45,025 bases of DNA from Planctomycetota bacterium (GTDB taxonomy: Bacteria > Planctomycetota > Phycisphaerae > Phycisphaerales > SM1A02), in the NCBI GenBank assembly GCA_016873255.1, contig VGXR01000015.1, positions 1 through 45,025 on the forward strand, in the 5' to 3' direction. Of this stretch, positions 1 through 45,025 are shown one piece after another. Below the pieces are notes generated by a model. That model was not told the origin of the DNA. It did not search any database and saw only the letters and a list, made by a program, of their open reading frames with translations. Positions within the stretch are counted from its first letter, which is position 1, and every line of letters starts with the position of its first letter. The position numbers were made by a program, and so were the translations under genes.

Positions 1-923
1 GCAACTCCGTCTGGGGCGTCTACGCGAGCGGCAGCACGATCTACGCGGCGACGAATAACGGCTTGAGCGTCTCCTCGAACGGCGGTACGAACTGGACCAA
101 CTACACCACTGCCAACGGGCTCGGGAGCAACACCGTCCGCGGCGTCTACGCGAGCGGCAGCACGATCTACGCGGCGACGAATGGCGGCTTGAGCGTCTCC
201 TCGGACGGCGGCGGGAGCTGGACCAACTACACCACTGCCAACGGGCTCGGGAGCAACACCGCCCGCGGCGTCTACGCGAGCGGCAGCATGATCTACGCGG
301 CGACGTTTGGCGGCTTGAGCGTCTCCTCGAACGGCGGTACGAACTGGACCAACTACACCATGGCCAACGGGCTCGGGGGCAACCTCGTCTCCGGCGTCTA
401 CGCGAGCGGCAGCACGATCTACGCGGCGACGCTCGGTGAGTTCCTTGGCAGTGGCGGCGGCTTGAGCGTCTCCTCGAATGGCGGTACGAACTGGACCAAC
501 TACACCACTGCCAACGGGCTCGGGAGCGACATATTGGGCGTCTACGCGAGCGGCAGCACGATCTACGCGGCGACGCTTGGCGGCTTGAGCGTCTCCTCGA
601 ACGGCGGTACGAACTGGACCACCTACAAAGCTGCCAACGGGCTCGGGAGCAACACCGTCTGGGGCGTCTACGCGAGCGGCAGCACGATCTACGCGGCGAC
701 GAATAACGGCTTGAGCGTCTCCTCGAACGGCGGTACGAACTGGACCAACTACACCACTGCCAACGGGCTCGGGAGCAACAGCGTCCGCGGCGTCTACGCG
801 AGCGGCAGCATGATCTACGCGGCGACGTTTGGCGGCGGCTTGAGCGTTGGCGTTGTCCCCGCCCCCGGCGCGGTCGCGCTCCTGGGCGCGGCAGGCCTCG
901 TCGGCTTGCGCCGCCGCCGCTGA
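1..923 (+). CDS. Secreted Asp-box/propeller repeat protein with PEP-CTERM-like tail (5' partial)
   Basis: The frame is open from base 3, so the N-terminus lies outside the window; the TTG at 63 is a repeat-internal codon, not a credible start. About six copies of a 42-residue unit follow (starts at 63, 189, 315, 462, 585 and 711). Each contains an Asp-box-like SxxGGTNWT turn, an ANGLGSN segment like those in two-component-regulator propellers, and VYASGSTIYAAT strands. Such repeats normally form blades of a beta-propeller. One copy has a 7-residue insert (near 440-460) and one lacks a residue. The protein ends VPAPGAVALLGAAGLVGL plus RRRR, a PEP-CTERM-like sorting tail (proline motif, membrane span, arginines) used for export and cell-surface processing. 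No catalytic residues are visible. The role is unknown; surface binding is an inference. Confidence 0.85.
   Translation, partial: NSVWGVYASGSTIYAATNNGLSVSSNGGTNWTNYTTANGLGSNTVRGVYASGSTIYAATNGGLSVSSDGGGSWTNYTTANGLGSNTARGVYASGSMIYAATFGGLSVSSNGGTNWTNYTMANGLGGNLVSGVYASGSTIYAATLGEFLGSGGGLSVSSNGGTNWTNYTTANGLGSDILGVYASGSTIYAATLGGLSVSSNGGTNWTTYKAANGLGSNTVWGVYASGSTIYAATNNGLSVSSNGGTNWTNYTTANGLGSNSVRGVYASGSMIYAATFGGGLSVGVVPAPGAVALLGAAGLVGLRRRR
63..839 (+). repeat. Tandem 126-bp coding repeats, about six copies
   Basis: Units begin with ttgagcgtctcctcg at 63, 189, 315, 462, 585 and 711 with spacings of 126, 126, 147, 123, 126 and 129 bases. All spacings are multiples of three, so the protein frame is preserved. 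Copies are nearly identical at the DNA level, including synonymous positions, which points to recent duplication or ongoing gene conversion. The bases before 63 are the end of a further copy, so the array extends beyond the window. Confidence 0.95.
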
Positions 924-970
924 CACTCCCCTCGCGCATCTCCGCCGGCTCGTGGCCGGCGACCACACCT

Positions 971-1012
971 CTCGCCGTGTCGCCCTCGGGCGGCGCGGCG
1001 AGGTTTTCATTT
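971..1012 (+). terminator. Intrinsic terminator after the repeat protein
   Basis: CTCGCCG at 971-977 pairs with CGGCGAG at 996-1002. An inner stem CGCC/GGCG closes a CTCG tetraloop. The stem is followed directly by the T-rich run gttttcattt. It lies about 50 bases after the stop codon, as expected for the end of this transcript. Confidence 0.8.
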
Positions 1013-1533
1013 GGGGCTGTCGTTGCTTTCCAGCGGCGGCGATGCGTCGCGTGTGCTTTTTTGGACTGCCATGCTGGCAGGCTCGGTGAGTGGCACGAGC
1101 GGTGAAACAGCCGGTCGTGCTCGTGAAGTGGTACCGGGCCGTGTCGTGATGTAGGGCCGCGACGCCCAAGCCCATCCATTCGCCCCCGGCTCTGCGATAC
1201 TGCGTCCAGCCACCCTTCGCGCTCGAGCGGCTCTCAACTGATGCCTGTGTGAAGCCATCCAAGCCATGCAGGCGCATCAGGACAGCCTTTCGTACTGGAA
1301 CCGGCAGCGAGTGCAATTGTCGGATCACTCGCTCCAACTGGGCAAGATCTGGGCAAGATCGCCTTGGGTAAGTACCCCCCAAGATGGAGTCGCGCAAGCG
1401 GTTTCCGTCAACCCATAGCCAACAGGCCCGAGACCCCGTGGGATACGGCAAGGTGTTCGAGCCCGGTCAGGTCCATTGGCGACGGCCGGCCCCGCGGCTG
1501 GCCGATCGCGCCTTTGGGTTGGATCGAGCGCGC

Positions 1534-1539
1534 TAGCCT
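1534..1539 (+). promoter_or_regulatory. -10 hexamer TAGCCT, 8 nt before gabD ATG
   Basis: TAGCCT fits TANNNT and ends 8 bases before the ATG at 1548, so transcription would start at or near the start codon (leaderless). No Shine-Dalgarno site is seen. Confidence 0.5.
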
Positions 1540-1547
1540 CCGCGCCC

Positions 1548-2987
1548 ATGCACACCAACTGCTTCATCGGCGGCGCGTTCGTGCCTGCTTCGTCGGGCCG
1601 GACGTTCACGGTGCGCAACCCGGCCAACGATGCCGCGGTCGCCGAGGTGGCCGACGGCGGCGCGGCCGACGCCCGCGCGGCGGTGGCGGCCGCGGCAGCG
1701 GCGTTCCCGGCGTGGAAGTCGACGGCCGCCATCGAGCGCGCGAAGCCGCTGCGGCGCCTGACGGAACTGATGCACCGCGACGCGGAGCGCCTCGCCGACC
1801 TCTGCAGCCAGGAGTGCGGCAAGCCCCTGGCCGAGGCGCGCACCGAGGTGGCCTACGGTGCCAGCTTCCTCGAGTGGTACGCCGAGGAAGGCAAGCGCGT
1901 CTACGGCGAGACGATCCCCGCGTCGGACCCCGCGAAGCGCCTGCTCGTCCTGCGCCGTCCGTGCGGTGCGGCGGCCGCCATCACGCCGTGGAACTTCCCG
2001 ATCGCCATGGTCACCCGCAAGATGGGCCCCGCGCTCGCGGCCGGCTGCACGCAGGTGGTGAAGCCCGCCGAGCAGACGCCTCTCTCGGCGCTCGCCATCG
2101 CCGCGCTCGCCGCCGAGGCGGGCCTCCCCGCAGGCGTCCTGAACGTGGTACCGGGCATGGACGCGCCGGCGATCGCCGCGTGCTTCTTCGACAACCTGCA
2201 CGTGCGCCATGTGAGCTTCACGGGCAGCACCGAGGTGGGGCGAATCCTGCTGCGCCAGAGCGCTGACAACGTGGTGCGGGTATCGCTGGAGCTCGGCGGG
2301 CACGCGCCGTTCATCGTGTTCGATGACGCAGACCTCGACGCCGCGGTGGCGGGCGCGATGGCGAGCAAGTTCAGGAACGCCGGGCAGACCTGCGTGTGCG
2401 CCAACCGCTTCCTCGTGCAGCGTGGCGTGCACGATGCGTTCGTCGAGCGGCTCACGGCGGCGGTCGGAGCGCTGAAGGTCGGCGACGGCCGCGCCGCGGG
2501 CACGCAGGTCGGCCCGATGATCGACGATGCGGGCGTGGCGAAGGTCGAGGCGCACGTGGCGGACGCGGTGGCGCACGGCGCGCAGGTGCGCACCGGCGGC
2601 ACGCGCGCGCAGGTACCGGGCGGTTCCTCGCGCTTCTTCGCGCCCACCGTGCTCTCGGGCGTCACGCCCTCGATGCGCTGCTTCAGGGAAGAGACGTTCG
2701 GCCCCGTGGCGCCGGTGTGCGCTTTCGAGACGGAGTCCGACGCGCTCCGCATGGCCAACGACACCCCGTATGGCCTGGCGGGCTACCTGTACACCCGCGA
2801 CGGCGCACGCATCATGCGCATGGCCGAGGAACTGCAGTACGGCATCGTCGGCGTGAACGATCCATTGCCCGCCACCGCGCAGGCGCCCTTCGGTGGCGTG
2901 AAGCACAGCGGCCTCGGGCGCGAGGGCGGCCACCAGGGGATCGAGGAGTACCTCGACCTGCGGTACGTCAGCTGGCGCGTGGGGTGA
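1548..2987 (+). CDS. gabD: NAD(P)-dependent succinate-semialdehyde dehydrogenase
   Basis: This is a 479-residue aldehyde dehydrogenase that oxidises succinate semialdehyde to succinate, the last step of the GABA shunt; it is cytoplasmic. The coenzyme-binding segment TPWNFPIAM, the KPAEQTPLSALA segment, the catalytic glutamate E248 in LELGGHAPF and the nucleophile C282 in GQTCVCANR are all present. The run ELGGxAPFIVFDDADLDAA and the end APFGGVKHSGLGREGG are close to enterobacterial GabD, and the length matches the family. The ATG at 1548 is preferred over an in-frame start at 1476 because homology begins there (NCFIGGAFV) and the -10 hexamer lies just before it. The gene stands alone, convergent with mscL (12-base gap). 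Substrate assignment is by family resemblance; another short-chain semialdehyde is possible. Confidence 0.9.
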   Translation: MHTNCFIGGAFVPASSGRTFTVRNPANDAAVAEVADGGAADARAAVAAAAAAFPAWKSTAAIERAKPLRRLTELMHRDAERLADLCSQECGKPLAEARTEVAYGASFLEWYAEEGKRVYGETIPASDPAKRLLVLRRPCGAAAAITPWNFPIAMVTRKMGPALAAGCTQVVKPAEQTPLSALAIAALAAEAGLPAGVLNVVPGMDAPAIAACFFDNLHVRHVSFTGSTEVGRILLRQSADNVVRVSLELGGHAPFIVFDDADLDAAVAGAMASKFRNAGQTCVCANRFLVQRGVHDAFVERLTAAVGALKVGDGRAAGTQVGPMIDDAGVAKVEAHVADAVAHGAQVRTGGTRAQVPGGSSRFFAPTVLSGVTPSMRCFREETFGPVAPVCAFETESDALRMANDTPYGLAGYLYTRDGARIMRMAEELQYGIVGVNDPLPATAQAPFGGVKHSGLGREGGHQGIEEYLDLRYVSWRVG

Positions 2988-2999
2988 GCGCGCGGCGCC

Positions 3000-3434
3000 T
3001 CAGGACTTCGGCTTGTAGTCGGTGAGTCCCGCGGCGCCGGCCACGCGGTCGGTGGCCCTCTCGGCGATCGCGGTCAGCTTCCTCAGCTCCTCGAGGTCGC
3101 GCAGCGACGAGAGCTTGTTGATGAACCTGATCGCGATGAAAACGCTGAAGGCGATGATCAGGAACTGGATCACCGTGTCCAGGAACGTGCCGTACTTGAT
3201 GGCAACCGCGGCCTGCGCGGCGACGCCGTCCTTCGCCTCGACGGCGGGCTTGATGATCCACTGCAGCTCGTTGAAGTTCACGCCGCCGATGGCCCAGCCG
3301 AGCGGGGGCATGAAGATGTCGGTGACGATCGAGTTGACGACCTTGCCGAACGCGGCGCCGATGATCACGCCGACGGCGAGGTCGAGTGCGTTGCCCTTGA
3401 CCGCGAAGTCCGTGAATTCCTTGATGAAGCCCAT
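3000..3434 (-). CDS. mscL: Large-conductance mechanosensitive channel MscL
   Basis: This inner-membrane channel opens on membrane tension and releases solutes during osmotic downshock. The 144-residue length is typical. The N-terminal amphipathic helix MGFIKEFTDFAVKGN is followed by TM1 with the pore-lining run DLAVGVIIGAAFGKVV (about residues 18-45). Then come an extracytoplasmic loop and TM2, DTVIQFLIIAFSVFIAI (about 86-106), and a charged C-terminal helix with DLEELRKL. The start is supported by an AAGGA Shine-Dalgarno sequence about 9 bases upstream. The gene diverges from the receptor gene at 3505, with 70 bases between them. Confidence 0.96.
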   Translation of the reverse strand: MGFIKEFTDFAVKGNALDLAVGVIIGAAFGKVVNSIVTDIFMPPLGWAIGGVNFNELQWIIKPAVEAKDGVAAQAAVAIKYGTFLDTVIQFLIIAFSVFIAIRFINKLSSLRDLEELRKLTAIAERATDRVAGAAGLTDYKPKS

Positions 3435-3469
3435 GGCTGGTCCTTGGTTGGATGGCGTTCCGGGCGCGG

Positions 3470-3475
3470 AGCGTA
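3470..3475 (-). promoter_or_regulatory. Possible mscL -10 hexamer (TACGCT on minus strand)
   Basis: TACGCT on the minus strand lies 35 bases before the mscL ATG. It would leave a short leader containing the AAGGA ribosome-binding site. Weak on its own. Confidence 0.3.
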
Positions 3476-3492
3476 TCGCGGCCGCCCTGCCC

Positions 3493-3498
3493 TAGCAT
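3493..3498 (+). promoter_or_regulatory. -10 hexamer TAGCAT, 6 nt before GTG start
   Basis: TAGCAT ends 6 bases before the GTG at 3505, the spacing expected for a leaderless transcript. Confidence 0.45.
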
Positions 3499-3504
3499 GG
3501 CTCC

Positions 3505-5118
3505 GTGCGCATCCGCACCACCATGGCCCTGGCCCACCTCGGCACCGTCACCGCGCTGACCGCCGCGATCGGCCTGACCGCGTGGCGGACCGCCGGCGAG
3601 CGACTCACCGCCGCCGCCAAGCGCGAGGCGGTGGCCTGCGCGGAGGCGGCCGCCATGGCGGTCGACCAGGCTGCGCACGCGCGCGCGCGCATCGCCGCCG
3701 ACTGGAAGGCACCCGACTACATGGCGGTGGAGACGCGACTGCGCGCACTGCGCGATGCGTGGCGGTCGGCCGGCATCCCCGTGCGCTTCGTCTTCACGCT
3801 TGTGCCCAACGCGGGCGCGAAGGCGGGTGCGCTCTACTGCGTCGATGCCGAGGAAACCGGGCCCGACAAGTCCAAGCCCGGCGAGGAGATTCGCTTCTTC
3901 GAGCGCGACGGCGGTGCCGTCGACTGGGGCGTGGCCGCGGGGATCCGGTACACGGACGCCTACGGCACCTTCGTGAGCGGCTTCGCGCCCGCCCGAGACG
4001 CCGACGGGAACATCGCGCTGGTGGCGGGCGTCGACCTCGACGCCACGCTCCTCGACGAGGAGGCGCTGGCCACGGCATGGCAGAGCGCATGGCCGGTGGC
4101 CGCGCTGGGGCTGGCGCTGCTCTGGCCGGTCGCGCGCATCTCGCGGAGGGTGGCGGCGCCGGTGGAGGCGCTCGAGGCCACCGCCGAGCGCCTGGCGAGC
4201 GGCGAGCCGCTGGGTACCGCGGCCATGCGCGGTGCGGGCGGCACGTCGGCCGTGGAGATCGCCCTCACCGACATGCGGCGGACGATCGATGCCTCGGCCC
4301 AGGCCGCGGCGTCGATGGCCGACTCCTGCGCGCGCCTGGAGCCTCGCCTGCGCGAGCGCCTGGCCGAGGCGCAGGAGGCGGCGCGGCGGTGCGAGGAGTC
4401 CGCCCGCCGAGCGGCGCGCGCCGGCGAGCGCGCCCGCGCGTTCGGCAGCGGAGCCCGCGAAGCCGACGACGATGTGCGCGCCACCGTCGAGTGCAGCGCC
4501 AACGCGCTGGGCGAGGTGGTGCAGATCGACGCGGGCGTGCAGGCCGTGATCGTTCGCGGCCGGGACCTGGCGGAGCACCTTGAGGCCATGCGCGGCCGCG
4601 CCGCCACCGTCGACGCCGCGCTCGAGGCGATGGTGCAGGTGGCAAACCGCTCGAGCGTGCTCAGCCTCAACGCGGAGATCGAGGCATCGCAGGCAGGCGA
4701 CGCCGGGCGCGGCTTCGCGGTGGTGGCGCGCGAGATCCGGCGCCTTGCCGAGCAGGCGGCCGCCAACAGCATGGAGATCGAGCGCAACGTGCGCGCGCTC
4801 CACGACGCGCTCGAGGCGGGCCGGCGCGCGACCGCCGAGTTCGGGAGGGCCGCGGCCGAGGCCAGCGCGCGTTCATCCCGCCTCTCGACCGCCATGGCGG
4901 AGGGGGCGCAGCGCATCGAGGCGCTCGGACCGAGGCTGCGGACGCTCGGCGAGGACGGCAACCTGCTGCGCCGCGAGGGCGAGGAGATCGCCGAAGAGGT
5001 GCGCAAGGCGCACGACGACGCGCTGGCCGTGGCCAAGTTCCTCGAGACGGCCGCACCGACCGTGGCCGAGCTCGGGCGCCAGGCCGCCGGGCTGCGCGAC
5101 GCCGCCGCCCGGCGCTGA
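3505..5118 (+). CDS. Methyl-accepting chemotaxis-type transmembrane receptor
   Basis: This 537-residue sensor is predicted to span the inner membrane. A first membrane helix lies at about residues 7-25. An extracytoplasmic sensing region (about 26-193) contains a Cache/PAS-like stretch, GTFVSGFAPARDADGNIALV. A second helix lies at about 194-213, followed by a HAMP-like linker (RISRRVAAPVEALEATAERL) and a long alpha-helical signalling region. The hairpin tip at about 386-402, LSLNAEIEASQAGDAGR then GFAVVA, is the conserved CheA/CheW-contact region of methyl-accepting proteins. The GTG start is chosen because of the hexamer six bases before it; an in-frame ATG at 3523 is the alternative. No chemotaxis genes lie nearby, so its partner and ligand are unknown. 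Confidence 0.85.
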   Translation: MRIRTTMALAHLGTVTALTAAIGLTAWRTAGERLTAAAKREAVACAEAAAMAVDQAAHARARIAADWKAPDYMAVETRLRALRDAWRSAGIPVRFVFTLVPNAGAKAGALYCVDAEETGPDKSKPGEEIRFFERDGGAVDWGVAAGIRYTDAYGTFVSGFAPARDADGNIALVAGVDLDATLLDEEALATAWQSAWPVAALGLALLWPVARISRRVAAPVEALEATAERLASGEPLGTAAMRGAGGTSAVEIALTDMRRTIDASAQAAASMADSCARLEPRLRERLAEAQEAARRCEESARRAARAGERARAFGSGAREADDDVRATVECSANALGEVVQIDAGVQAVIVRGRDLAEHLEAMRGRAATVDAALEAMVQVANRSSVLSLNAEIEASQAGDAGRGFAVVAREIRRLAEQAAANSMEIERNVRALHDALEAGRRATAEFGRAAAEASARSSRLSTAMAEGAQRIEALGPRLRTLGEDGNLLRREGEEIAEEVRKAHDDALAVAKFLETAAPTVAELGRQAAGLRDAAARR

Positions 5119-5157
5119 GCCCGCATCCGCGCCCGCGCAGCGAATGTCGTCGCCCCC

Positions 5158-5163
5158 TACCAT
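5158..5163 (+). promoter_or_regulatory. fumC -10 hexamer TACCAT with Shine-Dalgarno leader
   Basis: TACCAT ends 24 bases before the fumC ATG. Between them lies GAGGAGCGAAG, with AGGAG at 5175-5179, a good ribosome-binding site about 8 bases before the start. This is a led transcript, unlike most promoters here. Confidence 0.5.
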
Positions 5164-5187
5164 GTTCGCCCTCGAGGAGCGAAGAAC

Positions 5188-6666
5188 ATGGCCAAGCGAA
5201 CGCAGCGCGCCGCACGCGGCGCCACCACGGCAAAGACCCGCATCGAGTCGGACAGCATGGGCCAGATGACGGTGCCCGCGGACGTGCTCTACGGGGCCAC
5301 CACGCAGCGCGCGGTGCTCAACTTCCCGGTGAGCGGCCGCACGGTGCCGCCGCAGGTGATCGCCGCGTACTTCGAGCTGAAGCGCGCCTGCGCGCAGGCC
5401 AACCTCCGCCTGAAGGAGCTGCCGCGCGACAAGGCCGGCGCCATCGTCGCGGCCTGCGAGCGCCTCGTCGAGGACTTCGCCGACCGCCGCGCCGAGGTCA
5501 TGCGCCACTTCCCGATCGACGTCTACCAGACGGGCTCGGGCACCAGCACCAACATGAACGTGAACGAGGTGATCGCCAACACCGCGAGCGTGCTGCGCGG
5601 CAGGGCGATCGGCTCGAAGGACCCCCTGCACCCCAACGACCACGTCAACTGCGGGCAGAGCTCCAACGACACCTTTCCCACCGCCATGCAGGTGGCGGGC
5701 GCGGTGGCGATCGACCGGCACCTGCTGCCCGCGCTGCGGCGCCTGCACAAGTCGCTGGCCGCCAAGGCCCGCGCATGGGACCGCCACGTGAAGATCGGCC
5801 GCACGCACCTGATGGATGCCACGCCCATCCGCGTGGGACAGGAGTTCGGCGGCTACGCGGCCGCGGTCGAGTACGCGGTGGCCCGCGCGGAGCGCGCCCG
5901 CGACGTGCTCGCCGGCAACCTGCCGATCGGCGGCACCGCCGTGGGCACCGGCATCAACGCCAACCCGCGCTTCGGCCGGACGGTGTCGGCGATCCTCTCC
6001 AAGGAGCTGGGCATCGCCTTCCGCGAGGCGGGGAACCACTTCGAGGCCCAGGCCACGCGCGACTGCGTGGTGGAGGCGAGCGGGCTCCTCAAGACGATCG
6101 CGGTGAGCCTCTCCAAGGTGGCCAACGACATCCGCTGGATGGGGAGCGGCCCGCGCTGCGGGCTCGGCGAGCTGAACCTGCCCGCGACGCAGCCGGGCTC
6201 GAGCATCATGCCGGGCAAGGTGAACCCCGTGATCTGCGAGAGCGTGATCATGGTGGCGTGCCGCGTCGCGGGCAACGACGCCAGCATCACCATCGGCGGC
6301 TTCGGCGGCGTGGGCAGCCTGCTCGAGCTGAACGTGGCCATGCCGCTGATCGCCAACGACCTGTGCGAGTCGATCGAGCTGCTCGCGAACGCGTCGGACA
6401 TGTTCCGCGAGAAGTGCATCGATGGCCTCGAGCTGCGCCCCGATGCCACGCAGACCGTGGAGCGCAGCCTGATGATGGTGACGAGCCTCGCGCCGGTCAT
6501 CGGCTACGACAACGCCGCCAAGGCCGCCAAGGAGGCGTACAAGAGCGGCGAGACCATCCGCGCCTACGTGCTGCGCAACAGGCTGGTGGAGCCGAAGGCG
6601 CTCGACCGCCTGCTCGACCCGGCGGCGATGACCAGGCCGGGCGGCAAGGGCCCCGGCGGCGGGTGA
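5188..6666 (+). CDS. fumC: Class II fumarate hydratase
   Basis: It reversibly hydrates fumarate to malate in the TCA cycle; iron-free, homotetrameric and cytoplasmic. The protein has 492 residues, slightly longer than the usual 460-470 because of a basic N-terminal extension (MAKRTQRAARGATTAKT). Signature segments are all present: GSGTSTNMNVNEVIAN, the substrate-binding CGQSSNDTFPTAMQ, GRTHLMDATP and the mobile-loop signature GSSIMPGKVNP with the serine pair at 338-339. The ATG at 5188 is supported by AGGAG just upstream. Argininosuccinate lyase and aspartase share the fold, but the motif detail (LYGATTQRAVLNFPVSG) fits fumarase. Confidence 0.96.
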   Translation: MAKRTQRAARGATTAKTRIESDSMGQMTVPADVLYGATTQRAVLNFPVSGRTVPPQVIAAYFELKRACAQANLRLKELPRDKAGAIVAACERLVEDFADRRAEVMRHFPIDVYQTGSGTSTNMNVNEVIANTASVLRGRAIGSKDPLHPNDHVNCGQSSNDTFPTAMQVAGAVAIDRHLLPALRRLHKSLAAKARAWDRHVKIGRTHLMDATPIRVGQEFGGYAAAVEYAVARAERARDVLAGNLPIGGTAVGTGINANPRFGRTVSAILSKELGIAFREAGNHFEAQATRDCVVEASGLLKTIAVSLSKVANDIRWMGSGPRCGLGELNLPATQPGSSIMPGKVNPVICESVIMVACRVAGNDASITIGGFGGVGSLLELNVAMPLIANDLCESIELLANASDMFREKCIDGLELRPDATQTVERSLMMVTSLAPVIGYDNAAKAAKEAYKSGETIRAYVLRNRLVEPKALDRLLDPAAMTRPGGKGPGGG

Positions 6667-6687
6667 CGGCGCGGGGGGGGCGCAGGT

Positions 6688-6704
6688 CGGATTTCGGAAA
6701 TCCG
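6688..6704. promoter_or_regulatory. Perfect hairpin between fumC and the GH57-like gene
   Basis: CGGATTT and AAATCCG form a 7-bp stem with a 3-base loop 22 bases after the fumC stop. There is no T-run, so it is a poor intrinsic terminator. It may be a transcript-end structure or a protein-binding palindrome. Confidence 0.4.
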
Positions 6705-6755
6705 GCCCGGTACGCGCGCTCGATTTCCGCGGTCACGCCGCATACTGACGGGGTC

Positions 6756-9506
6756 ATGCCGAACCGCATTGCCGCGATCCAGGCGGCGCTGGCGATCGCC
6801 GTCGCCGGCGCAGCGCACGCCGAGAAGACGCACTTCACCTACCTCTGGCACCTCGAGCAGCCGATCTACTGGCCCGACGACAACGGCGGCCGGTACGAGC
6901 GCGCGTGGCAGAGCATCGTCCGCAAGGACGCGGGCGCCGCGCACCCCGAGAACGACCTTCGCGGGATCTTCGGCCTCGATGACCGCGTGGCCGCCTACCA
7001 GTACCGCCCGCGCGACACGGTCGGAGCCATCAGCTGGGCGGCAGAGGCCGGCGCGCAGGTGAGCTACAGCGGCGGGCTGATCGCCAACATCCAGAGCTTC
7101 GCCGAGGCGGGCGGGCAGCTTGGCTACGGCACGCAGTGGAACGCGCCGTGGCGGCAGGCGCGCGGCTGGGGCACGGCCGGGTCGCCGTCGGTGCCGCGCA
7201 TGGACATCGTGGTGTTCCCGTTCCACCACGCGCTGATGCCGCTCGTCGACGACAGCGCGATGCGCAAGGAGCTTGCGCTCTACAAGCAGGTCTACGGCGA
7301 GGCCTGGGGCACGGCGCCCGGCATCAGCAAGGGGTTCTTCCCCAGCGAGATGGCGTTCAGCATGCGCATGATCCCCCTGCTCGCGGAGGCAGGCATCGAG
7401 TGGTCGTTCGTGTCGAGCGAGAAGGTCTCGCGCGCATGCAGCGACTTCCCCGTGGCGTTCGGGTCTGGCGGCGTGCAGTGCGACCCGCCCAACCGCGCCG
7501 ACCAGCTGAACCCGCCGGCGGGCTTCTATGACCGCGTCACCATCAGCAGGGGCTGCGGACCTGCCGAGGCGCTTCCGTTCGGGCACCAGCCGCACCGGGC
7601 CCGATGGGTGAACCCGGACACGGGTGCCGTGAGCGAGATCATCGTGGTGCCCTGCTCGCAGAGCATGGGATGGCTGGATGGGTACGCGCCGCTCGGGGTG
7701 GACAACCTGAACCGCATCGAGCCGCGCAACGACCCGAACCGCCCGATGCTGGTGGTGCTGGCCCACGACGGCGACAACGCCTGGGGCGGCGGCTACAGCT
7801 ACTACATGGAGGCGGTGCCGAACTTCGTCTCCAACGCCTCCGGCGCGGGCTACGTGCCCACCGTGGTGCAGCGGTACCTGGCCAACCACCCGGTCCCGGC
7901 CAACGACGTGATCCACGTCGAGGACGGCGCGTGGGTGAACGCCGATGGCGACTTCGGCGCGCCCCAGTTCCTCAACTGGAACTGGCCGCCCGTCAACGCG
8001 CAGGGGCAGATCGACGTCGCCAACGGATGGGCCGAGGACATCCGCAACTGGGCCGTCATCACGGCGGCGCAGAACTTCGTGGATGCCGCCGAGCAGGCCG
8101 ATGCCGACCGCGCGCTGCAGGTGCGCATGGCGCACGTGCTGCGCCCGCAGGCAGGCACGCGCGCAAGCGAGCGGGCGTGGCACTACTTCCTGGGCTCGCT
8201 CAACTCGGGCTACATGTACTACGGCACCGCGCTCGACATGGAGGTGAAGCCCGCCGTCGCATGCAACGAGGCGATCGCGCAGGCGAACGTGGCGCGCGCG
8301 GGCGCCGTCGACCGCACCGCGCCGACCATCTGGATCCCGCAGCGGCATCCGTGGAACCCGGGCGGCGTGAACTTCGGGCCGCAGCATGGCTACCAGCAGA
8401 AGGCCTACGGCCCCGACTTCATCGTGTGGACGTTCGTCCACGACACCGCGGGCCTGCAGTCGGTGAACCTGAAGTGGCGCGCCGACGCCGACGGGCAGAA
8501 CCCGCTCTCGACCAACGAGAACGAGACCTACGCGGGCGGCGCAGGGGTGGGCGCGTGGCAGACGGTGGCCATGACGCTGCGCGACTTCCCGGCAGGCAAC
8601 TTCTTCAACAGCGGGTCGATCAACTTCTTCGAGATGCCGGCGGCCATCGCCAAGCAGGCCTACGCCACGGTTCCCGGCCAGGCCGGGAAGCTGGTCGACT
8701 ACTACGTGGAGGCCACCGATGCGCTGGGCAACGTCAAGCGCAGCGCCATCCAGCATGTGTACGTGGGCACGGGCAGCGGCCAGGGCCCCGGCGGCGGAAG
8801 CGGCACGAACGCCTTCACCATGGACGGCACGCTCGATGCGGGCGCCGTGGCCGTGGGGACCAACGGCGGCCGCACGCTCTGGGCGGCACTCAGCGGCACC
8901 ACGCTCTACGTGGCCACGCAGGACGCGGGCGAGGGCGACGACGTGTTCGTGGCCATCGCCGACGCGGCGCCCGGCGGGCTGCGGCCGGCGTGGTGGGCCA
9001 AGGCGGGCCAGTCGGCCGCGTGGCGCGCCTTCGTGGCCGACGAGAACGACAACGGATGGAGCGGCTGGTTCGACGCTGCCGCGAACGTCAGCACGGCGCA
9101 CTCGGCGCGGACCGCCACCGGCGGCAACGGCGGCGTGCTGGAGGGATCCATCGACCTGCAGTCGCTCCTTGGGACGGTGCCGGATGCAGTCTCGCTGGCG
9201 GCGGTGGCCTACGCCAATGCCAACGGCGGCGCGCTCCGCCCTGCGCAGCAAGTGGCGGCCTCGGTGAACGGCGACGGCAACCTCGATGCTGCCGAGTACC
9301 TGGTGCTCGACCTCTGCGCACTGCGCACGGGCGGCTGCTGCACGGGCGACCTCGACGGCAACGGCGCGGTCAACGGCGAGGACCTCGGCCTGCTGCTGGC
9401 GGCCTGGGGGGCCGGCGCGGGCCCCGCCGACCTCGACCGCGACGGCGCCGTCGGGGGCAGCGACCTCGGATTGCTGCTCTCGGCATGGGGTGCATGCGTC
9501 CGGTAA
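6756..9506 (+). CDS. Secreted GH57-like carbohydrate-active protein with dockerin-like C-terminus
   Basis: The protein has 916 residues. A signal peptide (residues 1-22, ending GAAHA) is followed by a region resembling glycoside hydrolase family 57: LWHLEQPIYWP at 30-40 recalls the family's HxHQP opening, and GFFPSEMAFS followed by LLAEAGIEWSFV near residue 193 recalls its second conserved region. The middle has a beta-sandwich-like stretch, then a possible carbohydrate-binding module near 690-855 (FTMDGTLDAGA, ALSGTTLYVAT). Residues 864-916 hold two dockerin-like calcium loops (DLDGNGAVNGEDLG and DLDRDGAVGGSDLG). Family 57 includes alpha-amylases and branching enzymes; the substrate cannot be read here, and GH57 membership is tentative. 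The ATG at 6756 gives the signal peptide; the frame upstream runs on only as a shadow of fumC. Confidence 0.75.
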   Translation: MPNRIAAIQAALAIAVAGAAHAEKTHFTYLWHLEQPIYWPDDNGGRYERAWQSIVRKDAGAAHPENDLRGIFGLDDRVAAYQYRPRDTVGAISWAAEAGAQVSYSGGLIANIQSFAEAGGQLGYGTQWNAPWRQARGWGTAGSPSVPRMDIVVFPFHHALMPLVDDSAMRKELALYKQVYGEAWGTAPGISKGFFPSEMAFSMRMIPLLAEAGIEWSFVSSEKVSRACSDFPVAFGSGGVQCDPPNRADQLNPPAGFYDRVTISRGCGPAEALPFGHQPHRARWVNPDTGAVSEIIVVPCSQSMGWLDGYAPLGVDNLNRIEPRNDPNRPMLVVLAHDGDNAWGGGYSYYMEAVPNFVSNASGAGYVPTVVQRYLANHPVPANDVIHVEDGAWVNADGDFGAPQFLNWNWPPVNAQGQIDVANGWAEDIRNWAVITAAQNFVDAAEQADADRALQVRMAHVLRPQAGTRASERAWHYFLGSLNSGYMYYGTALDMEVKPAVACNEAIAQANVARAGAVDRTAPTIWIPQRHPWNPGGVNFGPQHGYQQKAYGPDFIVWTFVHDTAGLQSVNLKWRADADGQNPLSTNENETYAGGAGVGAWQTVAMTLRDFPAGNFFNSGSINFFEMPAAIAKQAYATVPGQAGKLVDYYVEATDALGNVKRSAIQHVYVGTGSGQGPGGGSGTNAFTMDGTLDAGAVAVGTNGGRTLWAALSGTTLYVATQDAGEGDDVFVAIADAAPGGLRPAWWAKAGQSAAWRAFVADENDNGWSGWFDAAANVSTAHSARTATGGNGGVLEGSIDLQSLLGTVPDAVSLAAVAYANANGGALRPAQQVAASVNGDGNLDAAEYLVLDLCALRTGGCCTGDLDGNGAVNGEDLGLLLAAWGAGAGPADLDRDGAVGGSDLGLLLSAWGACVR

Positions 9507-9519
9507 TGAGCCCTTTCAT

Positions 9520-9537
9520 GGCTTCTCGGGAGAAGCC
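9520..9537 (+). terminator. Hairpin GGCTTCTC/GAGAAGCC after the GH57-like gene
   Basis: An 8-bp inverted repeat starts 13 bases after the stop codon and is followed by gcgttgtttgc, a weak T-rich run. It is a plausible but imperfect terminator. The same core, TTCTCGGGAGAA, occurs in reverse orientation at 42565-42576. Confidence 0.5.
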
Positions 9538-9678
9538 GCGTTGTTTGCAGGGAAACGGAGTGTCCAGAGGTTGATTCTCACGGGATCCGGGGCACCTTCC
9601 CAGTGCCTCGGACGCTTACACGGTCCGCTGGCCCGTCTTGTTTCCAGAGATGTGGGGAGTTTTCGGAAAGGGTTCGCG

Positions 9679-10434
9679 ATGCGCTTTCTTGCCGCGTCTG
9701 CAGTCATCTCCATCGTCGCATCCACCGCATCCGCGCGGTCGGACGAGCTGGTCCTCGCGCAGAACCTCCCGGTGACGCCGACCTTCGACCCCTCGAGCGG
9801 GCGCTTCGTGCAGGACGCCACGTTCTCCGACTCGATGCAGAGCCAGGGCAACTACTTCTACAGCCAGGCACTCGCGCAGCGCTTCGACGTGACCGCATCC
9901 AGCTGGACGCTGACCAGCCTCAGCGCCTGGGCCGCCAGCGAGTACATCGGGCAGAACCCGCCGTCGCAGACGGCGCTCAGCTCCAACATCTCCGCGCTCC
10001 AGGTGCAGATCCTGCGCCTCGAAGGCTCCACCGGCCAGTACCCGACGGTGGCGAACTGGTTGATCCCGATCGCCGCCATCCTGCAGGTGCAGCAGCAGAC
10101 CTTCACGCCGGGCATCTACAGCCCCGTCTTCCGACTGGACATGGAGCTGGCCAACAATTTCACCCTGTCCACCGGCAGCTACATCCTCACGATCGGCGGC
10201 GTGCTCGCCGACCCCGAGGGCAGCGCCTTCGCATGGGTCGACGGCCAGGCCGACGGCTCGCAGCCCAACACGCAGGCCTTCTTCACCAACGGTGACGTCT
10301 CCAGCGACTGGGGCTTCTGGGCCCCCGTGACGGACGGAACGTCGGGTGCCTTCGAATTGCGGGGCGTGCCGGCGCCCGGTGCGCTGGTTGCGCTGGCAGT
10401 GGCCGGCGTCGCCCGCCGCCGCCGACGCGACTGA
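9679..10434 (+). CDS. Secreted protein with PEP-CTERM-like tail, function unknown
   Basis: This 251-residue protein has a signal peptide (MRFLAASAVISIVASTASA), a beta-rich body without recognised catalytic motifs, and the C-terminal tail VPAPGALVALAVAGVA followed by RRRRR. The tail is the proline motif, membrane helix and arginine cluster of PEP-CTERM sorting signals. The ATG at 9679 has GGAAAGGG about 7 bases upstream and gives the signal peptide; the frame upstream to 9286 is a shadow of the GH57-like gene. The body (NYFYSQALAQRFDVTASSW, SGTYILTIGGV-like strands) looks like a small extracellular beta-sandwich. I do not recognise a specific family. Confidence 0.85.
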   Translation: MRFLAASAVISIVASTASARSDELVLAQNLPVTPTFDPSSGRFVQDATFSDSMQSQGNYFYSQALAQRFDVTASSWTLTSLSAWAASEYIGQNPPSQTALSSNISALQVQILRLEGSTGQYPTVANWLIPIAAILQVQQQTFTPGIYSPVFRLDMELANNFTLSTGSYILTIGGVLADPEGSAFAWVDGQADGSQPNTQAFFTNGDVSSDWGFWAPVTDGTSGAFELRGVPAPGALVALAVAGVARRRRRD

Positions 10435-10459
10435 TTTCACGAACGAGCGCGCGGCTCGC

Positions 10460-11395
10460 CTACCAGGGCGGCCATCCGCGCCACACGCACGCGCCGTCCA
10501 TGTCCGCCGACGGCGCGTGCGTGCTTTTGCGCGCTTCCGCGAGCGCGTTCGCTTCCGCGAGCGCGTTCGCATGGAGCCCCACCGCGTGCGCGCGCAGGAT
10601 TGCGGCGCCGCGGGCCGCGGCGGCCATTGCGGCGATGACGCTCGCGGGGTCGCGGCGCGCCGGGTCGGGCTCGCCCGCGAGCGCGCCGAGGAAGCTCTTG
10701 CGGCTCGCTCCCACCAGCACCGGCACGCCGAGGGATGCGAACTCCCCGAGCCTCCCGATCAGTTCCACGTTCTGCGCCACGTCCTTGCCGAACCCGATGC
10801 CGGGGTCGATGGCCACGCGGTCGCGAGGCATGCCGCGGCGGACGGCATCGTCGACGCGTGCGGCAAGCCAGTCACGCACCTCGGCGACGACATCCGCGGT
10901 GGCGCGCCGGGGATCGTGCTCGGTGCTCCAGCGGTCGTCGCCCGGCGCGAAGCGGCGATGCATGAGGACGAGCGCGGCACCCGCCTCCGCGGCCACGTCC
11001 ACGATGCCCGGCTCCTCGGTGCCGCCGCTGACGTCGTTCACCATGCATGCGCCGGCTTCCAGCGCCGCGCGGGCGACGGCCGCGCGCGTGGTGTCGATGG
11101 ACACGGCATGGCGCGCGGCCAGCGCACGCACCACGGGCTGCACGCGCGCCACCTGCTCGCGGTCGGGCACGCGGGCGGCGCCGGGCCGCGTGGACTCGCC
11201 GCCCACGTCGAGGATGACGGCTCCCTCGCGCGCGCAGCGTTCGCCGTGGTCGATGGCGGCCGCGGCATCGAGGTGCAGCCCGCCGTCGCTGAAGCTGTCC
11301 GGCGTCACGTTCACGATGCCCATCAGGTGCGGCACGACCCCTGCGCCCCACGCGAACGAGCGCTCGCGCGCGCGCAGGACGTTCGCCTGCGTCAT
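10460..11395 (-). CDS. folP: Dihydropteroate synthase
   Basis: It condenses para-aminobenzoate with 6-hydroxymethyl-dihydropterin pyrophosphate to give dihydropteroate in folate synthesis; a cytoplasmic TIM barrel and the target of sulfonamides. The protein has 311 residues. All signatures are visible: MGIVNVTPDSFSDGG, DVGGESTRPGA, SIDTT, NDVSGG, DPGIGFGKD and GASRKSFLG. The ATG at 11395 overlaps the stop of the upstream gene as ATGA, which fixes the start and suggests translational coupling. The C-terminus is about 30 residues longer than usual and contains a duplicated ANALAE. It is the last gene of a minus-strand run with the secreted protein and the glutathione peroxidase; no other folate gene is adjacent. 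Confidence 0.95.
   Translation of the reverse strand: MTQANVLRARERSFAWGAGVVPHLMGIVNVTPDSFSDGGLHLDAAAAIDHGERCAREGAVILDVGGESTRPGAARVPDREQVARVQPVVRALAARHAVSIDTTRAAVARAALEAGACMVNDVSGGTEEPGIVDVAAEAGAALVLMHRRFAPGDDRWSTEHDPRRATADVVAEVRDWLAARVDDAVRRGMPRDRVAIDPGIGFGKDVAQNVELIGRLGEFASLGVPVLVGASRKSFLGALAGEPDPARRDPASVIAAMAAAARGAAILRAHAVGLHANALAEANALAEARKSTHAPSADMDGACVWRGWPPW
10533..10568. repeat. 18-bp direct repeat in the folP 3' end
   Basis: gcttccgcgagcgcgttc occurs twice in tandem (10533-10550 and 10551-10568), encoding ANALAE twice in the C-terminal tail of FolP, outside the conserved barrel. Confidence 0.9.
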
Positions 11396-13146
11396 TGACG
11401 CGCCCGGGCCTTGGCGACATCGAAGGCCGCGCCGAGCACGCCGGCCGGCACCACCATCGCGCCCTCCCACGTGGCATCCTTGGACCGCACCGCGAAGGCG
11501 ACGGGCTCGAGACCCGCAGCCACCTCGGGCACCATCTCCGCCGCGCCGCCCGGGAGGGCGCTTGCCACCTGGCGAGCAGCCTCGAGCAGCTGTCCCACGC
11601 CCACGAACGCAACGAGGTCGGCATCGGGCACGAGCCACGGCGACATCGCGCGCACCACGCCGCCGGCACCCAGCGCGGGTGCGCCGCCGCTGGCCGCGGA
11701 CGCGGCCCGGCCGAGCACGTCGGTGCGCTGGCTGTAGGTGACCACCAGCGCGCCCGGCACCTCGCGGGCAAAGCCGTGCAGGCCCCGCGTCCCGAGCACC
11801 AGCTGCTTCATCAGGCGCTCGGTGGCGTCGGGCCCGGGCCCGGTCACCGTCTCCTTCACCGAGAACGCCGTGACCGTGCTTCCGTCCTTCAGCGTGCGCG
11901 CTTCTTCCCACATGGGCTCGCTCCGCAGGCCGCCGCGTTCCCATGCCTGCGACTCCACCCATGAACGCAGCCCGGCCTTGACCGCGGCAGGATCGTCGGT
12001 GACCACCACCATGGATGAATCGTTGAGGAACCCGCCGGTCATGATGGCGAGCTTGCTCGGGTACGCGGCGACCTGCACCTGCTTCACCTTGTCCTGCACG
12101 CGGTCAAGCCACTCCGGCAGCTGCAGGCGATCGCCCTGCGGCATGGTGGCCAGCACGGTGCGCAGGTGCTTCAGGCCGCCCATCGCCTCGAGGTCGATGC
12201 CGAGCGCGAGGAACGGGGCGCCTGCGGGGAGCTTCCCCAGGAGCGCCGTGGTCGCGCGGCCGGCGGCACCCGGCGCCGACGCGGGGATCGCCTTGGCGAA
12301 CTCGCTGCCCGGCGCGAAGCGGGCCCATCCGCGGACCATCACCGCGAGCGCATCGAAGTCGACGGCCACGATGCCGTCCGTGACCTGCTCGAGCACCGCC
12401 GCGGATCGCTCGCGGCCCTTGGCCGCGGCCTCGAGCGCCGCGGCGGCGCCGGCCTCGGGCGCGTCGCCGCGGGGAAGCATGCCTGCGACGCCCTCGTCGA
12501 GCACGGCCGCGGTGCGCGCCTTGGCTGCGGCCACGCGCATCACGGCGTCCGATGCCCAGGAGAAGAGATCGCTTCCACGCACGATCTCCATGCCGCGGCT
12601 GCCGATCCGCTCCTCGAGGCGCTTGGCGAATGCATCGCCCTCAGTCCACGCGCCGAGCACGTCGGCATCGGCCACCAGCACGTGCGACCCCGCCTTGCGC
12701 ACCCACACGGGGGTGCCGAGCATGCGCGAGCGCATCGCGCCGTCCGTGGCCTCCGGCGCGGCGTCGAACATCGCGGCGATGAACGCGTCGGCGTCGATGA
12801 CCGCGAAGGCCGCGGCATTGGCGAAGCCGCCCGCGCGCGGCTGGCTCCATGCGACGAACGACCCGCGGTCGTCGAAGCCCGCGCCGACCCCCGCCTGCGC
12901 CTTCAGGAGGTCGATGGGGCGGCCGCCGAGCGCGGCCTCGGCCCGGCCCATGCGGTCGAGCGAAAGCTGCAGGTCGTCGCTGGCGGCCTTCAGGCTGGGA
13001 GCCACCACGACGCCGGCGGCATCGGCGGGCACCTTGCGGAGCGCATCCTCCAGCCCGCCCGCGCGGGCCGCGGCGGACGGCAGCAGCGCGCCGGCCAGCG
13101 TGCAGGCGGCCAGGAGCGCACGCGAACGCCTTGAGATCATGGTCAT
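11392..13146 (-). CDS. Secreted protein of unknown function (DUF3352-like look)
   Basis: This 584-residue protein has a signal peptide: MTMISRRSRALLAACTLAG, cleaved near AAARAGG. The mature protein starts LEDALRKVPADAAGVVVAPS, a pattern seen in exported planctomycete proteins related to DUF3352, where a conserved P-AD opening precedes repeated alpha/beta segments. No catalytic motif is recognised. The ATG at 13146 is preferred to 13173 because it starts the signal peptide and leaves a 4-base gap after the peroxidase stop at 13151. Its stop overlaps the folP start (ATGA). Being between a peroxidase and folP suggests co-transcription, not a shared pathway. Confidence 0.8.
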   Translation of the reverse strand: MTMISRRSRALLAACTLAGALLPSAAARAGGLEDALRKVPADAAGVVVAPSLKAASDDLQLSLDRMGRAEAALGGRPIDLLKAQAGVGAGFDDRGSFVAWSQPRAGGFANAAAFAVIDADAFIAAMFDAAPEATDGAMRSRMLGTPVWVRKAGSHVLVADADVLGAWTEGDAFAKRLEERIGSRGMEIVRGSDLFSWASDAVMRVAAAKARTAAVLDEGVAGMLPRGDAPEAGAAAALEAAAKGRERSAAVLEQVTDGIVAVDFDALAVMVRGWARFAPGSEFAKAIPASAPGAAGRATTALLGKLPAGAPFLALGIDLEAMGGLKHLRTVLATMPQGDRLQLPEWLDRVQDKVKQVQVAAYPSKLAIMTGGFLNDSSMVVVTDDPAAVKAGLRSWVESQAWERGGLRSEPMWEEARTLKDGSTVTAFSVKETVTGPGPDATERLMKQLVLGTRGLHGFAREVPGALVVTYSQRTDVLGRAASAASGGAPALGAGGVVRAMSPWLVPDADLVAFVGVGQLLEAARQVASALPGGAAEMVPEVAAGLEPVAFAVRSKDATWEGAMVVPAGVLGAAFDVAKARARQ

Positions 13147-13150
13147 CCCG

Positions 13151-13741
13151 TCAGGATACGGGCTTGGCCGCAAGCGCCGTGTCGATGGCCTTGCGCAGCT
13201 CGTCGCCGGTGGGCTTCACGCCCGAGCCGTAGAACGCCACCGGCACGCCGTCACGGCCCACGAGGTACTTGCCGAAGTTCCAGCTCGGGAGCTTGCCCGT
13301 GGCGGCGGCGAGGAACGCATAGATCTCGCTCTGCCCCTCGCCGGCCTTGGTCTGCACCTTCGACATCATCGGGAAGGTGACGCCGTAGTTCTTGCGGCAG
13401 AACTCGCCGATCTCCGATGAAGTGCCGGGCTCCTGCCCGCCGAAGTCGTTGCACGGGAAGCCGATGACCACCAGTCCCTTGTCCTTGTACTCCTTCCACA
13501 GCGTCTCCAGGTCGGCGTACTGCGGCGTGTAGCCGCACTTGCTGGCGACATTCACCACCAGCACCGCCTTGCCCTTGTAGGCGGCAAGGTCGACGGGCGC
13601 GCCATCGAGGGCAGAGGTCTTGAACGTGAACAGCGACTTGTCCTTCGGTGCGGCCGGGGCAGCCGGCACGGCCTGCCCGGCGCCGAAGCCGGTCACGAGG
13701 GAGACGACGCCGAGGGCCGATGCGATGAGCTTCTTGGGCAT
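13151..13741 (-). CDS. Exported glutathione/thioredoxin-type peroxidase (GPx family)
   Basis: This 196-residue GPx-family thiol peroxidase reduces hydrogen and lipid peroxides. The N-terminal stretch MPKKLIASALGVVSLVTGFGAGQA is a likely signal peptide or membrane anchor, so it probably acts outside the cytoplasm. The peroxidatic cysteine is C69 in NVASKCGYTPQY, and the GFPCNDFGGQEPG segment carries Q103. W154 and N155 in SWNFGKYLV complete the catalytic set. C115 in EIGEFCRKNYG sits where thioredoxin-dependent family members keep their resolving cysteine, which suggests thioredoxin-like rather than glutathione reductant. It uses cysteine, not selenocysteine. It is the first gene of the run leading to folP. 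Confidence 0.9.
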   Translation of the reverse strand: MPKKLIASALGVVSLVTGFGAGQAVPAAPAAPKDKSLFTFKTSALDGAPVDLAAYKGKAVLVVNVASKCGYTPQYADLETLWKEYKDKGLVVIGFPCNDFGGQEPGTSSEIGEFCRKNYGVTFPMMSKVQTKAGEGQSEIYAFLAAATGKLPSWNFGKYLVGRDGVPVAFYGSGVKPTGDELRKAIDTALAAKPVS

Positions 13742-13819
13742 GGGGGCATTGAAGGAAGTTCAACGCCGGCAGGGGCGCTAAAAAGTGGAAAATCGTTGCG
13801 GAATTCATGAGAAGCGCCG

Positions 13820-13836
13820 GAACGCGCGGCGCGTTC
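13820..13836. promoter_or_regulatory. Perfect palindrome GAACGCGC-G-GCGCGTTC
   Basis: Two 8-base arms flank a single central base, in the divergent gap between the peroxidase gene (minus) and the sigma-like gene (plus), 10 bases before the ATG at 13847. Its symmetry and position suggest an operator for a dimeric regulator; an RNA hairpin is the alternative. Confidence 0.45.
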
Positions 13837-13846
13837 TCTTCCGGGG

Positions 13847-14425
13847 ATGGTGCGGAAGCGCCGTCCCCACCCCACCGAAGTCGTTTCCGGGCCGTGTTTC
13901 GAGGCCCGCCCCGGCGCTGCCGCGATGCGAGACCACGATCACAGTTCCGAAGGCATGCGTTCCGAAGGCATGCGTTCCGAAGGCATGCGTTCCGAAGGCA
14001 TGCGTTCCGAAGGCATGCGTTCCGAAGGCATCGAGACGTCCGCGCCCGAGGCGGCAGCCGCGGAGATTCTCGGCACCCACTACCGAACGCTGCGCCGCGC
14101 CGTCGGTGCGGGACCGGCCACGGACGACCGCTCGTCCGCGGCGAGCGCCACGGTGGCGGCAGGGCTGGTGCTGCGCGTGCTTGCCGAGCGGGCGCGGCGG
14201 CGCCAGGCCGCGTCGCCGGCACGCGCCGCCGAGCTCGGCAGGCTGCGGCGGGCGCTGCAGGAACTGGCCGAGGAGGAGCCGCGGCAGGCCGAGGTGCTGT
14301 CGCTCCACGAAGTCGCGGGCCTCGAGGTGGACGAGATCGCGTCGATGCTCGAGATCCCCGCCGACGAAGCCGAGCGCGACCTGCATGCCGCGCGTGCGTG
14401 GCTCGCCCGGCGCGTCACCGGCTGA
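13847..14425 (+). CDS. Short ECF-like sigma-70 region 4 protein
   Basis: The 192-residue frame has a C-terminal part (about 118-190) that looks like the region 4 helix-turn-helix of the planctomycete ECF-like sigma family. LRRALQELAEEEPRQAEVL is followed by LHEVAGLEVDEIASMLEIP and DEAERDLHAARAWLARRV. A helix with LVLRVLAERARRRQ precedes it, as in that family. The core-binding region 2 seems largely missing, so this may be a reduced sigma factor or a DNA-binding regulator derived from one. The true start is uncertain: ATGs at 13847 and 13925, plus five more inside a 15-bp repeat (SEGMR), are all in frame. Its 3' end overlaps that of aroC by 11 bases, in convergent orientation. Confidence 0.65.
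   Translation: MVRKRRPHPTEVVSGPCFEARPGAAAMRDHDHSSEGMRSEGMRSEGMRSEGMRSEGMRSEGIETSAPEAAAAEILGTHYRTLRRAVGAGPATDDRSSAASATVAAGLVLRVLAERARRRQAASPARAAELGRLRRALQELAEEEPRQAEVLSLHEVAGLEVDEIASMLEIPADEAERDLHAARAWLARRVTG
13945..14031. repeat. 15-bp tandem repeat, five full copies and a partial sixth
   Basis: The unit ttccgaaggcatgcg starts at 13945, 13960, 13975, 13990 and 14005, with a truncated copy at 14020. Because 15 is a multiple of three the frame is kept, encoding SEGMR. Each unit carries an in-frame ATG. Copies are identical, so array length is likely to vary between strains. Confidence 0.95.
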
Positions 14426-15608
14426 CCGCAGGGCCTCCGCGCCCGTCGCCGTGCAGCGCGCAGGCGAGGCGCACCGTGGCCTCGTGGTGCGCGCGCAGCT
14501 CGTCCATCGAGTCGCCGCCGAACTTCGCGAGGAACGCGCGCGCCACCTCGAAGGCGACCACGTTCTCCATGACCACGCTCGCCGCGGCCACGGCGCTCAC
14601 GTCGCTGCGCTCGTACTGGCTCCGCTCGGCGGCATGCGTGACGAGGTCGACGCTCGGCATGCCGCGCAGCAGCGTGGAGATCGGCTTCATGGTGCCGCGC
14701 ACGACCACCGGCATGCCGTTGGTCATGCCGCCCTCGAGGCCGCCGGCATTGTTGGTGGGACGCACGAAGCCGAGGTGCGGCTCGGCCGCGCGGGCGCGGT
14801 CGTGCTCGATGGGGTCGTGCACCTGGCTGCCGAAGCGCCACGCGCAGTCGGTGCCGAGGCCGATCTCGACCGCCTTGAATGCCTGGATGCCCATGACGGC
14901 CGCGGCGATGCGCGAGTCGAGCCGCTCGTCCCACTGCACGCAGGTGCCGAGGCCCGGCGGCACTCCGAGGACGTGCGCCTCGACCCGCCCGCCCACGGTG
15001 TCCTGCTCGGTCTTGGCGCGATGGATGTGCTCGACGATGCGCGCGGAGGTCTCGGGATTCGGGCAATAGACCTCGCTCGCGTCGCGCGCGGCGCGCAGCG
15101 CGGCAAGCGATGCGGCATCGACCCTCACCTCGCAGAGCGCGTCGATCGCGCCGCTGACGAAGCCGAAGCACTCGATGCCGAACTCGCGGAGCAGGCAGCG
15201 CGCCAGCGCGCCCGCCGCGGTGCGCGCGGCCGTCTCGCGGGCGCTCGCGCGCTCGAGGGTGCCGCGGCAGTCGGTGGTGAGCCACTTGAGGCTCCCGGCG
15301 AGGTCGGCGTGGCCGGGGCGCGGGCGCGTGACGGGCGGCGTCCGCACGGGATCGTCGAGCCGGCTGTCGGCGTTCGCCACCTCCAGCACGACCGGCGACC
15401 CCAGCGTGATGCCGGCACGGACGCCGCCGAGGATCCGCACGCGGTCGGTCTCGATCCGCTGGCGCGCGCCGCGGCCGTAGCCGCCCTGGCGGCGCGCGAG
15501 CTCCGCGTCGATGAAGCCCGTGTCGACGCGCAGCCCGGCGGGCAGGCCCTCCACGAACGCGAGCATGGTTGGTCCGTGCGACTCGCCTGCGGTGCGGTAG
15601 CTGAGCAT
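14415..15608 (-). CDS. aroC: Chorismate synthase
   Basis: It converts 5-enolpyruvylshikimate-3-phosphate to chorismate, the last common step to aromatic amino acids and folate; it needs reduced FMN and is cytoplasmic. The protein has 397 residues. Signatures include YRTAGESHGP, the RQGGYGRGARQRIETD FMN/substrate region, RPGHADLAG, ERASARETAARTAAG, and the C-terminal PTNNAGGLEGGMTNGMPVVVR and TLLRGMPSVDL. The ATG at 15608 starts MLSYRTAGESHG as in the family; upstream TTG and GTG codons are less likely. It follows aroDE by 24 bases and also has its own -10-like hexamer in that gap. Confidence 0.96.
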   Translation of the reverse strand: MLSYRTAGESHGPTMLAFVEGLPAGLRVDTGFIDAELARRQGGYGRGARQRIETDRVRILGGVRAGITLGSPVVLEVANADSRLDDPVRTPPVTRPRPGHADLAGSLKWLTTDCRGTLERASARETAARTAAGALARCLLREFGIECFGFVSGAIDALCEVRVDAASLAALRAARDASEVYCPNPETSARIVEHIHRAKTEQDTVGGRVEAHVLGVPPGLGTCVQWDERLDSRIAAAVMGIQAFKAVEIGLGTDCAWRFGSQVHDPIEHDRARAAEPHLGFVRPTNNAGGLEGGMTNGMPVVVRGTMKPISTLLRGMPSVDLVTHAAERSQYERSDVSAVAAASVVMENVVAFEVARAFLAKFGGDSMDELRAHHEATVRLACALHGDGRGGPAVSR

Positions 15609-15616
15609 CACGGGCA

Positions 15617-15622
15617 AGGATA
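15617..15622 (-). promoter_or_regulatory. -10 hexamer TATCCT before aroC
   Basis: On the minus strand TATCCT ends 8 bases before the aroC ATG, inside the 24-base gap after aroDE. This suggests an internal leaderless promoter in addition to read-through. Confidence 0.45.
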
Positions 15623-15632
15623 GCCCCGCGCC

Positions 15633-17255
15633 TCAGCCGACCGGCCAGAGCGCGAACTGCCGCTCGGCCTGGCGCACGAACATGTCCCAGCCGCCGACGA
15701 CGCGCGCGCCGCGGGAGCGGGCATCGCGCAGGAGCGGCGTCTCGCGCGGCGCGTACACGGTGTCCATGACCGTGACCGAGCCGTCGAGCGGCACTTCGTC
15801 CGGGAGCGGGCTTCCCTTCGGGTCGGGGCCGCCCTCCATGCCGACCGGGGTGCAGTTGACGAAGGCGTGGAAGCAGCCGCAGCCGATCTCGGAGGATCGC
15901 CCGGCGACGATGCGCCCCGGCATGGCGCCGCATGCGCCCGTGCCGTCGGCGGCGCGCGAGAGGTCGTCGCACATCGCCTCGGCGCGGGCCTCGCTGCGGT
16001 TGAAGACCACTACGCGCGCGCCCTCGTCGGCAAGCCCCGCGGCCACGGCGCGCGCCACGCCGCCGGCGCCGAGCACCGCGACGCGGCGAGCGGCGAGCGC
16101 CGTTCGCTCGATGCCCATGCCGCCGCACAGCGCATCGACCGCGGCGGGCGCATCGGTGTTGGTGCACGAGACCAGCCCGCCCGGCCGCACGAGGAGGGTG
16201 TTGGCCGCACCGATGCGTGCGGCGAGCGGGTCGACGTGGCCGCCCTGCTCGCGCACGAAGCGCACGAGGTGCTCCTTGTGCGGCAGCGTCACGCTCGCGC
16301 CGCGGAAGTCGAGCGGCGCGAACGCGATGAGCTCGGCGAGGGTGGCCTTGAAGTGCTCGTACTCGGGCGGCACCGGGATCGGCAGGTACACGGCGTCGAT
16401 CCCGCGCTCCCGGAACCACGCGTTGTGCAGCTCGGGGCTGCGCGAGTGCCCGACCGGCCAGCCGACCACGCCGAGGACGCGCGTGCCGGGCCCGATGCGG
16501 CGGAAGCCCCAGCGCTCGACCATGTCCTCGACCGTGGCCTGCCCCGGCGCGGTGCCCGCGGCGCGCGCGGCCGCGCGCTCGGCGTCGGCGGAGGTGCCGG
16601 CCGCGGCGAACGAGAGGAACGCCCCGAACTTCGGCGCCAGCACGCGGCTCAGGAGCCCCGCGTCGCCCATGCACAGCGCGATCGACGGCTTGGCGCGCGT
16701 GCGCAGCAGCTCGAAGGCCTCGAGGTTGTCGCGGACGCTGCGCGCGCGCCAGGCGACCTTCGCCACGGCGCAGGAGTCGGCGGCGGCCATCGCGGCCCAG
16801 CGCCGCGAGAGGTCCGCGGGGCGTCCCTCGAAGTCGTGCGCGCTCAGGATGAGCCGCGTGGACACCGCGCGCTGCTGGCCCGCGTGCGCCACGCACAGCT
16901 CGACCTTCTGCCGCAGGTTGGCGCTGCGCTGGAAGTCCTCGAGCTCGAAGTCCACGCAGGCGGGCACGGGCCCGTCGCCCGCGGCGCACAGGGCCTCGAG
17001 GAACGAGACGCGGTCCTGGTCGGTGCCCTGCCAGTCGCCGCCCTCGCGCGCGCCCCGCACGGTGACGATGCACGGCACGGGCGAGTCCGCCACCAGCCGT
17101 CGCACGTGTCGCAGCGCGTCGGGCTGCTCGGCGAGCGCGTCGACGCGCCACTCCACCAGGTCGGCGCCGCGCTCGGCGGCGCGGCGCGCGTCGGCGAGCG
17201 CGCCCTCGACCTCGTCGGCTGCCTCGACCGAGATGGACACGCAGAGATGCGTCAC
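15633..17255 (-). CDS. aroDE: Fused 3-dehydroquinate dehydratase / shikimate dehydrogenase
   Basis: This 540-residue bifunctional enzyme catalyses steps 3 and 4 of the shikimate pathway. Residues 1-225 are a type I dehydroquinase: the catalytic pair is H140 in LILSAHDFEG and the Schiff-base lysine K166 in AVAKVAWRA. Residues from about 258 are a shikimate dehydrogenase: VVGWPVGHSRSPELHN binds shikimate, K327 in SVTLPHKE is catalytic, LGAGGVARAVAAGL with NRSEAR forms the NADP-binding fold, and NCTPVGM and DTVYAPRETPLL are conserved. The GTG at 17255 is chosen because homology starts there and TACGAT lies six bases upstream; an ATG at 17318 would overlap the divergent gene. The dehydroquinase-shikimate dehydrogenase order is the one found in plants. 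Confidence 0.94.
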   Translation of the reverse strand: MTHLCVSISVEAADEVEGALADARRAAERGADLVEWRVDALAEQPDALRHVRRLVADSPVPCIVTVRGAREGGDWQGTDQDRVSFLEALCAAGDGPVPACVDFELEDFQRSANLRQKVELCVAHAGQQRAVSTRLILSAHDFEGRPADLSRRWAAMAAADSCAVAKVAWRARSVRDNLEAFELLRTRAKPSIALCMGDAGLLSRVLAPKFGAFLSFAAAGTSADAERAAARAAGTAPGQATVEDMVERWGFRRIGPGTRVLGVVGWPVGHSRSPELHNAWFRERGIDAVYLPIPVPPEYEHFKATLAELIAFAPLDFRGASVTLPHKEHLVRFVREQGGHVDPLAARIGAANTLLVRPGGLVSCTNTDAPAAVDALCGGMGIERTALAARRVAVLGAGGVARAVAAGLADEGARVVVFNRSEARAEAMCDDLSRAADGTGACGAMPGRIVAGRSSEIGCGCFHAFVNCTPVGMEGGPDPKGSPLPDEVPLDGSVTVMDTVYAPRETPLLRDARSRGARVVGGWDMFVRQAERQFALWPVG

Positions 17256-17261
17256 GCGGGC

Positions 17262-17267
17262 ATCGTA
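17262..17267 (-). promoter_or_regulatory. -10 hexamer TACGAT for aroDE
   Basis: Minus-strand TACGAT ends 6 bases before the GTG start of aroDE. It faces away from an identical hexamer serving the plus-strand gene 10 bases further on. Confidence 0.55.
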
Positions 17268-17277
17268 GGTGGCGCGA

Positions 17278-17283
17278 TACGAT
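17278..17283 (+). promoter_or_regulatory. -10 hexamer TACGAT for the gene at 17291
   Basis: TACGAT ends 7 bases before the ATG at 17291. With the aroDE hexamer it makes a 35-base divergent promoter region that leaves no room for leaders. Confidence 0.55.
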
Positions 17284-17290
17284 CCGCGCG

Positions 17291-17914
17291 ATGAGCGACG
17301 AGATCGCCGACGAGGCATTCCAGTTCCTGCGCGCGCACCTCTCGGGATGGATCCGCTTCGACGGCGAGCGCGTGCAGATCCGCGTGGCGCCCACGCCCGA
17401 CGGCAACCTGGTGGCGCCCGTGATGGTGGCGATGCTCCGCTCGGTGGACGTGGCGCTCGAGCTCCCGGACGACGGCGACGACTCGCTGGTGCTGCAGGTG
17501 ACGCTCGAGCAGATCGAGGAGGACGGCCCCGACGGCGCCCTCTGCGACCGCTGGTGCATCTACCACGGCGAGCCGCCGGACGTGCGCTGGGCGAAGGTCC
17601 TCGTCGATGCGGGGCGCTACCGCGGCTACTTCATCGACGGACAGGCGCTGGTGCGCGCCAACCCGTTCGCGGCCCAGGAGGCCGCGCTCTGCAAGGAGCT
17701 GAACGCCGGGTGCCAGCAGGCCGTGGTGGATGCCGCCGCCGGGCCGGGCGCAGGCGGGCACCGGCTGGCGGCGCCCAAGGTGGTGGGCGTCGACCCGTGG
17801 GGCATCGACGCGCGCGCGCAGGTGGGGATCGCGCGCATCCCGGCGGTGCCGCAGTTCGCGTCGGCGGCCGAGGTGCGGTCGCGGCTCGAGAACCGGCCGG
17901 GCGGAGCGGGCTGA
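17291..17914 (+). CDS. Protein of unknown function upstream of phenylalanine hydroxylase
   Basis: This is a 207-residue soluble protein without signal peptide or membrane helix. It is acidic and alpha/beta in character: DEAFQFLRAHLSGWIRF, a strand-rich middle (VAPVMVAMLRSVDVALELPDDG), and a conserved-looking core with CDRWCIYHGEPP and GRYRGYFIDGQALV. The C-terminal 60 residues are glycine/alanine-rich and look loosely structured. I do not recognise the family. It lies 34 bases before phhA on the same strand, but phhA has its own -10-like hexamer, so co-transcription is possible rather than certain. Confidence 0.75.
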   Translation: MSDEIADEAFQFLRAHLSGWIRFDGERVQIRVAPTPDGNLVAPVMVAMLRSVDVALELPDDGDDSLVLQVTLEQIEEDGPDGALCDRWCIYHGEPPDVRWAKVLVDAGRYRGYFIDGQALVRANPFAAQEAALCKELNAGCQQAVVDAAAGPGAGGHRLAAPKVVGVDPWGIDARAQVGIARIPAVPQFASAAEVRSRLENRPGGAG

Positions 17915-17923
17915 CTTTCCTCC

Positions 17924-17929
17924 TACACT
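17924..17929 (+). promoter_or_regulatory. -10 hexamer TACACT before phhA
   Basis: TACACT lies 19 bases before the ATG at 17949, with GAGG at 17937-17940 between them as a ribosome-binding site. It gives a short led transcript. Confidence 0.45.
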
Positions 17930-17948
17930 GGCGCGCGAGGTAATGACG

Positions 17949-18812
17949 ATGGCAAACTCGATGTCCGGAAGCCTGAACCATGCCATGATCGACGGCCCGC
18001 AGGGCCGCGCCGCGCAGGAGTACGCCAACCGCTTCGGCGAGCCCGGCTTCGGCGACATCACCAAGGCGTACATCGGGCAGAACTACGCGGGCTACACCGA
18101 GGAGAACCAGGAGACCTGGCGCATCCTGTACGACCGCCAGATGGAGTTCCTGGCCGACAACGCGAGCCGCGTGTACCTCGACGGCGCGGCGAGCATCAAG
18201 CTGGTGCGCGACTACATCCCCTTCCTCGAGGGGCCCAAGTCGGTCAACACGTTCCTGATGCCGCTCACGGGCTGGCAGAGCAAGGCCGTGCCCGGGTACC
18301 TGCCCGCGAAGGCGTTCTTCGCGTGCCTCGCGCGCCGCGAGTTCCCGACCACCATCGTGATCCGGCCGAAGCAGTCGATCGACTACCTGCCGGAGCCGGA
18401 CATCTTCCACGACATCTTCGGGCACGTGCCGCTCCACGCGGACCCCGTGTTCGCCGACTTCCTGCAGACGTACGGCAAGGCGGCGCTGACCGCGGATGAC
18501 CCGCACCACACGGAGCGCCTCGCGCGGCTCTTCTGGTTCACGGTCGAGTTCGGGCTCATCCGCGAGGGCGGGCGCAACCGGCTCTACGGCAGCGGCCTCA
18601 TCTCCAGCCCGGGCGAGAGCAAGCACGCGCTCGCGTCGCCGTCGGTCGACCGCCGGCCCTTCGACCTCGAGACCGTGTGCGGCACGAGCTTCGAGATCGA
18701 CCACTACCAGCCGATCCTCTACGTGCTCGACAGCTTCGAGCAGCTCCGCGACGCGATGAACACCTACGCGAACCGGATCCTCGAGGGCAAGGGCTCCAAG
18801 GCCGCGGCCTGA
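17949..18812 (+). CDS. phhA: Aromatic amino acid (phenylalanine 4-) hydroxylase
   Basis: It hydroxylates phenylalanine to tyrosine using tetrahydropterin, oxygen and non-haem iron; cytoplasmic. The 287-residue catalytic domain matches bacterial monomeric enzymes. The iron ligands are visible: H154 and H159 in FHDIFGHVPLH and E200 in WFTVEFGLI. YGSGLISSPGE and FEIDHYQPILYVLDSFEQL are further family signatures. The ATG at 17949 is preferred to one at 17943 because GAGG lies eight bases before it. The bacterial family also contains tryptophan-hydroxylating members, so the substrate is probable rather than proven. It sits beside the shikimate genes, which fits a role in tyrosine supply or phenylalanine breakdown. 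Confidence 0.93.
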   Translation: MANSMSGSLNHAMIDGPQGRAAQEYANRFGEPGFGDITKAYIGQNYAGYTEENQETWRILYDRQMEFLADNASRVYLDGAASIKLVRDYIPFLEGPKSVNTFLMPLTGWQSKAVPGYLPAKAFFACLARREFPTTIVIRPKQSIDYLPEPDIFHDIFGHVPLHADPVFADFLQTYGKAALTADDPHHTERLARLFWFTVEFGLIREGGRNRLYGSGLISSPGESKHALASPSVDRRPFDLETVCGTSFEIDHYQPILYVLDSFEQLRDAMNTYANRILEGKGSKAAA

Positions 18813-18828
18813 GCCCGCGGCCCACCAC

Positions 18829-18834
18829 TACACT
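18829..18834 (+). promoter_or_regulatory. -10 hexamer TACACT for the efflux operon
   Basis: TACACT ends 7 bases before the ATG at 18842, giving a leaderless mRNA for the first gene of the RND operon. Confidence 0.5.
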
Positions 18835-18841
18835 TGGCCGA

Positions 18842-20362
18842 ATGCGGAACGCCGCATCCATGACCATCGCCGCCGGGCTTGCGCTCGGCGGCTGCGCCAT
18901 CGGCCCCGACTACCAGGAGCCGGCGCTGCCGGTCACCGACCGCTTCACCGCCCAGCGCGAGCCCGGCCTCGAGGCCGCCGAGCCGCGCAGCGAGCGATGG
19001 TGGCAGAACTTCAACGACCCGGTGCTCGACGAGCTGGTGTCGCGCGCGGACATCCAGAACATCAACCTGCGGCGCTCGCTGCTGGCGCTCGAGGTGTTCC
19101 GCGCGCAGTACACGGTGGCGTTCTCGCGGCTCTTCCCCGACATCGACACGGGGCTGGCGTACAGCTGGCGCCGGATCGACGCCAACCAGCTCGGCGTGCC
19201 GAACCCCGATGCGCTGCGCGCGGGCTTCAGCAACTGGCAGTGGAACATCGCCTCGGCCACGTGGGAGGTCGACGTCTGGGGCGCGGTGCGCCGGCAGATC
19301 GAGGCGGGCGTTGCGCGAGTGCAGATGGCGGCGTCCGACTACCGCGCGGCGCTCGTGAGCGTGCGCGCGGAGGTGGCGCAGGCATACATGACCATCCGCC
19401 AGCTGCAGGCGGAGCGCGCCGCGTTCCGCGACCTCACGCGCGGGTACGACAAGCTGGTGGACGCCATCGAGAAGAAGGTGCGCTACCAGGCGGGGTCCAA
19501 GGTGGAGCTCGCCGAGGTCCGCTCCCGGCGCGCCAGCGCGATGGGCGACGCGGAGCGTTTCGACGGCCTGATCGCGCAGCAGGTGGCGGGGATCGCCATC
19601 CTGCTCGGCGAGGCACCCGAGCACGTGCGCGCGATGGTCATCGAGGACGCACCGGTGCCGCGGATGGACCTGCCCGTCTCGCTCGGCGTGCCGGCGTCGC
19701 TCCTGCGCCGAAGGCCCGACGTGGTGTCGGCGGAGCGCGCGCTGCAGGCGGCCACCGCGGAGATCGGCGTCGCCGAGGCGGGCTACCTGCCGCGCTTCGG
19801 TTTCTCGGGGAACCTCGTCATCCAGGCGCCCGAGTTCAGCGAGCTCGGCGACGTCTCGAAGAACATGACCTACAACGTGACGCCCGCGGTGAGCTGGCGC
19901 TTCATGGACATCCTGACCGGCGCCACCGAGGCGCGCGTGGTGCAGGCGCGCGCCCGCGCGGCCGACGCGCTGCTGCGCTACCAGCTGGCCGCGGTGACGG
20001 CCGTGAACCAGGTGGAGGCGTCGATCACCGCCTTGGGTGCCTCACGCCGCGTGCGCGCCAGCTACGCCGATGCGGCGCACGAGATCCAGCAGGCCTTCGA
20101 CCTGGCGTTCCTGCAGTACCGCACCGGCACCATCGACATCACGCGGCTCATCCAGTACCTGCAGGCATACGCGGTCGCGCGCGACGGCCTGGCGCAGTCC
20201 GAGGGACTTGCCGCGCAGAACCTCGTGGAGCTCTACCGGTCGCTCGGCGGCGGGTGGGAGATGGCGCCGATGCCCCCGCAGGTGGATGACATCCGCCGGT
20301 TCAACCCCACGCCGACCGCCAACGACTTCCTCGCCCACGACCCGCAGCCCTCGGGCGGCTGA
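18842..20362 (+). CDS. RND efflux outer-membrane factor lipoprotein (OprM/NodT family)
   Basis: This 506-residue protein forms the trimeric outer-membrane channel of a tripartite efflux pump. The lipoprotein signal ends at C18 in LALGGC, followed by the family opening AIGPDYQEPALPV. Two repeats of long helices typical of TolC-like channels are visible: WWQNFNDPVLDELVSRA with LRRSLLALE, and RRRPDVVSAERALQAATAEIGVAEAGYLPR with EASITALGASRR. It is the first gene, 14 bases before the adaptor, so the order is channel, adaptor, pump rather than the more common adaptor, pump, channel. The ATG at 18842 gives the lipobox; the frame upstream is a shadow of phhA. Confidence 0.93.
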   Translation: MRNAASMTIAAGLALGGCAIGPDYQEPALPVTDRFTAQREPGLEAAEPRSERWWQNFNDPVLDELVSRADIQNINLRRSLLALEVFRAQYTVAFSRLFPDIDTGLAYSWRRIDANQLGVPNPDALRAGFSNWQWNIASATWEVDVWGAVRRQIEAGVARVQMAASDYRAALVSVRAEVAQAYMTIRQLQAERAAFRDLTRGYDKLVDAIEKKVRYQAGSKVELAEVRSRRASAMGDAERFDGLIAQQVAGIAILLGEAPEHVRAMVIEDAPVPRMDLPVSLGVPASLLRRRPDVVSAERALQAATAEIGVAEAGYLPRFGFSGNLVIQAPEFSELGDVSKNMTYNVTPAVSWRFMDILTGATEARVVQARARAADALLRYQLAAVTAVNQVEASITALGASRRVRASYADAAHEIQQAFDLAFLQYRTGTIDITRLIQYLQAYAVARDGLAQSEGLAAQNLVELYRSLGGGWEMAPMPPQVDDIRRFNPTPTANDFLAHDPQPSGG

Positions 20363-20376
20363 GCCCCGGAGCGCCC

Positions 20377-21516
20377 ATGAAGAACCGCCACGCCATCCTG
20401 TGCCTCGCGCTCGCGGCATCCGCCGCCTCGTGCGGCAAGCCGCCGGAGGCCCCCGCGGGCCCCCCGCCCTCGCCCGTGCGCACGGTGAAGCCGACCGTCG
20501 GCGACGTGCCCGTGCACCGTGACTACCCCGGCATCACCATGAGCGTGCGGACGGTCGACGTCATCCCGCGCGTGACGGGCTGGATCACGAAGCAGGGCTT
20601 CGCCAACGGCGCCGACGTCGCCGAGGGCCAGCTCCTCTACGAGATCGACCCCCGCCCGTACCAGGTGGCCGTGGAGAAGGCCAAGGCCGACATCGCGGTG
20701 GTGGAGGCCGAGCTGCGCAACGCCAGCGACATGGTGACGCGCAACCGCCCGCTGGTGGAGGTGGCCGCCATCTCGCAGCAGGAGTTCGACCGCCTGATCG
20801 CCAACGAGCGCACCGCGCGCGCCAACCTCGATGCGCGCCGCGCGCTCCTCGACCAGGCCAACCTCGACCTGTCGTTCACGCGCGTGATGAGCCCGGTGGA
20901 CGGCCAGTCGAGCGCCACCAACATCTACGAGGGCACCTACGTCACGCCGCAGCAGGTGCTGGTGACCGTGCGCCAGATGGACCCGGTGTGGGTGGAGTTC
21001 CAGCCCGTGCAGCAGGACCTGCCCGCGCTGCGGCGCATGCAGGAAAACAAGGCCGAGTCGACGGTGGCCTCTCTGCCGGGCAGCGACTGGCGCCGCAGCG
21101 GCAGGGTGGTGTTCGTGGACAACACCGTGAACCGCGACACCGCCACCGTGCGCACGCGCATCGAGGTGCCGAACGCCGACCGCTCGATCGCGCCCGGCGC
21201 CTACGTGAACGTCCGCCTGCAGGTGGACATGATCGAGGGCGCCGTGTCGGTGCCGGAGTCGTGCGTCGTCTACCAGACCGCCGCGGCCACGCTGTGGACC
21301 GTGGACGCCGAGGGCAAGGCGCGCCAGCGCATGGTGACGCTCGGGCCGCGCGGGGGCGCAGGCATCGTGGTGACCGACGGCATCGGGCCCGATGACCAGG
21401 TGGTGACGGAGGGCATGCAGCGCCTCTACGACGGCGCGCGGACCATCGCGCCCGAGGCGATGCGCGAGGCGGTGGAGGCGCGCATCGAGGAGCGCCTGAA
21501 GAAGGCCGGGCGATGA
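20377..21516 (+). CDS. RND efflux periplasmic adaptor lipoprotein (AcrA/MexA family)
   Basis: This 379-residue membrane-fusion protein links the pump to the outer-membrane channel. The lipobox cysteine is C19 (AASAASC). Domains in order are a beta-barrel/lipoyl half (RVTGWITKQGFANGADVAEGQLLYEIDPRPY), a helical hairpin (about 90-160), the second lipoyl half (FTRVMSPVDGQ), a beta-barrel with DPVWVEFQPVQQDL, and a membrane-proximal domain. The arrangement matches AcrA/MexA and the length is typical. The stop overlaps the pump start as ATGA, indicating translational coupling. Confidence 0.94.
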   Translation: MKNRHAILCLALAASAASCGKPPEAPAGPPPSPVRTVKPTVGDVPVHRDYPGITMSVRTVDVIPRVTGWITKQGFANGADVAEGQLLYEIDPRPYQVAVEKAKADIAVVEAELRNASDMVTRNRPLVEVAAISQQEFDRLIANERTARANLDARRALLDQANLDLSFTRVMSPVDGQSSATNIYEGTYVTPQQVLVTVRQMDPVWVEFQPVQQDLPALRRMQENKAESTVASLPGSDWRRSGRVVFVDNTVNRDTATVRTRIEVPNADRSIAPGAYVNVRLQVDMIEGAVSVPESCVVYQTAAATLWTVDAEGKARQRMVTLGPRGGAGIVVTDGIGPDDQVVTEGMQRLYDGARTIAPEAMREAVEARIEERLKKAGR

Positions 21517-24500
21517 TCGACTTCTTCATCCGGCGGCCCATCTTCGCGACCGTCATCGCCCTGCTGATGGTGATCGCGGGCGGGCTGTCGATGACCATCC
21601 TGCCGGTGGCGCAGTTCCCGCCGATCACGCCCCCCACGGTGCAGGTGTCCGCCTTCTACCCGGGCGCATCGTCGTCGACCACCTCGGACGTGGTGACGCG
21701 CCTCCTCGAGCGGCAGATCAACGGCGTGCCCGGCATGATCTACATGTCGAGCAACTCGGTGAACGGCGGCAATGCCGTCATCACCGTCACCTTCGACGTG
21801 GGGTACGACCTGTCGATCGGCACGGTCGACGTGCAGAACTACGCGCAGACGGCCATCCCGCAGCTGCCGCCCGAGGTGCAGCAGCAGGGCATCTCGGTGC
21901 GCAAGCAGTCCACCGACTTCGTGCAGGTGGTGGGGCTCTTCAGCCCCAACAAGACCTACGGCGGCGACTTCCTCTCCAACTACGCCGACATCGCCATCGT
22001 GCAGACGCTGCAGCGCATCCCGGGCGTGGCGCAGGTGTCCAACTTCGGCCTGCGCCAGTACTCGATGCGGGTGTGGCTGGACACGCCGAAGCTGGCGGCG
22101 CTGGGGATCGACGCGCGCGAGGTCTACCGCGCCATCTCCGAGCAGAACCGCCAGGCGGTCGGCGGGCAGGCGGGCGCGGCGCCGTACGCGGGCGGCACGG
22201 CACCGGCCTTCACCATGCAGGTGAACGCGCTGGGCCGCCTGCAGCAGGTGCAGGACTTCGAGGAGATCGTGGTCCGCAGCGACGACCGCGGCACCGTGCA
22301 GGTGCGCGACGTGGCGCGCGTGGAGCTGGGCGCCGCCAACTACGCCAGCACCGGCAAGCAGGACGGCGAGACCGGCGCGCTGCTCGGCATCTTCCAGCTG
22401 CCGGGCTCGAACGCGTTCGAGATCGCCAAGGCCGTGAACGCGGCGATGGAGTCGCTCAAGGAGGACTTCCCCGCCGACGTCGACTACCGGATCAACTACG
22501 ACACCACGCGCTTCGTGCGCGCGAGCATCGCCGAGGTCGTCGAGACCTTCTGGGAGGCGGCGGTGCTGGTGCTCGTCATCATCTTCGTCTTCCTGCAGAG
22601 CTTCCGGACGACCATCATCCCGATGATCGCCATCCCGGTGTCGATCATCGGCACGTTCGCGGTGATGCTCGGCCTCGGGTTCTCGATCAACACGCTGACG
22701 CTGCTCGGCCTGGTGCTGGCGATCGGCATCGTCGTCGACGACGCCATCGTGGTGGTGGAGAACGTCGAGCGCAAGTTCGAGCACGGCGAGACCGACCCGT
22801 ACCGCGCCGCGAGCGCCGCCATGAAGGAGGTGGCGGGGCCGATCGTCGCCACCACGCTGGTGCTGGCCGCGGTGTTCGTGCCCGCCGCGCTGATGCCCGG
22901 GGTGACCGGGCAGCTCTACAACCAGTTCGCCATGACGATCGCCATCTCGGTGATCTTCTCCGGGCTCAACTCGCTGACCCTCAGCCCCGCGCTCGCGGCA
23001 CTCTTCCTGCGCCCCCGGAAGATGGCGCAGACCGGGCCCTTCGGCGCCTTCAACCGCGCCTTCGGCCGCACCGAGCGCGCCTACGAGTCGCTGGTCGGCT
23101 GGCTGATCCGCCGCTGGATGGTGGCCGGCGCGATCTTCACCGCGGCCATCGCCGCGGCGCTGTGGCTCGTCGGCACGTCGCCCACGGCGTTCGTGCCCGA
23201 CGAGGACAACGGCTACTTCTTCGTGGCCTACCAGCTGCCGCCCGGCACGCCGCTCGAGCGCACCAACGCGTTCGCCGCGCAGGCACGCGAGATCGTGGCG
23301 GCACAGCCCGAGATCGAGACGATCATCGAGATCAACGGCACGAACTTCATCGCCAACGCGCCGCAGTCGAACGCCGGCGTGCTCATCCCGGTGCTCAAGC
23401 CGTGGGACGAGCGCACGGGCCGCGGCCAGGACACGGGCAGCCTGGTGCGCCGGCTGCAGCCCCTGCTGTGGACGCTGCCCGGCGGCATGGCGTTCCCGTT
23501 CAACCCGCCCGCGATCCCGGGCCTCGGGTCGGTGGGCGGCTTCCAGCTGCAGCTCGTCGACCGCGCGGGCCTGGGCACCGACCGCCTCTACCAGGCGGCC
23601 CAGGCGCTGATCGCCGAGGGCGCCAAGCACCCCGACAAGGTGGCCGGCGTGGCCACGTTCTTCCAGAAGGACGTGCCGCAGGTGTGGCTCGACATCGACC
23701 GCGCCAAGCTGCAGCGGCTCGGCATCACCGTGGCGGATGCGTTCGGCGCGCTGCAGCTCAACTTCGGCAGCGCCTACGTGAACCAGTTCAACCGGTTCAA
23801 CCAGGTCTACCAGGTGTACGTCCAGGCCGACTCGCCGAACCGCATGACGCCCGAGGACCTCGACCGCATCTACGTGGCGGGCAAGGACCGGCGCATGGTG
23901 CCGTTCTCGGCGTTCGCCACTGCGCGCACGACGACGGGCCCCGACAACCTCACGCACTACAACGTGACCAACACCATCGCCATCAACGGCGCGGGCGCGC
24001 CGGGCGTCAGCTCGGGCGAGGCCACGGCGTTCATGGAGCGGCTCTGCGAGGAGGTGCTGCCGCAGGGCATCAGCTACGAATGGACCGGCATCACCTACCA
24101 GGAGCGCAAGTCGTCGAACGCGGCACCGGTGGTGTTCACGCTGGCGATCATCGCGGTGTTCCTGTTCCTGGCGGCGCAGTACGAGAGCTGGCTGCTGCCG
24201 GTGCTGGTGGTCGGCGCGGTGCCGTTCGCCGCGCTCGGCGCGGTGGCGGGCCTGCGGCTCGCGGGCAAGCCGCTTGACGTCTACGCGCAGATCGGGCTGG
24301 TGATGCTGATCGGCCTGGCCGCGAAGAACGCGATCCTGATCGTCGAGTTCGCCAAGGAGGCCTCGGAGCGCGGGCGCTCGCCCGTGGAGGCGGCCATGGA
24401 CGCGGCACGGCTGCGCCTGCGGCCCATCCTGATGACCGCGTTCAGCTTCATCCTGGGCGTGGTGCCGCTGGTGCTCGCAAGCGGCGCCGGCGCCAACGCG

Positions 24501-24671
24501 CGCAAGTCGATCGGCGTGACGGTGCTCGCGGGGCTCGCGGCATCGACGGTGCTCTCGCTCGTGATCGTGCCCGTCTTCTACGCGCTGCTCGTGATCGTGC
24601 GCGACCGGGTGTGGGGCGACGCTGCCCCGGGCGAGGCGGACGAGGCCGAGGCCGCGCCGCCCGCGCATTGA
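21513..24671 (+). CDS. RND multidrug efflux pump, HAE1/AcrB family
   Basis: This is a 1052-residue proton-driven inner-membrane pump, full length for AcrB/MexB. The start MIDFFIRRPIFATVIALLMVIAGG is the classic first membrane helix. Proton-relay residues are present: D409 and D410 in GIVVDDAIVVVENVERK, and K938 in GLAAKNAILIVEFAKEA. Twelve membrane helices surround two large periplasmic loops (for example LPPGTPLERTNAF, NGTNFIAN). The protein class (hydrophobic and amphiphilic efflux) is clear from these features; the actual substrates cannot be read. It ends the three-gene operon begun at 18842. No TetR-type repressor gene is adjacent, so how the operon is controlled is not visible. Confidence 0.95.
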   Translation: MIDFFIRRPIFATVIALLMVIAGGLSMTILPVAQFPPITPPTVQVSAFYPGASSSTTSDVVTRLLERQINGVPGMIYMSSNSVNGGNAVITVTFDVGYDLSIGTVDVQNYAQTAIPQLPPEVQQQGISVRKQSTDFVQVVGLFSPNKTYGGDFLSNYADIAIVQTLQRIPGVAQVSNFGLRQYSMRVWLDTPKLAALGIDAREVYRAISEQNRQAVGGQAGAAPYAGGTAPAFTMQVNALGRLQQVQDFEEIVVRSDDRGTVQVRDVARVELGAANYASTGKQDGETGALLGIFQLPGSNAFEIAKAVNAAMESLKEDFPADVDYRINYDTTRFVRASIAEVVETFWEAAVLVLVIIFVFLQSFRTTIIPMIAIPVSIIGTFAVMLGLGFSINTLTLLGLVLAIGIVVDDAIVVVENVERKFEHGETDPYRAASAAMKEVAGPIVATTLVLAAVFVPAALMPGVTGQLYNQFAMTIAISVIFSGLNSLTLSPALAALFLRPRKMAQTGPFGAFNRAFGRTERAYESLVGWLIRRWMVAGAIFTAAIAAALWLVGTSPTAFVPDEDNGYFFVAYQLPPGTPLERTNAFAAQAREIVAAQPEIETIIEINGTNFIANAPQSNAGVLIPVLKPWDERTGRGQDTGSLVRRLQPLLWTLPGGMAFPFNPPAIPGLGSVGGFQLQLVDRAGLGTDRLYQAAQALIAEGAKHPDKVAGVATFFQKDVPQVWLDIDRAKLQRLGITVADAFGALQLNFGSAYVNQFNRFNQVYQVYVQADSPNRMTPEDLDRIYVAGKDRRMVPFSAFATARTTTGPDNLTHYNVTNTIAINGAGAPGVSSGEATAFMERLCEEVLPQGISYEWTGITYQERKSSNAAPVVFTLAIIAVFLFLAAQYESWLLPVLVVGAVPFAALGAVAGLRLAGKPLDVYAQIGLVMLIGLAAKNAILIVEFAKEASERGRSPVEAAMDAARLRLRPILMTAFSFILGVVPLVLASGAGANARKSIGVTVLAGLAASTVLSLVIVPVFYALLVIVRDRVWGDAAPGEADEAEAAPPAH

Positions 24672-24677
24672 CCCCGG

Positions 24678-24683
24678 TACCCT
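24678..24683 (+). promoter_or_regulatory. -10 hexamer TACCCT for pepP
   Basis: TACCCT ends 6 bases before the pepP ATG, in the 18-base gap after the pump gene. Confidence 0.45.
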
Positions 24684-24689
24684 CCGGGG

Positions 24690-25910
24690 ATGACGAATGC
24701 CGCGCCCGCGATCGGCCACCCCGAGTTCAAGGCCCGCCGTGAACGACTGCTCGCCGACCTCGGCTGCGCGGTGGGCGTGGTGCTTGCCGGCGAGGCCGAC
24801 CCGTCGCTCCACCACCCATGGAAGCCGCATGCGCACTTCGAGTACCTGACCGGCGTGACCGACGAGCCGGGGGCGATGCTGCTCCTCGACCCAGCCAACC
24901 CGGTGCCGGCCAAGCGCGCGGTGCTCCTCCTGAAGCCGCTGAACCCCGAGGCGGAGAAGTGGGACGGCTTCCGGCACGAGATCGGCTCGGCGCTGAAGGC
25001 ACGCACGGGCTTCGACACCGTCATGCGCACGGGCATGCTCGGCCGGCTCCTCCTCGAGGCGACGCGCCGCTCGCGGACCCTCGCCTGCCTCATGCCGCTC
25101 TCGCCGTGGAACGCGCCGGTCTCCGGAGACCTTGCGATCCTCCGCGCGCAGGCCGAGCGCGTGCCGGGCGCGGCGGTGCAGGACCGCTCCGACCTGCTGC
25201 CGCGGATGCGCGCGTCCAAGAGCGCGGCGGAGATCGCCTGCATCCGCGAAGCCGGCCGCATCACCGCCACGGGCTTCGAGGCCGCCATGCGCCACATGCG
25301 CGCGGGGATGAACGAGTTCGACCTTCAGGAATGCGTGGAGCATGCCTACCGCACCAACGGCGCGCGCGAGCTCGCGTTCCGCACGATCGCGGGCGGCGGG
25401 TTCAACGCCACGGTGCTGCATTACCACGCCAACGACCAGCCACTGAAGGACGGCGAGCTGGTGGTGCTCGACAGCGGCGCCAAGCACGCGGGCTACTCCG
25501 CGGACGTGACGCGCACGCTGCCGGTGTCCGGGCGCTTCACGCCGCGACAGCGCGAGCTCTACGACCTGGTGCTGCGCGCGCAGGCCGCGGCGATCGCCGC
25601 CATCCGCCCGGGGGTCACGCTGGCCCAGGTGGATGCCGCCGGCCGCAAGGTGATCAACGACGCCGGGCTCGGCGACGCGTTCATCCACGGCATGGGCCAC
25701 CACCTCGGGCTCGAGACGCACGATGCCTCGCCGGACGCCCCGCTCGAGGTCGGTGCCGTGATCACCGTGGAACCGGGCGTGTACCTGCCCGGCGAGTCCG
25801 TGGGCATCCGCATCGAGGACGACGTGGCCGTCACCGAGGACGGGCACGAGGTGCTGACGCCCGCCATCCCGCGCACCGCCGACGAGGTCGAGCGCGCCAT
25901 GGCGCGCTGA
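24690..25910 (+). CDS. pepP: Xaa-Pro aminopeptidase (M24B)
   Basis: This 406-residue enzyme removes the N-terminal residue before proline using two metal ions; cytoplasmic. An N-terminal creatinase-like domain (FEYLTGVTDEPGAMLLL) precedes the pita-bread catalytic domain. Metal ligands are D261 and D272 (VLDSGAKHAGYSADVTRT), H337 (GMGHHLGLETHD), E361 (ITVEPGVYLP) and E376 (IRIEDDVAVTEDG). The length is near the usual 430-440. It lies 18 bases after the RND operon but has its own -10 hexamer, and 4 bases before the ECF sigma gene, so it may drive that gene too. Confidence 0.95.
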   Translation: MTNAAPAIGHPEFKARRERLLADLGCAVGVVLAGEADPSLHHPWKPHAHFEYLTGVTDEPGAMLLLDPANPVPAKRAVLLLKPLNPEAEKWDGFRHEIGSALKARTGFDTVMRTGMLGRLLLEATRRSRTLACLMPLSPWNAPVSGDLAILRAQAERVPGAAVQDRSDLLPRMRASKSAAEIACIREAGRITATGFEAAMRHMRAGMNEFDLQECVEHAYRTNGARELAFRTIAGGGFNATVLHYHANDQPLKDGELVVLDSGAKHAGYSADVTRTLPVSGRFTPRQRELYDLVLRAQAAAIAAIRPGVTLAQVDAAGRKVINDAGLGDAFIHGMGHHLGLETHDASPDAPLEVGAVITVEPGVYLPGESVGIRIEDDVAVTEDGHEVLTPAIPRTADEVERAMAR

Positions 25911-25914
25911 GGCC

Positions 25915-26463
25915 ATGGCCCGCAGCGCCGAGGACATCATCGACCGGTGCCTGCGCGGCGAGGCACGCGCGTGGGACGATTTCGTCGACCGCTACCAGCG
26001 ACTGGTGTGGAGCGTGGCGCGCTCGTACCGCCTGCCCGCGGAGGACTGCGACGACGTCACGCAGGCGGTGCTCGTCGCCGCGCTGCGGCACCTCGCGGAC
26101 CTGCGCGACCCGGCGAAGGCGGCATCGTGGCTCATCACCAGCGCGCACCGCGAGAGCTGGCGCGTGGCGCGCAACCGCCGGCGGACGGTGGACCTCGTCG
26201 GCGACTTCGCGAGCGTCAGCGAGCCGGACGACCGCCGCGCGACGGACCTCGAGGCGATGCACTCGATGCGCGCGGCGCTCGACGAACTCGGAGACCCCTG
26301 CCGGGCGCTCCTCGTGGCGCTGTTCTCCGAGGTCGACCCCCACTACCCGGACCTCGCCAAGCGCCTGGGGATGCCCGTCGGGTCGATCGGCCCCACCCGG
26401 GGCCGTTGCATCGAGAAGCTCCGCGCCAGGATGGGGGCGCACTTGGAAGCGAAGTCCGAATAA
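25915..26463 (+). CDS. ECF-type RNA polymerase sigma factor
   Basis: This is a 182-residue sigma-70 family member. Region 2 (about 18-88) has WDDFVDRYQRLVWSVARSY, the DCDDVTQAVLVAAL helix and WLITSAHRESWRVARNRRR. Region 4 (about 118-172) has LDELGDPCRALLVALFSEVDPHYPDLAKRLGMPVGSIGPTRGRC, a helix-turn-helix that would contact the -35 element. The recognition helix GSIGPTRGR-IEKLRARM resembles group members next to TPR/CHAT genes in actinobacteria and planctomycetes (family knowledge, from memory). The start lies 4 bases after the pepP stop. No membrane anti-sigma factor follows; instead a small soluble protein and a TPR protein do. Confidence 0.92.
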   Translation: MARSAEDIIDRCLRGEARAWDDFVDRYQRLVWSVARSYRLPAEDCDDVTQAVLVAALRHLADLRDPAKAASWLITSAHRESWRVARNRRRTVDLVGDFASVSEPDDRRATDLEAMHSMRAALDELGDPCRALLVALFSEVDPHYPDLAKRLGMPVGSIGPTRGRCIEKLRARMGAHLEAKSE

Positions 26464-26538
26464 CAACTCGTCGTCAGAGATCCCGAAGCCCCGTATCTGC
26501 AACCCGCCCGGCACCCTCAACCCATTGAAGCGCCCCAC

Positions 26539-27063
26539 ATGACCGACCACGACTTCGAGACCCTCCTTGCACGCGCGCTGCGCGACGAGACGCAGCGCGG
26601 CGCCTCCCCCGAGGCGATCGTGCGCATCCGCGCCGCAGGCCACGAGCACCTCGCGCGCATCGCCGCGGGCCGGACGCCGGCGGCATGGTTCGGGCGCCTC
26701 GTCGATGCCGCCGCCGAGGCCGTGCGCGGCAGCCTCGTGCACGAGCAGCTCGCCGGCGCCGCAGTCGGCCTGCGGTCGACCGCGTCCGTGCGGCAGCGGG
26801 TGTACGGCTCCGCGGGCGGGGCGATGGAGCTGGATCTTGAGAGCACCGAGGAAGGCGACGGCACCTGCCGCGTCCGCGGGCTGTGCAGCGGTCCCGCCGG
26901 CCATGCGCGCGTACTGGTGCTTGAGGAGGGCGCAGCCGAGCCGCGCGAGCTCACCTGCACGGCCGACGGCCGCTTCGAGTTCACCACGGCATCCGGCCGC
27001 GTCGACCTGGCGACGTCGATGGGCAGCAGTGTCCTCGTCGTCGACGGGGTCGACCTGCCGTGA
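26539..27063 (+). CDS. Small beta-rich protein between an ECF sigma factor and a TPR protein
   Basis: This 174-residue soluble protein has an alpha-helical N-terminus (about 1-70; DFETLLARALRD, EHLARIAAG, WFGRLVDAAAEAVRGSL) followed by a beta-sandwich-like half: RVYGSAGGAMELDLES, CRVRGLCSGPAGHARVLVLE and CTADGRFEFTTASGRVDL. The strand pattern (GxxRVxG, a variable loop, then DGRFEF) resembles carboxypeptidase-regulatory/Ig-like modules found in proteins encoded between ECF sigma and TPR-CHAT genes. It has no signal peptide or zinc-finger motif. A role as a cytoplasmic regulator or sensor for the sigma factor is inference. The stop overlaps the next gene's GTG start (GTGA), so the two are translationally coupled. 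Confidence 0.8.
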   Translation: MTDHDFETLLARALRDETQRGASPEAIVRIRAAGHEHLARIAAGRTPAAWFGRLVDAAAEAVRGSLVHEQLAGAAVGLRSTASVRQRVYGSAGGAMELDLESTEEGDGTCRVRGLCSGPAGHARVLVLEEGAAEPRELTCTADGRFEFTTASGRVDLATSMGSSVLVVDGVDLP

Positions 27064-28406
27064 CCGGCACGGCTCCCGGCAACCCGAACGGTCCCGAGCG
27101 GACGCTCGAGCGCCTGGCGGCGATGTCGCAGGACGAGCGGTCGGCCTGGGCACGCAGCCTCGGCGCGGGGCTGGCGGCGGCGTGCGACGAGGCGGTGTCG
27201 GCCGCAGAGCGCCGGCTCGCGCGCGAACCGGCGTTCGTGCTCGATGCCGCCGAGGCGATTGCCGCAGCGGCGGCGGCGGCCGGCGCCGCGGTGCAGTCGG
27301 CGCGAGCAATGCGCATCGCCAGCCATGCGCTTGCATACCTCGGCCGGCTTGACGAGGCGATCGCGGTTGCCGGGCGCAGCCGCGAGGCGGCGCTCGCCGC
27401 GGGAGCCCCCGTGGACGCGGCGCGCGCGGACGTGGCCTCGATGCACCCGCTTGCGAAGAGCGGCCGGCCGCTCGAGGCCGTGGAGCGCGGGCTGCGCGCG
27501 CGCGACGCGATGCACGCGGCCGGCGCCGACGCCATGGCCGCACGGGCGGAGCTCAACCTTGCCAACGTGCTTCGCCTCCTCGGGCGCCACGCCGAGGCGC
27601 TGGCATCGCTCGACGCTGCGCTCGCGTCGCTCGGCGCCGACGCCACGGTCGCCGGGCAGGTGCAGAACTCGCGCGGCGAGGTCCTGCTGGCGCTCGGGCG
27701 GATCGGCGACTCCGAGGCGGCGTTCGCAGACGCTCGCCGGCATCCCGGTCGACCCGCGGTTCGACATGGCGGCGCTCGGCCCGGCCAGCGCGGGGCTGCG
27801 CGGCGGTGCACGGCCGCGGGTCCTGCTCACGGGCGGCGGGTTCGGGATCGGCGACATCGAGGCCACGGCCGCCGCGCTCCTGCGCACGCTGCGCTCGGCG
27901 GACGTCACCGTGGTGTGCGGCCGCAACGAGGCGCTCGAGGCAGGCATGCGGGCCCTGGCGGCATCGTGGCCCGCAGGCGACGGGCGAGGAAACTCGCTCG
28001 AGGTGCTTGGCTACACCAAGGAGATGCACCGCATCATGGCGGGCGCCGACGTCCTCGTGGGCAAGCCGGGCGGCCTCACCACCACCGAGGCCAAGGCGCT
28101 CGGGCTGCCGATGGTGCTGCTCAGGCCGATCCCCGGGCAGGAGGAACGGAACGCGCAGGTGCTGGTGGAGTCGGGCGCGGCGGTGCGCACGCGCGGCCCC
28201 ATCGATGCCGCGGAGGCGGTCGCGCGGCTCCTTGCCGAGCCGTCGGCACTGCGCGCGATGGCGGGCGCGGCGGCCGCGAACAGCCGACCGCTCGCGGCCT
28301 TCGACGTCGCGCGGCGCGTAATGGCCGAGGCAGCGCGCCGGGGCAGCCCGCGACTGCCGCGGCTGGTCGGCATGAGCGCGGCCTGAGCCCGATGAGCGCG
28401 GCCTGA
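27060..28406 (+). CDS. TPR protein, chimeric: only about residues 1-223 are TPR-like
   Basis: The GTG at 27060 overlaps the previous stop (GTGA). Residues 1-223 form consecutive TPR helical pairs: ARAMRIASHALAYLGRLDEA, SGRPLEAVERGLRARDAM, LNLANVLRLLGRHAEALASL and NSRGEVLLALGRIGDSEAAF. This is the usual N-terminal scaffold of TPR-CHAT proteins encoded after an ECF sigma factor. From about base 27730 this frame stops looking like protein (arginine/glycine-rich nonsense), while the +1 frame begins a glycosyltransferase. The open frame therefore continues to 28406 only as a shadow. The expected further TPRs and CHAT protease-like domain are absent. Either a deletion fused two genes out of frame or the assembly is chimeric. 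Confidence 0.6.
   Translation: MTGTAPGNPNGPERTLERLAAMSQDERSAWARSLGAGLAAACDEAVSAAERRLAREPAFVLDAAEAIAAAAAAAGAAVQSARAMRIASHALAYLGRLDEAIAVAGRSREAALAAGAPVDAARADVASMHPLAKSGRPLEAVERGLRARDAMHAAGADAMAARAELNLANVLRLLGRHAEALASLDAALASLGADATVAGQVQNSRGEVLLALGRIGDSEAAFADARRHPGRPAVRHGGARPGQRGAARRCTAAGPAHGRRVRDRRHRGHGRRAPAHAALGGRHRGVRPQRGARGRHAGPGGIVARRRRARKLARGAWLHQGDAPHHGGRRRPRGQAGRPHHHRGQGARAADGAAQADPRAGGTERAGAGGVGRGGAHARPHRCRGGGRAAPCRAVGTARDGGRGGREQPTARGLRRRAARNGRGSAPGQPATAAAGRHERGLSPMSAA
27730..28386 (+). pseudogene. C-terminal half of a UgtP/MGDG-synthase-like glycosyltransferase (GT28)
   Basis: In the +1 frame relative to the TPR gene, about 218 residues match the nucleotide-sugar-binding half of processive diacylglycerol glucosyltransferases. 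GIPVDPRF is followed by RVLLTGGGFGIGDIEAT, VTVVCGRNEAL, LEVLGYTKEMHRIMAGADVLV, GKPGGLTTTEAKALGLPMVL and IPGQEERNAQ. In UgtP-type enzymes this half binds UDP-sugar and makes membrane glycolipids. The acceptor-binding N-terminal half, about 170 residues, is missing, and no start codon or ribosome-binding site precedes GIPVDPRF. It ends MSAA then stop inside a 20-bp repeat. It is probably inactive unless a frameshift makes a TPR-glycosyltransferase fusion. Confidence 0.75.
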
Positions 28407-28471
28407 GCCCGATGAGCGCGGCCTGAGCCCGATGAGCGCGGCCTGAGCCGCACGAGCGCGGCCTGAGCGGC
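28372..28471. repeat. 20-bp tandem repeat carrying ATG...TGA, nearly five copies
   Basis: The unit atgagcgcggcctgagcccg starts at 28372, 28392, 28412 and 28432; a diverged fifth copy is at 28452. Each unit contains ATG-AGC-GCG-GCC-TGA, that is MSAA and a stop. Because 20 is not a multiple of three, successive copies place this stop in all three frames. It separates the glycosyltransferase remnant from thiC (convergent). Confidence 0.95.
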
Positions 28472-28472
28472 G

Positions 28473-30365
28473 TCAGATCACCGGGTCGTGCGTCGGCAGG
28501 TTGTGCGCGGGCGCCGTGTTGAGCTGCACCAGGCGCTCGCCCTGCACGGCCTTGGCCGTGCCAGGCTCCGCGTAGTCGCTGTGGCAGGCGGCCTTGCCCT
28601 CGTCGGCGCCCACGGCCTTGCGCGTCTTCGACGCGAGGCGGTGGATCTCGTCGGGGCTGAGGACGCCGCGCCTGGCGAGGATCTCCTGCTGATCCGGCGT
28701 GAGCGCCGCGCTGCGCACGGGCTTGCCGCGCTCGAAGCCCTCGGCCTTGCCGCTGGCGAACTCCTGGATCTCCTTGCTGATGCGCACGCTGCACCAGTCG
28801 TGCCCGCACATCGCGCAGAAGTCGGTGTCCACGTCGAGGTCCTCGTCGTGGTAGGCGCGCGCGGTATCGGGGTCGAAGCTGAGCTCGAAGTGGCGCTCCC
28901 AGTTGAGGGCGGCGCGCGCCTTGGTGAGCTCGTCGTCGCGGTCGCGGGTGCCCGGGATGCCAAGCGCCACGTCCGCCGCATGCGCGGCGATCTTGTAGGC
29001 GATGCACCCTTGCTTGACGTCGTCCTTCTTGGGAAGCCCGAGGTGCTCCTTGGGAGTCACGTAGCAGAGCATGCTGGCGCCGTGGTAGCCCGCGGCGGTG
29101 GCACCGATGCAGCTCGTGATGTGGTCGTAGCCCGGGAAGATGTCCGTGACCAGCGGCCCGAGCACGTAGAACGGCGCCCCGTGGCAGAGGCGCCGCTGCA
29201 GCTTCATGTTGAACTCGATCTGGTCGAACGGCACGTGGCCCGGGCCCTCGACCATGACCTGCACGCCCATGCGCCAGGCGCGCTCGGTGAGCTCGCCGAT
29301 GGTCTCCAGCTCCGCGAGCTGCGCGCGGTCGGTGGCATCCGCCAGCCCGCCCGGGCGAAGGCCGTCGCCGATCGAGAAGGTCACGTCATGGCGGCGCATG
29401 ACCTCGCAGATCCGCTCCCATGCCGTGTACATCGGGTTCTGGCGGGCGTGGACGAGCATCCACTTGGCCAGCAGGCTGCCGCCGCGGCTGACGATGCCGA
29501 TCAGGCGCCGGCGGATGAAGGGCAGGTGCTCCTTCAGCACGCCCGCATGGATCGTGAAGTAGTCGACGCCCTGCCGTGCCTGGTGCTCGAGGGTCTCGAG
29601 GATCATCGACTCGTCGAGGTCCTCGATCTTCCTCCCGATGATCATCGAGTAGATCGGCACCGTGCCGATGGGCACAGTGCTCGCGCGGAGGATCGCGTCG
29701 CGACACTCGTCGAGGTTGCCGCCGGTGGAGAGGTCCATCACCGTGTCGGCGCCCCAGCGCTCGGCCCACTTCAGCTTCTCGACCTCCTCGTGCGTGCCGC
29801 TCGAGACGGGCGACGCTCCCATGTTGGCGTTGATCTTGGTGAGGGACGCTCGCCCGATCGCCATCGGGTCGAGCCGGTACCCGAGATGGGTGCGGTTGGC
29901 CGGGATCACCATGCGGCCCGCAGCCACCTCGTCGCGCACCTGCTCGGCGGTCAGGTGCGGCTCGCGCTCGGCCACGCGGCGCATCTGCGGGGTCACGATG
30001 CCCAGGCGCGCGCTCTCGAGCTGCGTCACCGGCTCGAAGCCCTTCGGGAAGATCACCCGCCGCCACTCGCCGCGGGCGCACTCGAACTCGACCGCGCTCC
30101 GCGAATCGCCGCAGCAAGCAGCGCAGGCCGGGCCGTCCGGCTTGCCCGCAAGCATGGCCGTCGACCACCCCTGCGGCAAGAAATCCCATGCCGTGCGGTC
30201 GCTCGGCAGGGGCATTCCCGGCGTGTCCGGCGAGCTGAAGGCGAGCGGCCCACCGACGTCGGCGCGGCGCGCGAAGCTGCCGGGCGTGGTGCCCTGCGCA
30301 TCGGTCGAGGGATTGGATGCGCCGTGCAGCGGCAGGCGCTCGCTATCGCGTGAGATGGTTGCCAT
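28473..30365 (-). CDS. thiC: Phosphomethylpyrimidine synthase
   Basis: This radical-SAM enzyme makes HMP-phosphate from aminoimidazole ribotide for thiamin synthesis; cytoplasmic. It has 630 residues, the size of E. coli ThiC. The C-terminal iron-sulfur motif CAMCGHDWC gives C517, C520 and C525. Other signatures are [49 protein letters not shown] and [20 protein letters not shown]. The ATG at 30365 has AAGGAG five bases upstream; a longer frame to 30620 is not supported. I found no THI-box (TPP riboswitch) sequence in the 5' region. It diverges from the Lrp-type regulator gene. Confidence 0.96.
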
Positions 30366-30389
30366 GGGGACTCCTTGGAGGCGCGTGGC

Positions 30390-30395
30390 AGTGTA
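30390..30395 (-). promoter_or_regulatory. thiC -10 hexamer TACACT with Shine-Dalgarno leader
   Basis: Minus-strand TACACT ends 24 bases before the thiC ATG, the same distance as at fumC. AAGGAG lies between hexamer and start. Confidence 0.5.
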
Positions 30396-30523
30396 GGAGG
30401 CGCCTCGAGCACGAACGTCACGGAGCCCGGCGATCCCACCTCGCGGAGGATTCCTGCTACATATTTGCAGGTCTCGAGCGGCGCAGCGCCAGCCACGGCG
30501 CAACGAATGGCCCGGAGGCAAGC

Positions 30524-30529
30524 TACAAT
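30524..30529 (+). promoter_or_regulatory. -10 hexamer TACAAT for the Lrp-type regulator
   Basis: TACAAT is the closest match to the sigma-70 -10 consensus in the window. It lies about 150 bases before the regulator ATG. No clear -35 is visible. Confidence 0.5.
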
Positions 30530-30678
30530 GCAGGGTCTGGTGTGTTCCGGGTTCCGAGGGGTCCCGAAGGACCGCCATCATGGCGTGCCCCGCGGGACGA
30601 TGGCAGGGGGACCGACGCACGCTCCGCGGCCCGCGGAGCGCAGAGCGCCGGGAACGCGTGCAAGTCCCGTGACCGCCG

Positions 30679-31617
30679 ATGCTCCGAAGCCCGCCCCGCT
30701 ACTCCGACCCGAACCTCTCGCCGCTCGACGACGCTGACCGCAAGCTTGTGTCCATGCTGCTTGCCGACGGTCGCGCCTCGGGCCGCGACCTCGCGCAGCA
30801 GACCGGCATTTCCGAGGCCAACGTCAGCCGACGCCTCGCGCGGCTGATCGAGGAGCGGTCGATCCGCATCGTCGGGTTCGTGGCGCCGGAGCTGCTCGGG
30901 CTGGAGGTGCAGTTCTCCACGTGGATCCGCGTGAAGGGGTGCGTGGACGAGGCGGCGAAGGACCTTCTGAAGCACCCGGAGTTTTCCTTCGTCACGGCGC
31001 TCTTCGGGCGCTGGGACCTGATCGCCTACGGCGTGGTTCCGAGCACCGAGGCGCTCGATGCGCTGCTCGACCGCTCCATCCGAGGCAACCCCAAGCTGCA
31101 CCGGACCAACACCGAGCTGGTGCTGGGCTTCCACGGGAAGAGCCCCACCGCGGGCGCGACCGCACGCGAGCTCGACCGAACCGACCGGCTCATCATCCGC
31201 GAGGTGCAGAAGGACGGGCGCATCTCCTTCACAGACATCGCGCAGAATGTCGGCATCTCCGCGACGAGCGCGGCGGACCGATTCCGCCGGCTGACCACGG
31301 ACGGCATCGTGCGCATCCTCACGCTTGCCGATCCGCCGCGCGTGGACCTGGGCGTCTGCGGACTCTGGGGCGCGGCCATCCGCCGGCCCGCCGCCGAGGT
31401 CATGGCCGAGCTCGCGAGGCTCCCGGAGCTCTCGTTCCTCTGCACGTTCTCCGGCGAATTCCCGGTGCACGGTGAGTTCCAGGCCCGTGACGGCTCGCAC
31501 CTCGACGAGCTCCGCGAGCGCATGCTCTCGGTGCCCGGCGTCGACGACGTGGAGCTCAACGTGCAGCGGCAACTCTACAGGCAGGAATTCGCCTGGGGCG
31601 CGCTCCCCGAGGCCTGA
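30679..31617 (+). CDS. Double Lrp/AsnC-family transcriptional regulator
   Basis: This 312-residue protein is made of two Lrp-like units in tandem. The first AsnC-type helix-turn-helix is at about 15-63 ([40 protein letters not shown]), followed by a ligand-binding RAM-like domain. The second helix-turn-helix is at about 165-213 ([40 protein letters not shown]), followed by a second RAM-like domain. Ordinary Lrp proteins have about 150-165 residues, so this is a fusion or internal duplication; such double proteins are known in other bacteria. Its effector is probably an amino acid. A serine/threonine dehydratase lies two genes downstream, and thiC is divergent, so either may be a target (inference). 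Confidence 0.9.
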
Positions 31618-31628
31618 CGGGGCGCGGC

Positions 31629-31634
31629 TATCGT
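31629..31634 (+). promoter_or_regulatory. -10 hexamer TATCGT for the DinB-like gene
   Basis: TATCGT ends 7 bases before the ATG at 31642, in the 24-base gap after the regulator gene. Confidence 0.5.
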
Positions 31635-31641
31635 GCCGCGG

Positions 31642-32151
31642 ATGGACGCCATCTCCTCCATTCGTGACGCGCACGCCTGGCTCCGCTGGATGACCGGGCG
31701 CTCGCTCGATGCCGCCGCCGCGCTGCCGGACGCGGACTTCCGCCGCGAGTTCCCGATCGGCATCGGGTCGGTGCACGCGACGTTCGTCCACCTGGTGGGC
31801 GCCGAGCGCATCTGGATCGGCGTGCTCGAGGGCGATGCCACGGTGTCCATGCCGCCCGCCGGGGAGCTGCCCGACGCGGCGGCGCTGCGCGCGGCGTTTA
31901 TGCAGGTGCGCGCGCGCTGGGACGGGTACCTCGCGCGCCTCGATGCCGCGGAGGCGTCGCGAACGGTGTCGCGCGTGCGCGACGGCAAGGAGTTCCGGCA
32001 GCTCGCGTGCGATGCGCTCATGCAGGTGCCGACGCATGCGCTCTACCACAACGCGCAGCTCTCCTTCATGTTCCGGAGCATGGGCCACCAGCTGCCCGAT
32101 TCCAGCTGGATCCTCTGGGGACGCGAGCGGATCGCGCGGGCGGGCACGTGA
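31642..32151 (+). CDS. DinB-family (four-helix, metal-binding) protein
   Basis: This 169-residue protein has the DinB/DUF664 outline: a first helix with HAWLRWMTGRSLDA, the metal-site histidine in GSVHATFVHLVGAERIW, and a distal histidine in THALYHNAQLSFMFRSMG. Such proteins are thiol-transfer or isomerase enzymes acting with low-molecular-weight thiols, but many have no known function. The ATG at 31642 is supported by the hexamer seven bases upstream. Its stop overlaps the dehydratase GTG (GTGA), so the two genes are translationally coupled and may share a role. Confidence 0.85.
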   Translation: MDAISSIRDAHAWLRWMTGRSLDAAAALPDADFRREFPIGIGSVHATFVHLVGAERIWIGVLEGDATVSMPPAGELPDAAALRAAFMQVRARWDGYLARLDAAEASRTVSRVRDGKEFRQLACDALMQVPTHALYHNAQLSFMFRSMGHQLPDSSWILWGRERIARAGT

Positions 32152-33131
32152 GCGCCGGTGCCGGGCCCTACGCCGTCTCGGCGGCGGACGTGACCGCGGC
32201 CGCGGCCCGCATCGCGCCGCATGTCCTGCGGACGCCGGTGCTTCCCTGCCCTGCGGTCGGCGAGCGGTGTGGCCGCGAGGTGCTCCTGAAGATGGAGTCG
32301 ATGCAGCGCACGGGGAGCTTCAAGATCCGCGGCGCAACCAACGCCGTGCGCTCCATTCCCGACGCGGACGCGCCGCGCGGGGTGGTCACGCACAGCTCGG
32401 GAAACCACGCGCTGGCGCTCGCGGTGGCCGCTGCGGCGCGCGGCATGCCGGCGCACGTGGTGATGCCGGCAAACGCCTCCGCCGCCAAGCGCGCCGCGGT
32501 GGAGCGAGCGGGGGCCGCGGTGGTGACCTGCGGCAACACCGGCGCGGAGCGCGAGGCCGCGGCCGCCGAGGTCGAGCGCTCCACCGGCGCGACGATGGTG
32601 CCGCCCTACGACCACCCGTGGGTGATCGCGGGCCAGGGGACGATCGCGCTCGAGGTCCTGGCGCAGGTGCCCGAGGCTGCCACGCTGGTGGTGCCGGTGG
32701 GCGGCGGCGGGATGATCTCGGGAATCGCCGTGGCCGCGCGCGCCCTGCGGCCGGACCTGCGCATCGTGGGCGCCGAGCCGGAACTCGCGGGCGATGCCGC
32801 GGAGAGCCATCGAACCGGCACGCGCGCGCCGCAGCGGCCGCCCGTGTCGGTCGCTGACGGGCTGCGGGCGGCGCTCGGCGAGCTCACGTTCCCCATGGTG
32901 CGCGACCTCGTCGACGACATGGCGCTGGTCTCCGAGGGCGAGATCGTCTCCGCGATGCGGCTGGCGTTCGAGGAGGCGAGGCTGGTCATCGAGCCGAGCG
33001 CGGCGGTGGGCATCGCGGCGCTGCTCGCCGGCCGCGTCGGGGGCCGCACCGACCGCCCGGTGGCGTGCATCGTGTGCGGCGGCAACGCGGACCTCGCACG
33101 GCTGCCGTGGCTCGTGCCTGCAGGCGCGTGA
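32148..33131 (+). CDS. PLP-dependent serine/threonine dehydratase or serine racemase
   Basis: This 327-residue fold-type II PLP enzyme carries the Schiff-base lysine K59 in TGSFKIRGATNA, the substrate loop SSGNHALAL, the phosphate-binding GGGGMISG and the C-terminal CGGNADLA. There is no C-terminal ACT domain, so it is the short, catabolic type like TdcB or serine racemase, rather than biosynthetic IlvA. It converts threonine or serine to the oxo-acid plus ammonia, or racemises serine; the sequence alone does not decide. The GTG start overlaps the DinB stop. It is convergent with the secreted protein at 33138 (6-base gap). Confidence 0.9.
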   Translation: MSAGAGPYAVSAADVTAAAARIAPHVLRTPVLPCPAVGERCGREVLLKMESMQRTGSFKIRGATNAVRSIPDADAPRGVVTHSSGNHALALAVAAAARGMPAHVVMPANASAAKRAAVERAGAAVVTCGNTGAEREAAAAEVERSTGATMVPPYDHPWVIAGQGTIALEVLAQVPEAATLVVPVGGGGMISGIAVAARALRPDLRIVGAEPELAGDAAESHRTGTRAPQRPPVSVADGLRAALGELTFPMVRDLVDDMALVSEGEIVSAMRLAFEEARLVIEPSAAVGIAALLAGRVGGRTDRPVACIVCGGNADLARLPWLVPAGA

Positions 33132-33137
33132 CCGTCG

Positions 33138-34184
33138 TCAGCCCCAGGCCGCGAGCATCAGCCCGAGGTCGAACCCGTTCACGGTGCCATCGCGGTTCAG
33201 GTCTGCGCCGCTGGGCTGGCCGTTGGTTCCCCATGCAGCAAGCAGCAGGCCGAGGTCGAACCCGTTCACGGTGCGGTCGCCGTTCAGGTCGCCGAACACC
33301 GGCTGCAGCGTGCCGAGCGCGACGATCGAGCTGCTGCCGGTGGTGGCCGACGTGCCGTCGGAGAATGTGCCGCTCATCAGCAGGTTGGCGGTGGCGCCGG
33401 GCGGCAGGATGGTCGGCAGCGCGAACGGCATGTTCACGAGCGGCGCCGGCGCGGGGACCGGCACGGTCTCGTTGACGGTGCCCTGCGAGGTCAGCGTGGC
33501 CTGGTCGCCGCTGAAGGTCGCGGTGCCGGTCATCACCACGCTGCCCGGGGAGGTGATGGTGAACGGAGCGCCGAGCGCGGTGCCCTCCACCGTCACGTTC
33601 ACGGGGACGGTCACGGCGAACGACCAGGACCCGTCGGCGTTGGCGGTCGCGGCGCCGATGGCGGGGCCCGACTGGACGGCATTGGCCATGGTGAGCGCAC
33701 CGCTGTCGAGCGGGGCGTCGAAGTTCGACACGCCGATGAACGTGGAGCTCGGCGCGAACGTGCGGAATAGGGAGTAGGTCAGCGTTATCCGCGTCTCGAT
33801 GGTGCCGCCCTGCGCACCGAGCGCGTTGAGCGCAAGCCCAGTGACCTCCACTGCCCCGGTCGCGCGGTCGAGCCCGAAGACGTAGGAGCCGGTCGGGTTG
33901 GTGTTGGCGATGACGGCACGCGGGCGCACGACCGAGGTGAACGGGATCGCCACGTTGCCCGACCCGCCGAACAGCCCCGGGCGCGTCTGCGTGCCGGTCG
34001 GGTTCGTCACGGCGTCGTAGTTGCCGATCCACGTGCCGACGAGCGGCAGCTGGATCTGCGTGGTCTGGCTGTAGGTGCTGGTCGGCGCGATGGTGCACGC
34101 CCAGCGGTCCGTGGCCCCGAATGCGGGGGCCACGGCACACAGCGCGGCAGCGGCGAGGAAGTGTCCGATTCGGGCGTGCGCCAT
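33138..34184 (-). CDS. Secreted protein with dockerin-like C-terminus, function unknown
   Basis: This is a 348-residue protein. A signal peptide (MAHARIGHFLAAAALCAVAPAFGA) precedes a threonine/glycine-rich beta body (GTWIGNYDAV, GLDRATGAVEVTGLALN, WSFAVTVPVNVTVEGTALG) and a proline-rich linker (VPVPAPAPL). The last 51 residues are two calcium-loop units, DLNGDRTVNGFDLG and DLNRDGTVNGFDLG, each ending LLLAAWG-like. They resemble type I dockerins; in planctomycetes the same tag is very common on exported proteins and need not mean cellulosomes. The ATG at 34184 gives the signal peptide and has TACTTT six bases upstream. No enzyme family is recognised. Confidence 0.85.
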   Translation of the reverse strand: MAHARIGHFLAAAALCAVAPAFGATDRWACTIAPTSTYSQTTQIQLPLVGTWIGNYDAVTNPTGTQTRPGLFGGSGNVAIPFTSVVRPRAVIANTNPTGSYVFGLDRATGAVEVTGLALNALGAQGGTIETRITLTYSLFRTFAPSSTFIGVSNFDAPLDSGALTMANAVQSGPAIGAATANADGSWSFAVTVPVNVTVEGTALGAPFTITSPGSVVMTGTATFSGDQATLTSQGTVNETVPVPAPAPLVNMPFALPTILPPGATANLLMSGTFSDGTSATTGSSSIVALGTLQPVFGDLNGDRTVNGFDLGLLLAAWGTNGQPSGADLNRDGTVNGFDLGLMLAAWG

Positions 34185-34190
34185 GAAGAG

Positions 34191-34196
34191 AAAGTA
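34191..34196 (-). promoter_or_regulatory. -10 hexamer TACTTT for the 348-residue secreted protein
   Basis: Minus-strand TACTTT ends 6 bases before the ATG at 34184. Confidence 0.5.
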
Positions 34197-34279
34197 GCAC
34201 GGATTCCAACGAAAGCGAACACCCGGGGCGCGGCGCCGGCGCGTCCCCCGCCGCGATGCGCACGTCCGCGGAAAACCGC

Positions 34280-36625
34280 TCAGGACGGGGTCCAGGCCCC
34301 GAGCAGCAGCCCCAGGTCGAACCCGTCCACCGTGCCGTCGCCGTTCAGGTCGGCCGGGCCAGGCTGGCCCCACCCGCCGAGCAGCAGCCCCAGGTCGAAC
34401 CCGTTGACCGCCCCGTCGCCGTTCAGGTCGCCGGGCACGCCGCACCCGCTGCAGGACAGCGCCAGCCAGTAGCGGAGGCCGTCGAAGCCGGGAACGGGCG
34501 GCGGGTCATCGGGCGGGGGCGGGTTGTCGGGGTCGATGTCGGTGCACGGCTGACCGCCGCGCACCGGGCCCACGTCCTGGCCCAGCGTCAGCACCGCGTA
34601 CCACGGTCCGCCGTCGATGCACGCATCGAGCACGATCGGCGCGCAGCGCCCGCCGAACGCGGTGCGCTCCACGGAGAGCGGGCCGGCCATGTCGCCGCGC
34701 ACGAGGTGCAGTTCCGCGGGGAACTCCGCGTCCACCGTGAGCTGCACGCGCCTCGGGCCGCCGCTTCCCAGCGCATACCAGTCCCCGTCGCGCGGGGCGC
34801 CGGTGGTGCACGTGCCGGTGAAGACCTGCCCGCACGCGATCGGCTGCGACTCGCCATTGCGCGTGGCGCCGTCGTTGGTGCGCCGGTAGCACGGCTCGGC
34901 CTCGTCGATGGCGCCTGCGGGAACGGTCACGGTGCACGGCGGGAGGCCGCAGAGGGCGGCGACGCGTGCCACGCACACCCAGTCCCACGTGGCGCCGTCG
35001 CAGTAGCCGTCGAGCGGGGTGACGCGCTCGCAGCACGCCGGATCCTCGCAGCCCGGATCATCGTGCACGGTGTCGCACGCCCCGTAGGAGGGGCAGACCA
35101 GGCCATTGCACTCCGTGTCCGCGAGGTCCGCGCACATCTGGTCCCACGCCGTGGCGCAGCACTCCGGGTTGATCTTGCAGACGGCCTCGCAGCACGGGGT
35201 CGTGAAGCAGCCGGGCGTCGGATGCGGCTCGTCGCAGCGGCCGCCGGCGCCCTGCGGGCCGCATGCCGCGGGCGGGCCGAACGCGCTGCCGGCGTGGGCG
35301 CCGTCGCGCGGCTCGGGGCCGGCGCCCGCCAGCATCAGCGCCACCTCGCACGAGGGCGACGGCCCGTGCGAGAAGCTCGCGCGGGGCGGCGGACCGGCGG
35401 GTGGGCCGTCGCCTGCCCCTGCGAACGAGAAGCACGCACGGAGGTTGCGGTAGCCGAGCGCCCAGTGCCCGGCGATGTCCGCGATCACGATGTCGGTGTC
35501 GCAGTCGGCGTCGAGGTTCGCGCACAGGAATGCGCGCCCGAATGCGGCGTAGTCGAGCTGCCCCGCGGGCATGAACGCCACGGTGCCGCCCGTGCTCACG
35601 TTGCGCCACAGGAACACGTTTCCCGGGAGCGCGGTGCTCGTCACCGCGTCCAGCCTGCCGTCGCCGTCGAAGTCGCCCAGCTCGCCGGCCCAGTGGTACC
35701 CGGCGCCGTTGGGCGCGGATGCCACGAGCACGCGCTCGGCGAAGCCGCCGGCGCCGTCGTTGCGGAACACCACCAGCGGCTGCGCGCCGGTCGAGTTGAG
35801 GAGCGGCGCGAGGATGTCGACGTCGCCGTCGTTGTCGACGTCACCGAGGTCGAACGACACCACGGCCGGTCGCGTCACCCCGGGGAAGTCGGGCGCCATC
35901 CATGCACGCGGAGGCGCGAACGTGCCGCCGGGCCGGCCCATGAACACGTCGAACCTGCGCGTGCCGATGCAGCCCACCACCAGGTCGGTGCGACCGTCGC
36001 CGTCGAGGTCGGCGGCGAGCGTGTCCTGCGGCCCGGGCAAGCCGCCGCTCCAGGCATCCACGCGCAGCCGCTGGCGCACGGCGAAGCTGCCGAGCCCGTC
36101 GTTGGCGAGGATCGCCACGTGCTCGCTGCCGTAGAAGGTCACTGCGAGGTCCGGGTCGCCGTCGCCGTCGAAGTCGCCGCCCGCCATCGAGCGCGGCTCG
36201 CGGTCGAAGCGCACGGGCGCATCCGGGACCATGGCCCCGCCCGCGCCGCGCCGCAGCACCTGCAGCCGCCCGCGGTACGAGCGGATGGCAAGCACCAGCT
36301 CCTGCGCGCCGTCGCCGTCGATGTCCATGGCGATGGCGTCGTCGGTCTGGCCGTCGACCTGCAGCGTCCGGATGGCACCGAAGCTGCCGTCCGCGAGGAT
36401 CGGCGCCCAGTTGAGGAGGCCATCGGCATCGCGACCGGTGAGGAGCAGGTCCTGGCGCCCGTCGCCGTCCATGTCGAAGAGCCGCACCCGCGTCGGCGCA
36501 TGGCCGGGCGTGCAGTCCACGTACACGGGCTCCGCCTCGAACGCGAGCTGTGCGTGCACCGCATGCGGTGCCGCGCAGAGGGCGGCGAGGGCGGCGAGGC
36601 GGAGGTGGCGCTGGAGTCGGTTCAT
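34280..36625 (-). CDS. Secreted FG-GAP/VCBS propeller protein with Cys-rich and dockerin-like domains
   Basis: This is a 781-residue protein. After a signal peptide (ending PHAVHA), residues about 40-400 hold repeated calcium-binding loops such as DMDGDGRQDLLL, DIDGDGAQELVL, DFDGDGDPDLAV, DLDGDGRTDLVV and DVDNDGDVDIL, the FG-GAP/VCBS pattern of an integrin-like beta-propeller. Residues about 430-560 are cysteine-rich, with PGCFTTPCCEAVC and CCATAWDQMCADLA, a repeat typical of Phycisphaerales exported proteins. Residues about 735-781 are two dockerin-like loops. Adhesion or matrix binding is the usual guess for such proteins. The ATG lies 12 bases after the stop of the protease gene, so it probably belongs to that operon. 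Confidence 0.9.
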   Translation of the reverse strand: MNRLQRHLRLAALAALCAAPHAVHAQLAFEAEPVYVDCTPGHAPTRVRLFDMDGDGRQDLLLTGRDADGLLNWAPILADGSFGAIRTLQVDGQTDDAIAMDIDGDGAQELVLAIRSYRGRLQVLRRGAGGAMVPDAPVRFDREPRSMAGGDFDGDGDPDLAVTFYGSEHVAILANDGLGSFAVRQRLRVDAWSGGLPGPQDTLAADLDGDGRTDLVVGCIGTRRFDVFMGRPGGTFAPPRAWMAPDFPGVTRPAVVSFDLGDVDNDGDVDILAPLLNSTGAQPLVVFRNDGAGGFAERVLVASAPNGAGYHWAGELGDFDGDGRLDAVTSTALPGNVFLWRNVSTGGTVAFMPAGQLDYAAFGRAFLCANLDADCDTDIVIADIAGHWALGYRNLRACFSFAGAGDGPPAGPPPRASFSHGPSPSCEVALMLAGAGPEPRDGAHAGSAFGPPAACGPQGAGGRCDEPHPTPGCFTTPCCEAVCKINPECCATAWDQMCADLADTECNGLVCPSYGACDTVHDDPGCEDPACCERVTPLDGYCDGATWDWVCVARVAALCGLPPCTVTVPAGAIDEAEPCYRRTNDGATRNGESQPIACGQVFTGTCTTGAPRDGDWYALGSGGPRRVQLTVDAEFPAELHLVRGDMAGPLSVERTAFGGRCAPIVLDACIDGGPWYAVLTLGQDVGPVRGGQPCTDIDPDNPPPPDDPPPVPGFDGLRYWLALSCSGCGVPGDLNGDGAVNGFDLGLLLGGWGQPGPADLNGDGTVDGFDLGLLLGAWTPS

Positions 36626-36637
36626 GGCATCACGGGC

Positions 36638-39196
36638 TCACGGCGCGGCGCGCCGGGCGATCATCTCGTCGACCTTCGCCAGCCGCTGCCGGTGGCGCTC
36701 CACCGACGGCTCGAGCTTGGTGAGCGCCTCCACGTGCAAACGCGCGGCCTGGAGGTCACCTGCCTCGACGGCGATCGCCGCCGCGAACTCGCGCGTGGCG
36801 GGGTCATACGCCTCGATTCTCGCCGCCCGCGTCGCGTGTTCAAGGGCCTGCTTCGGATTCCTGCGGAAGCGCTCGATGCGGGCGAGTTCCTTGGCGAAAT
36901 TCGCGTCGTTATCGGATGCTTCGTCGAGCGCCTCGAGGTGCGGGACCGCCGCGGCACGGTCGCCTGCGTCGAGCGCGGCCTTCGCGAGCACGCGATGCGG
37001 CCAGGGGTCCGCCGGCCGGATGGAGGAGTACTTCGCAAGCCGCGCGGCGGCTTCGGGCCCGGGTGCGGCATCGTCCTTGAGCGCGCGCCGCAGCCAGAGC
37101 TCGAGCAGGTCCGGGTGGTCCGGGTGCTTCGCAAGCAGCGCCGCGAGCTGCGCATCGTCGATGCGCACCGGACCCGTGGACGCATCCTCGCCGTCGACCT
37201 TCCGGCCCGTCCGGATCTCCTCCACGAAGGTCGCCATCGACGGCTCGGCGAGCATCCCCCACGCGCGCGCGTCGCGCAGCGCGTGCGCGCGGAAGCGCCG
37301 CATGAACTCGTCGCGGCCGATGCCGAGGACCTCGGCGAACGCCGCCTGCTCGCGCATGCCGTCGCGGTAGCGCGCGAGCAGCTCGAGCACCTTGGCGCGC
37401 CCCCACTCCTTCTCGATGAACTCGACCATCCACGCGCCCTGCGCATAGGCCTGCGCGCGGTCGGTCTTGCGCTTGGGGCGCACGAACGCCACGTTGATCG
37501 CGTCGAGGTCGAAGAGCGCGTCGGTGTCGAGCGCCTGCGCCAGGAGCTGCACGGTGTCCCACGTGCGCGGCCTGCCCTCGAGCCGGGTGGCCAGCGCCTC
37601 GGTGAACCAGTGCGGGATGCGGTTGCGCGTCTGCTCGAGCGACACCGTGTGCACGAACTCGTGCCGCAGCACCGCGAGCCAGTCGTACGTGCCGAGGTGG
37701 AGCTGCGGCGCGCCCTCGCGCGGCGCCTCGAGCGCGATGAGCGGGCCCGTGCTCGCCGCCATGGTGTGGATCCACGGCATGCCGGTGATGCGCACCGCGA
37801 GGCTCTTGTGGTCGGGGTGCAGCTCGATCACGGTCGGCTGCGCGGGCACGTACCCGAGCCACTCGGTGACGTCGCCCTGCATGGCATCGAGGGCCTGCGG
37901 CATCCAGGCCGCAAGCGCCTCGTCGATCCCCGGCTTGCACCGCACCACGAAGTGCTTCCCCTCGAACCGCCTCCATCCGGCGAGCATCTCCACGAGCGTC
38001 AGGCTGTGGCGGGCGCGCTGGTCGTAGGGGTCGAGCTCGGTTGCCTTGCGCAGCGCGGCCATCGCCTCGGTGTCGCGCCCGGACTGCATCTCGAGGAGGC
38101 CGAGCTCCGCGATCGGTGCGCTCCAGCCCGGTGCCCGGCGTGCGGCCTCGGCGAGGAGCGCCGCGGACTCCTCGTACTGACGCGACGACGCGAGGAAGCG
38201 GCCCGCCTCGTACGGGCCGAGCGGCGAGCCGGGCATGAGGCGATCGAGCTCGGCAAGCTGCGCCTGCATCGCGGGGAAGTCGAAGCGCGTGCCGGTGGCC
38301 GCCGCGCGCAGGGCCAGCGCCTGCCGCTGCTCGGGCAACGCGGCAAGCAGCGGCTCGAGCGCCTTGGACGCCGCGTCCGGGTCGCGCGACTGCAGCGCGG
38401 CCTCGGCATCGAGGAGCGCGGCAAGCGGATGACCGGGTGCGATGGCGCGGAGCATCGCGGACGCGCGGCGCGCGCCGTCGAAGTCGAAGGTCATCACGCA
38501 CACCCGGCCGAGCAGGAAGATCGCCTCGGAGGAGCGCAGGTCGCGCGCCAGCGCCTCCTGCAGCGCCTGCACGCCGTCCTCGAAGCGGTCCTTCTCGACC
38601 AGCAGGCGTCCCTCGAGGAGCCGCGGGCGCGGGTCGCCCTGGTCCTGGTCACGCAACGCCGCAAGCCGGTCGAGCATCGACTGCCACTCGGCGGCCGGTC
38701 GTCCCTCGAGCCGCGCGAGGAGCGCCGCGGCCTCGACCGCATCCATGCGCGCATCGCGCCCGGCGCCATCGCGGGTGCCGCCTGCCACGGCCGTGCGCGC
38801 GGCGACGATGGCCTTCTCCCGCGCGCCCTGCATGTCGAGGGCCAGCGCGCGCAGCAGTGCCGTGCGCGTCCCGGCGGCATCGCCGAGCAGCGCGAGCGCC
38901 TCCGCAGGACGGCCTGCGTGCAGCAACGCCTCGGCACGGAGTTCGGCGGGCGCGGCGGCATCGGCGAGTGCCGCGGCGCCGAGGTCCCACCGTGCCAACG
39001 CGGCGCGCGCGCGATCGGCGGGCGTGCGCAGGTCGCCGTCGTCCCAGATCCCGTGCCGAAGCCGGAGCGCAGCGCGCTCGTCGTCGGTGAGCGCGGCGCT
39101 CTGCAGGGCCACGCGCACGGATGGCGCCAGGTCGAGCTTGTCGGGCACGGCCTGCGCGAGCACCGCAGCCGCGAGCGCAACCGCGGCGGCAATCAC
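36638..39196 (-). CDS. Secreted TPR-containing gluzincin metalloprotease
   Basis: This is an 852-residue protein. The GTG start overlaps the previous stop (GTGA) and begins a hydrophobic signal-like stretch (IAAAVALAAAVLAQA). The N-terminal half is TPR-like (ALARDLRSSEAIFLLGRVCV, DTEAMAALRKATELDPYDQR). A zinc-protease motif follows: H512, E513 and H516 in LRHEFVHTVSL, with E533 in HWFTEALATRLEG, an HExxH-x16-E gluzincin pattern like peptidase MA/M1 and DUF1570 proteins. A second TPR-like tail (AKAALDAGDRAAAVPHLEAL) ends it. It may cleave extracytoplasmic proteins; the target is unknown. It is the middle gene of a run with a LolA-like protein and the propeller protein. Confidence 0.85.
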   Translation of the reverse strand: MIAAAVALAAAVLAQAVPDKLDLAPSVRVALQSAALTDDERAALRLRHGIWDDGDLRTPADRARAALARWDLGAAALADAAAPAELRAEALLHAGRPAEALALLGDAAGTRTALLRALALDMQGAREKAIVAARTAVAGGTRDGAGRDARMDAVEAAALLARLEGRPAAEWQSMLDRLAALRDQDQGDPRPRLLEGRLLVEKDRFEDGVQALQEALARDLRSSEAIFLLGRVCVMTFDFDGARRASAMLRAIAPGHPLAALLDAEAALQSRDPDAASKALEPLLAALPEQRQALALRAAATGTRFDFPAMQAQLAELDRLMPGSPLGPYEAGRFLASSRQYEESAALLAEAARRAPGWSAPIAELGLLEMQSGRDTEAMAALRKATELDPYDQRARHSLTLVEMLAGWRRFEGKHFVVRCKPGIDEALAAWMPQALDAMQGDVTEWLGYVPAQPTVIELHPDHKSLAVRITGMPWIHTMAASTGPLIALEAPREGAPQLHLGTYDWLAVLRHEFVHTVSLEQTRNRIPHWFTEALATRLEGRPRTWDTVQLLAQALDTDALFDLDAINVAFVRPKRKTDRAQAYAQGAWMVEFIEKEWGRAKVLELLARYRDGMREQAAFAEVLGIGRDEFMRRFRAHALRDARAWGMLAEPSMATFVEEIRTGRKVDGEDASTGPVRIDDAQLAALLAKHPDHPDLLELWLRRALKDDAAPGPEAAARLAKYSSIRPADPWPHRVLAKAALDAGDRAAAVPHLEALDEASDNDANFAKELARIERFRRNPKQALEHATRAARIEAYDPATREFAAAIAVEAGDLQAARLHVEALTKLEPSVERHRQRLAKVDEMIARRAAP

Positions 39197-40110
39197 GGCG
39201 CGCTCCCGGCGGCCGCAGGCGCGGGCAGCGGCCGCTCGTCGATTCGCCACCCGGCGATGGCACCGGCAGCGAGCGTGAGGAGCGCCCGCTGCGCGTCGTC
39301 GAGACCGGCGTTGAACGCCGCGCCGCGCAGGGTCACCACGGTGCGGCCGTTGGCACGCATTGCCTCGACGCCCGCGGGCACGAGCGTCTCCGCGTCGTAC
39401 CACACCGTCGCGGCGCGGAGGTCGCGTTTGGAGGTGCCGTCCTTCGGGCGGAGCGCAACGCCCACGAGCGGGCGGCCGAGCTTCGCGAACGACGGCGGCG
39501 GCGCATCCGCGGCAAGCTCGGCGTGGAAGCGCGCCTGCACGTCGGCGCGCCGCTGCCCGATGGGAAGCGGCACGGGCCCTTCGCCCGGCTTGAGCGGGTC
39601 GTAGCCCTCGCCCGCGCGCGCAAGCTGCCGGCGGATGAGCGTGCGCTGCGTGAAGTCGGCCTCGGTGAGCCAGCCGTCGGCGTAGAGGTAGCGGACCGGG
39701 CGCTCGTCCATGCGCCCGGCGCCGTCGATGAACTTCTCGAACACCGCCGCGAACCGGCGCGTGGCGGGCTTGCCCTCCTCCTGCACGAACACGAGCTGGC
39801 CGAGCCGCCGCTCGACGTCGCCGGTGACGTCGTCGAAGGTCTCGAGGCCGATGGAGGCACGGAAGTCGCGCAGCGTCGCGGCCTTCGCCTCGACGGCATC
39901 GAGCAGGGCGACGACCGTGGCGAAGCGGGCGGGCGCGGGCGGCGCTGGGGCGGGCGGGGCGACGGGCGCGGGCGCTTGCGGCGCGGTTGCGGCGGGCGTC
40001 GCGGGCAGCGCAGGCGCGGCCGCCGGCCCTTCCTGCGCGGCCGCGGTGCATGCAGCCACCACAAGCCCCACGCTCATCGCGCCCATGGCGCACCGCGGCG
40101 TCCGTTCCAT
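39193..40110 (-). CDS. LolA-like secreted protein
   Basis: This is a 305-residue protein. A signal peptide (MERTPRCAMGAMSVGLVVAACTAAAQ) and an alanine/proline-rich linker of about 40 residues precede a LolA/LppX-like half-barrel. Helix DAVEAKAATLRDFRASIGLE is followed by strands with GQLVFVQEEGKPATRRFAAVFEKFI, RPVRYLYADGWLTEADF and a late VWYDAETLVPAGVEAM. LolA carries lipoproteins across the periplasm; homologues fused to linkers are common in planctomycetes and their cargo is unclear. A cysteine in the signal region (AAC) could make it a lipoprotein. It is the first gene of the operon; TATCGT lies six bases before its ATG. Confidence 0.75.
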   Translation of the reverse strand: MERTPRCAMGAMSVGLVVAACTAAAQEGPAAAPALPATPAATAPQAPAPVAPPAPAPPAPARFATVVALLDAVEAKAATLRDFRASIGLETFDDVTGDVERRLGQLVFVQEEGKPATRRFAAVFEKFIDGAGRMDERPVRYLYADGWLTEADFTQRTLIRRQLARAGEGYDPLKPGEGPVPLPIGQRRADVQARFHAELAADAPPPSFAKLGRPLVGVALRPKDGTSKRDLRAATVWYDAETLVPAGVEAMRANGRTVVTLRGAAFNAGLDDAQRALLTLAAGAIAGWRIDERPLPAPAAAGSAP

Positions 40111-40116
40111 GCCCGA

Positions 40117-40122
40117 ACGATA
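40117..40122 (-). promoter_or_regulatory. -10 hexamer TATCGT for the LolA-like operon
   Basis: Minus-strand TATCGT ends 6 bases before the ATG at 40110, in the 22-base gap after the ribBA stop. Confidence 0.5.
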
Positions 40123-40132
40123 CGCGCGCCGG

Positions 40133-41332
40133 TCAGGCGCGGATCGGCACGTGCTCGACGATGTCGAGGCCGAAGCCGTGCAGGCCGGGCATCGGCTTCG
40201 GGTGGTTCGTCAGGATCCGCAGCCTCGAGAGGCCGAGGTCGTGGAGGATCCGGCCGCCCGTGCCGATGAGCCGCGCATCCATCGGTGCGCCGCCGAGCGG
40301 GTCCACGCGCGTCAGGTCCGGGGCGTTGACGTCGTCGGTCGCCGGGCGTCGGATCCGCGCGAGGCGGTCAGGCAGCTCGGTGCCCGCGCCCTCGGTGCGC
40401 AGGTAGACGAGAGCGCCCTGCCCGGCGCGCGCGATGGCTCGCAGGCTCGCGCGGACGAGCTCCTGGCCCGCGGGCTCGGAGCCGGTCCAGCGCACGCCGA
40501 AGACGTCGGCAAGCAGCTCGCGGCGCTGCATGCGCACCAGGACGGGCTCGAGGTGCGGCTTCGGCTGGCCGCGCGCGTCGAGGTCGCCGATGCCGCCGAG
40601 GCAGAGCGCCACGTGCGGCAGCGCGTCGAGGTCGCTCTCCCACGCGAACAGGCGGAACTGCCCCTCGGGGGTCTCGACCACGCTGCCCGACGCGGGATCG
40701 ATGCGGCGCACGGTGCGTTCGTGGGCCAGGCGGTGGCGGATCACCTGCTCCACGCTGCACATCCGCAGGCCGTGTTCCTGGCAGATGCGCTCGAGGTCGG
40801 GCACGCGCGCCATCTCGCCGTCCTCGCGCACAACCTCGATGATGACGGCCGCGGGGCGCAGGCCCGCGAGGCGGCAGAGGTCCACGCTGCCCTCGGTCTG
40901 CCCCGTGCGCACCAGCACGCCGCCGTCGCGCGCGCGCAGCGGGTTGATGTGGCCCGGGCGCACGAAGTCGTCGGCGCGGATCGCCGGGTCGATCAGCATC
41001 TGGATGGTGCGGGCGCGGTCGCGCGCGCTGATCCCGGTGCCCACGCCGTGGCGCGGGTGACCGTCCACGCTGACGGTGAACGGCGTGCCGCGCACGCTGG
41101 TGTTGCTCGTGGTCTGCGGGTGGAGGTCCAGCCGGTCGCACGTGGCGCCGTCGAGGCTGACGCACAGGTAGCCGCCGCCCACGCGCGTCAGGAAGTTCAC
41201 CATCTCGGGCGTGACGAACTCCGCGGCCACAACGAAATCGCCCTCGTTCTCGCGGTTCTCGTCGTCCACGAGGACGATCGCCTTGCCGGCGCGGAGGTCG
41301 GAGAGGATGTCGGTGATCTCGCTGAGCGGCAT
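40133..41332 (-). CDS. ribBA: 3,4-dihydroxy-2-butanone-4-phosphate synthase with degraded GTP cyclohydrolase II domain
   Basis: This is a 399-residue protein. Residues 1-205 are DHBP synthase (ribulose 5-phosphate to the riboflavin four-carbon unit): VDDENRENEGDF, GISARDRARTIQ and RPGHINPLRARDGGVLVRTG are intact, but the metal-ligand histidine (H153 in E. coli RibB) is Q145 here (TGQTEG). The C-terminal half has the GTP cyclohydrolase II outline (GALVYLRTEG, GTGGRILHDLGLSRLRILTNHPK) but lacks the zinc-binding CDCG cysteines and the EGRGIGL loop (here EGAGTEL), so GTP cyclohydrolase activity is unlikely. Such dead halves occur in other bacteria. The start is ATG 41332; 41365 is possible. Confidence 0.9.
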   Translation of the reverse strand: MPLSEITDILSDLRAGKAIVLVDDENRENEGDFVVAAEFVTPEMVNFLTRVGGGYLCVSLDGATCDRLDLHPQTTSNTSVRGTPFTVSVDGHPRHGVGTGISARDRARTIQMLIDPAIRADDFVRPGHINPLRARDGGVLVRTGQTEGSVDLCRLAGLRPAAVIIEVVREDGEMARVPDLERICQEHGLRMCSVEQVIRHRLAHERTVRRIDPASGSVVETPEGQFRLFAWESDLDALPHVALCLGGIGDLDARGQPKPHLEPVLVRMQRRELLADVFGVRWTGSEPAGQELVRASLRAIARAGQGALVYLRTEGAGTELPDRLARIRRPATDDVNAPDLTRVDPLGGAPMDARLIGTGGRILHDLGLSRLRILTNHPKPMPGLHGFGLDIVEHVPIRA

Positions 41333-41343
41333 GGGAAGGGGAA

Positions 41344-41349
41344 AGGGTA
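41344..41349 (-). promoter_or_regulatory. Possible ribBA -10 hexamer TACCCT
   Basis: Minus-strand TACCCT lies 11 bases before the ATG at 41332, slightly further than the leaderless spacing seen elsewhere. No FMN riboswitch is visible. Confidence 0.35.
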
Positions 41350-41377
41350 GGCGAGGCGGCGGCATGGCGGATGCGCC

Positions 41378-41383
41378 TACGAT
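41378..41383 (+). promoter_or_regulatory. -10 hexamer TACGAT for the M42/M28-type aminopeptidase gene
   Basis: TACGAT ends 9 bases before the ATG at 41393. Confidence 0.45.
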
Positions 41384-41392
41384 CCCGGCCCC

Positions 41393-42532
41393 ATGATCGA
41401 CCCCACCCCCGAGGTCCGCGCCGCCCGCGAGGCGGTGCTGCTCGAGCTGACGCAGCTGCCCACGGCCGCCGGCCTCGAGGGCCGCGTGATGGCCTACGTC
41501 GACCGCTGGCTCGCCGCGCGAGCGGACGCGGTCGAGGTGCGCCGCGACGACGCGGGGAACTACCTCGTCACCCAGCGCGCGCACGACGGGCGCACGCCGC
41601 TGATGCTCGCGACCGCGCACCTCGACCATCCCGCGTTCGTGGTGACCGGCGTCGAGGGCGGCACGCTCCACGCGGAGTTCCGCGGCGGCGTCAACGACCC
41701 GTACTTCACGGGAGCGGAGCTCGAGGTGATCGGGCCGGACGACGAGCGCGCCTTCGCGACGATCGCGTCGCTCGATGCCGAGGCGAAGCCCTTCAAGCGC
41801 GTCACGGCCACGCTCGCGGCGCCGGCTCCGTGGGCGAAGGGCTGCATCGCGCGGTGGAGGTTCCCCCGCGCCGAGATCGTCGACGGCTGCATCCACACGG
41901 ACGCATGCGACGACCTCGCCGCGGCCGCGGCCGCGCTGTGCGCGTTCGGCGAGATGCTCGGCGACCCGGCGTGCACGCACGTGGGCCTGCTCTTCACCGT
42001 GGCCGAGGAGGTCGGGTTCGTCGGCACCATCCACGCCGCGCGCAACGCGTGGGTTCCCAGGGACGCACGGCTCCTGTGCCTGGAGAACTCGCGCAGCTTC
42101 CCGCACGACTCGCCGATCGGCGGCGGCGCGATCCTGCGCGTCGGCGACCGGATCAGCGTCTTCACGCCCGAGCTCACCAACCACCTCGCGCACCTCTTCA
42201 GCGCCGAGGCGAAGCGCAACCCGGCGTTCCGGTGGCAGCGCAAGCTGATGCCCGGCGGCGGCTGCGAGGCGAGCGCGTTCGCGTGCTACGGCTACGCGAG
42301 CACGTGCATCTGCCTGCCCCTCGGCAACTACCACAACATGCAGGACATCGCGGGCGTCGACGCGGGCGCGCGCCCCGCGCTGGTGGGCCGCGAGTTCGTC
42401 AGCGTGGCCGACTTCCACTCGATGGTCGCCATGCTGCACCTGGCCGCGCAGGGCATCGACCGCCCGCTGCCCGAGACCACCGCGCAGCTCATGGAGCGCC
42501 TCTACGCGGAGCGCTCCTTCGTGCTTCGCTGA
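41393..42532 (+). CDS. M42/M28-type dinuclear zinc aminopeptidase
   Basis: This 379-residue cytoplasmic peptidase of clan MH has its metal and catalytic residues in the expected order: H76 in TAHLDHPAFVV, the bridging D170 in HTDACDDLAAAAA, the catalytic/metal pair E205-E206 in TVAEEVGFVGT, and H314 in NYHNMQDI. Homologous families (M42 glutamyl aminopeptidase, PepT-like M20) share this layout; the DDLAAAAA and AEEVGFxG context fits M42 best. There is no signal peptide, so it probably acts on cytoplasmic peptides. It diverges from ribBA, with 60 bases between the start codons. Confidence 0.85.
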   Translation: MIDPTPEVRAAREAVLLELTQLPTAAGLEGRVMAYVDRWLAARADAVEVRRDDAGNYLVTQRAHDGRTPLMLATAHLDHPAFVVTGVEGGTLHAEFRGGVNDPYFTGAELEVIGPDDERAFATIASLDAEAKPFKRVTATLAAPAPWAKGCIARWRFPRAEIVDGCIHTDACDDLAAAAAALCAFGEMLGDPACTHVGLLFTVAEEVGFVGTIHAARNAWVPRDARLLCLENSRSFPHDSPIGGGAILRVGDRISVFTPELTNHLAHLFSAEAKRNPAFRWQRKLMPGGGCEASAFACYGYASTCICLPLGNYHNMQDIAGVDAGARPALVGREFVSVADFHSMVAMLHLAAQGIDRPLPETTAQLMERLYAERSFVLR

Positions 42533-42561
42533 ATCCGTTCCTGGTTAGTTTGGCACCGATT

Positions 42562-42579
42562 GACTTCTCCCGAGAAACC
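42562..42579. terminator. Hairpin with shared TTCTC/GAGAA core between convergent genes
   Basis: The sequence gacttctcccgagaaacc forms a TTCTC/GAGAA stem in the 81-base gap between the aminopeptidase gene and the sigma gene (convergent). It is the reverse complement of the core of the hairpin at 9520-9537. No long T-run follows on either strand, so termination is possible but not certain. Confidence 0.4.
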
Positions 42580-42613
42580 GGGGCGGACGAACTGCGCCCA
42601 CGGGCAACGGGCC

Positions 42614-43204
42614 TCAGCCGACGTTGCCGCGGTCCTTCAGGTGCTTGGCGATGAACGCCTTCGCAAAGCGCCAGTCCCTCTCGGCACCCGTGTCGGTGAG
42701 GCCGACGATCGGGGCGATGGTGGCGATGGGCAGCGAGCCGAAGATCTTGAGCTCGGCAACGCGCGCGGAGCGGTCATCGACCTCCGACAGCGCCTCGAGC
42801 GCGTTCTCGAGCGCGAGCGCGAGTTCCGGGGATGCGCCCTCGAGGTTGGGAAGCTCCGGCTCCGGCGGCGCGCCGCCGGGCGGCACCTTGCCGGCCTTGC
42901 GCTCGGCGGAGAGGTGCGCGGCGCGCTCCTTCTCGGCGAGGCGCTTCTTGGCGCGCTCCGCGAACACCTGGCGCAGGATGACCGAGGCCGTCGCCTTGAA
43001 GTCGTCCTCGTCCTTGAACTGTTCGGGGCGATGGTTGGCCAGGCGCACGAAGGCCTCGCTCACGATCACCGTCGGCTGCAGCGTCACGTCCGGCGGGTTC
43101 GTCTTCATGTAGAGCGTGCTGAGGAGCCGCAGCTCACCCATGATCTCGTTGAAGAGCTCGGCCACGGACAGGTCGTCGCCGGTCAGTTCGTCCATCTCGC
43201 CCAT
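42614..43204 (-). CDS. ECF-like sigma-70 factor (planctomycete Sigma70_ECF type)
   Basis: This 196-residue member of the ECF-like sigma family is abundant in planctomycetes. The N-terminal part (LSVAELFNEIMGELRLLSTLYM, VIVSEAFVRLANHRPEQFKD, ATASVILRQVFAERAKKRLAEKERA) corresponds to region 2 with its basic helix. The C-terminal part (LENALEALSEVDDRSARVAELKIFG, IVGLTDTGAERDWRFAKAFIAKHL) is the region 4 helix-turn-helix. The ATG at 43204 has TACGAT seven bases upstream, back to back with the argS promoter. No partner kinase or anti-sigma gene is adjacent. Its target genes are unknown. Confidence 0.9.
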   Translation of the reverse strand: MGEMDELTGDDLSVAELFNEIMGELRLLSTLYMKTNPPDVTLQPTVIVSEAFVRLANHRPEQFKDEDDFKATASVILRQVFAERAKKRLAEKERAAHLSAERKAGKVPPGGAPPEPELPNLEGASPELALALENALEALSEVDDRSARVAELKIFGSLPIATIAPIVGLTDTGAERDWRFAKAFIAKHLKDRGNVG

Positions 43205-43211
43205 GCGCGCA

Positions 43212-43217
43212 ATCGTA
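43212..43217 (-). promoter_or_regulatory. -10 hexamer TACGAT for the ECF-like sigma gene
   Basis: Minus-strand TACGAT ends 7 bases before the ATG at 43204. Confidence 0.55.
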
Positions 43218-43236
43218 CCCCACGCGCACGCTGCCC

Positions 43237-43242
43237 TATCCT
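43237..43242 (+). promoter_or_regulatory. -10 hexamer TATCCT for argS
   Basis: TATCCT ends 7 bases before the ATG at 43250; 19 bases separate it from the divergent sigma-gene hexamer. Confidence 0.55.
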
Positions 43243-43249
43243 GCGCGGA

Positions 43250-45025
43250 ATGCCCGCCGCCGAAGCCCGCCGCGCACCCTCCGCCGACCCCGCAGCCCGC
43301 CTCGACGCGGCGCTGCGCGCGGCGATCGCCGCGGCCACCGGCTTGCCCGAGGCCGACTGCGACCCGCAGATCCGCCCGGGCGGCAACCCGCAGTTCGGCG
43401 ACTTCCAGGCGAACTTCGCGATGGCGCTCGCCAAGCGCCTCGGCACCAACCCGCGGCAGCTGGCGACCGACGTGCTGGCACGCGCGGACCTCGCCGCGAT
43501 CGCCGACAAGGCCGAGGTGGCCGGGCCCGGCTTCGTGAACATCCTGCTTTCGGGCGCCGCGCTCGCGGCCGCGCTCGACGCCTTCGACGGGCCCGCGCTC
43601 GGGATCGAGCCTGCCACCGACCGCCACGCCGTCACCATTGACCTCTGCGGCGTCAACGTCGCCAAGCAGATGCACGTCGGTCACCTGCGGGCGACCATCA
43701 TCGGCGACACCATCGCGCGCGTGCACGAGCGCCTCGGCCGCAAGGTCTGGCGCGAGAACCACCTCGGCGACTGGGGCCTGCCCATCGCGATGACGCTCGC
43801 CGCGCTGCGCCGCGCCGGCGCCGACCTCGCGCGCATCACGCTCGAGGACCTCAACCGCGCCTACCGCGCCGCGCAGCTCGAGGGACGCGACGACCACGCC
43901 GGCATGACGGCCGCCAGGGCCACGCATGCCGGCCCGCACCGCATCACCGAGCTCGAGGCGCAGAACGCGGGCGCGGCGCTCGCGCAGGAGGATGCGCGCG
44001 CAACGCTGGTGCGTTTGCAGTCGGGCGACGCGCAGCTCGTGGCCGACTGGCAGCGCATCATCGACTGCACCATGCGGGAGGTGTTCGAGACCGCGGACAC
44101 GCTGGGCGTGCACCTCACCGATGCGCACAGCCGCGGCGAGAGCTTCTTCCGCGAGCGGCTCGGGCCCACCGTGGAGGCGTTCGTGAAGGCCGGCCTCGGC
44201 ACCGAGGACGACGGTGCCATCGTGGTCCGCTACGGCGACCGCGAGCGGCCGATGCTGATCCGCAAGCGCGACGGCGGGTTCCTCTACGCCACCACCGACC
44301 TCGCCGCGTGCCGGTTCCGCGTGCAGGACCTCGGCAGCGACCGCGTGGTCTACGTGGTCGACGCGCGCCAGCGCGACCACTTCAAGGACGTGTTCGACGC
44401 GGTGCGCATGATCGGCTGGCACAGGCTCCCGGACGGCACCGAGGCCGAGCTCGTGCACGTGCCCTTCGGCAGCGTGCTCGGCCCCGACCGCAAGCCGCTC
44501 AAGACGCGCAGCGGCGAGAACTTCACGCTGAAGGCGCTCCTCGACGAGGCCATCGAGCGCGGCACGCGCGAGGTGCGCGAGCGCAGCGCCGACCCGAACG
44601 CGCCCACCGCGGGCATGTCCGGCGCCGAGCTCGCCGCGATCGGACGCGCCGTGGGCATCGCGGCAGTGAAGTACGCCGACCTCGGCTCCGACGTCACGCG
44701 CGACTACGTGTTCGACCTCGACCGCATGGTGAGCTTCGAGGGCGACACGGGCCCGTACCTGCAGTACGCGCACGCGCGCATGGCCGGCATCCTCGGCAAG
44801 GCGCTCGACGCCGCCGCGCACGGCACCGCGCGCCCCGCGATCGACGTGCGCGAGCCCGCCGAGCGGCAGCTTGCGCTGGCGCTCCTCCGCTACCCGCAGG
44901 TGGTGCGCGACGTGGCGCAGCACCTCGACCCGAGCCGCCTCTGCGCGTACCTGCACCTGCTGGCCACCACGTTCAACGGCTTCTACCAGCAGTGCCCGGT
45001 GCTCCGCTGCGAGGGTGCGGCCATG
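43250..45025 (+). CDS. argS: Arginyl-tRNA synthetase (3' partial)
   Basis: This class I synthetase charges tRNA-Arg with arginine; cytoplasmic and essential. The 592 residues in the window run off its end without a stop, and most of the protein is present. The N-terminal tRNA-binding domain (about 1-110, GNPQFGDFQANFAMALAKRLG) is followed by the HIGH signature as HVGH at 142-145 in NVAKQMHVGHLRATIIGD. RENHLGDWG and YATTDLAA follow, and GSVLGPDRKPLKTRSG is the KMSKS-equivalent loop. The anticodon-binding helices begin near ALALLRYPQVV, and the window stops in FNGFYQQCPVL. TATCCT seven bases before the ATG suggests leaderless expression. Confidence 0.95.
   Translation, partial: MPAAEARRAPSADPAARLDAALRAAIAAATGLPEADCDPQIRPGGNPQFGDFQANFAMALAKRLGTNPRQLATDVLARADLAAIADKAEVAGPGFVNILLSGAALAAALDAFDGPALGIEPATDRHAVTIDLCGVNVAKQMHVGHLRATIIGDTIARVHERLGRKVWRENHLGDWGLPIAMTLAALRRAGADLARITLEDLNRAYRAAQLEGRDDHAGMTAARATHAGPHRITELEAQNAGAALAQEDARATLVRLQSGDAQLVADWQRIIDCTMREVFETADTLGVHLTDAHSRGESFFRERLGPTVEAFVKAGLGTEDDGAIVVRYGDRERPMLIRKRDGGFLYATTDLAACRFRVQDLGSDRVVYVVDARQRDHFKDVFDAVRMIGWHRLPDGTEAELVHVPFGSVLGPDRKPLKTRSGENFTLKALLDEAIERGTREVRERSADPNAPTAGMSGAELAAIGRAVGIAAVKYADLGSDVTRDYVFDLDRMVSFEGDTGPYLQYAHARMAGILGKALDAAAHGTARPAIDVREPAERQLALALLRYPQVVRDVAQHLDPSRLCAYLHLLATTFNGFYQQCPVLRCEGAAM

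Follow-up and report, generated by a model that had tools for sequence, protein, structure and literature searches.

Near the 5' end of a sigma-like gene in the window (the whole stretch of 45,025 nucleotides analysed here), a 15-bp unit is repeated in tandem, and each complete copy carries an in-frame ATG. The question that this locus raises is whether the repeated start codons are the point of the array or incidental to a short repeat in a gene that tolerates it.

The array and its absence from relatives

The five full units (TTCCGAAGGCATGCG) are identical and start at 13945, 13960, 13975, 13990, and 14005 (span 13945–14019); the sixth (TTCCGAAGGCAT, 14020–14031) is incomplete. In the frame of the open reading frame (ORF) at 13847–14425, the array translates as (SEGMR)x5-SEGI, with one ATG per full unit, at 13955, 13970, 13985, 14000, and 14015. 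Tandem Repeats Finder (TRF) analysis thus bore out the original prediction of five identical, ATG-bearing units encoding SEGMR repeats, as well as its point that a change in copy number would keep the frame, the array being in frame and the unit 15 bp long. Each unit contains GCATGC, which is its own reverse complement, so that every unit has an ATG on its minus strand as well; the minus-strand frame with this ATG translates as MPSER repeats. The perfection of the array over 88 bp excludes a chance origin, and with a 100% match it ranks among the most perfect of 45 arrays found in the genome. Allowing up to two mismatches, the unit had seven matches in the 2.78-Mb draft genome, namely the five array units and two isolated sites with two mismatches each, and nowhere else in that assembly does it form an array.

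Table 1. Positions of the features discussed, in window coordinates
Feature	Position	Strand	Remarks
Glutathione peroxidase (GPx) gene	13151..13741	-	Divergent neighbour; PF00255, E 3.7e-38
TTCCGGGG	13839..13849	+	Common to relatives' leaders; in-frame ATG 13847 directly after (DNA alignment)
ACC at putative site of relatives' start ATG	13874..13876	+	From leader alignment and start contexts
Sigma-like gene	13925..14425	+	ATG 13925; open frame with ATG from 13847; region 4 present, ~24 region 2 residues missing
15-bp tandem array	13944..14031	+	5.9 copies, 100% match, TRF score 176
aroC, chorismate synthase gene	14415..15617	-	Convergent neighbour; PF01264, E 1.4e-100
Second young array	28372..28468	+	20 bp x 4.8; first unit is the 3' end of gene 27244-28386, stop codon included

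The sigma-like gene lies between the GPx gene and aroC, which overlaps the end of its ORF by 11 bp. Of 13 same-genus genomes, 11 share this gene order; the exceptions are G001, which gave no match to either query, and G002, whose aroC is at the edge of a contig and whose best sigma match falls on a different one. None of the 13 is of the same species, and the nearest aroC is 88% identical. Counting copies in relatives, a check named by the original prediction, revealed no TRF array in the N-terminal region of the sigma-like gene at any of the 11 syntenic same-genus loci. The array is therefore young and private to its lineage, in agreement with the recent origin originally proposed, although its perfection could also reflect recent selection or ongoing exchange.

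Short arrays occur at this locus in relatives as well, all of them non-coding (L012; L014, L015, and L016 near GPx; L013 after the sigma stop). G004 has a 19 bp x 5.1 array directly after the sigma stop (L012_G004 oriented 1739-1834), 13-bp repeats lie upstream near GPx in G010 (x 4.0), G009 (x 2.6), and G003 (x 1.9), and G011 has 5-bp arrays downstream. The leader that separates GPx from the sigma-like gene (window 13742–13850; same interval in L009–L012 and L017) has stretches common to relatives (GTGGAAAATC-like and GCGCGTT...TTCCGGGG), which are possibly a shared promoter region. A promoter scan found no sigma-70-like site, a result of low weight in this bacterial group. The available text of a Shewanella study describes a glutathione peroxidase that depends on an extracytoplasmic function (ECF) sigma factor (PMC4336711), and the conserved GPx neighbour therefore deserves a test.

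The host gene and its start codons

Profile searches showed that the ORF matches PF07638 (E 1.5e-10, residues 126–190 of the ORF from 13847) and PF08281 (E 1.7e-08, region 4 only), both above cut-off, and it carries the region 4 helix-turn-helix of ECF-type sigma factors (PF07638 / TIGR02999). Region 2 is not complete: profile matches begin at position 109 at the earliest, the TIGR02999 score lies below the cut-off (56 versus 126.15 bits), and an alignment with ten orthologs from their start revealed the loss of the residues noted in Table 1 together with a large part of the linker that joins regions 2 and 4. The sigma-like protein of the original prediction is thus upheld for region 4 and fails as a complete sigma factor; this product is no true sigma factor, and the name is valid for region 4 only. 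The ortholog N-termini in this alignment are hypervariable in both sequence and length.

Over the region-4 block, divergence from seven orthologs was 0.29–0.45, 0.27–0.33, and 0.37–0.63 at codon positions 1, 2, and 3, nearly flat across positions, compared with 0.16, 0.12, and 0.51 for the comparison pair G005 and G012. The sigma-like gene therefore evolves fast and has a weakened third-position bias. Its reading frame is intact downstream of the array, with a GC3 of 0.90 over 14033–14422, and on these grounds the gene may function in a changed role. AlphaFold2, run with an 11-sequence alignment, gave mean pLDDT values per block of 79–92 over most of region 4, 48–64 over the region-2 remnant, and 35–37 over the repeat tail, which is accordingly predicted to be disordered.

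In relatives, the start context reads CACCCC-ATG (G005, G013, and G004) or CGCTCC-ATG (G012), while the window reads CCCCACCCC-ACC. This ACC sits 27 nt past TTCCGGGG, the same spacing as the ATG in G012, and because it replaces the relatives' ATG at equal distance from that motif, the inherited start codon seems to have been lost. The in-frame candidates left are the two ATGs upstream of the array (13847 and 13925) plus those of the five full units, seven in all; past 14015, the next in-frame start codons fall within the domain. Taken together, the loss of part of region 2, the apparent loss of the inherited start, and the weakened third-position bias suggest that the gene is under relaxed constraint and perhaps decaying. 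No intact full-length copy replacing the cut-down gene was found elsewhere in the genome, where other matches scored at most 28.2 bits. The G007 ortholog (L017, G007:C109), whose reading frame contains a TAG between regions 2 and 4, is either a pseudogene or a draft error; the TAG fits decay of the gene, yet a draft error is possible.

Explanations for the array

We consider it probable that the array is a young, lineage-private minisatellite produced by repeated tandem duplication of a 15-bp segment and tolerated in a weakly constrained 5' end, with incidental ATGs and little or no effect on dosage. A 15-bp segment would have been duplicated in tandem, by replication slippage or a similar process, and would have grown to six copies in the least constrained part of the locus, either the disordered, hypervariable N-terminal tail or the 5' leader of a sigma-like remnant reduced to region 4. 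We propose that it survived because this location is weakly constrained and a unit of 15 bp always leaves the frame intact. Changes in copy number would then alter the length of a disordered SEGMR tail, or of the leader, and dosage would change little or not at all. The original prediction instead made the repeated ATGs the point of the array: each unit would supply a start codon, and slippage would set the dose of the regulator by altering how many initiation sites there are and how long the N-terminus is. We regard this tuning switch as very unlikely. It requires both multiple initiation and copy-number change, which is possible but unsupported, and what speaks for it is the presence of five in-frame ATGs, the apparent loss of the inherited one, the perfect identity of the copies, and a unit that maintains the frame. 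Among the 45 arrays of the genome, however, units with an ATG on either strand number eight, against 11.7 expected from random segments of the same lengths (95% range 6–18). With ATG at chance level, a start-codon repeat is a look that an ordinary array can have here; ATG as a selected feature of the unit is unsupported, and the in-frame ATGs look like incidental unit content. The switch is further weakened by the absence of the array from all orthologs, by a fast-evolving host protein without part of region 2, and by the GCAUGC palindromes, which pair mutually in the predicted RNA fold of the repeat. In addition, a Shine-Dalgarno core at -18 to -5 is missing from all seven candidate ATGs; this is weak evidence because, among 398 genes of this genome, just 103 have one, compared with 52 at a control position.

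The array might also act as a leader element, with translation starting at the final ATG (14015) and the copies before it forming a 5' leader, which would fold or bind a regulator. The tail from 14015 is about as long as that of the closest orthologs, codon scoring selected 14015 as the start, and the repeat is predicted to fold more stably than its shuffles (z -2.91, with 0 of 200 equally stable). This strong predicted folding leaves room for a leader role of the array, but good folding is expected of any perfect array with a palindromic unit, the array is not conserved, and the peptide from 13925 (MRDHDHSSEG) resembles MNHSSDHSEG of G013, which favours a coding array; we therefore consider a leader element unlikely. 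Hardly any credence attaches to an assembly artefact that produced the copy number or the whole array. The genome is a 152-contig draft, but 88 bp with unique flanks can be spanned by ordinary reads, and the arrays of the genome have many different units, several of them with internal sequence variants.

Arrays across the genome and at gene ends

To place the minisatellite in its genomic setting, arrays were counted in 1.245 of 2.78 Mb (the window and 60 stretches) at a period of 10–40, at least three copies, and at least 90% match. This search yielded 45 arrays, or 36 per Mb, with a mean unit GC of 0.75, in a non-random sample of stretches lying within the initial 80 kb of the longer contigs. 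An equal search of relatives, in samples that were likewise non-random (contigs known from earlier matches or low-numbered), revealed 0 arrays in 236 kb of G005 (GC 0.722, compared with 0.717 for the genome's own sample), 1 in 398 kb of eight other genus genomes (GC 0.638), 1 in 400 kb of G022 of the same family, and 4 in 155 kb of G004, including the locus with an array already seen. Each array has its own 12–27-bp unit. A dispersed element with a common unit was rejected, since the sigma-gene unit is arrayed nowhere else and the other arrays have other units. Loss of MutS as a cause of the arrays was unsupported, as the MutS gene, the sole repair gene looked for, is present. For arrays inside genes, the period was divisible by three in 11 of 12, as expected if frame-keeping arrays alone survive. 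Longer repeats in the window (1–836, 33142–33305, and 34302–34467), with periods of 126, 87, and 78 bp and 78–81% match, are likely protein-domain repeats and not young arrays.

The second array in the window, between thiC and gene 27244-28386, was absent from 11 of 11 relatives compared, so both window arrays are private to the lineage. Of the 21 arrays in the first 845 kb that pass a strict threshold (at least 93% match), 10 start 2–29 nt before a predicted gene end and take in all or part of the stop codon, nine TGA and one TAG (L069:15461, L073:1416, L078:1412, L081:17139, L091:3264, L091:18907, L099:18494, L102:2756, L103:8079, and window:28372). Their units are unrelated, with the stop codon of the gene at the array start. 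At 90% match or more, 11 of 22 non-internal arrays in the same 845 kb cross a gene 3' end, compared with 1.4 expected and a maximum of 6 in 400 simulations. A second gene model gave 10 of 19 against 0.9 expected, with the arrays at L091:18907, L102, and L103 switching class between the two models. The pattern was first noticed in these 845 kb and afterwards tested on a new 400 kb, using the gene model of the strict-array analysis and the array thresholds of the 11-of-22 count. In this later sample the value was 4 of 10 against 0.8 expected, reached in 12 of 2000 simulations; the further stop-spanning arrays are L165:17372, L166:12902, L171:4596, and L171:14850. The excess rests on a custom simple gene finder and a simple null of uniformly placed tolerated duplications. 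A duplication that includes the stop codon is tolerated because the protein is unchanged, and the excess stays unexplained by tolerance. No study of stop-spanning minisatellites in this group turned up in literature searches, judged by titles and abstract openings.

The sigma-gene array spans no stop codon and is a start-side case. It is conceivable, although doubtful, that a lineage-specific, recently active process amplifies short gene-end segments in tandem, chiefly across stop codons, and that the sigma-gene array is its start-side product, which would have added start codons near the lost inherited one. One array (L078:1412-1541, G000:C14) is a close parallel to that of the sigma gene: it starts within the end of an upstream gene, including the stop codon, and its seven 15-bp units encode in-frame MSSAD or LSSAD ahead of a lipoprotein-like signal sequence.

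The array itself belongs to a known type, the young in-frame minisatellite. Mycobacterial MIRU elements are repeats at gene junctions that may include stop and start codons; they form a family of related, longer units, whereas the arrays described here have sequence-unrelated units. The TAACTGA repeats of Beggiatoaceae, in the accessible portion of their description (PMC4679880), are intergenic and share placement at gene boundaries, but there one common heptamer is dispersed through the genome. Borg tandem repeats, as far as the source was available (PMC9879509), are head-to-tail, perfect or near-perfect, and formed recently and independently, with units divisible by three in ORFs and a disordered product. 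The array resembles them in its perfection, its restriction to one lineage, and the divisibility by three seen in internal arrays of this genome. It differs in that Borg units are A-rich, an enrichment that the GC-rich units here do not show, and in that Borgs are archaeal extrachromosomal elements whereas this is a bacterial draft genome. Borg ORF repeats are, moreover, described there as strongly selected, whereas we read the sigma-gene array as probably near-neutral. Like the phase-variable contingency locus licA of Haemophilus, according to the parts of that report at hand (PMC2992063), the sigma-like gene has a 5' repeat with several start codons nearby. The licA starts lie upstream of the repeat, while ATGs here also lie within it, and a change in licA copy number shifts the frame because the unit is 4 bp, which the 15-bp unit never does. 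Switching of expression by a shift in frame or spacing, as at contingency loci, is thus not a property of this array; a change in leader length may have an effect.

Taken alone, a young in-frame minisatellite within a gene under weak constraint is ordinary, and the wider interest of this array lies in the genome-wide setting. The contrast in array density with G005 at equal GC, together with the stop-spanning excess, makes the genus a natural comparison for what starts arrays, and such a comparison could ask whether the cause is mutational or selective. If the amplification of gene-end segments were true, this bacterium would be rewriting its own gene boundaries through minisatellites.

Follow-up and report, generated by a model that had tools for sequence, protein, structure and literature searches.

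A putative protease-controlled ECF sigma factor cassette of planctomycetes and an apparently truncated copy of it

A four-gene cassette, predicted from sequence to encode an ECF sigma factor, a soluble anti-sigma-like protein, a TPR-CHAT protease and an exported S8 subtilase, is widespread in one family of planctomycetes. The copy from which this analysis started lies in the window, that is, the whole 45,025-nucleotide stretch of Planctomycetota bacterium DNA that was analysed, and seems to be the 5' remnant of such a cassette after a deletion of about 6.4 kb. On balance we favor a reading of the complete cassette as a switch, in which the CHAT protease relieves the anti-sigma-like protein and thereby frees the sigma factor. 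The window offers a natural example of a cassette that has apparently lost its protease half, and the interest of the system rests in the intact family. The relevant features of the window are the following.

24690..25910, + strand: M24 peptidase (Xaa-Pro aminopeptidase type), PF00557 at 1.9e-65; upstream edge of the likely cassette insertion, outside the cassette
25915..26463, + strand: ECF-type sigma factor, 182 aa, intact; TIGR02937 at 4.3e-17, PF04542 (Sigma70_r2) at 2.2e-11
26539..27063, + strand: middle protein, 174 aa, predicted soluble anti-sigma-like protein with a C-terminal transthyretin-like/Ig-like beta-sandwich (family profile matches, structure model)
27060..27735, + strand: TPR-CHAT protein, N-terminal ~223 residues only; ~700 residues including the CHAT protease absent
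27725..27738, no strand: deletion junction; ~6.44 kb of the sibling genome G005 (positions 5894-12331 of the reversed locus L004) missing in the window
27736..28386, + strand: GT28-type glycosyltransferase, C-terminal half only; PF04101 at 2.4e-7, PRK13609 positions 205-370 at 2.4e-29; outside the cassette

The sigma factor gene starts 4 bp after the stop codon of the M24 peptidase gene. Its product matches the sigma70-ECF profile TIGR02937 over residues 19-172 in a profile search, which places it in the ECF class, and yields no separate sigma4 match in Pfam. The TPR gene begins with GTG at 27060 and overlaps the TGA stop of the middle gene at 27061-27063 (GTGA), so that the three successive genes lie as the initial annotation, made from the window sequence alone, had described them; the TPR region matches TPR_12 at 1.6e-8.

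Recurrence of the four-gene cassette

The surroundings of the middle-protein loci were searched as six-frame translations with local profiles, and neighbors were counted only at loci whose contig extends far enough. The middle-protein profile has matches in 47 of the 181 family genomes, distributed over 24 of 45 genera; the middle gene is preceded by a sigma factor gene in 50 of 52 testable loci and followed by a TPR-CHAT gene in 51 of 52. The order of sigma factor, small protein and TPR-CHAT protein proposed in the initial annotation is thus a recurring neighborhood, and its recurrence across 24 genera is beyond chance. The three proposed parts are sound; a fourth conserved gene, which encodes a secreted S8 subtilase and follows the TPR-CHAT gene in 43 of 46 testable loci, had been missed. 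The expectation that the TPR homologues carry an effector is also borne out: all 46 sufficiently long proteins contain a TPR region followed by a CHAT domain that keeps the catalytic His and Cys, the conserved pair of CHAT-domain proteases (PF12770). The subtilases keep Asp, His and Ser in 44 of 44 cases and begin with a signal-like N-terminus in 42 of 43.

A second scan, seeded on TPR-CHAT proteins in named genomes, retrieved 42 loci with the same gene order; it shares several or many assemblies with the family survey and serves as a check, not as an independent sample. Nearly all of these loci come from planctomycete MAGs, most of which bear the label Phycisphaerales or Phycisphaerae; two carry the label Chloroflexia. 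The middle protein is less common beyond the family: of 392 genomes drawn from the phylum, 24 have it, and five of these belong to the family itself. Upstream of 48 distinct sigma factor genes, no two-block word rises above shuffled sequences as a shared ECF promoter motif.

Several loci depart from the common pattern. In the two MAG contigs labelled Chloroflexia (L163 and L178), the anti-sigma-like protein of the cassette has a zinc motif; these contigs may reflect transfer or a binning error, and in L163 two subtilases stand in tandem. In L114 (G071:C68:1-3255) the middle-protein gene overlaps by 4 nt with the next gene, of which only the start is present and which encodes a signal-peptide-bearing protein similar to the cassette subtilase; there is no sigma factor upstream and no TPR-CHAT gene in between. 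L113 (G057:C316) holds a middle-protein homologue that has no sigma factor, TPR-CHAT or subtilase gene in its vicinity.

The middle protein as a candidate anti-sigma factor

Taken alone, the 174-residue protein of the window has no match in Pfam, and single-sequence searches with it return no anti-sigma family. At the level of the family the picture is different from the "no assigned function" of the initial annotation, although the beta-sandwich described there stands: the family combines anti-sigma-like and transthyretin-like parts. Among 46 members, 12 match the NCBIfam model "anti-sigma factor" (NF052375; best 1.8e-7), six the ChrR model, five zf-HC2 and 12 the carboxypeptidase regulatory-like domain CarboxypepD_reg (best 2.6e-8). 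Compared with solved structures, the family profile finds the sigma-binding part of RseA (1or7_C, 7.9e-5), 2q1z (0.047) and the transthyretin-like domain of NOMO2 (4.6e-8). In the protein model of a typical member (L144), four N-terminal helices precede the beta-sandwich, and no membrane segment is evident. The N-terminal helices being homologous to the anti-sigma domain (ASD) of RseA and ChrR, the family is best described, on profiles and models, as a soluble class I anti-sigma-like protein joined to a transthyretin-like beta-sandwich. The initial annotation was right that the window locus has no membrane anti-sigma factor; the anti-sigma-like role is assigned here to the soluble middle protein.

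With the class I anti-sigma factors RseA, ChrR and RsiW the middle protein shares the N-terminal helical domain and a gene beside that of an ECF sigma factor. The zinc motif Hx3Cx2C of this class is kept in the Chloroflexia members (ARHLATCDDC in L163, LRHVATCAHC in L178). Unlike RseA, ChrR and RsiW, the middle protein is a soluble protein that carries a transthyretin-like beta-sandwich, lacks the zinc motif in most members and has an intracellular caspase-like protease encoded with it. Known ways of releasing class I anti-sigma factors are membrane proteolysis, redox change and partner switching.

The window protein and its homologue in G005 (49% identical) are short by ~37 residues in helices 1-3 relative to typical members, and the model of the window protein reaches a pLDDT of about 90 or more in the beta-sandwich and 53-59 in the helical part. 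A fold search placed only the beta-sandwich, in general Ig-like folds with Z of about 8 that filled the result lists, so that the helices were left unplaced. Such truncation of the helical domain, seen in a minority of members, would fit a protein that is not an inhibitor at all and acts as an adaptor or sensor, passing a signal to the TPR-CHAT protein, which would itself act on the sigma factor or on other targets; the best conserved positions (R79, G114, G144, F146), which lie in a linker motif and the beta-sandwich, would fit it too. We consider this reading unlikely, given the four-helix anti-sigma domain of typical members with its matches to RseA, ChrR and NCBIfam anti-sigma models, the zinc motif of the Chloroflexia proteins and the almost constant adjacency of the middle gene to the sigma factor gene. 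Moreover, in the alignment both short proteins retain the stretch equivalent to helix 4, which bears most of the sigma2 contacts in class I anti-sigma factors (PMC7406223).

A proposed switch and its relation to Craspase

In intact copies, the middle protein would most likely hold the sigma factor inactive by binding it. The TPR part or the beta-sandwich may then sense a signal that activates the CHAT protease; this would cleave or dislodge the middle protein, so that the sigma factor, once free, would transcribe its targets, probably the cassette itself and the exported subtilase. Presumed to be exported, the subtilase could also stand outside the switch.

The closest known arrangement is the output module of Craspase. 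In the DiCASP system, the TPR-CHAT protease Csx29 cleaves Csx30, an inhibitor of an ECF-like sigma factor (PMC10028731). The CHAT part of the cassette family matches Csx29-type structures at ~3e-10, and both the cassette and the type III-E module (Csx29, Csx30 and CASP-sigma) encode a TPR-CHAT protease, an ECF-like sigma factor and a third protein together. The third protein has been shown to inhibit the sigma factor in Craspase, whereas in the cassette the same role is only proposed; the middle protein measures ~200 aa and carries an RseA/ChrR-like domain, while Csx30 has 565 aa, and the cassette adds the secreted S8 subtilase as a fourth gene. None of the 42 named loci is flanked by a gene of gRAMP/Cas7-11 size, as judged by gene size, and they are therefore not counted as type III-E; in the other loci surveyed, the cassette likewise consists of the four genes. 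The lack of such a neighbor, together with a candidate inhibitor of the classical anti-sigma type, leads us to propose a CRISPR-free sigma switch released by a protease.

The intact family thus looks like a CRISPR-free counterpart of Craspase signalling that has not been described before. In the searchable literature, the CRISPR type III-E module is the only described case of an intracellular caspase-like protease that releases an anti-sigma factor; searches joining the CHAT domain, sigma-70 and anti-sigma factors found nothing, and those on TPR-CHAT proteins with a sigma factor found only work on CRISPR type III. Carried further, and more tentatively, the comparison would mean that in this family of planctomycetes a CRISPR-independent caspase-like protease destroys a soluble anti-sigma factor and so fires an ECF sigma factor that drives an exported subtilase, the Craspase module being the CRISPR-coupled counterpart. 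If this is true, the strictly conserved unit of sigma factor, anti-sigma factor, TPR-CHAT protease and subtilase, which is present in 24 of 45 sampled genera and includes no CRISPR part, represents an independent, general form of the Craspase switch.

CHAT and subtilase proteases are also known from defence systems, and PADLOC reports matches to BovA (4.9e-6) and to a subtilase (4.2e-17), as would suit a conflict or cell-death module in which infection activates the TPR-CHAT protein to degrade cell proteins, with the sigma factor and the subtilase as accessories. This seems rather improbable to us: the matches are partial and generic, the cassette comes without CRISPR or other defence genes, including any flanking gene of Cas7-11 size, and the subtilase begins with a signal-like N-terminus.

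The truncated copy in the window

A genome of the same genus, G005, has a syntenic intact locus in the order M24 peptidase, sigma factor, 174-aa homologue, 931-aa TPR-CHAT protein, S8 subtilase with a dockerin-type C-terminus, dockerin-type protein, LpxH-like phosphatase, full glycosyltransferase and thiC. The sigma factors of the two genomes are 69% identical (dN/dS ~0.41). The G005 TPR-CHAT orthologue matches CHAT (PF12770) at 8.8e-30 and has the conserved His and Cys, whereas the window copy lacks the domain: its TPR stump is 61% identical to residues 9-231 of the G005 protein and covers HMM positions 7-219 of 947 in a model of intact relatives, and homology stops at ~27735, where the gene is truncated. 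The TPR frame stays open until 28406, but past ~27736 coding moves to the frame of the glycosyltransferase, a GT28/diglucosyl-diacylglycerol-synthase-like protein equivalent to the latter half of the complete enzyme in the sibling.

In blastn, window positions 21834-27725 align with G005 3-5893 and window positions 27737-28191 with G005 12332-12783. What G005 has and the window lacks is thus the CHAT half, the secreted S8 subtilase, the dockerin-type protein, the LpxH-like phosphatase and the N-terminal half of the glycosyltransferase. The loss of the CHAT part had been recognized in the initial annotation; the missing segment extends well beyond it, to further genes and half of another. In the window genome, a 97.5%-complete assembly, there is no CHAT domain elsewhere, no LpxH-like gene, which is present in 13 of 13 other genomes of the genus, and only the C-terminal half of the glycosyltransferase; five other S8 proteases are encoded elsewhere. 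In six other siblings the M24, LpxH-like, GT28 glycosyltransferase and thiC genes are contiguous without the cassette, which is therefore most simply an insertion common to G005 and the window lineage.

Because ThiC and the glycosyltransferase at first looked nearer to G013/G008, a chimeric contig was considered. A gene-by-gene comparison placed genes on both sides of the junction nearest to G005, and the chimera was rejected in favor of a single lineage. Of the two fates suggested in the initial annotation, an inactivated or an exchanged system, the first is retained, as breakage by a single deletion, and the second is dropped. The frames of both stumps are open, with dN/dS values of 0.41 and 0.50 (purifying selection), and the glycosyltransferase stump evolves no faster than in G005. 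An old deletion with relaxed selection on the stumps was considered and set aside, no such relaxation being seen; as the remaining parts show no decay, the event fits a recent deletion or a strain or assembly variant.

The same open, constrained stumps leave an appreciable chance, though the smaller one, that the deletion is absent from the organism or confined to a minority strain, the metagenome assembly having joined the TPR and glycosyltransferase genes of a cassette that is really intact. It would also be unusual to lose both the LpxH-like phosphatase and the full glycosyltransferase, which essentially all siblings have. The breakpoints, however, offer no long repeat to mislead an assembler (up to 200 nt from the G005 breakpoints, no shared word exceeds 10 nt), both flanks belong to one lineage, and no other contig holds the CHAT, phosphatase or glycosyltransferase sequence that is missing here. 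We conclude that the loss is probably a single internal deletion of ~6.4 kb that is real in the organism.

On this deletion reading the cassette copy of the window is probably dead. With the protease half, the subtilase and the neighboring genes deleted, its switch could not be released by its own protease, and the sigma factor would be locked off; alternatively, the shortened middle protein may no longer bind, leaving the sigma factor unregulated. It is very improbable that the TPR stump acts on its own as a scaffold and continues to regulate the sigma factor: the frame does remain intact and conserved as far as the junction, but none of the 46 other full-span copies lacks CHAT, and the product would end in ~220 out-of-frame residues.

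Two further features of the window were noted. Positions 28372-28468, where the glycosyltransferase stump has its 3' end, hold ~4.8 tandem copies of the 20-nt unit ATGAGCGCGGCCTGAGCCCG, each of which repeats the last codons and the stop of the stump. Positions 33138-34184 and 34280-36625, as well as many related loci, encode secreted proteins that end in dockerin-type DLNxDGxVxGxDL repeats; the C-terminus of the cassette subtilase is of this type too.
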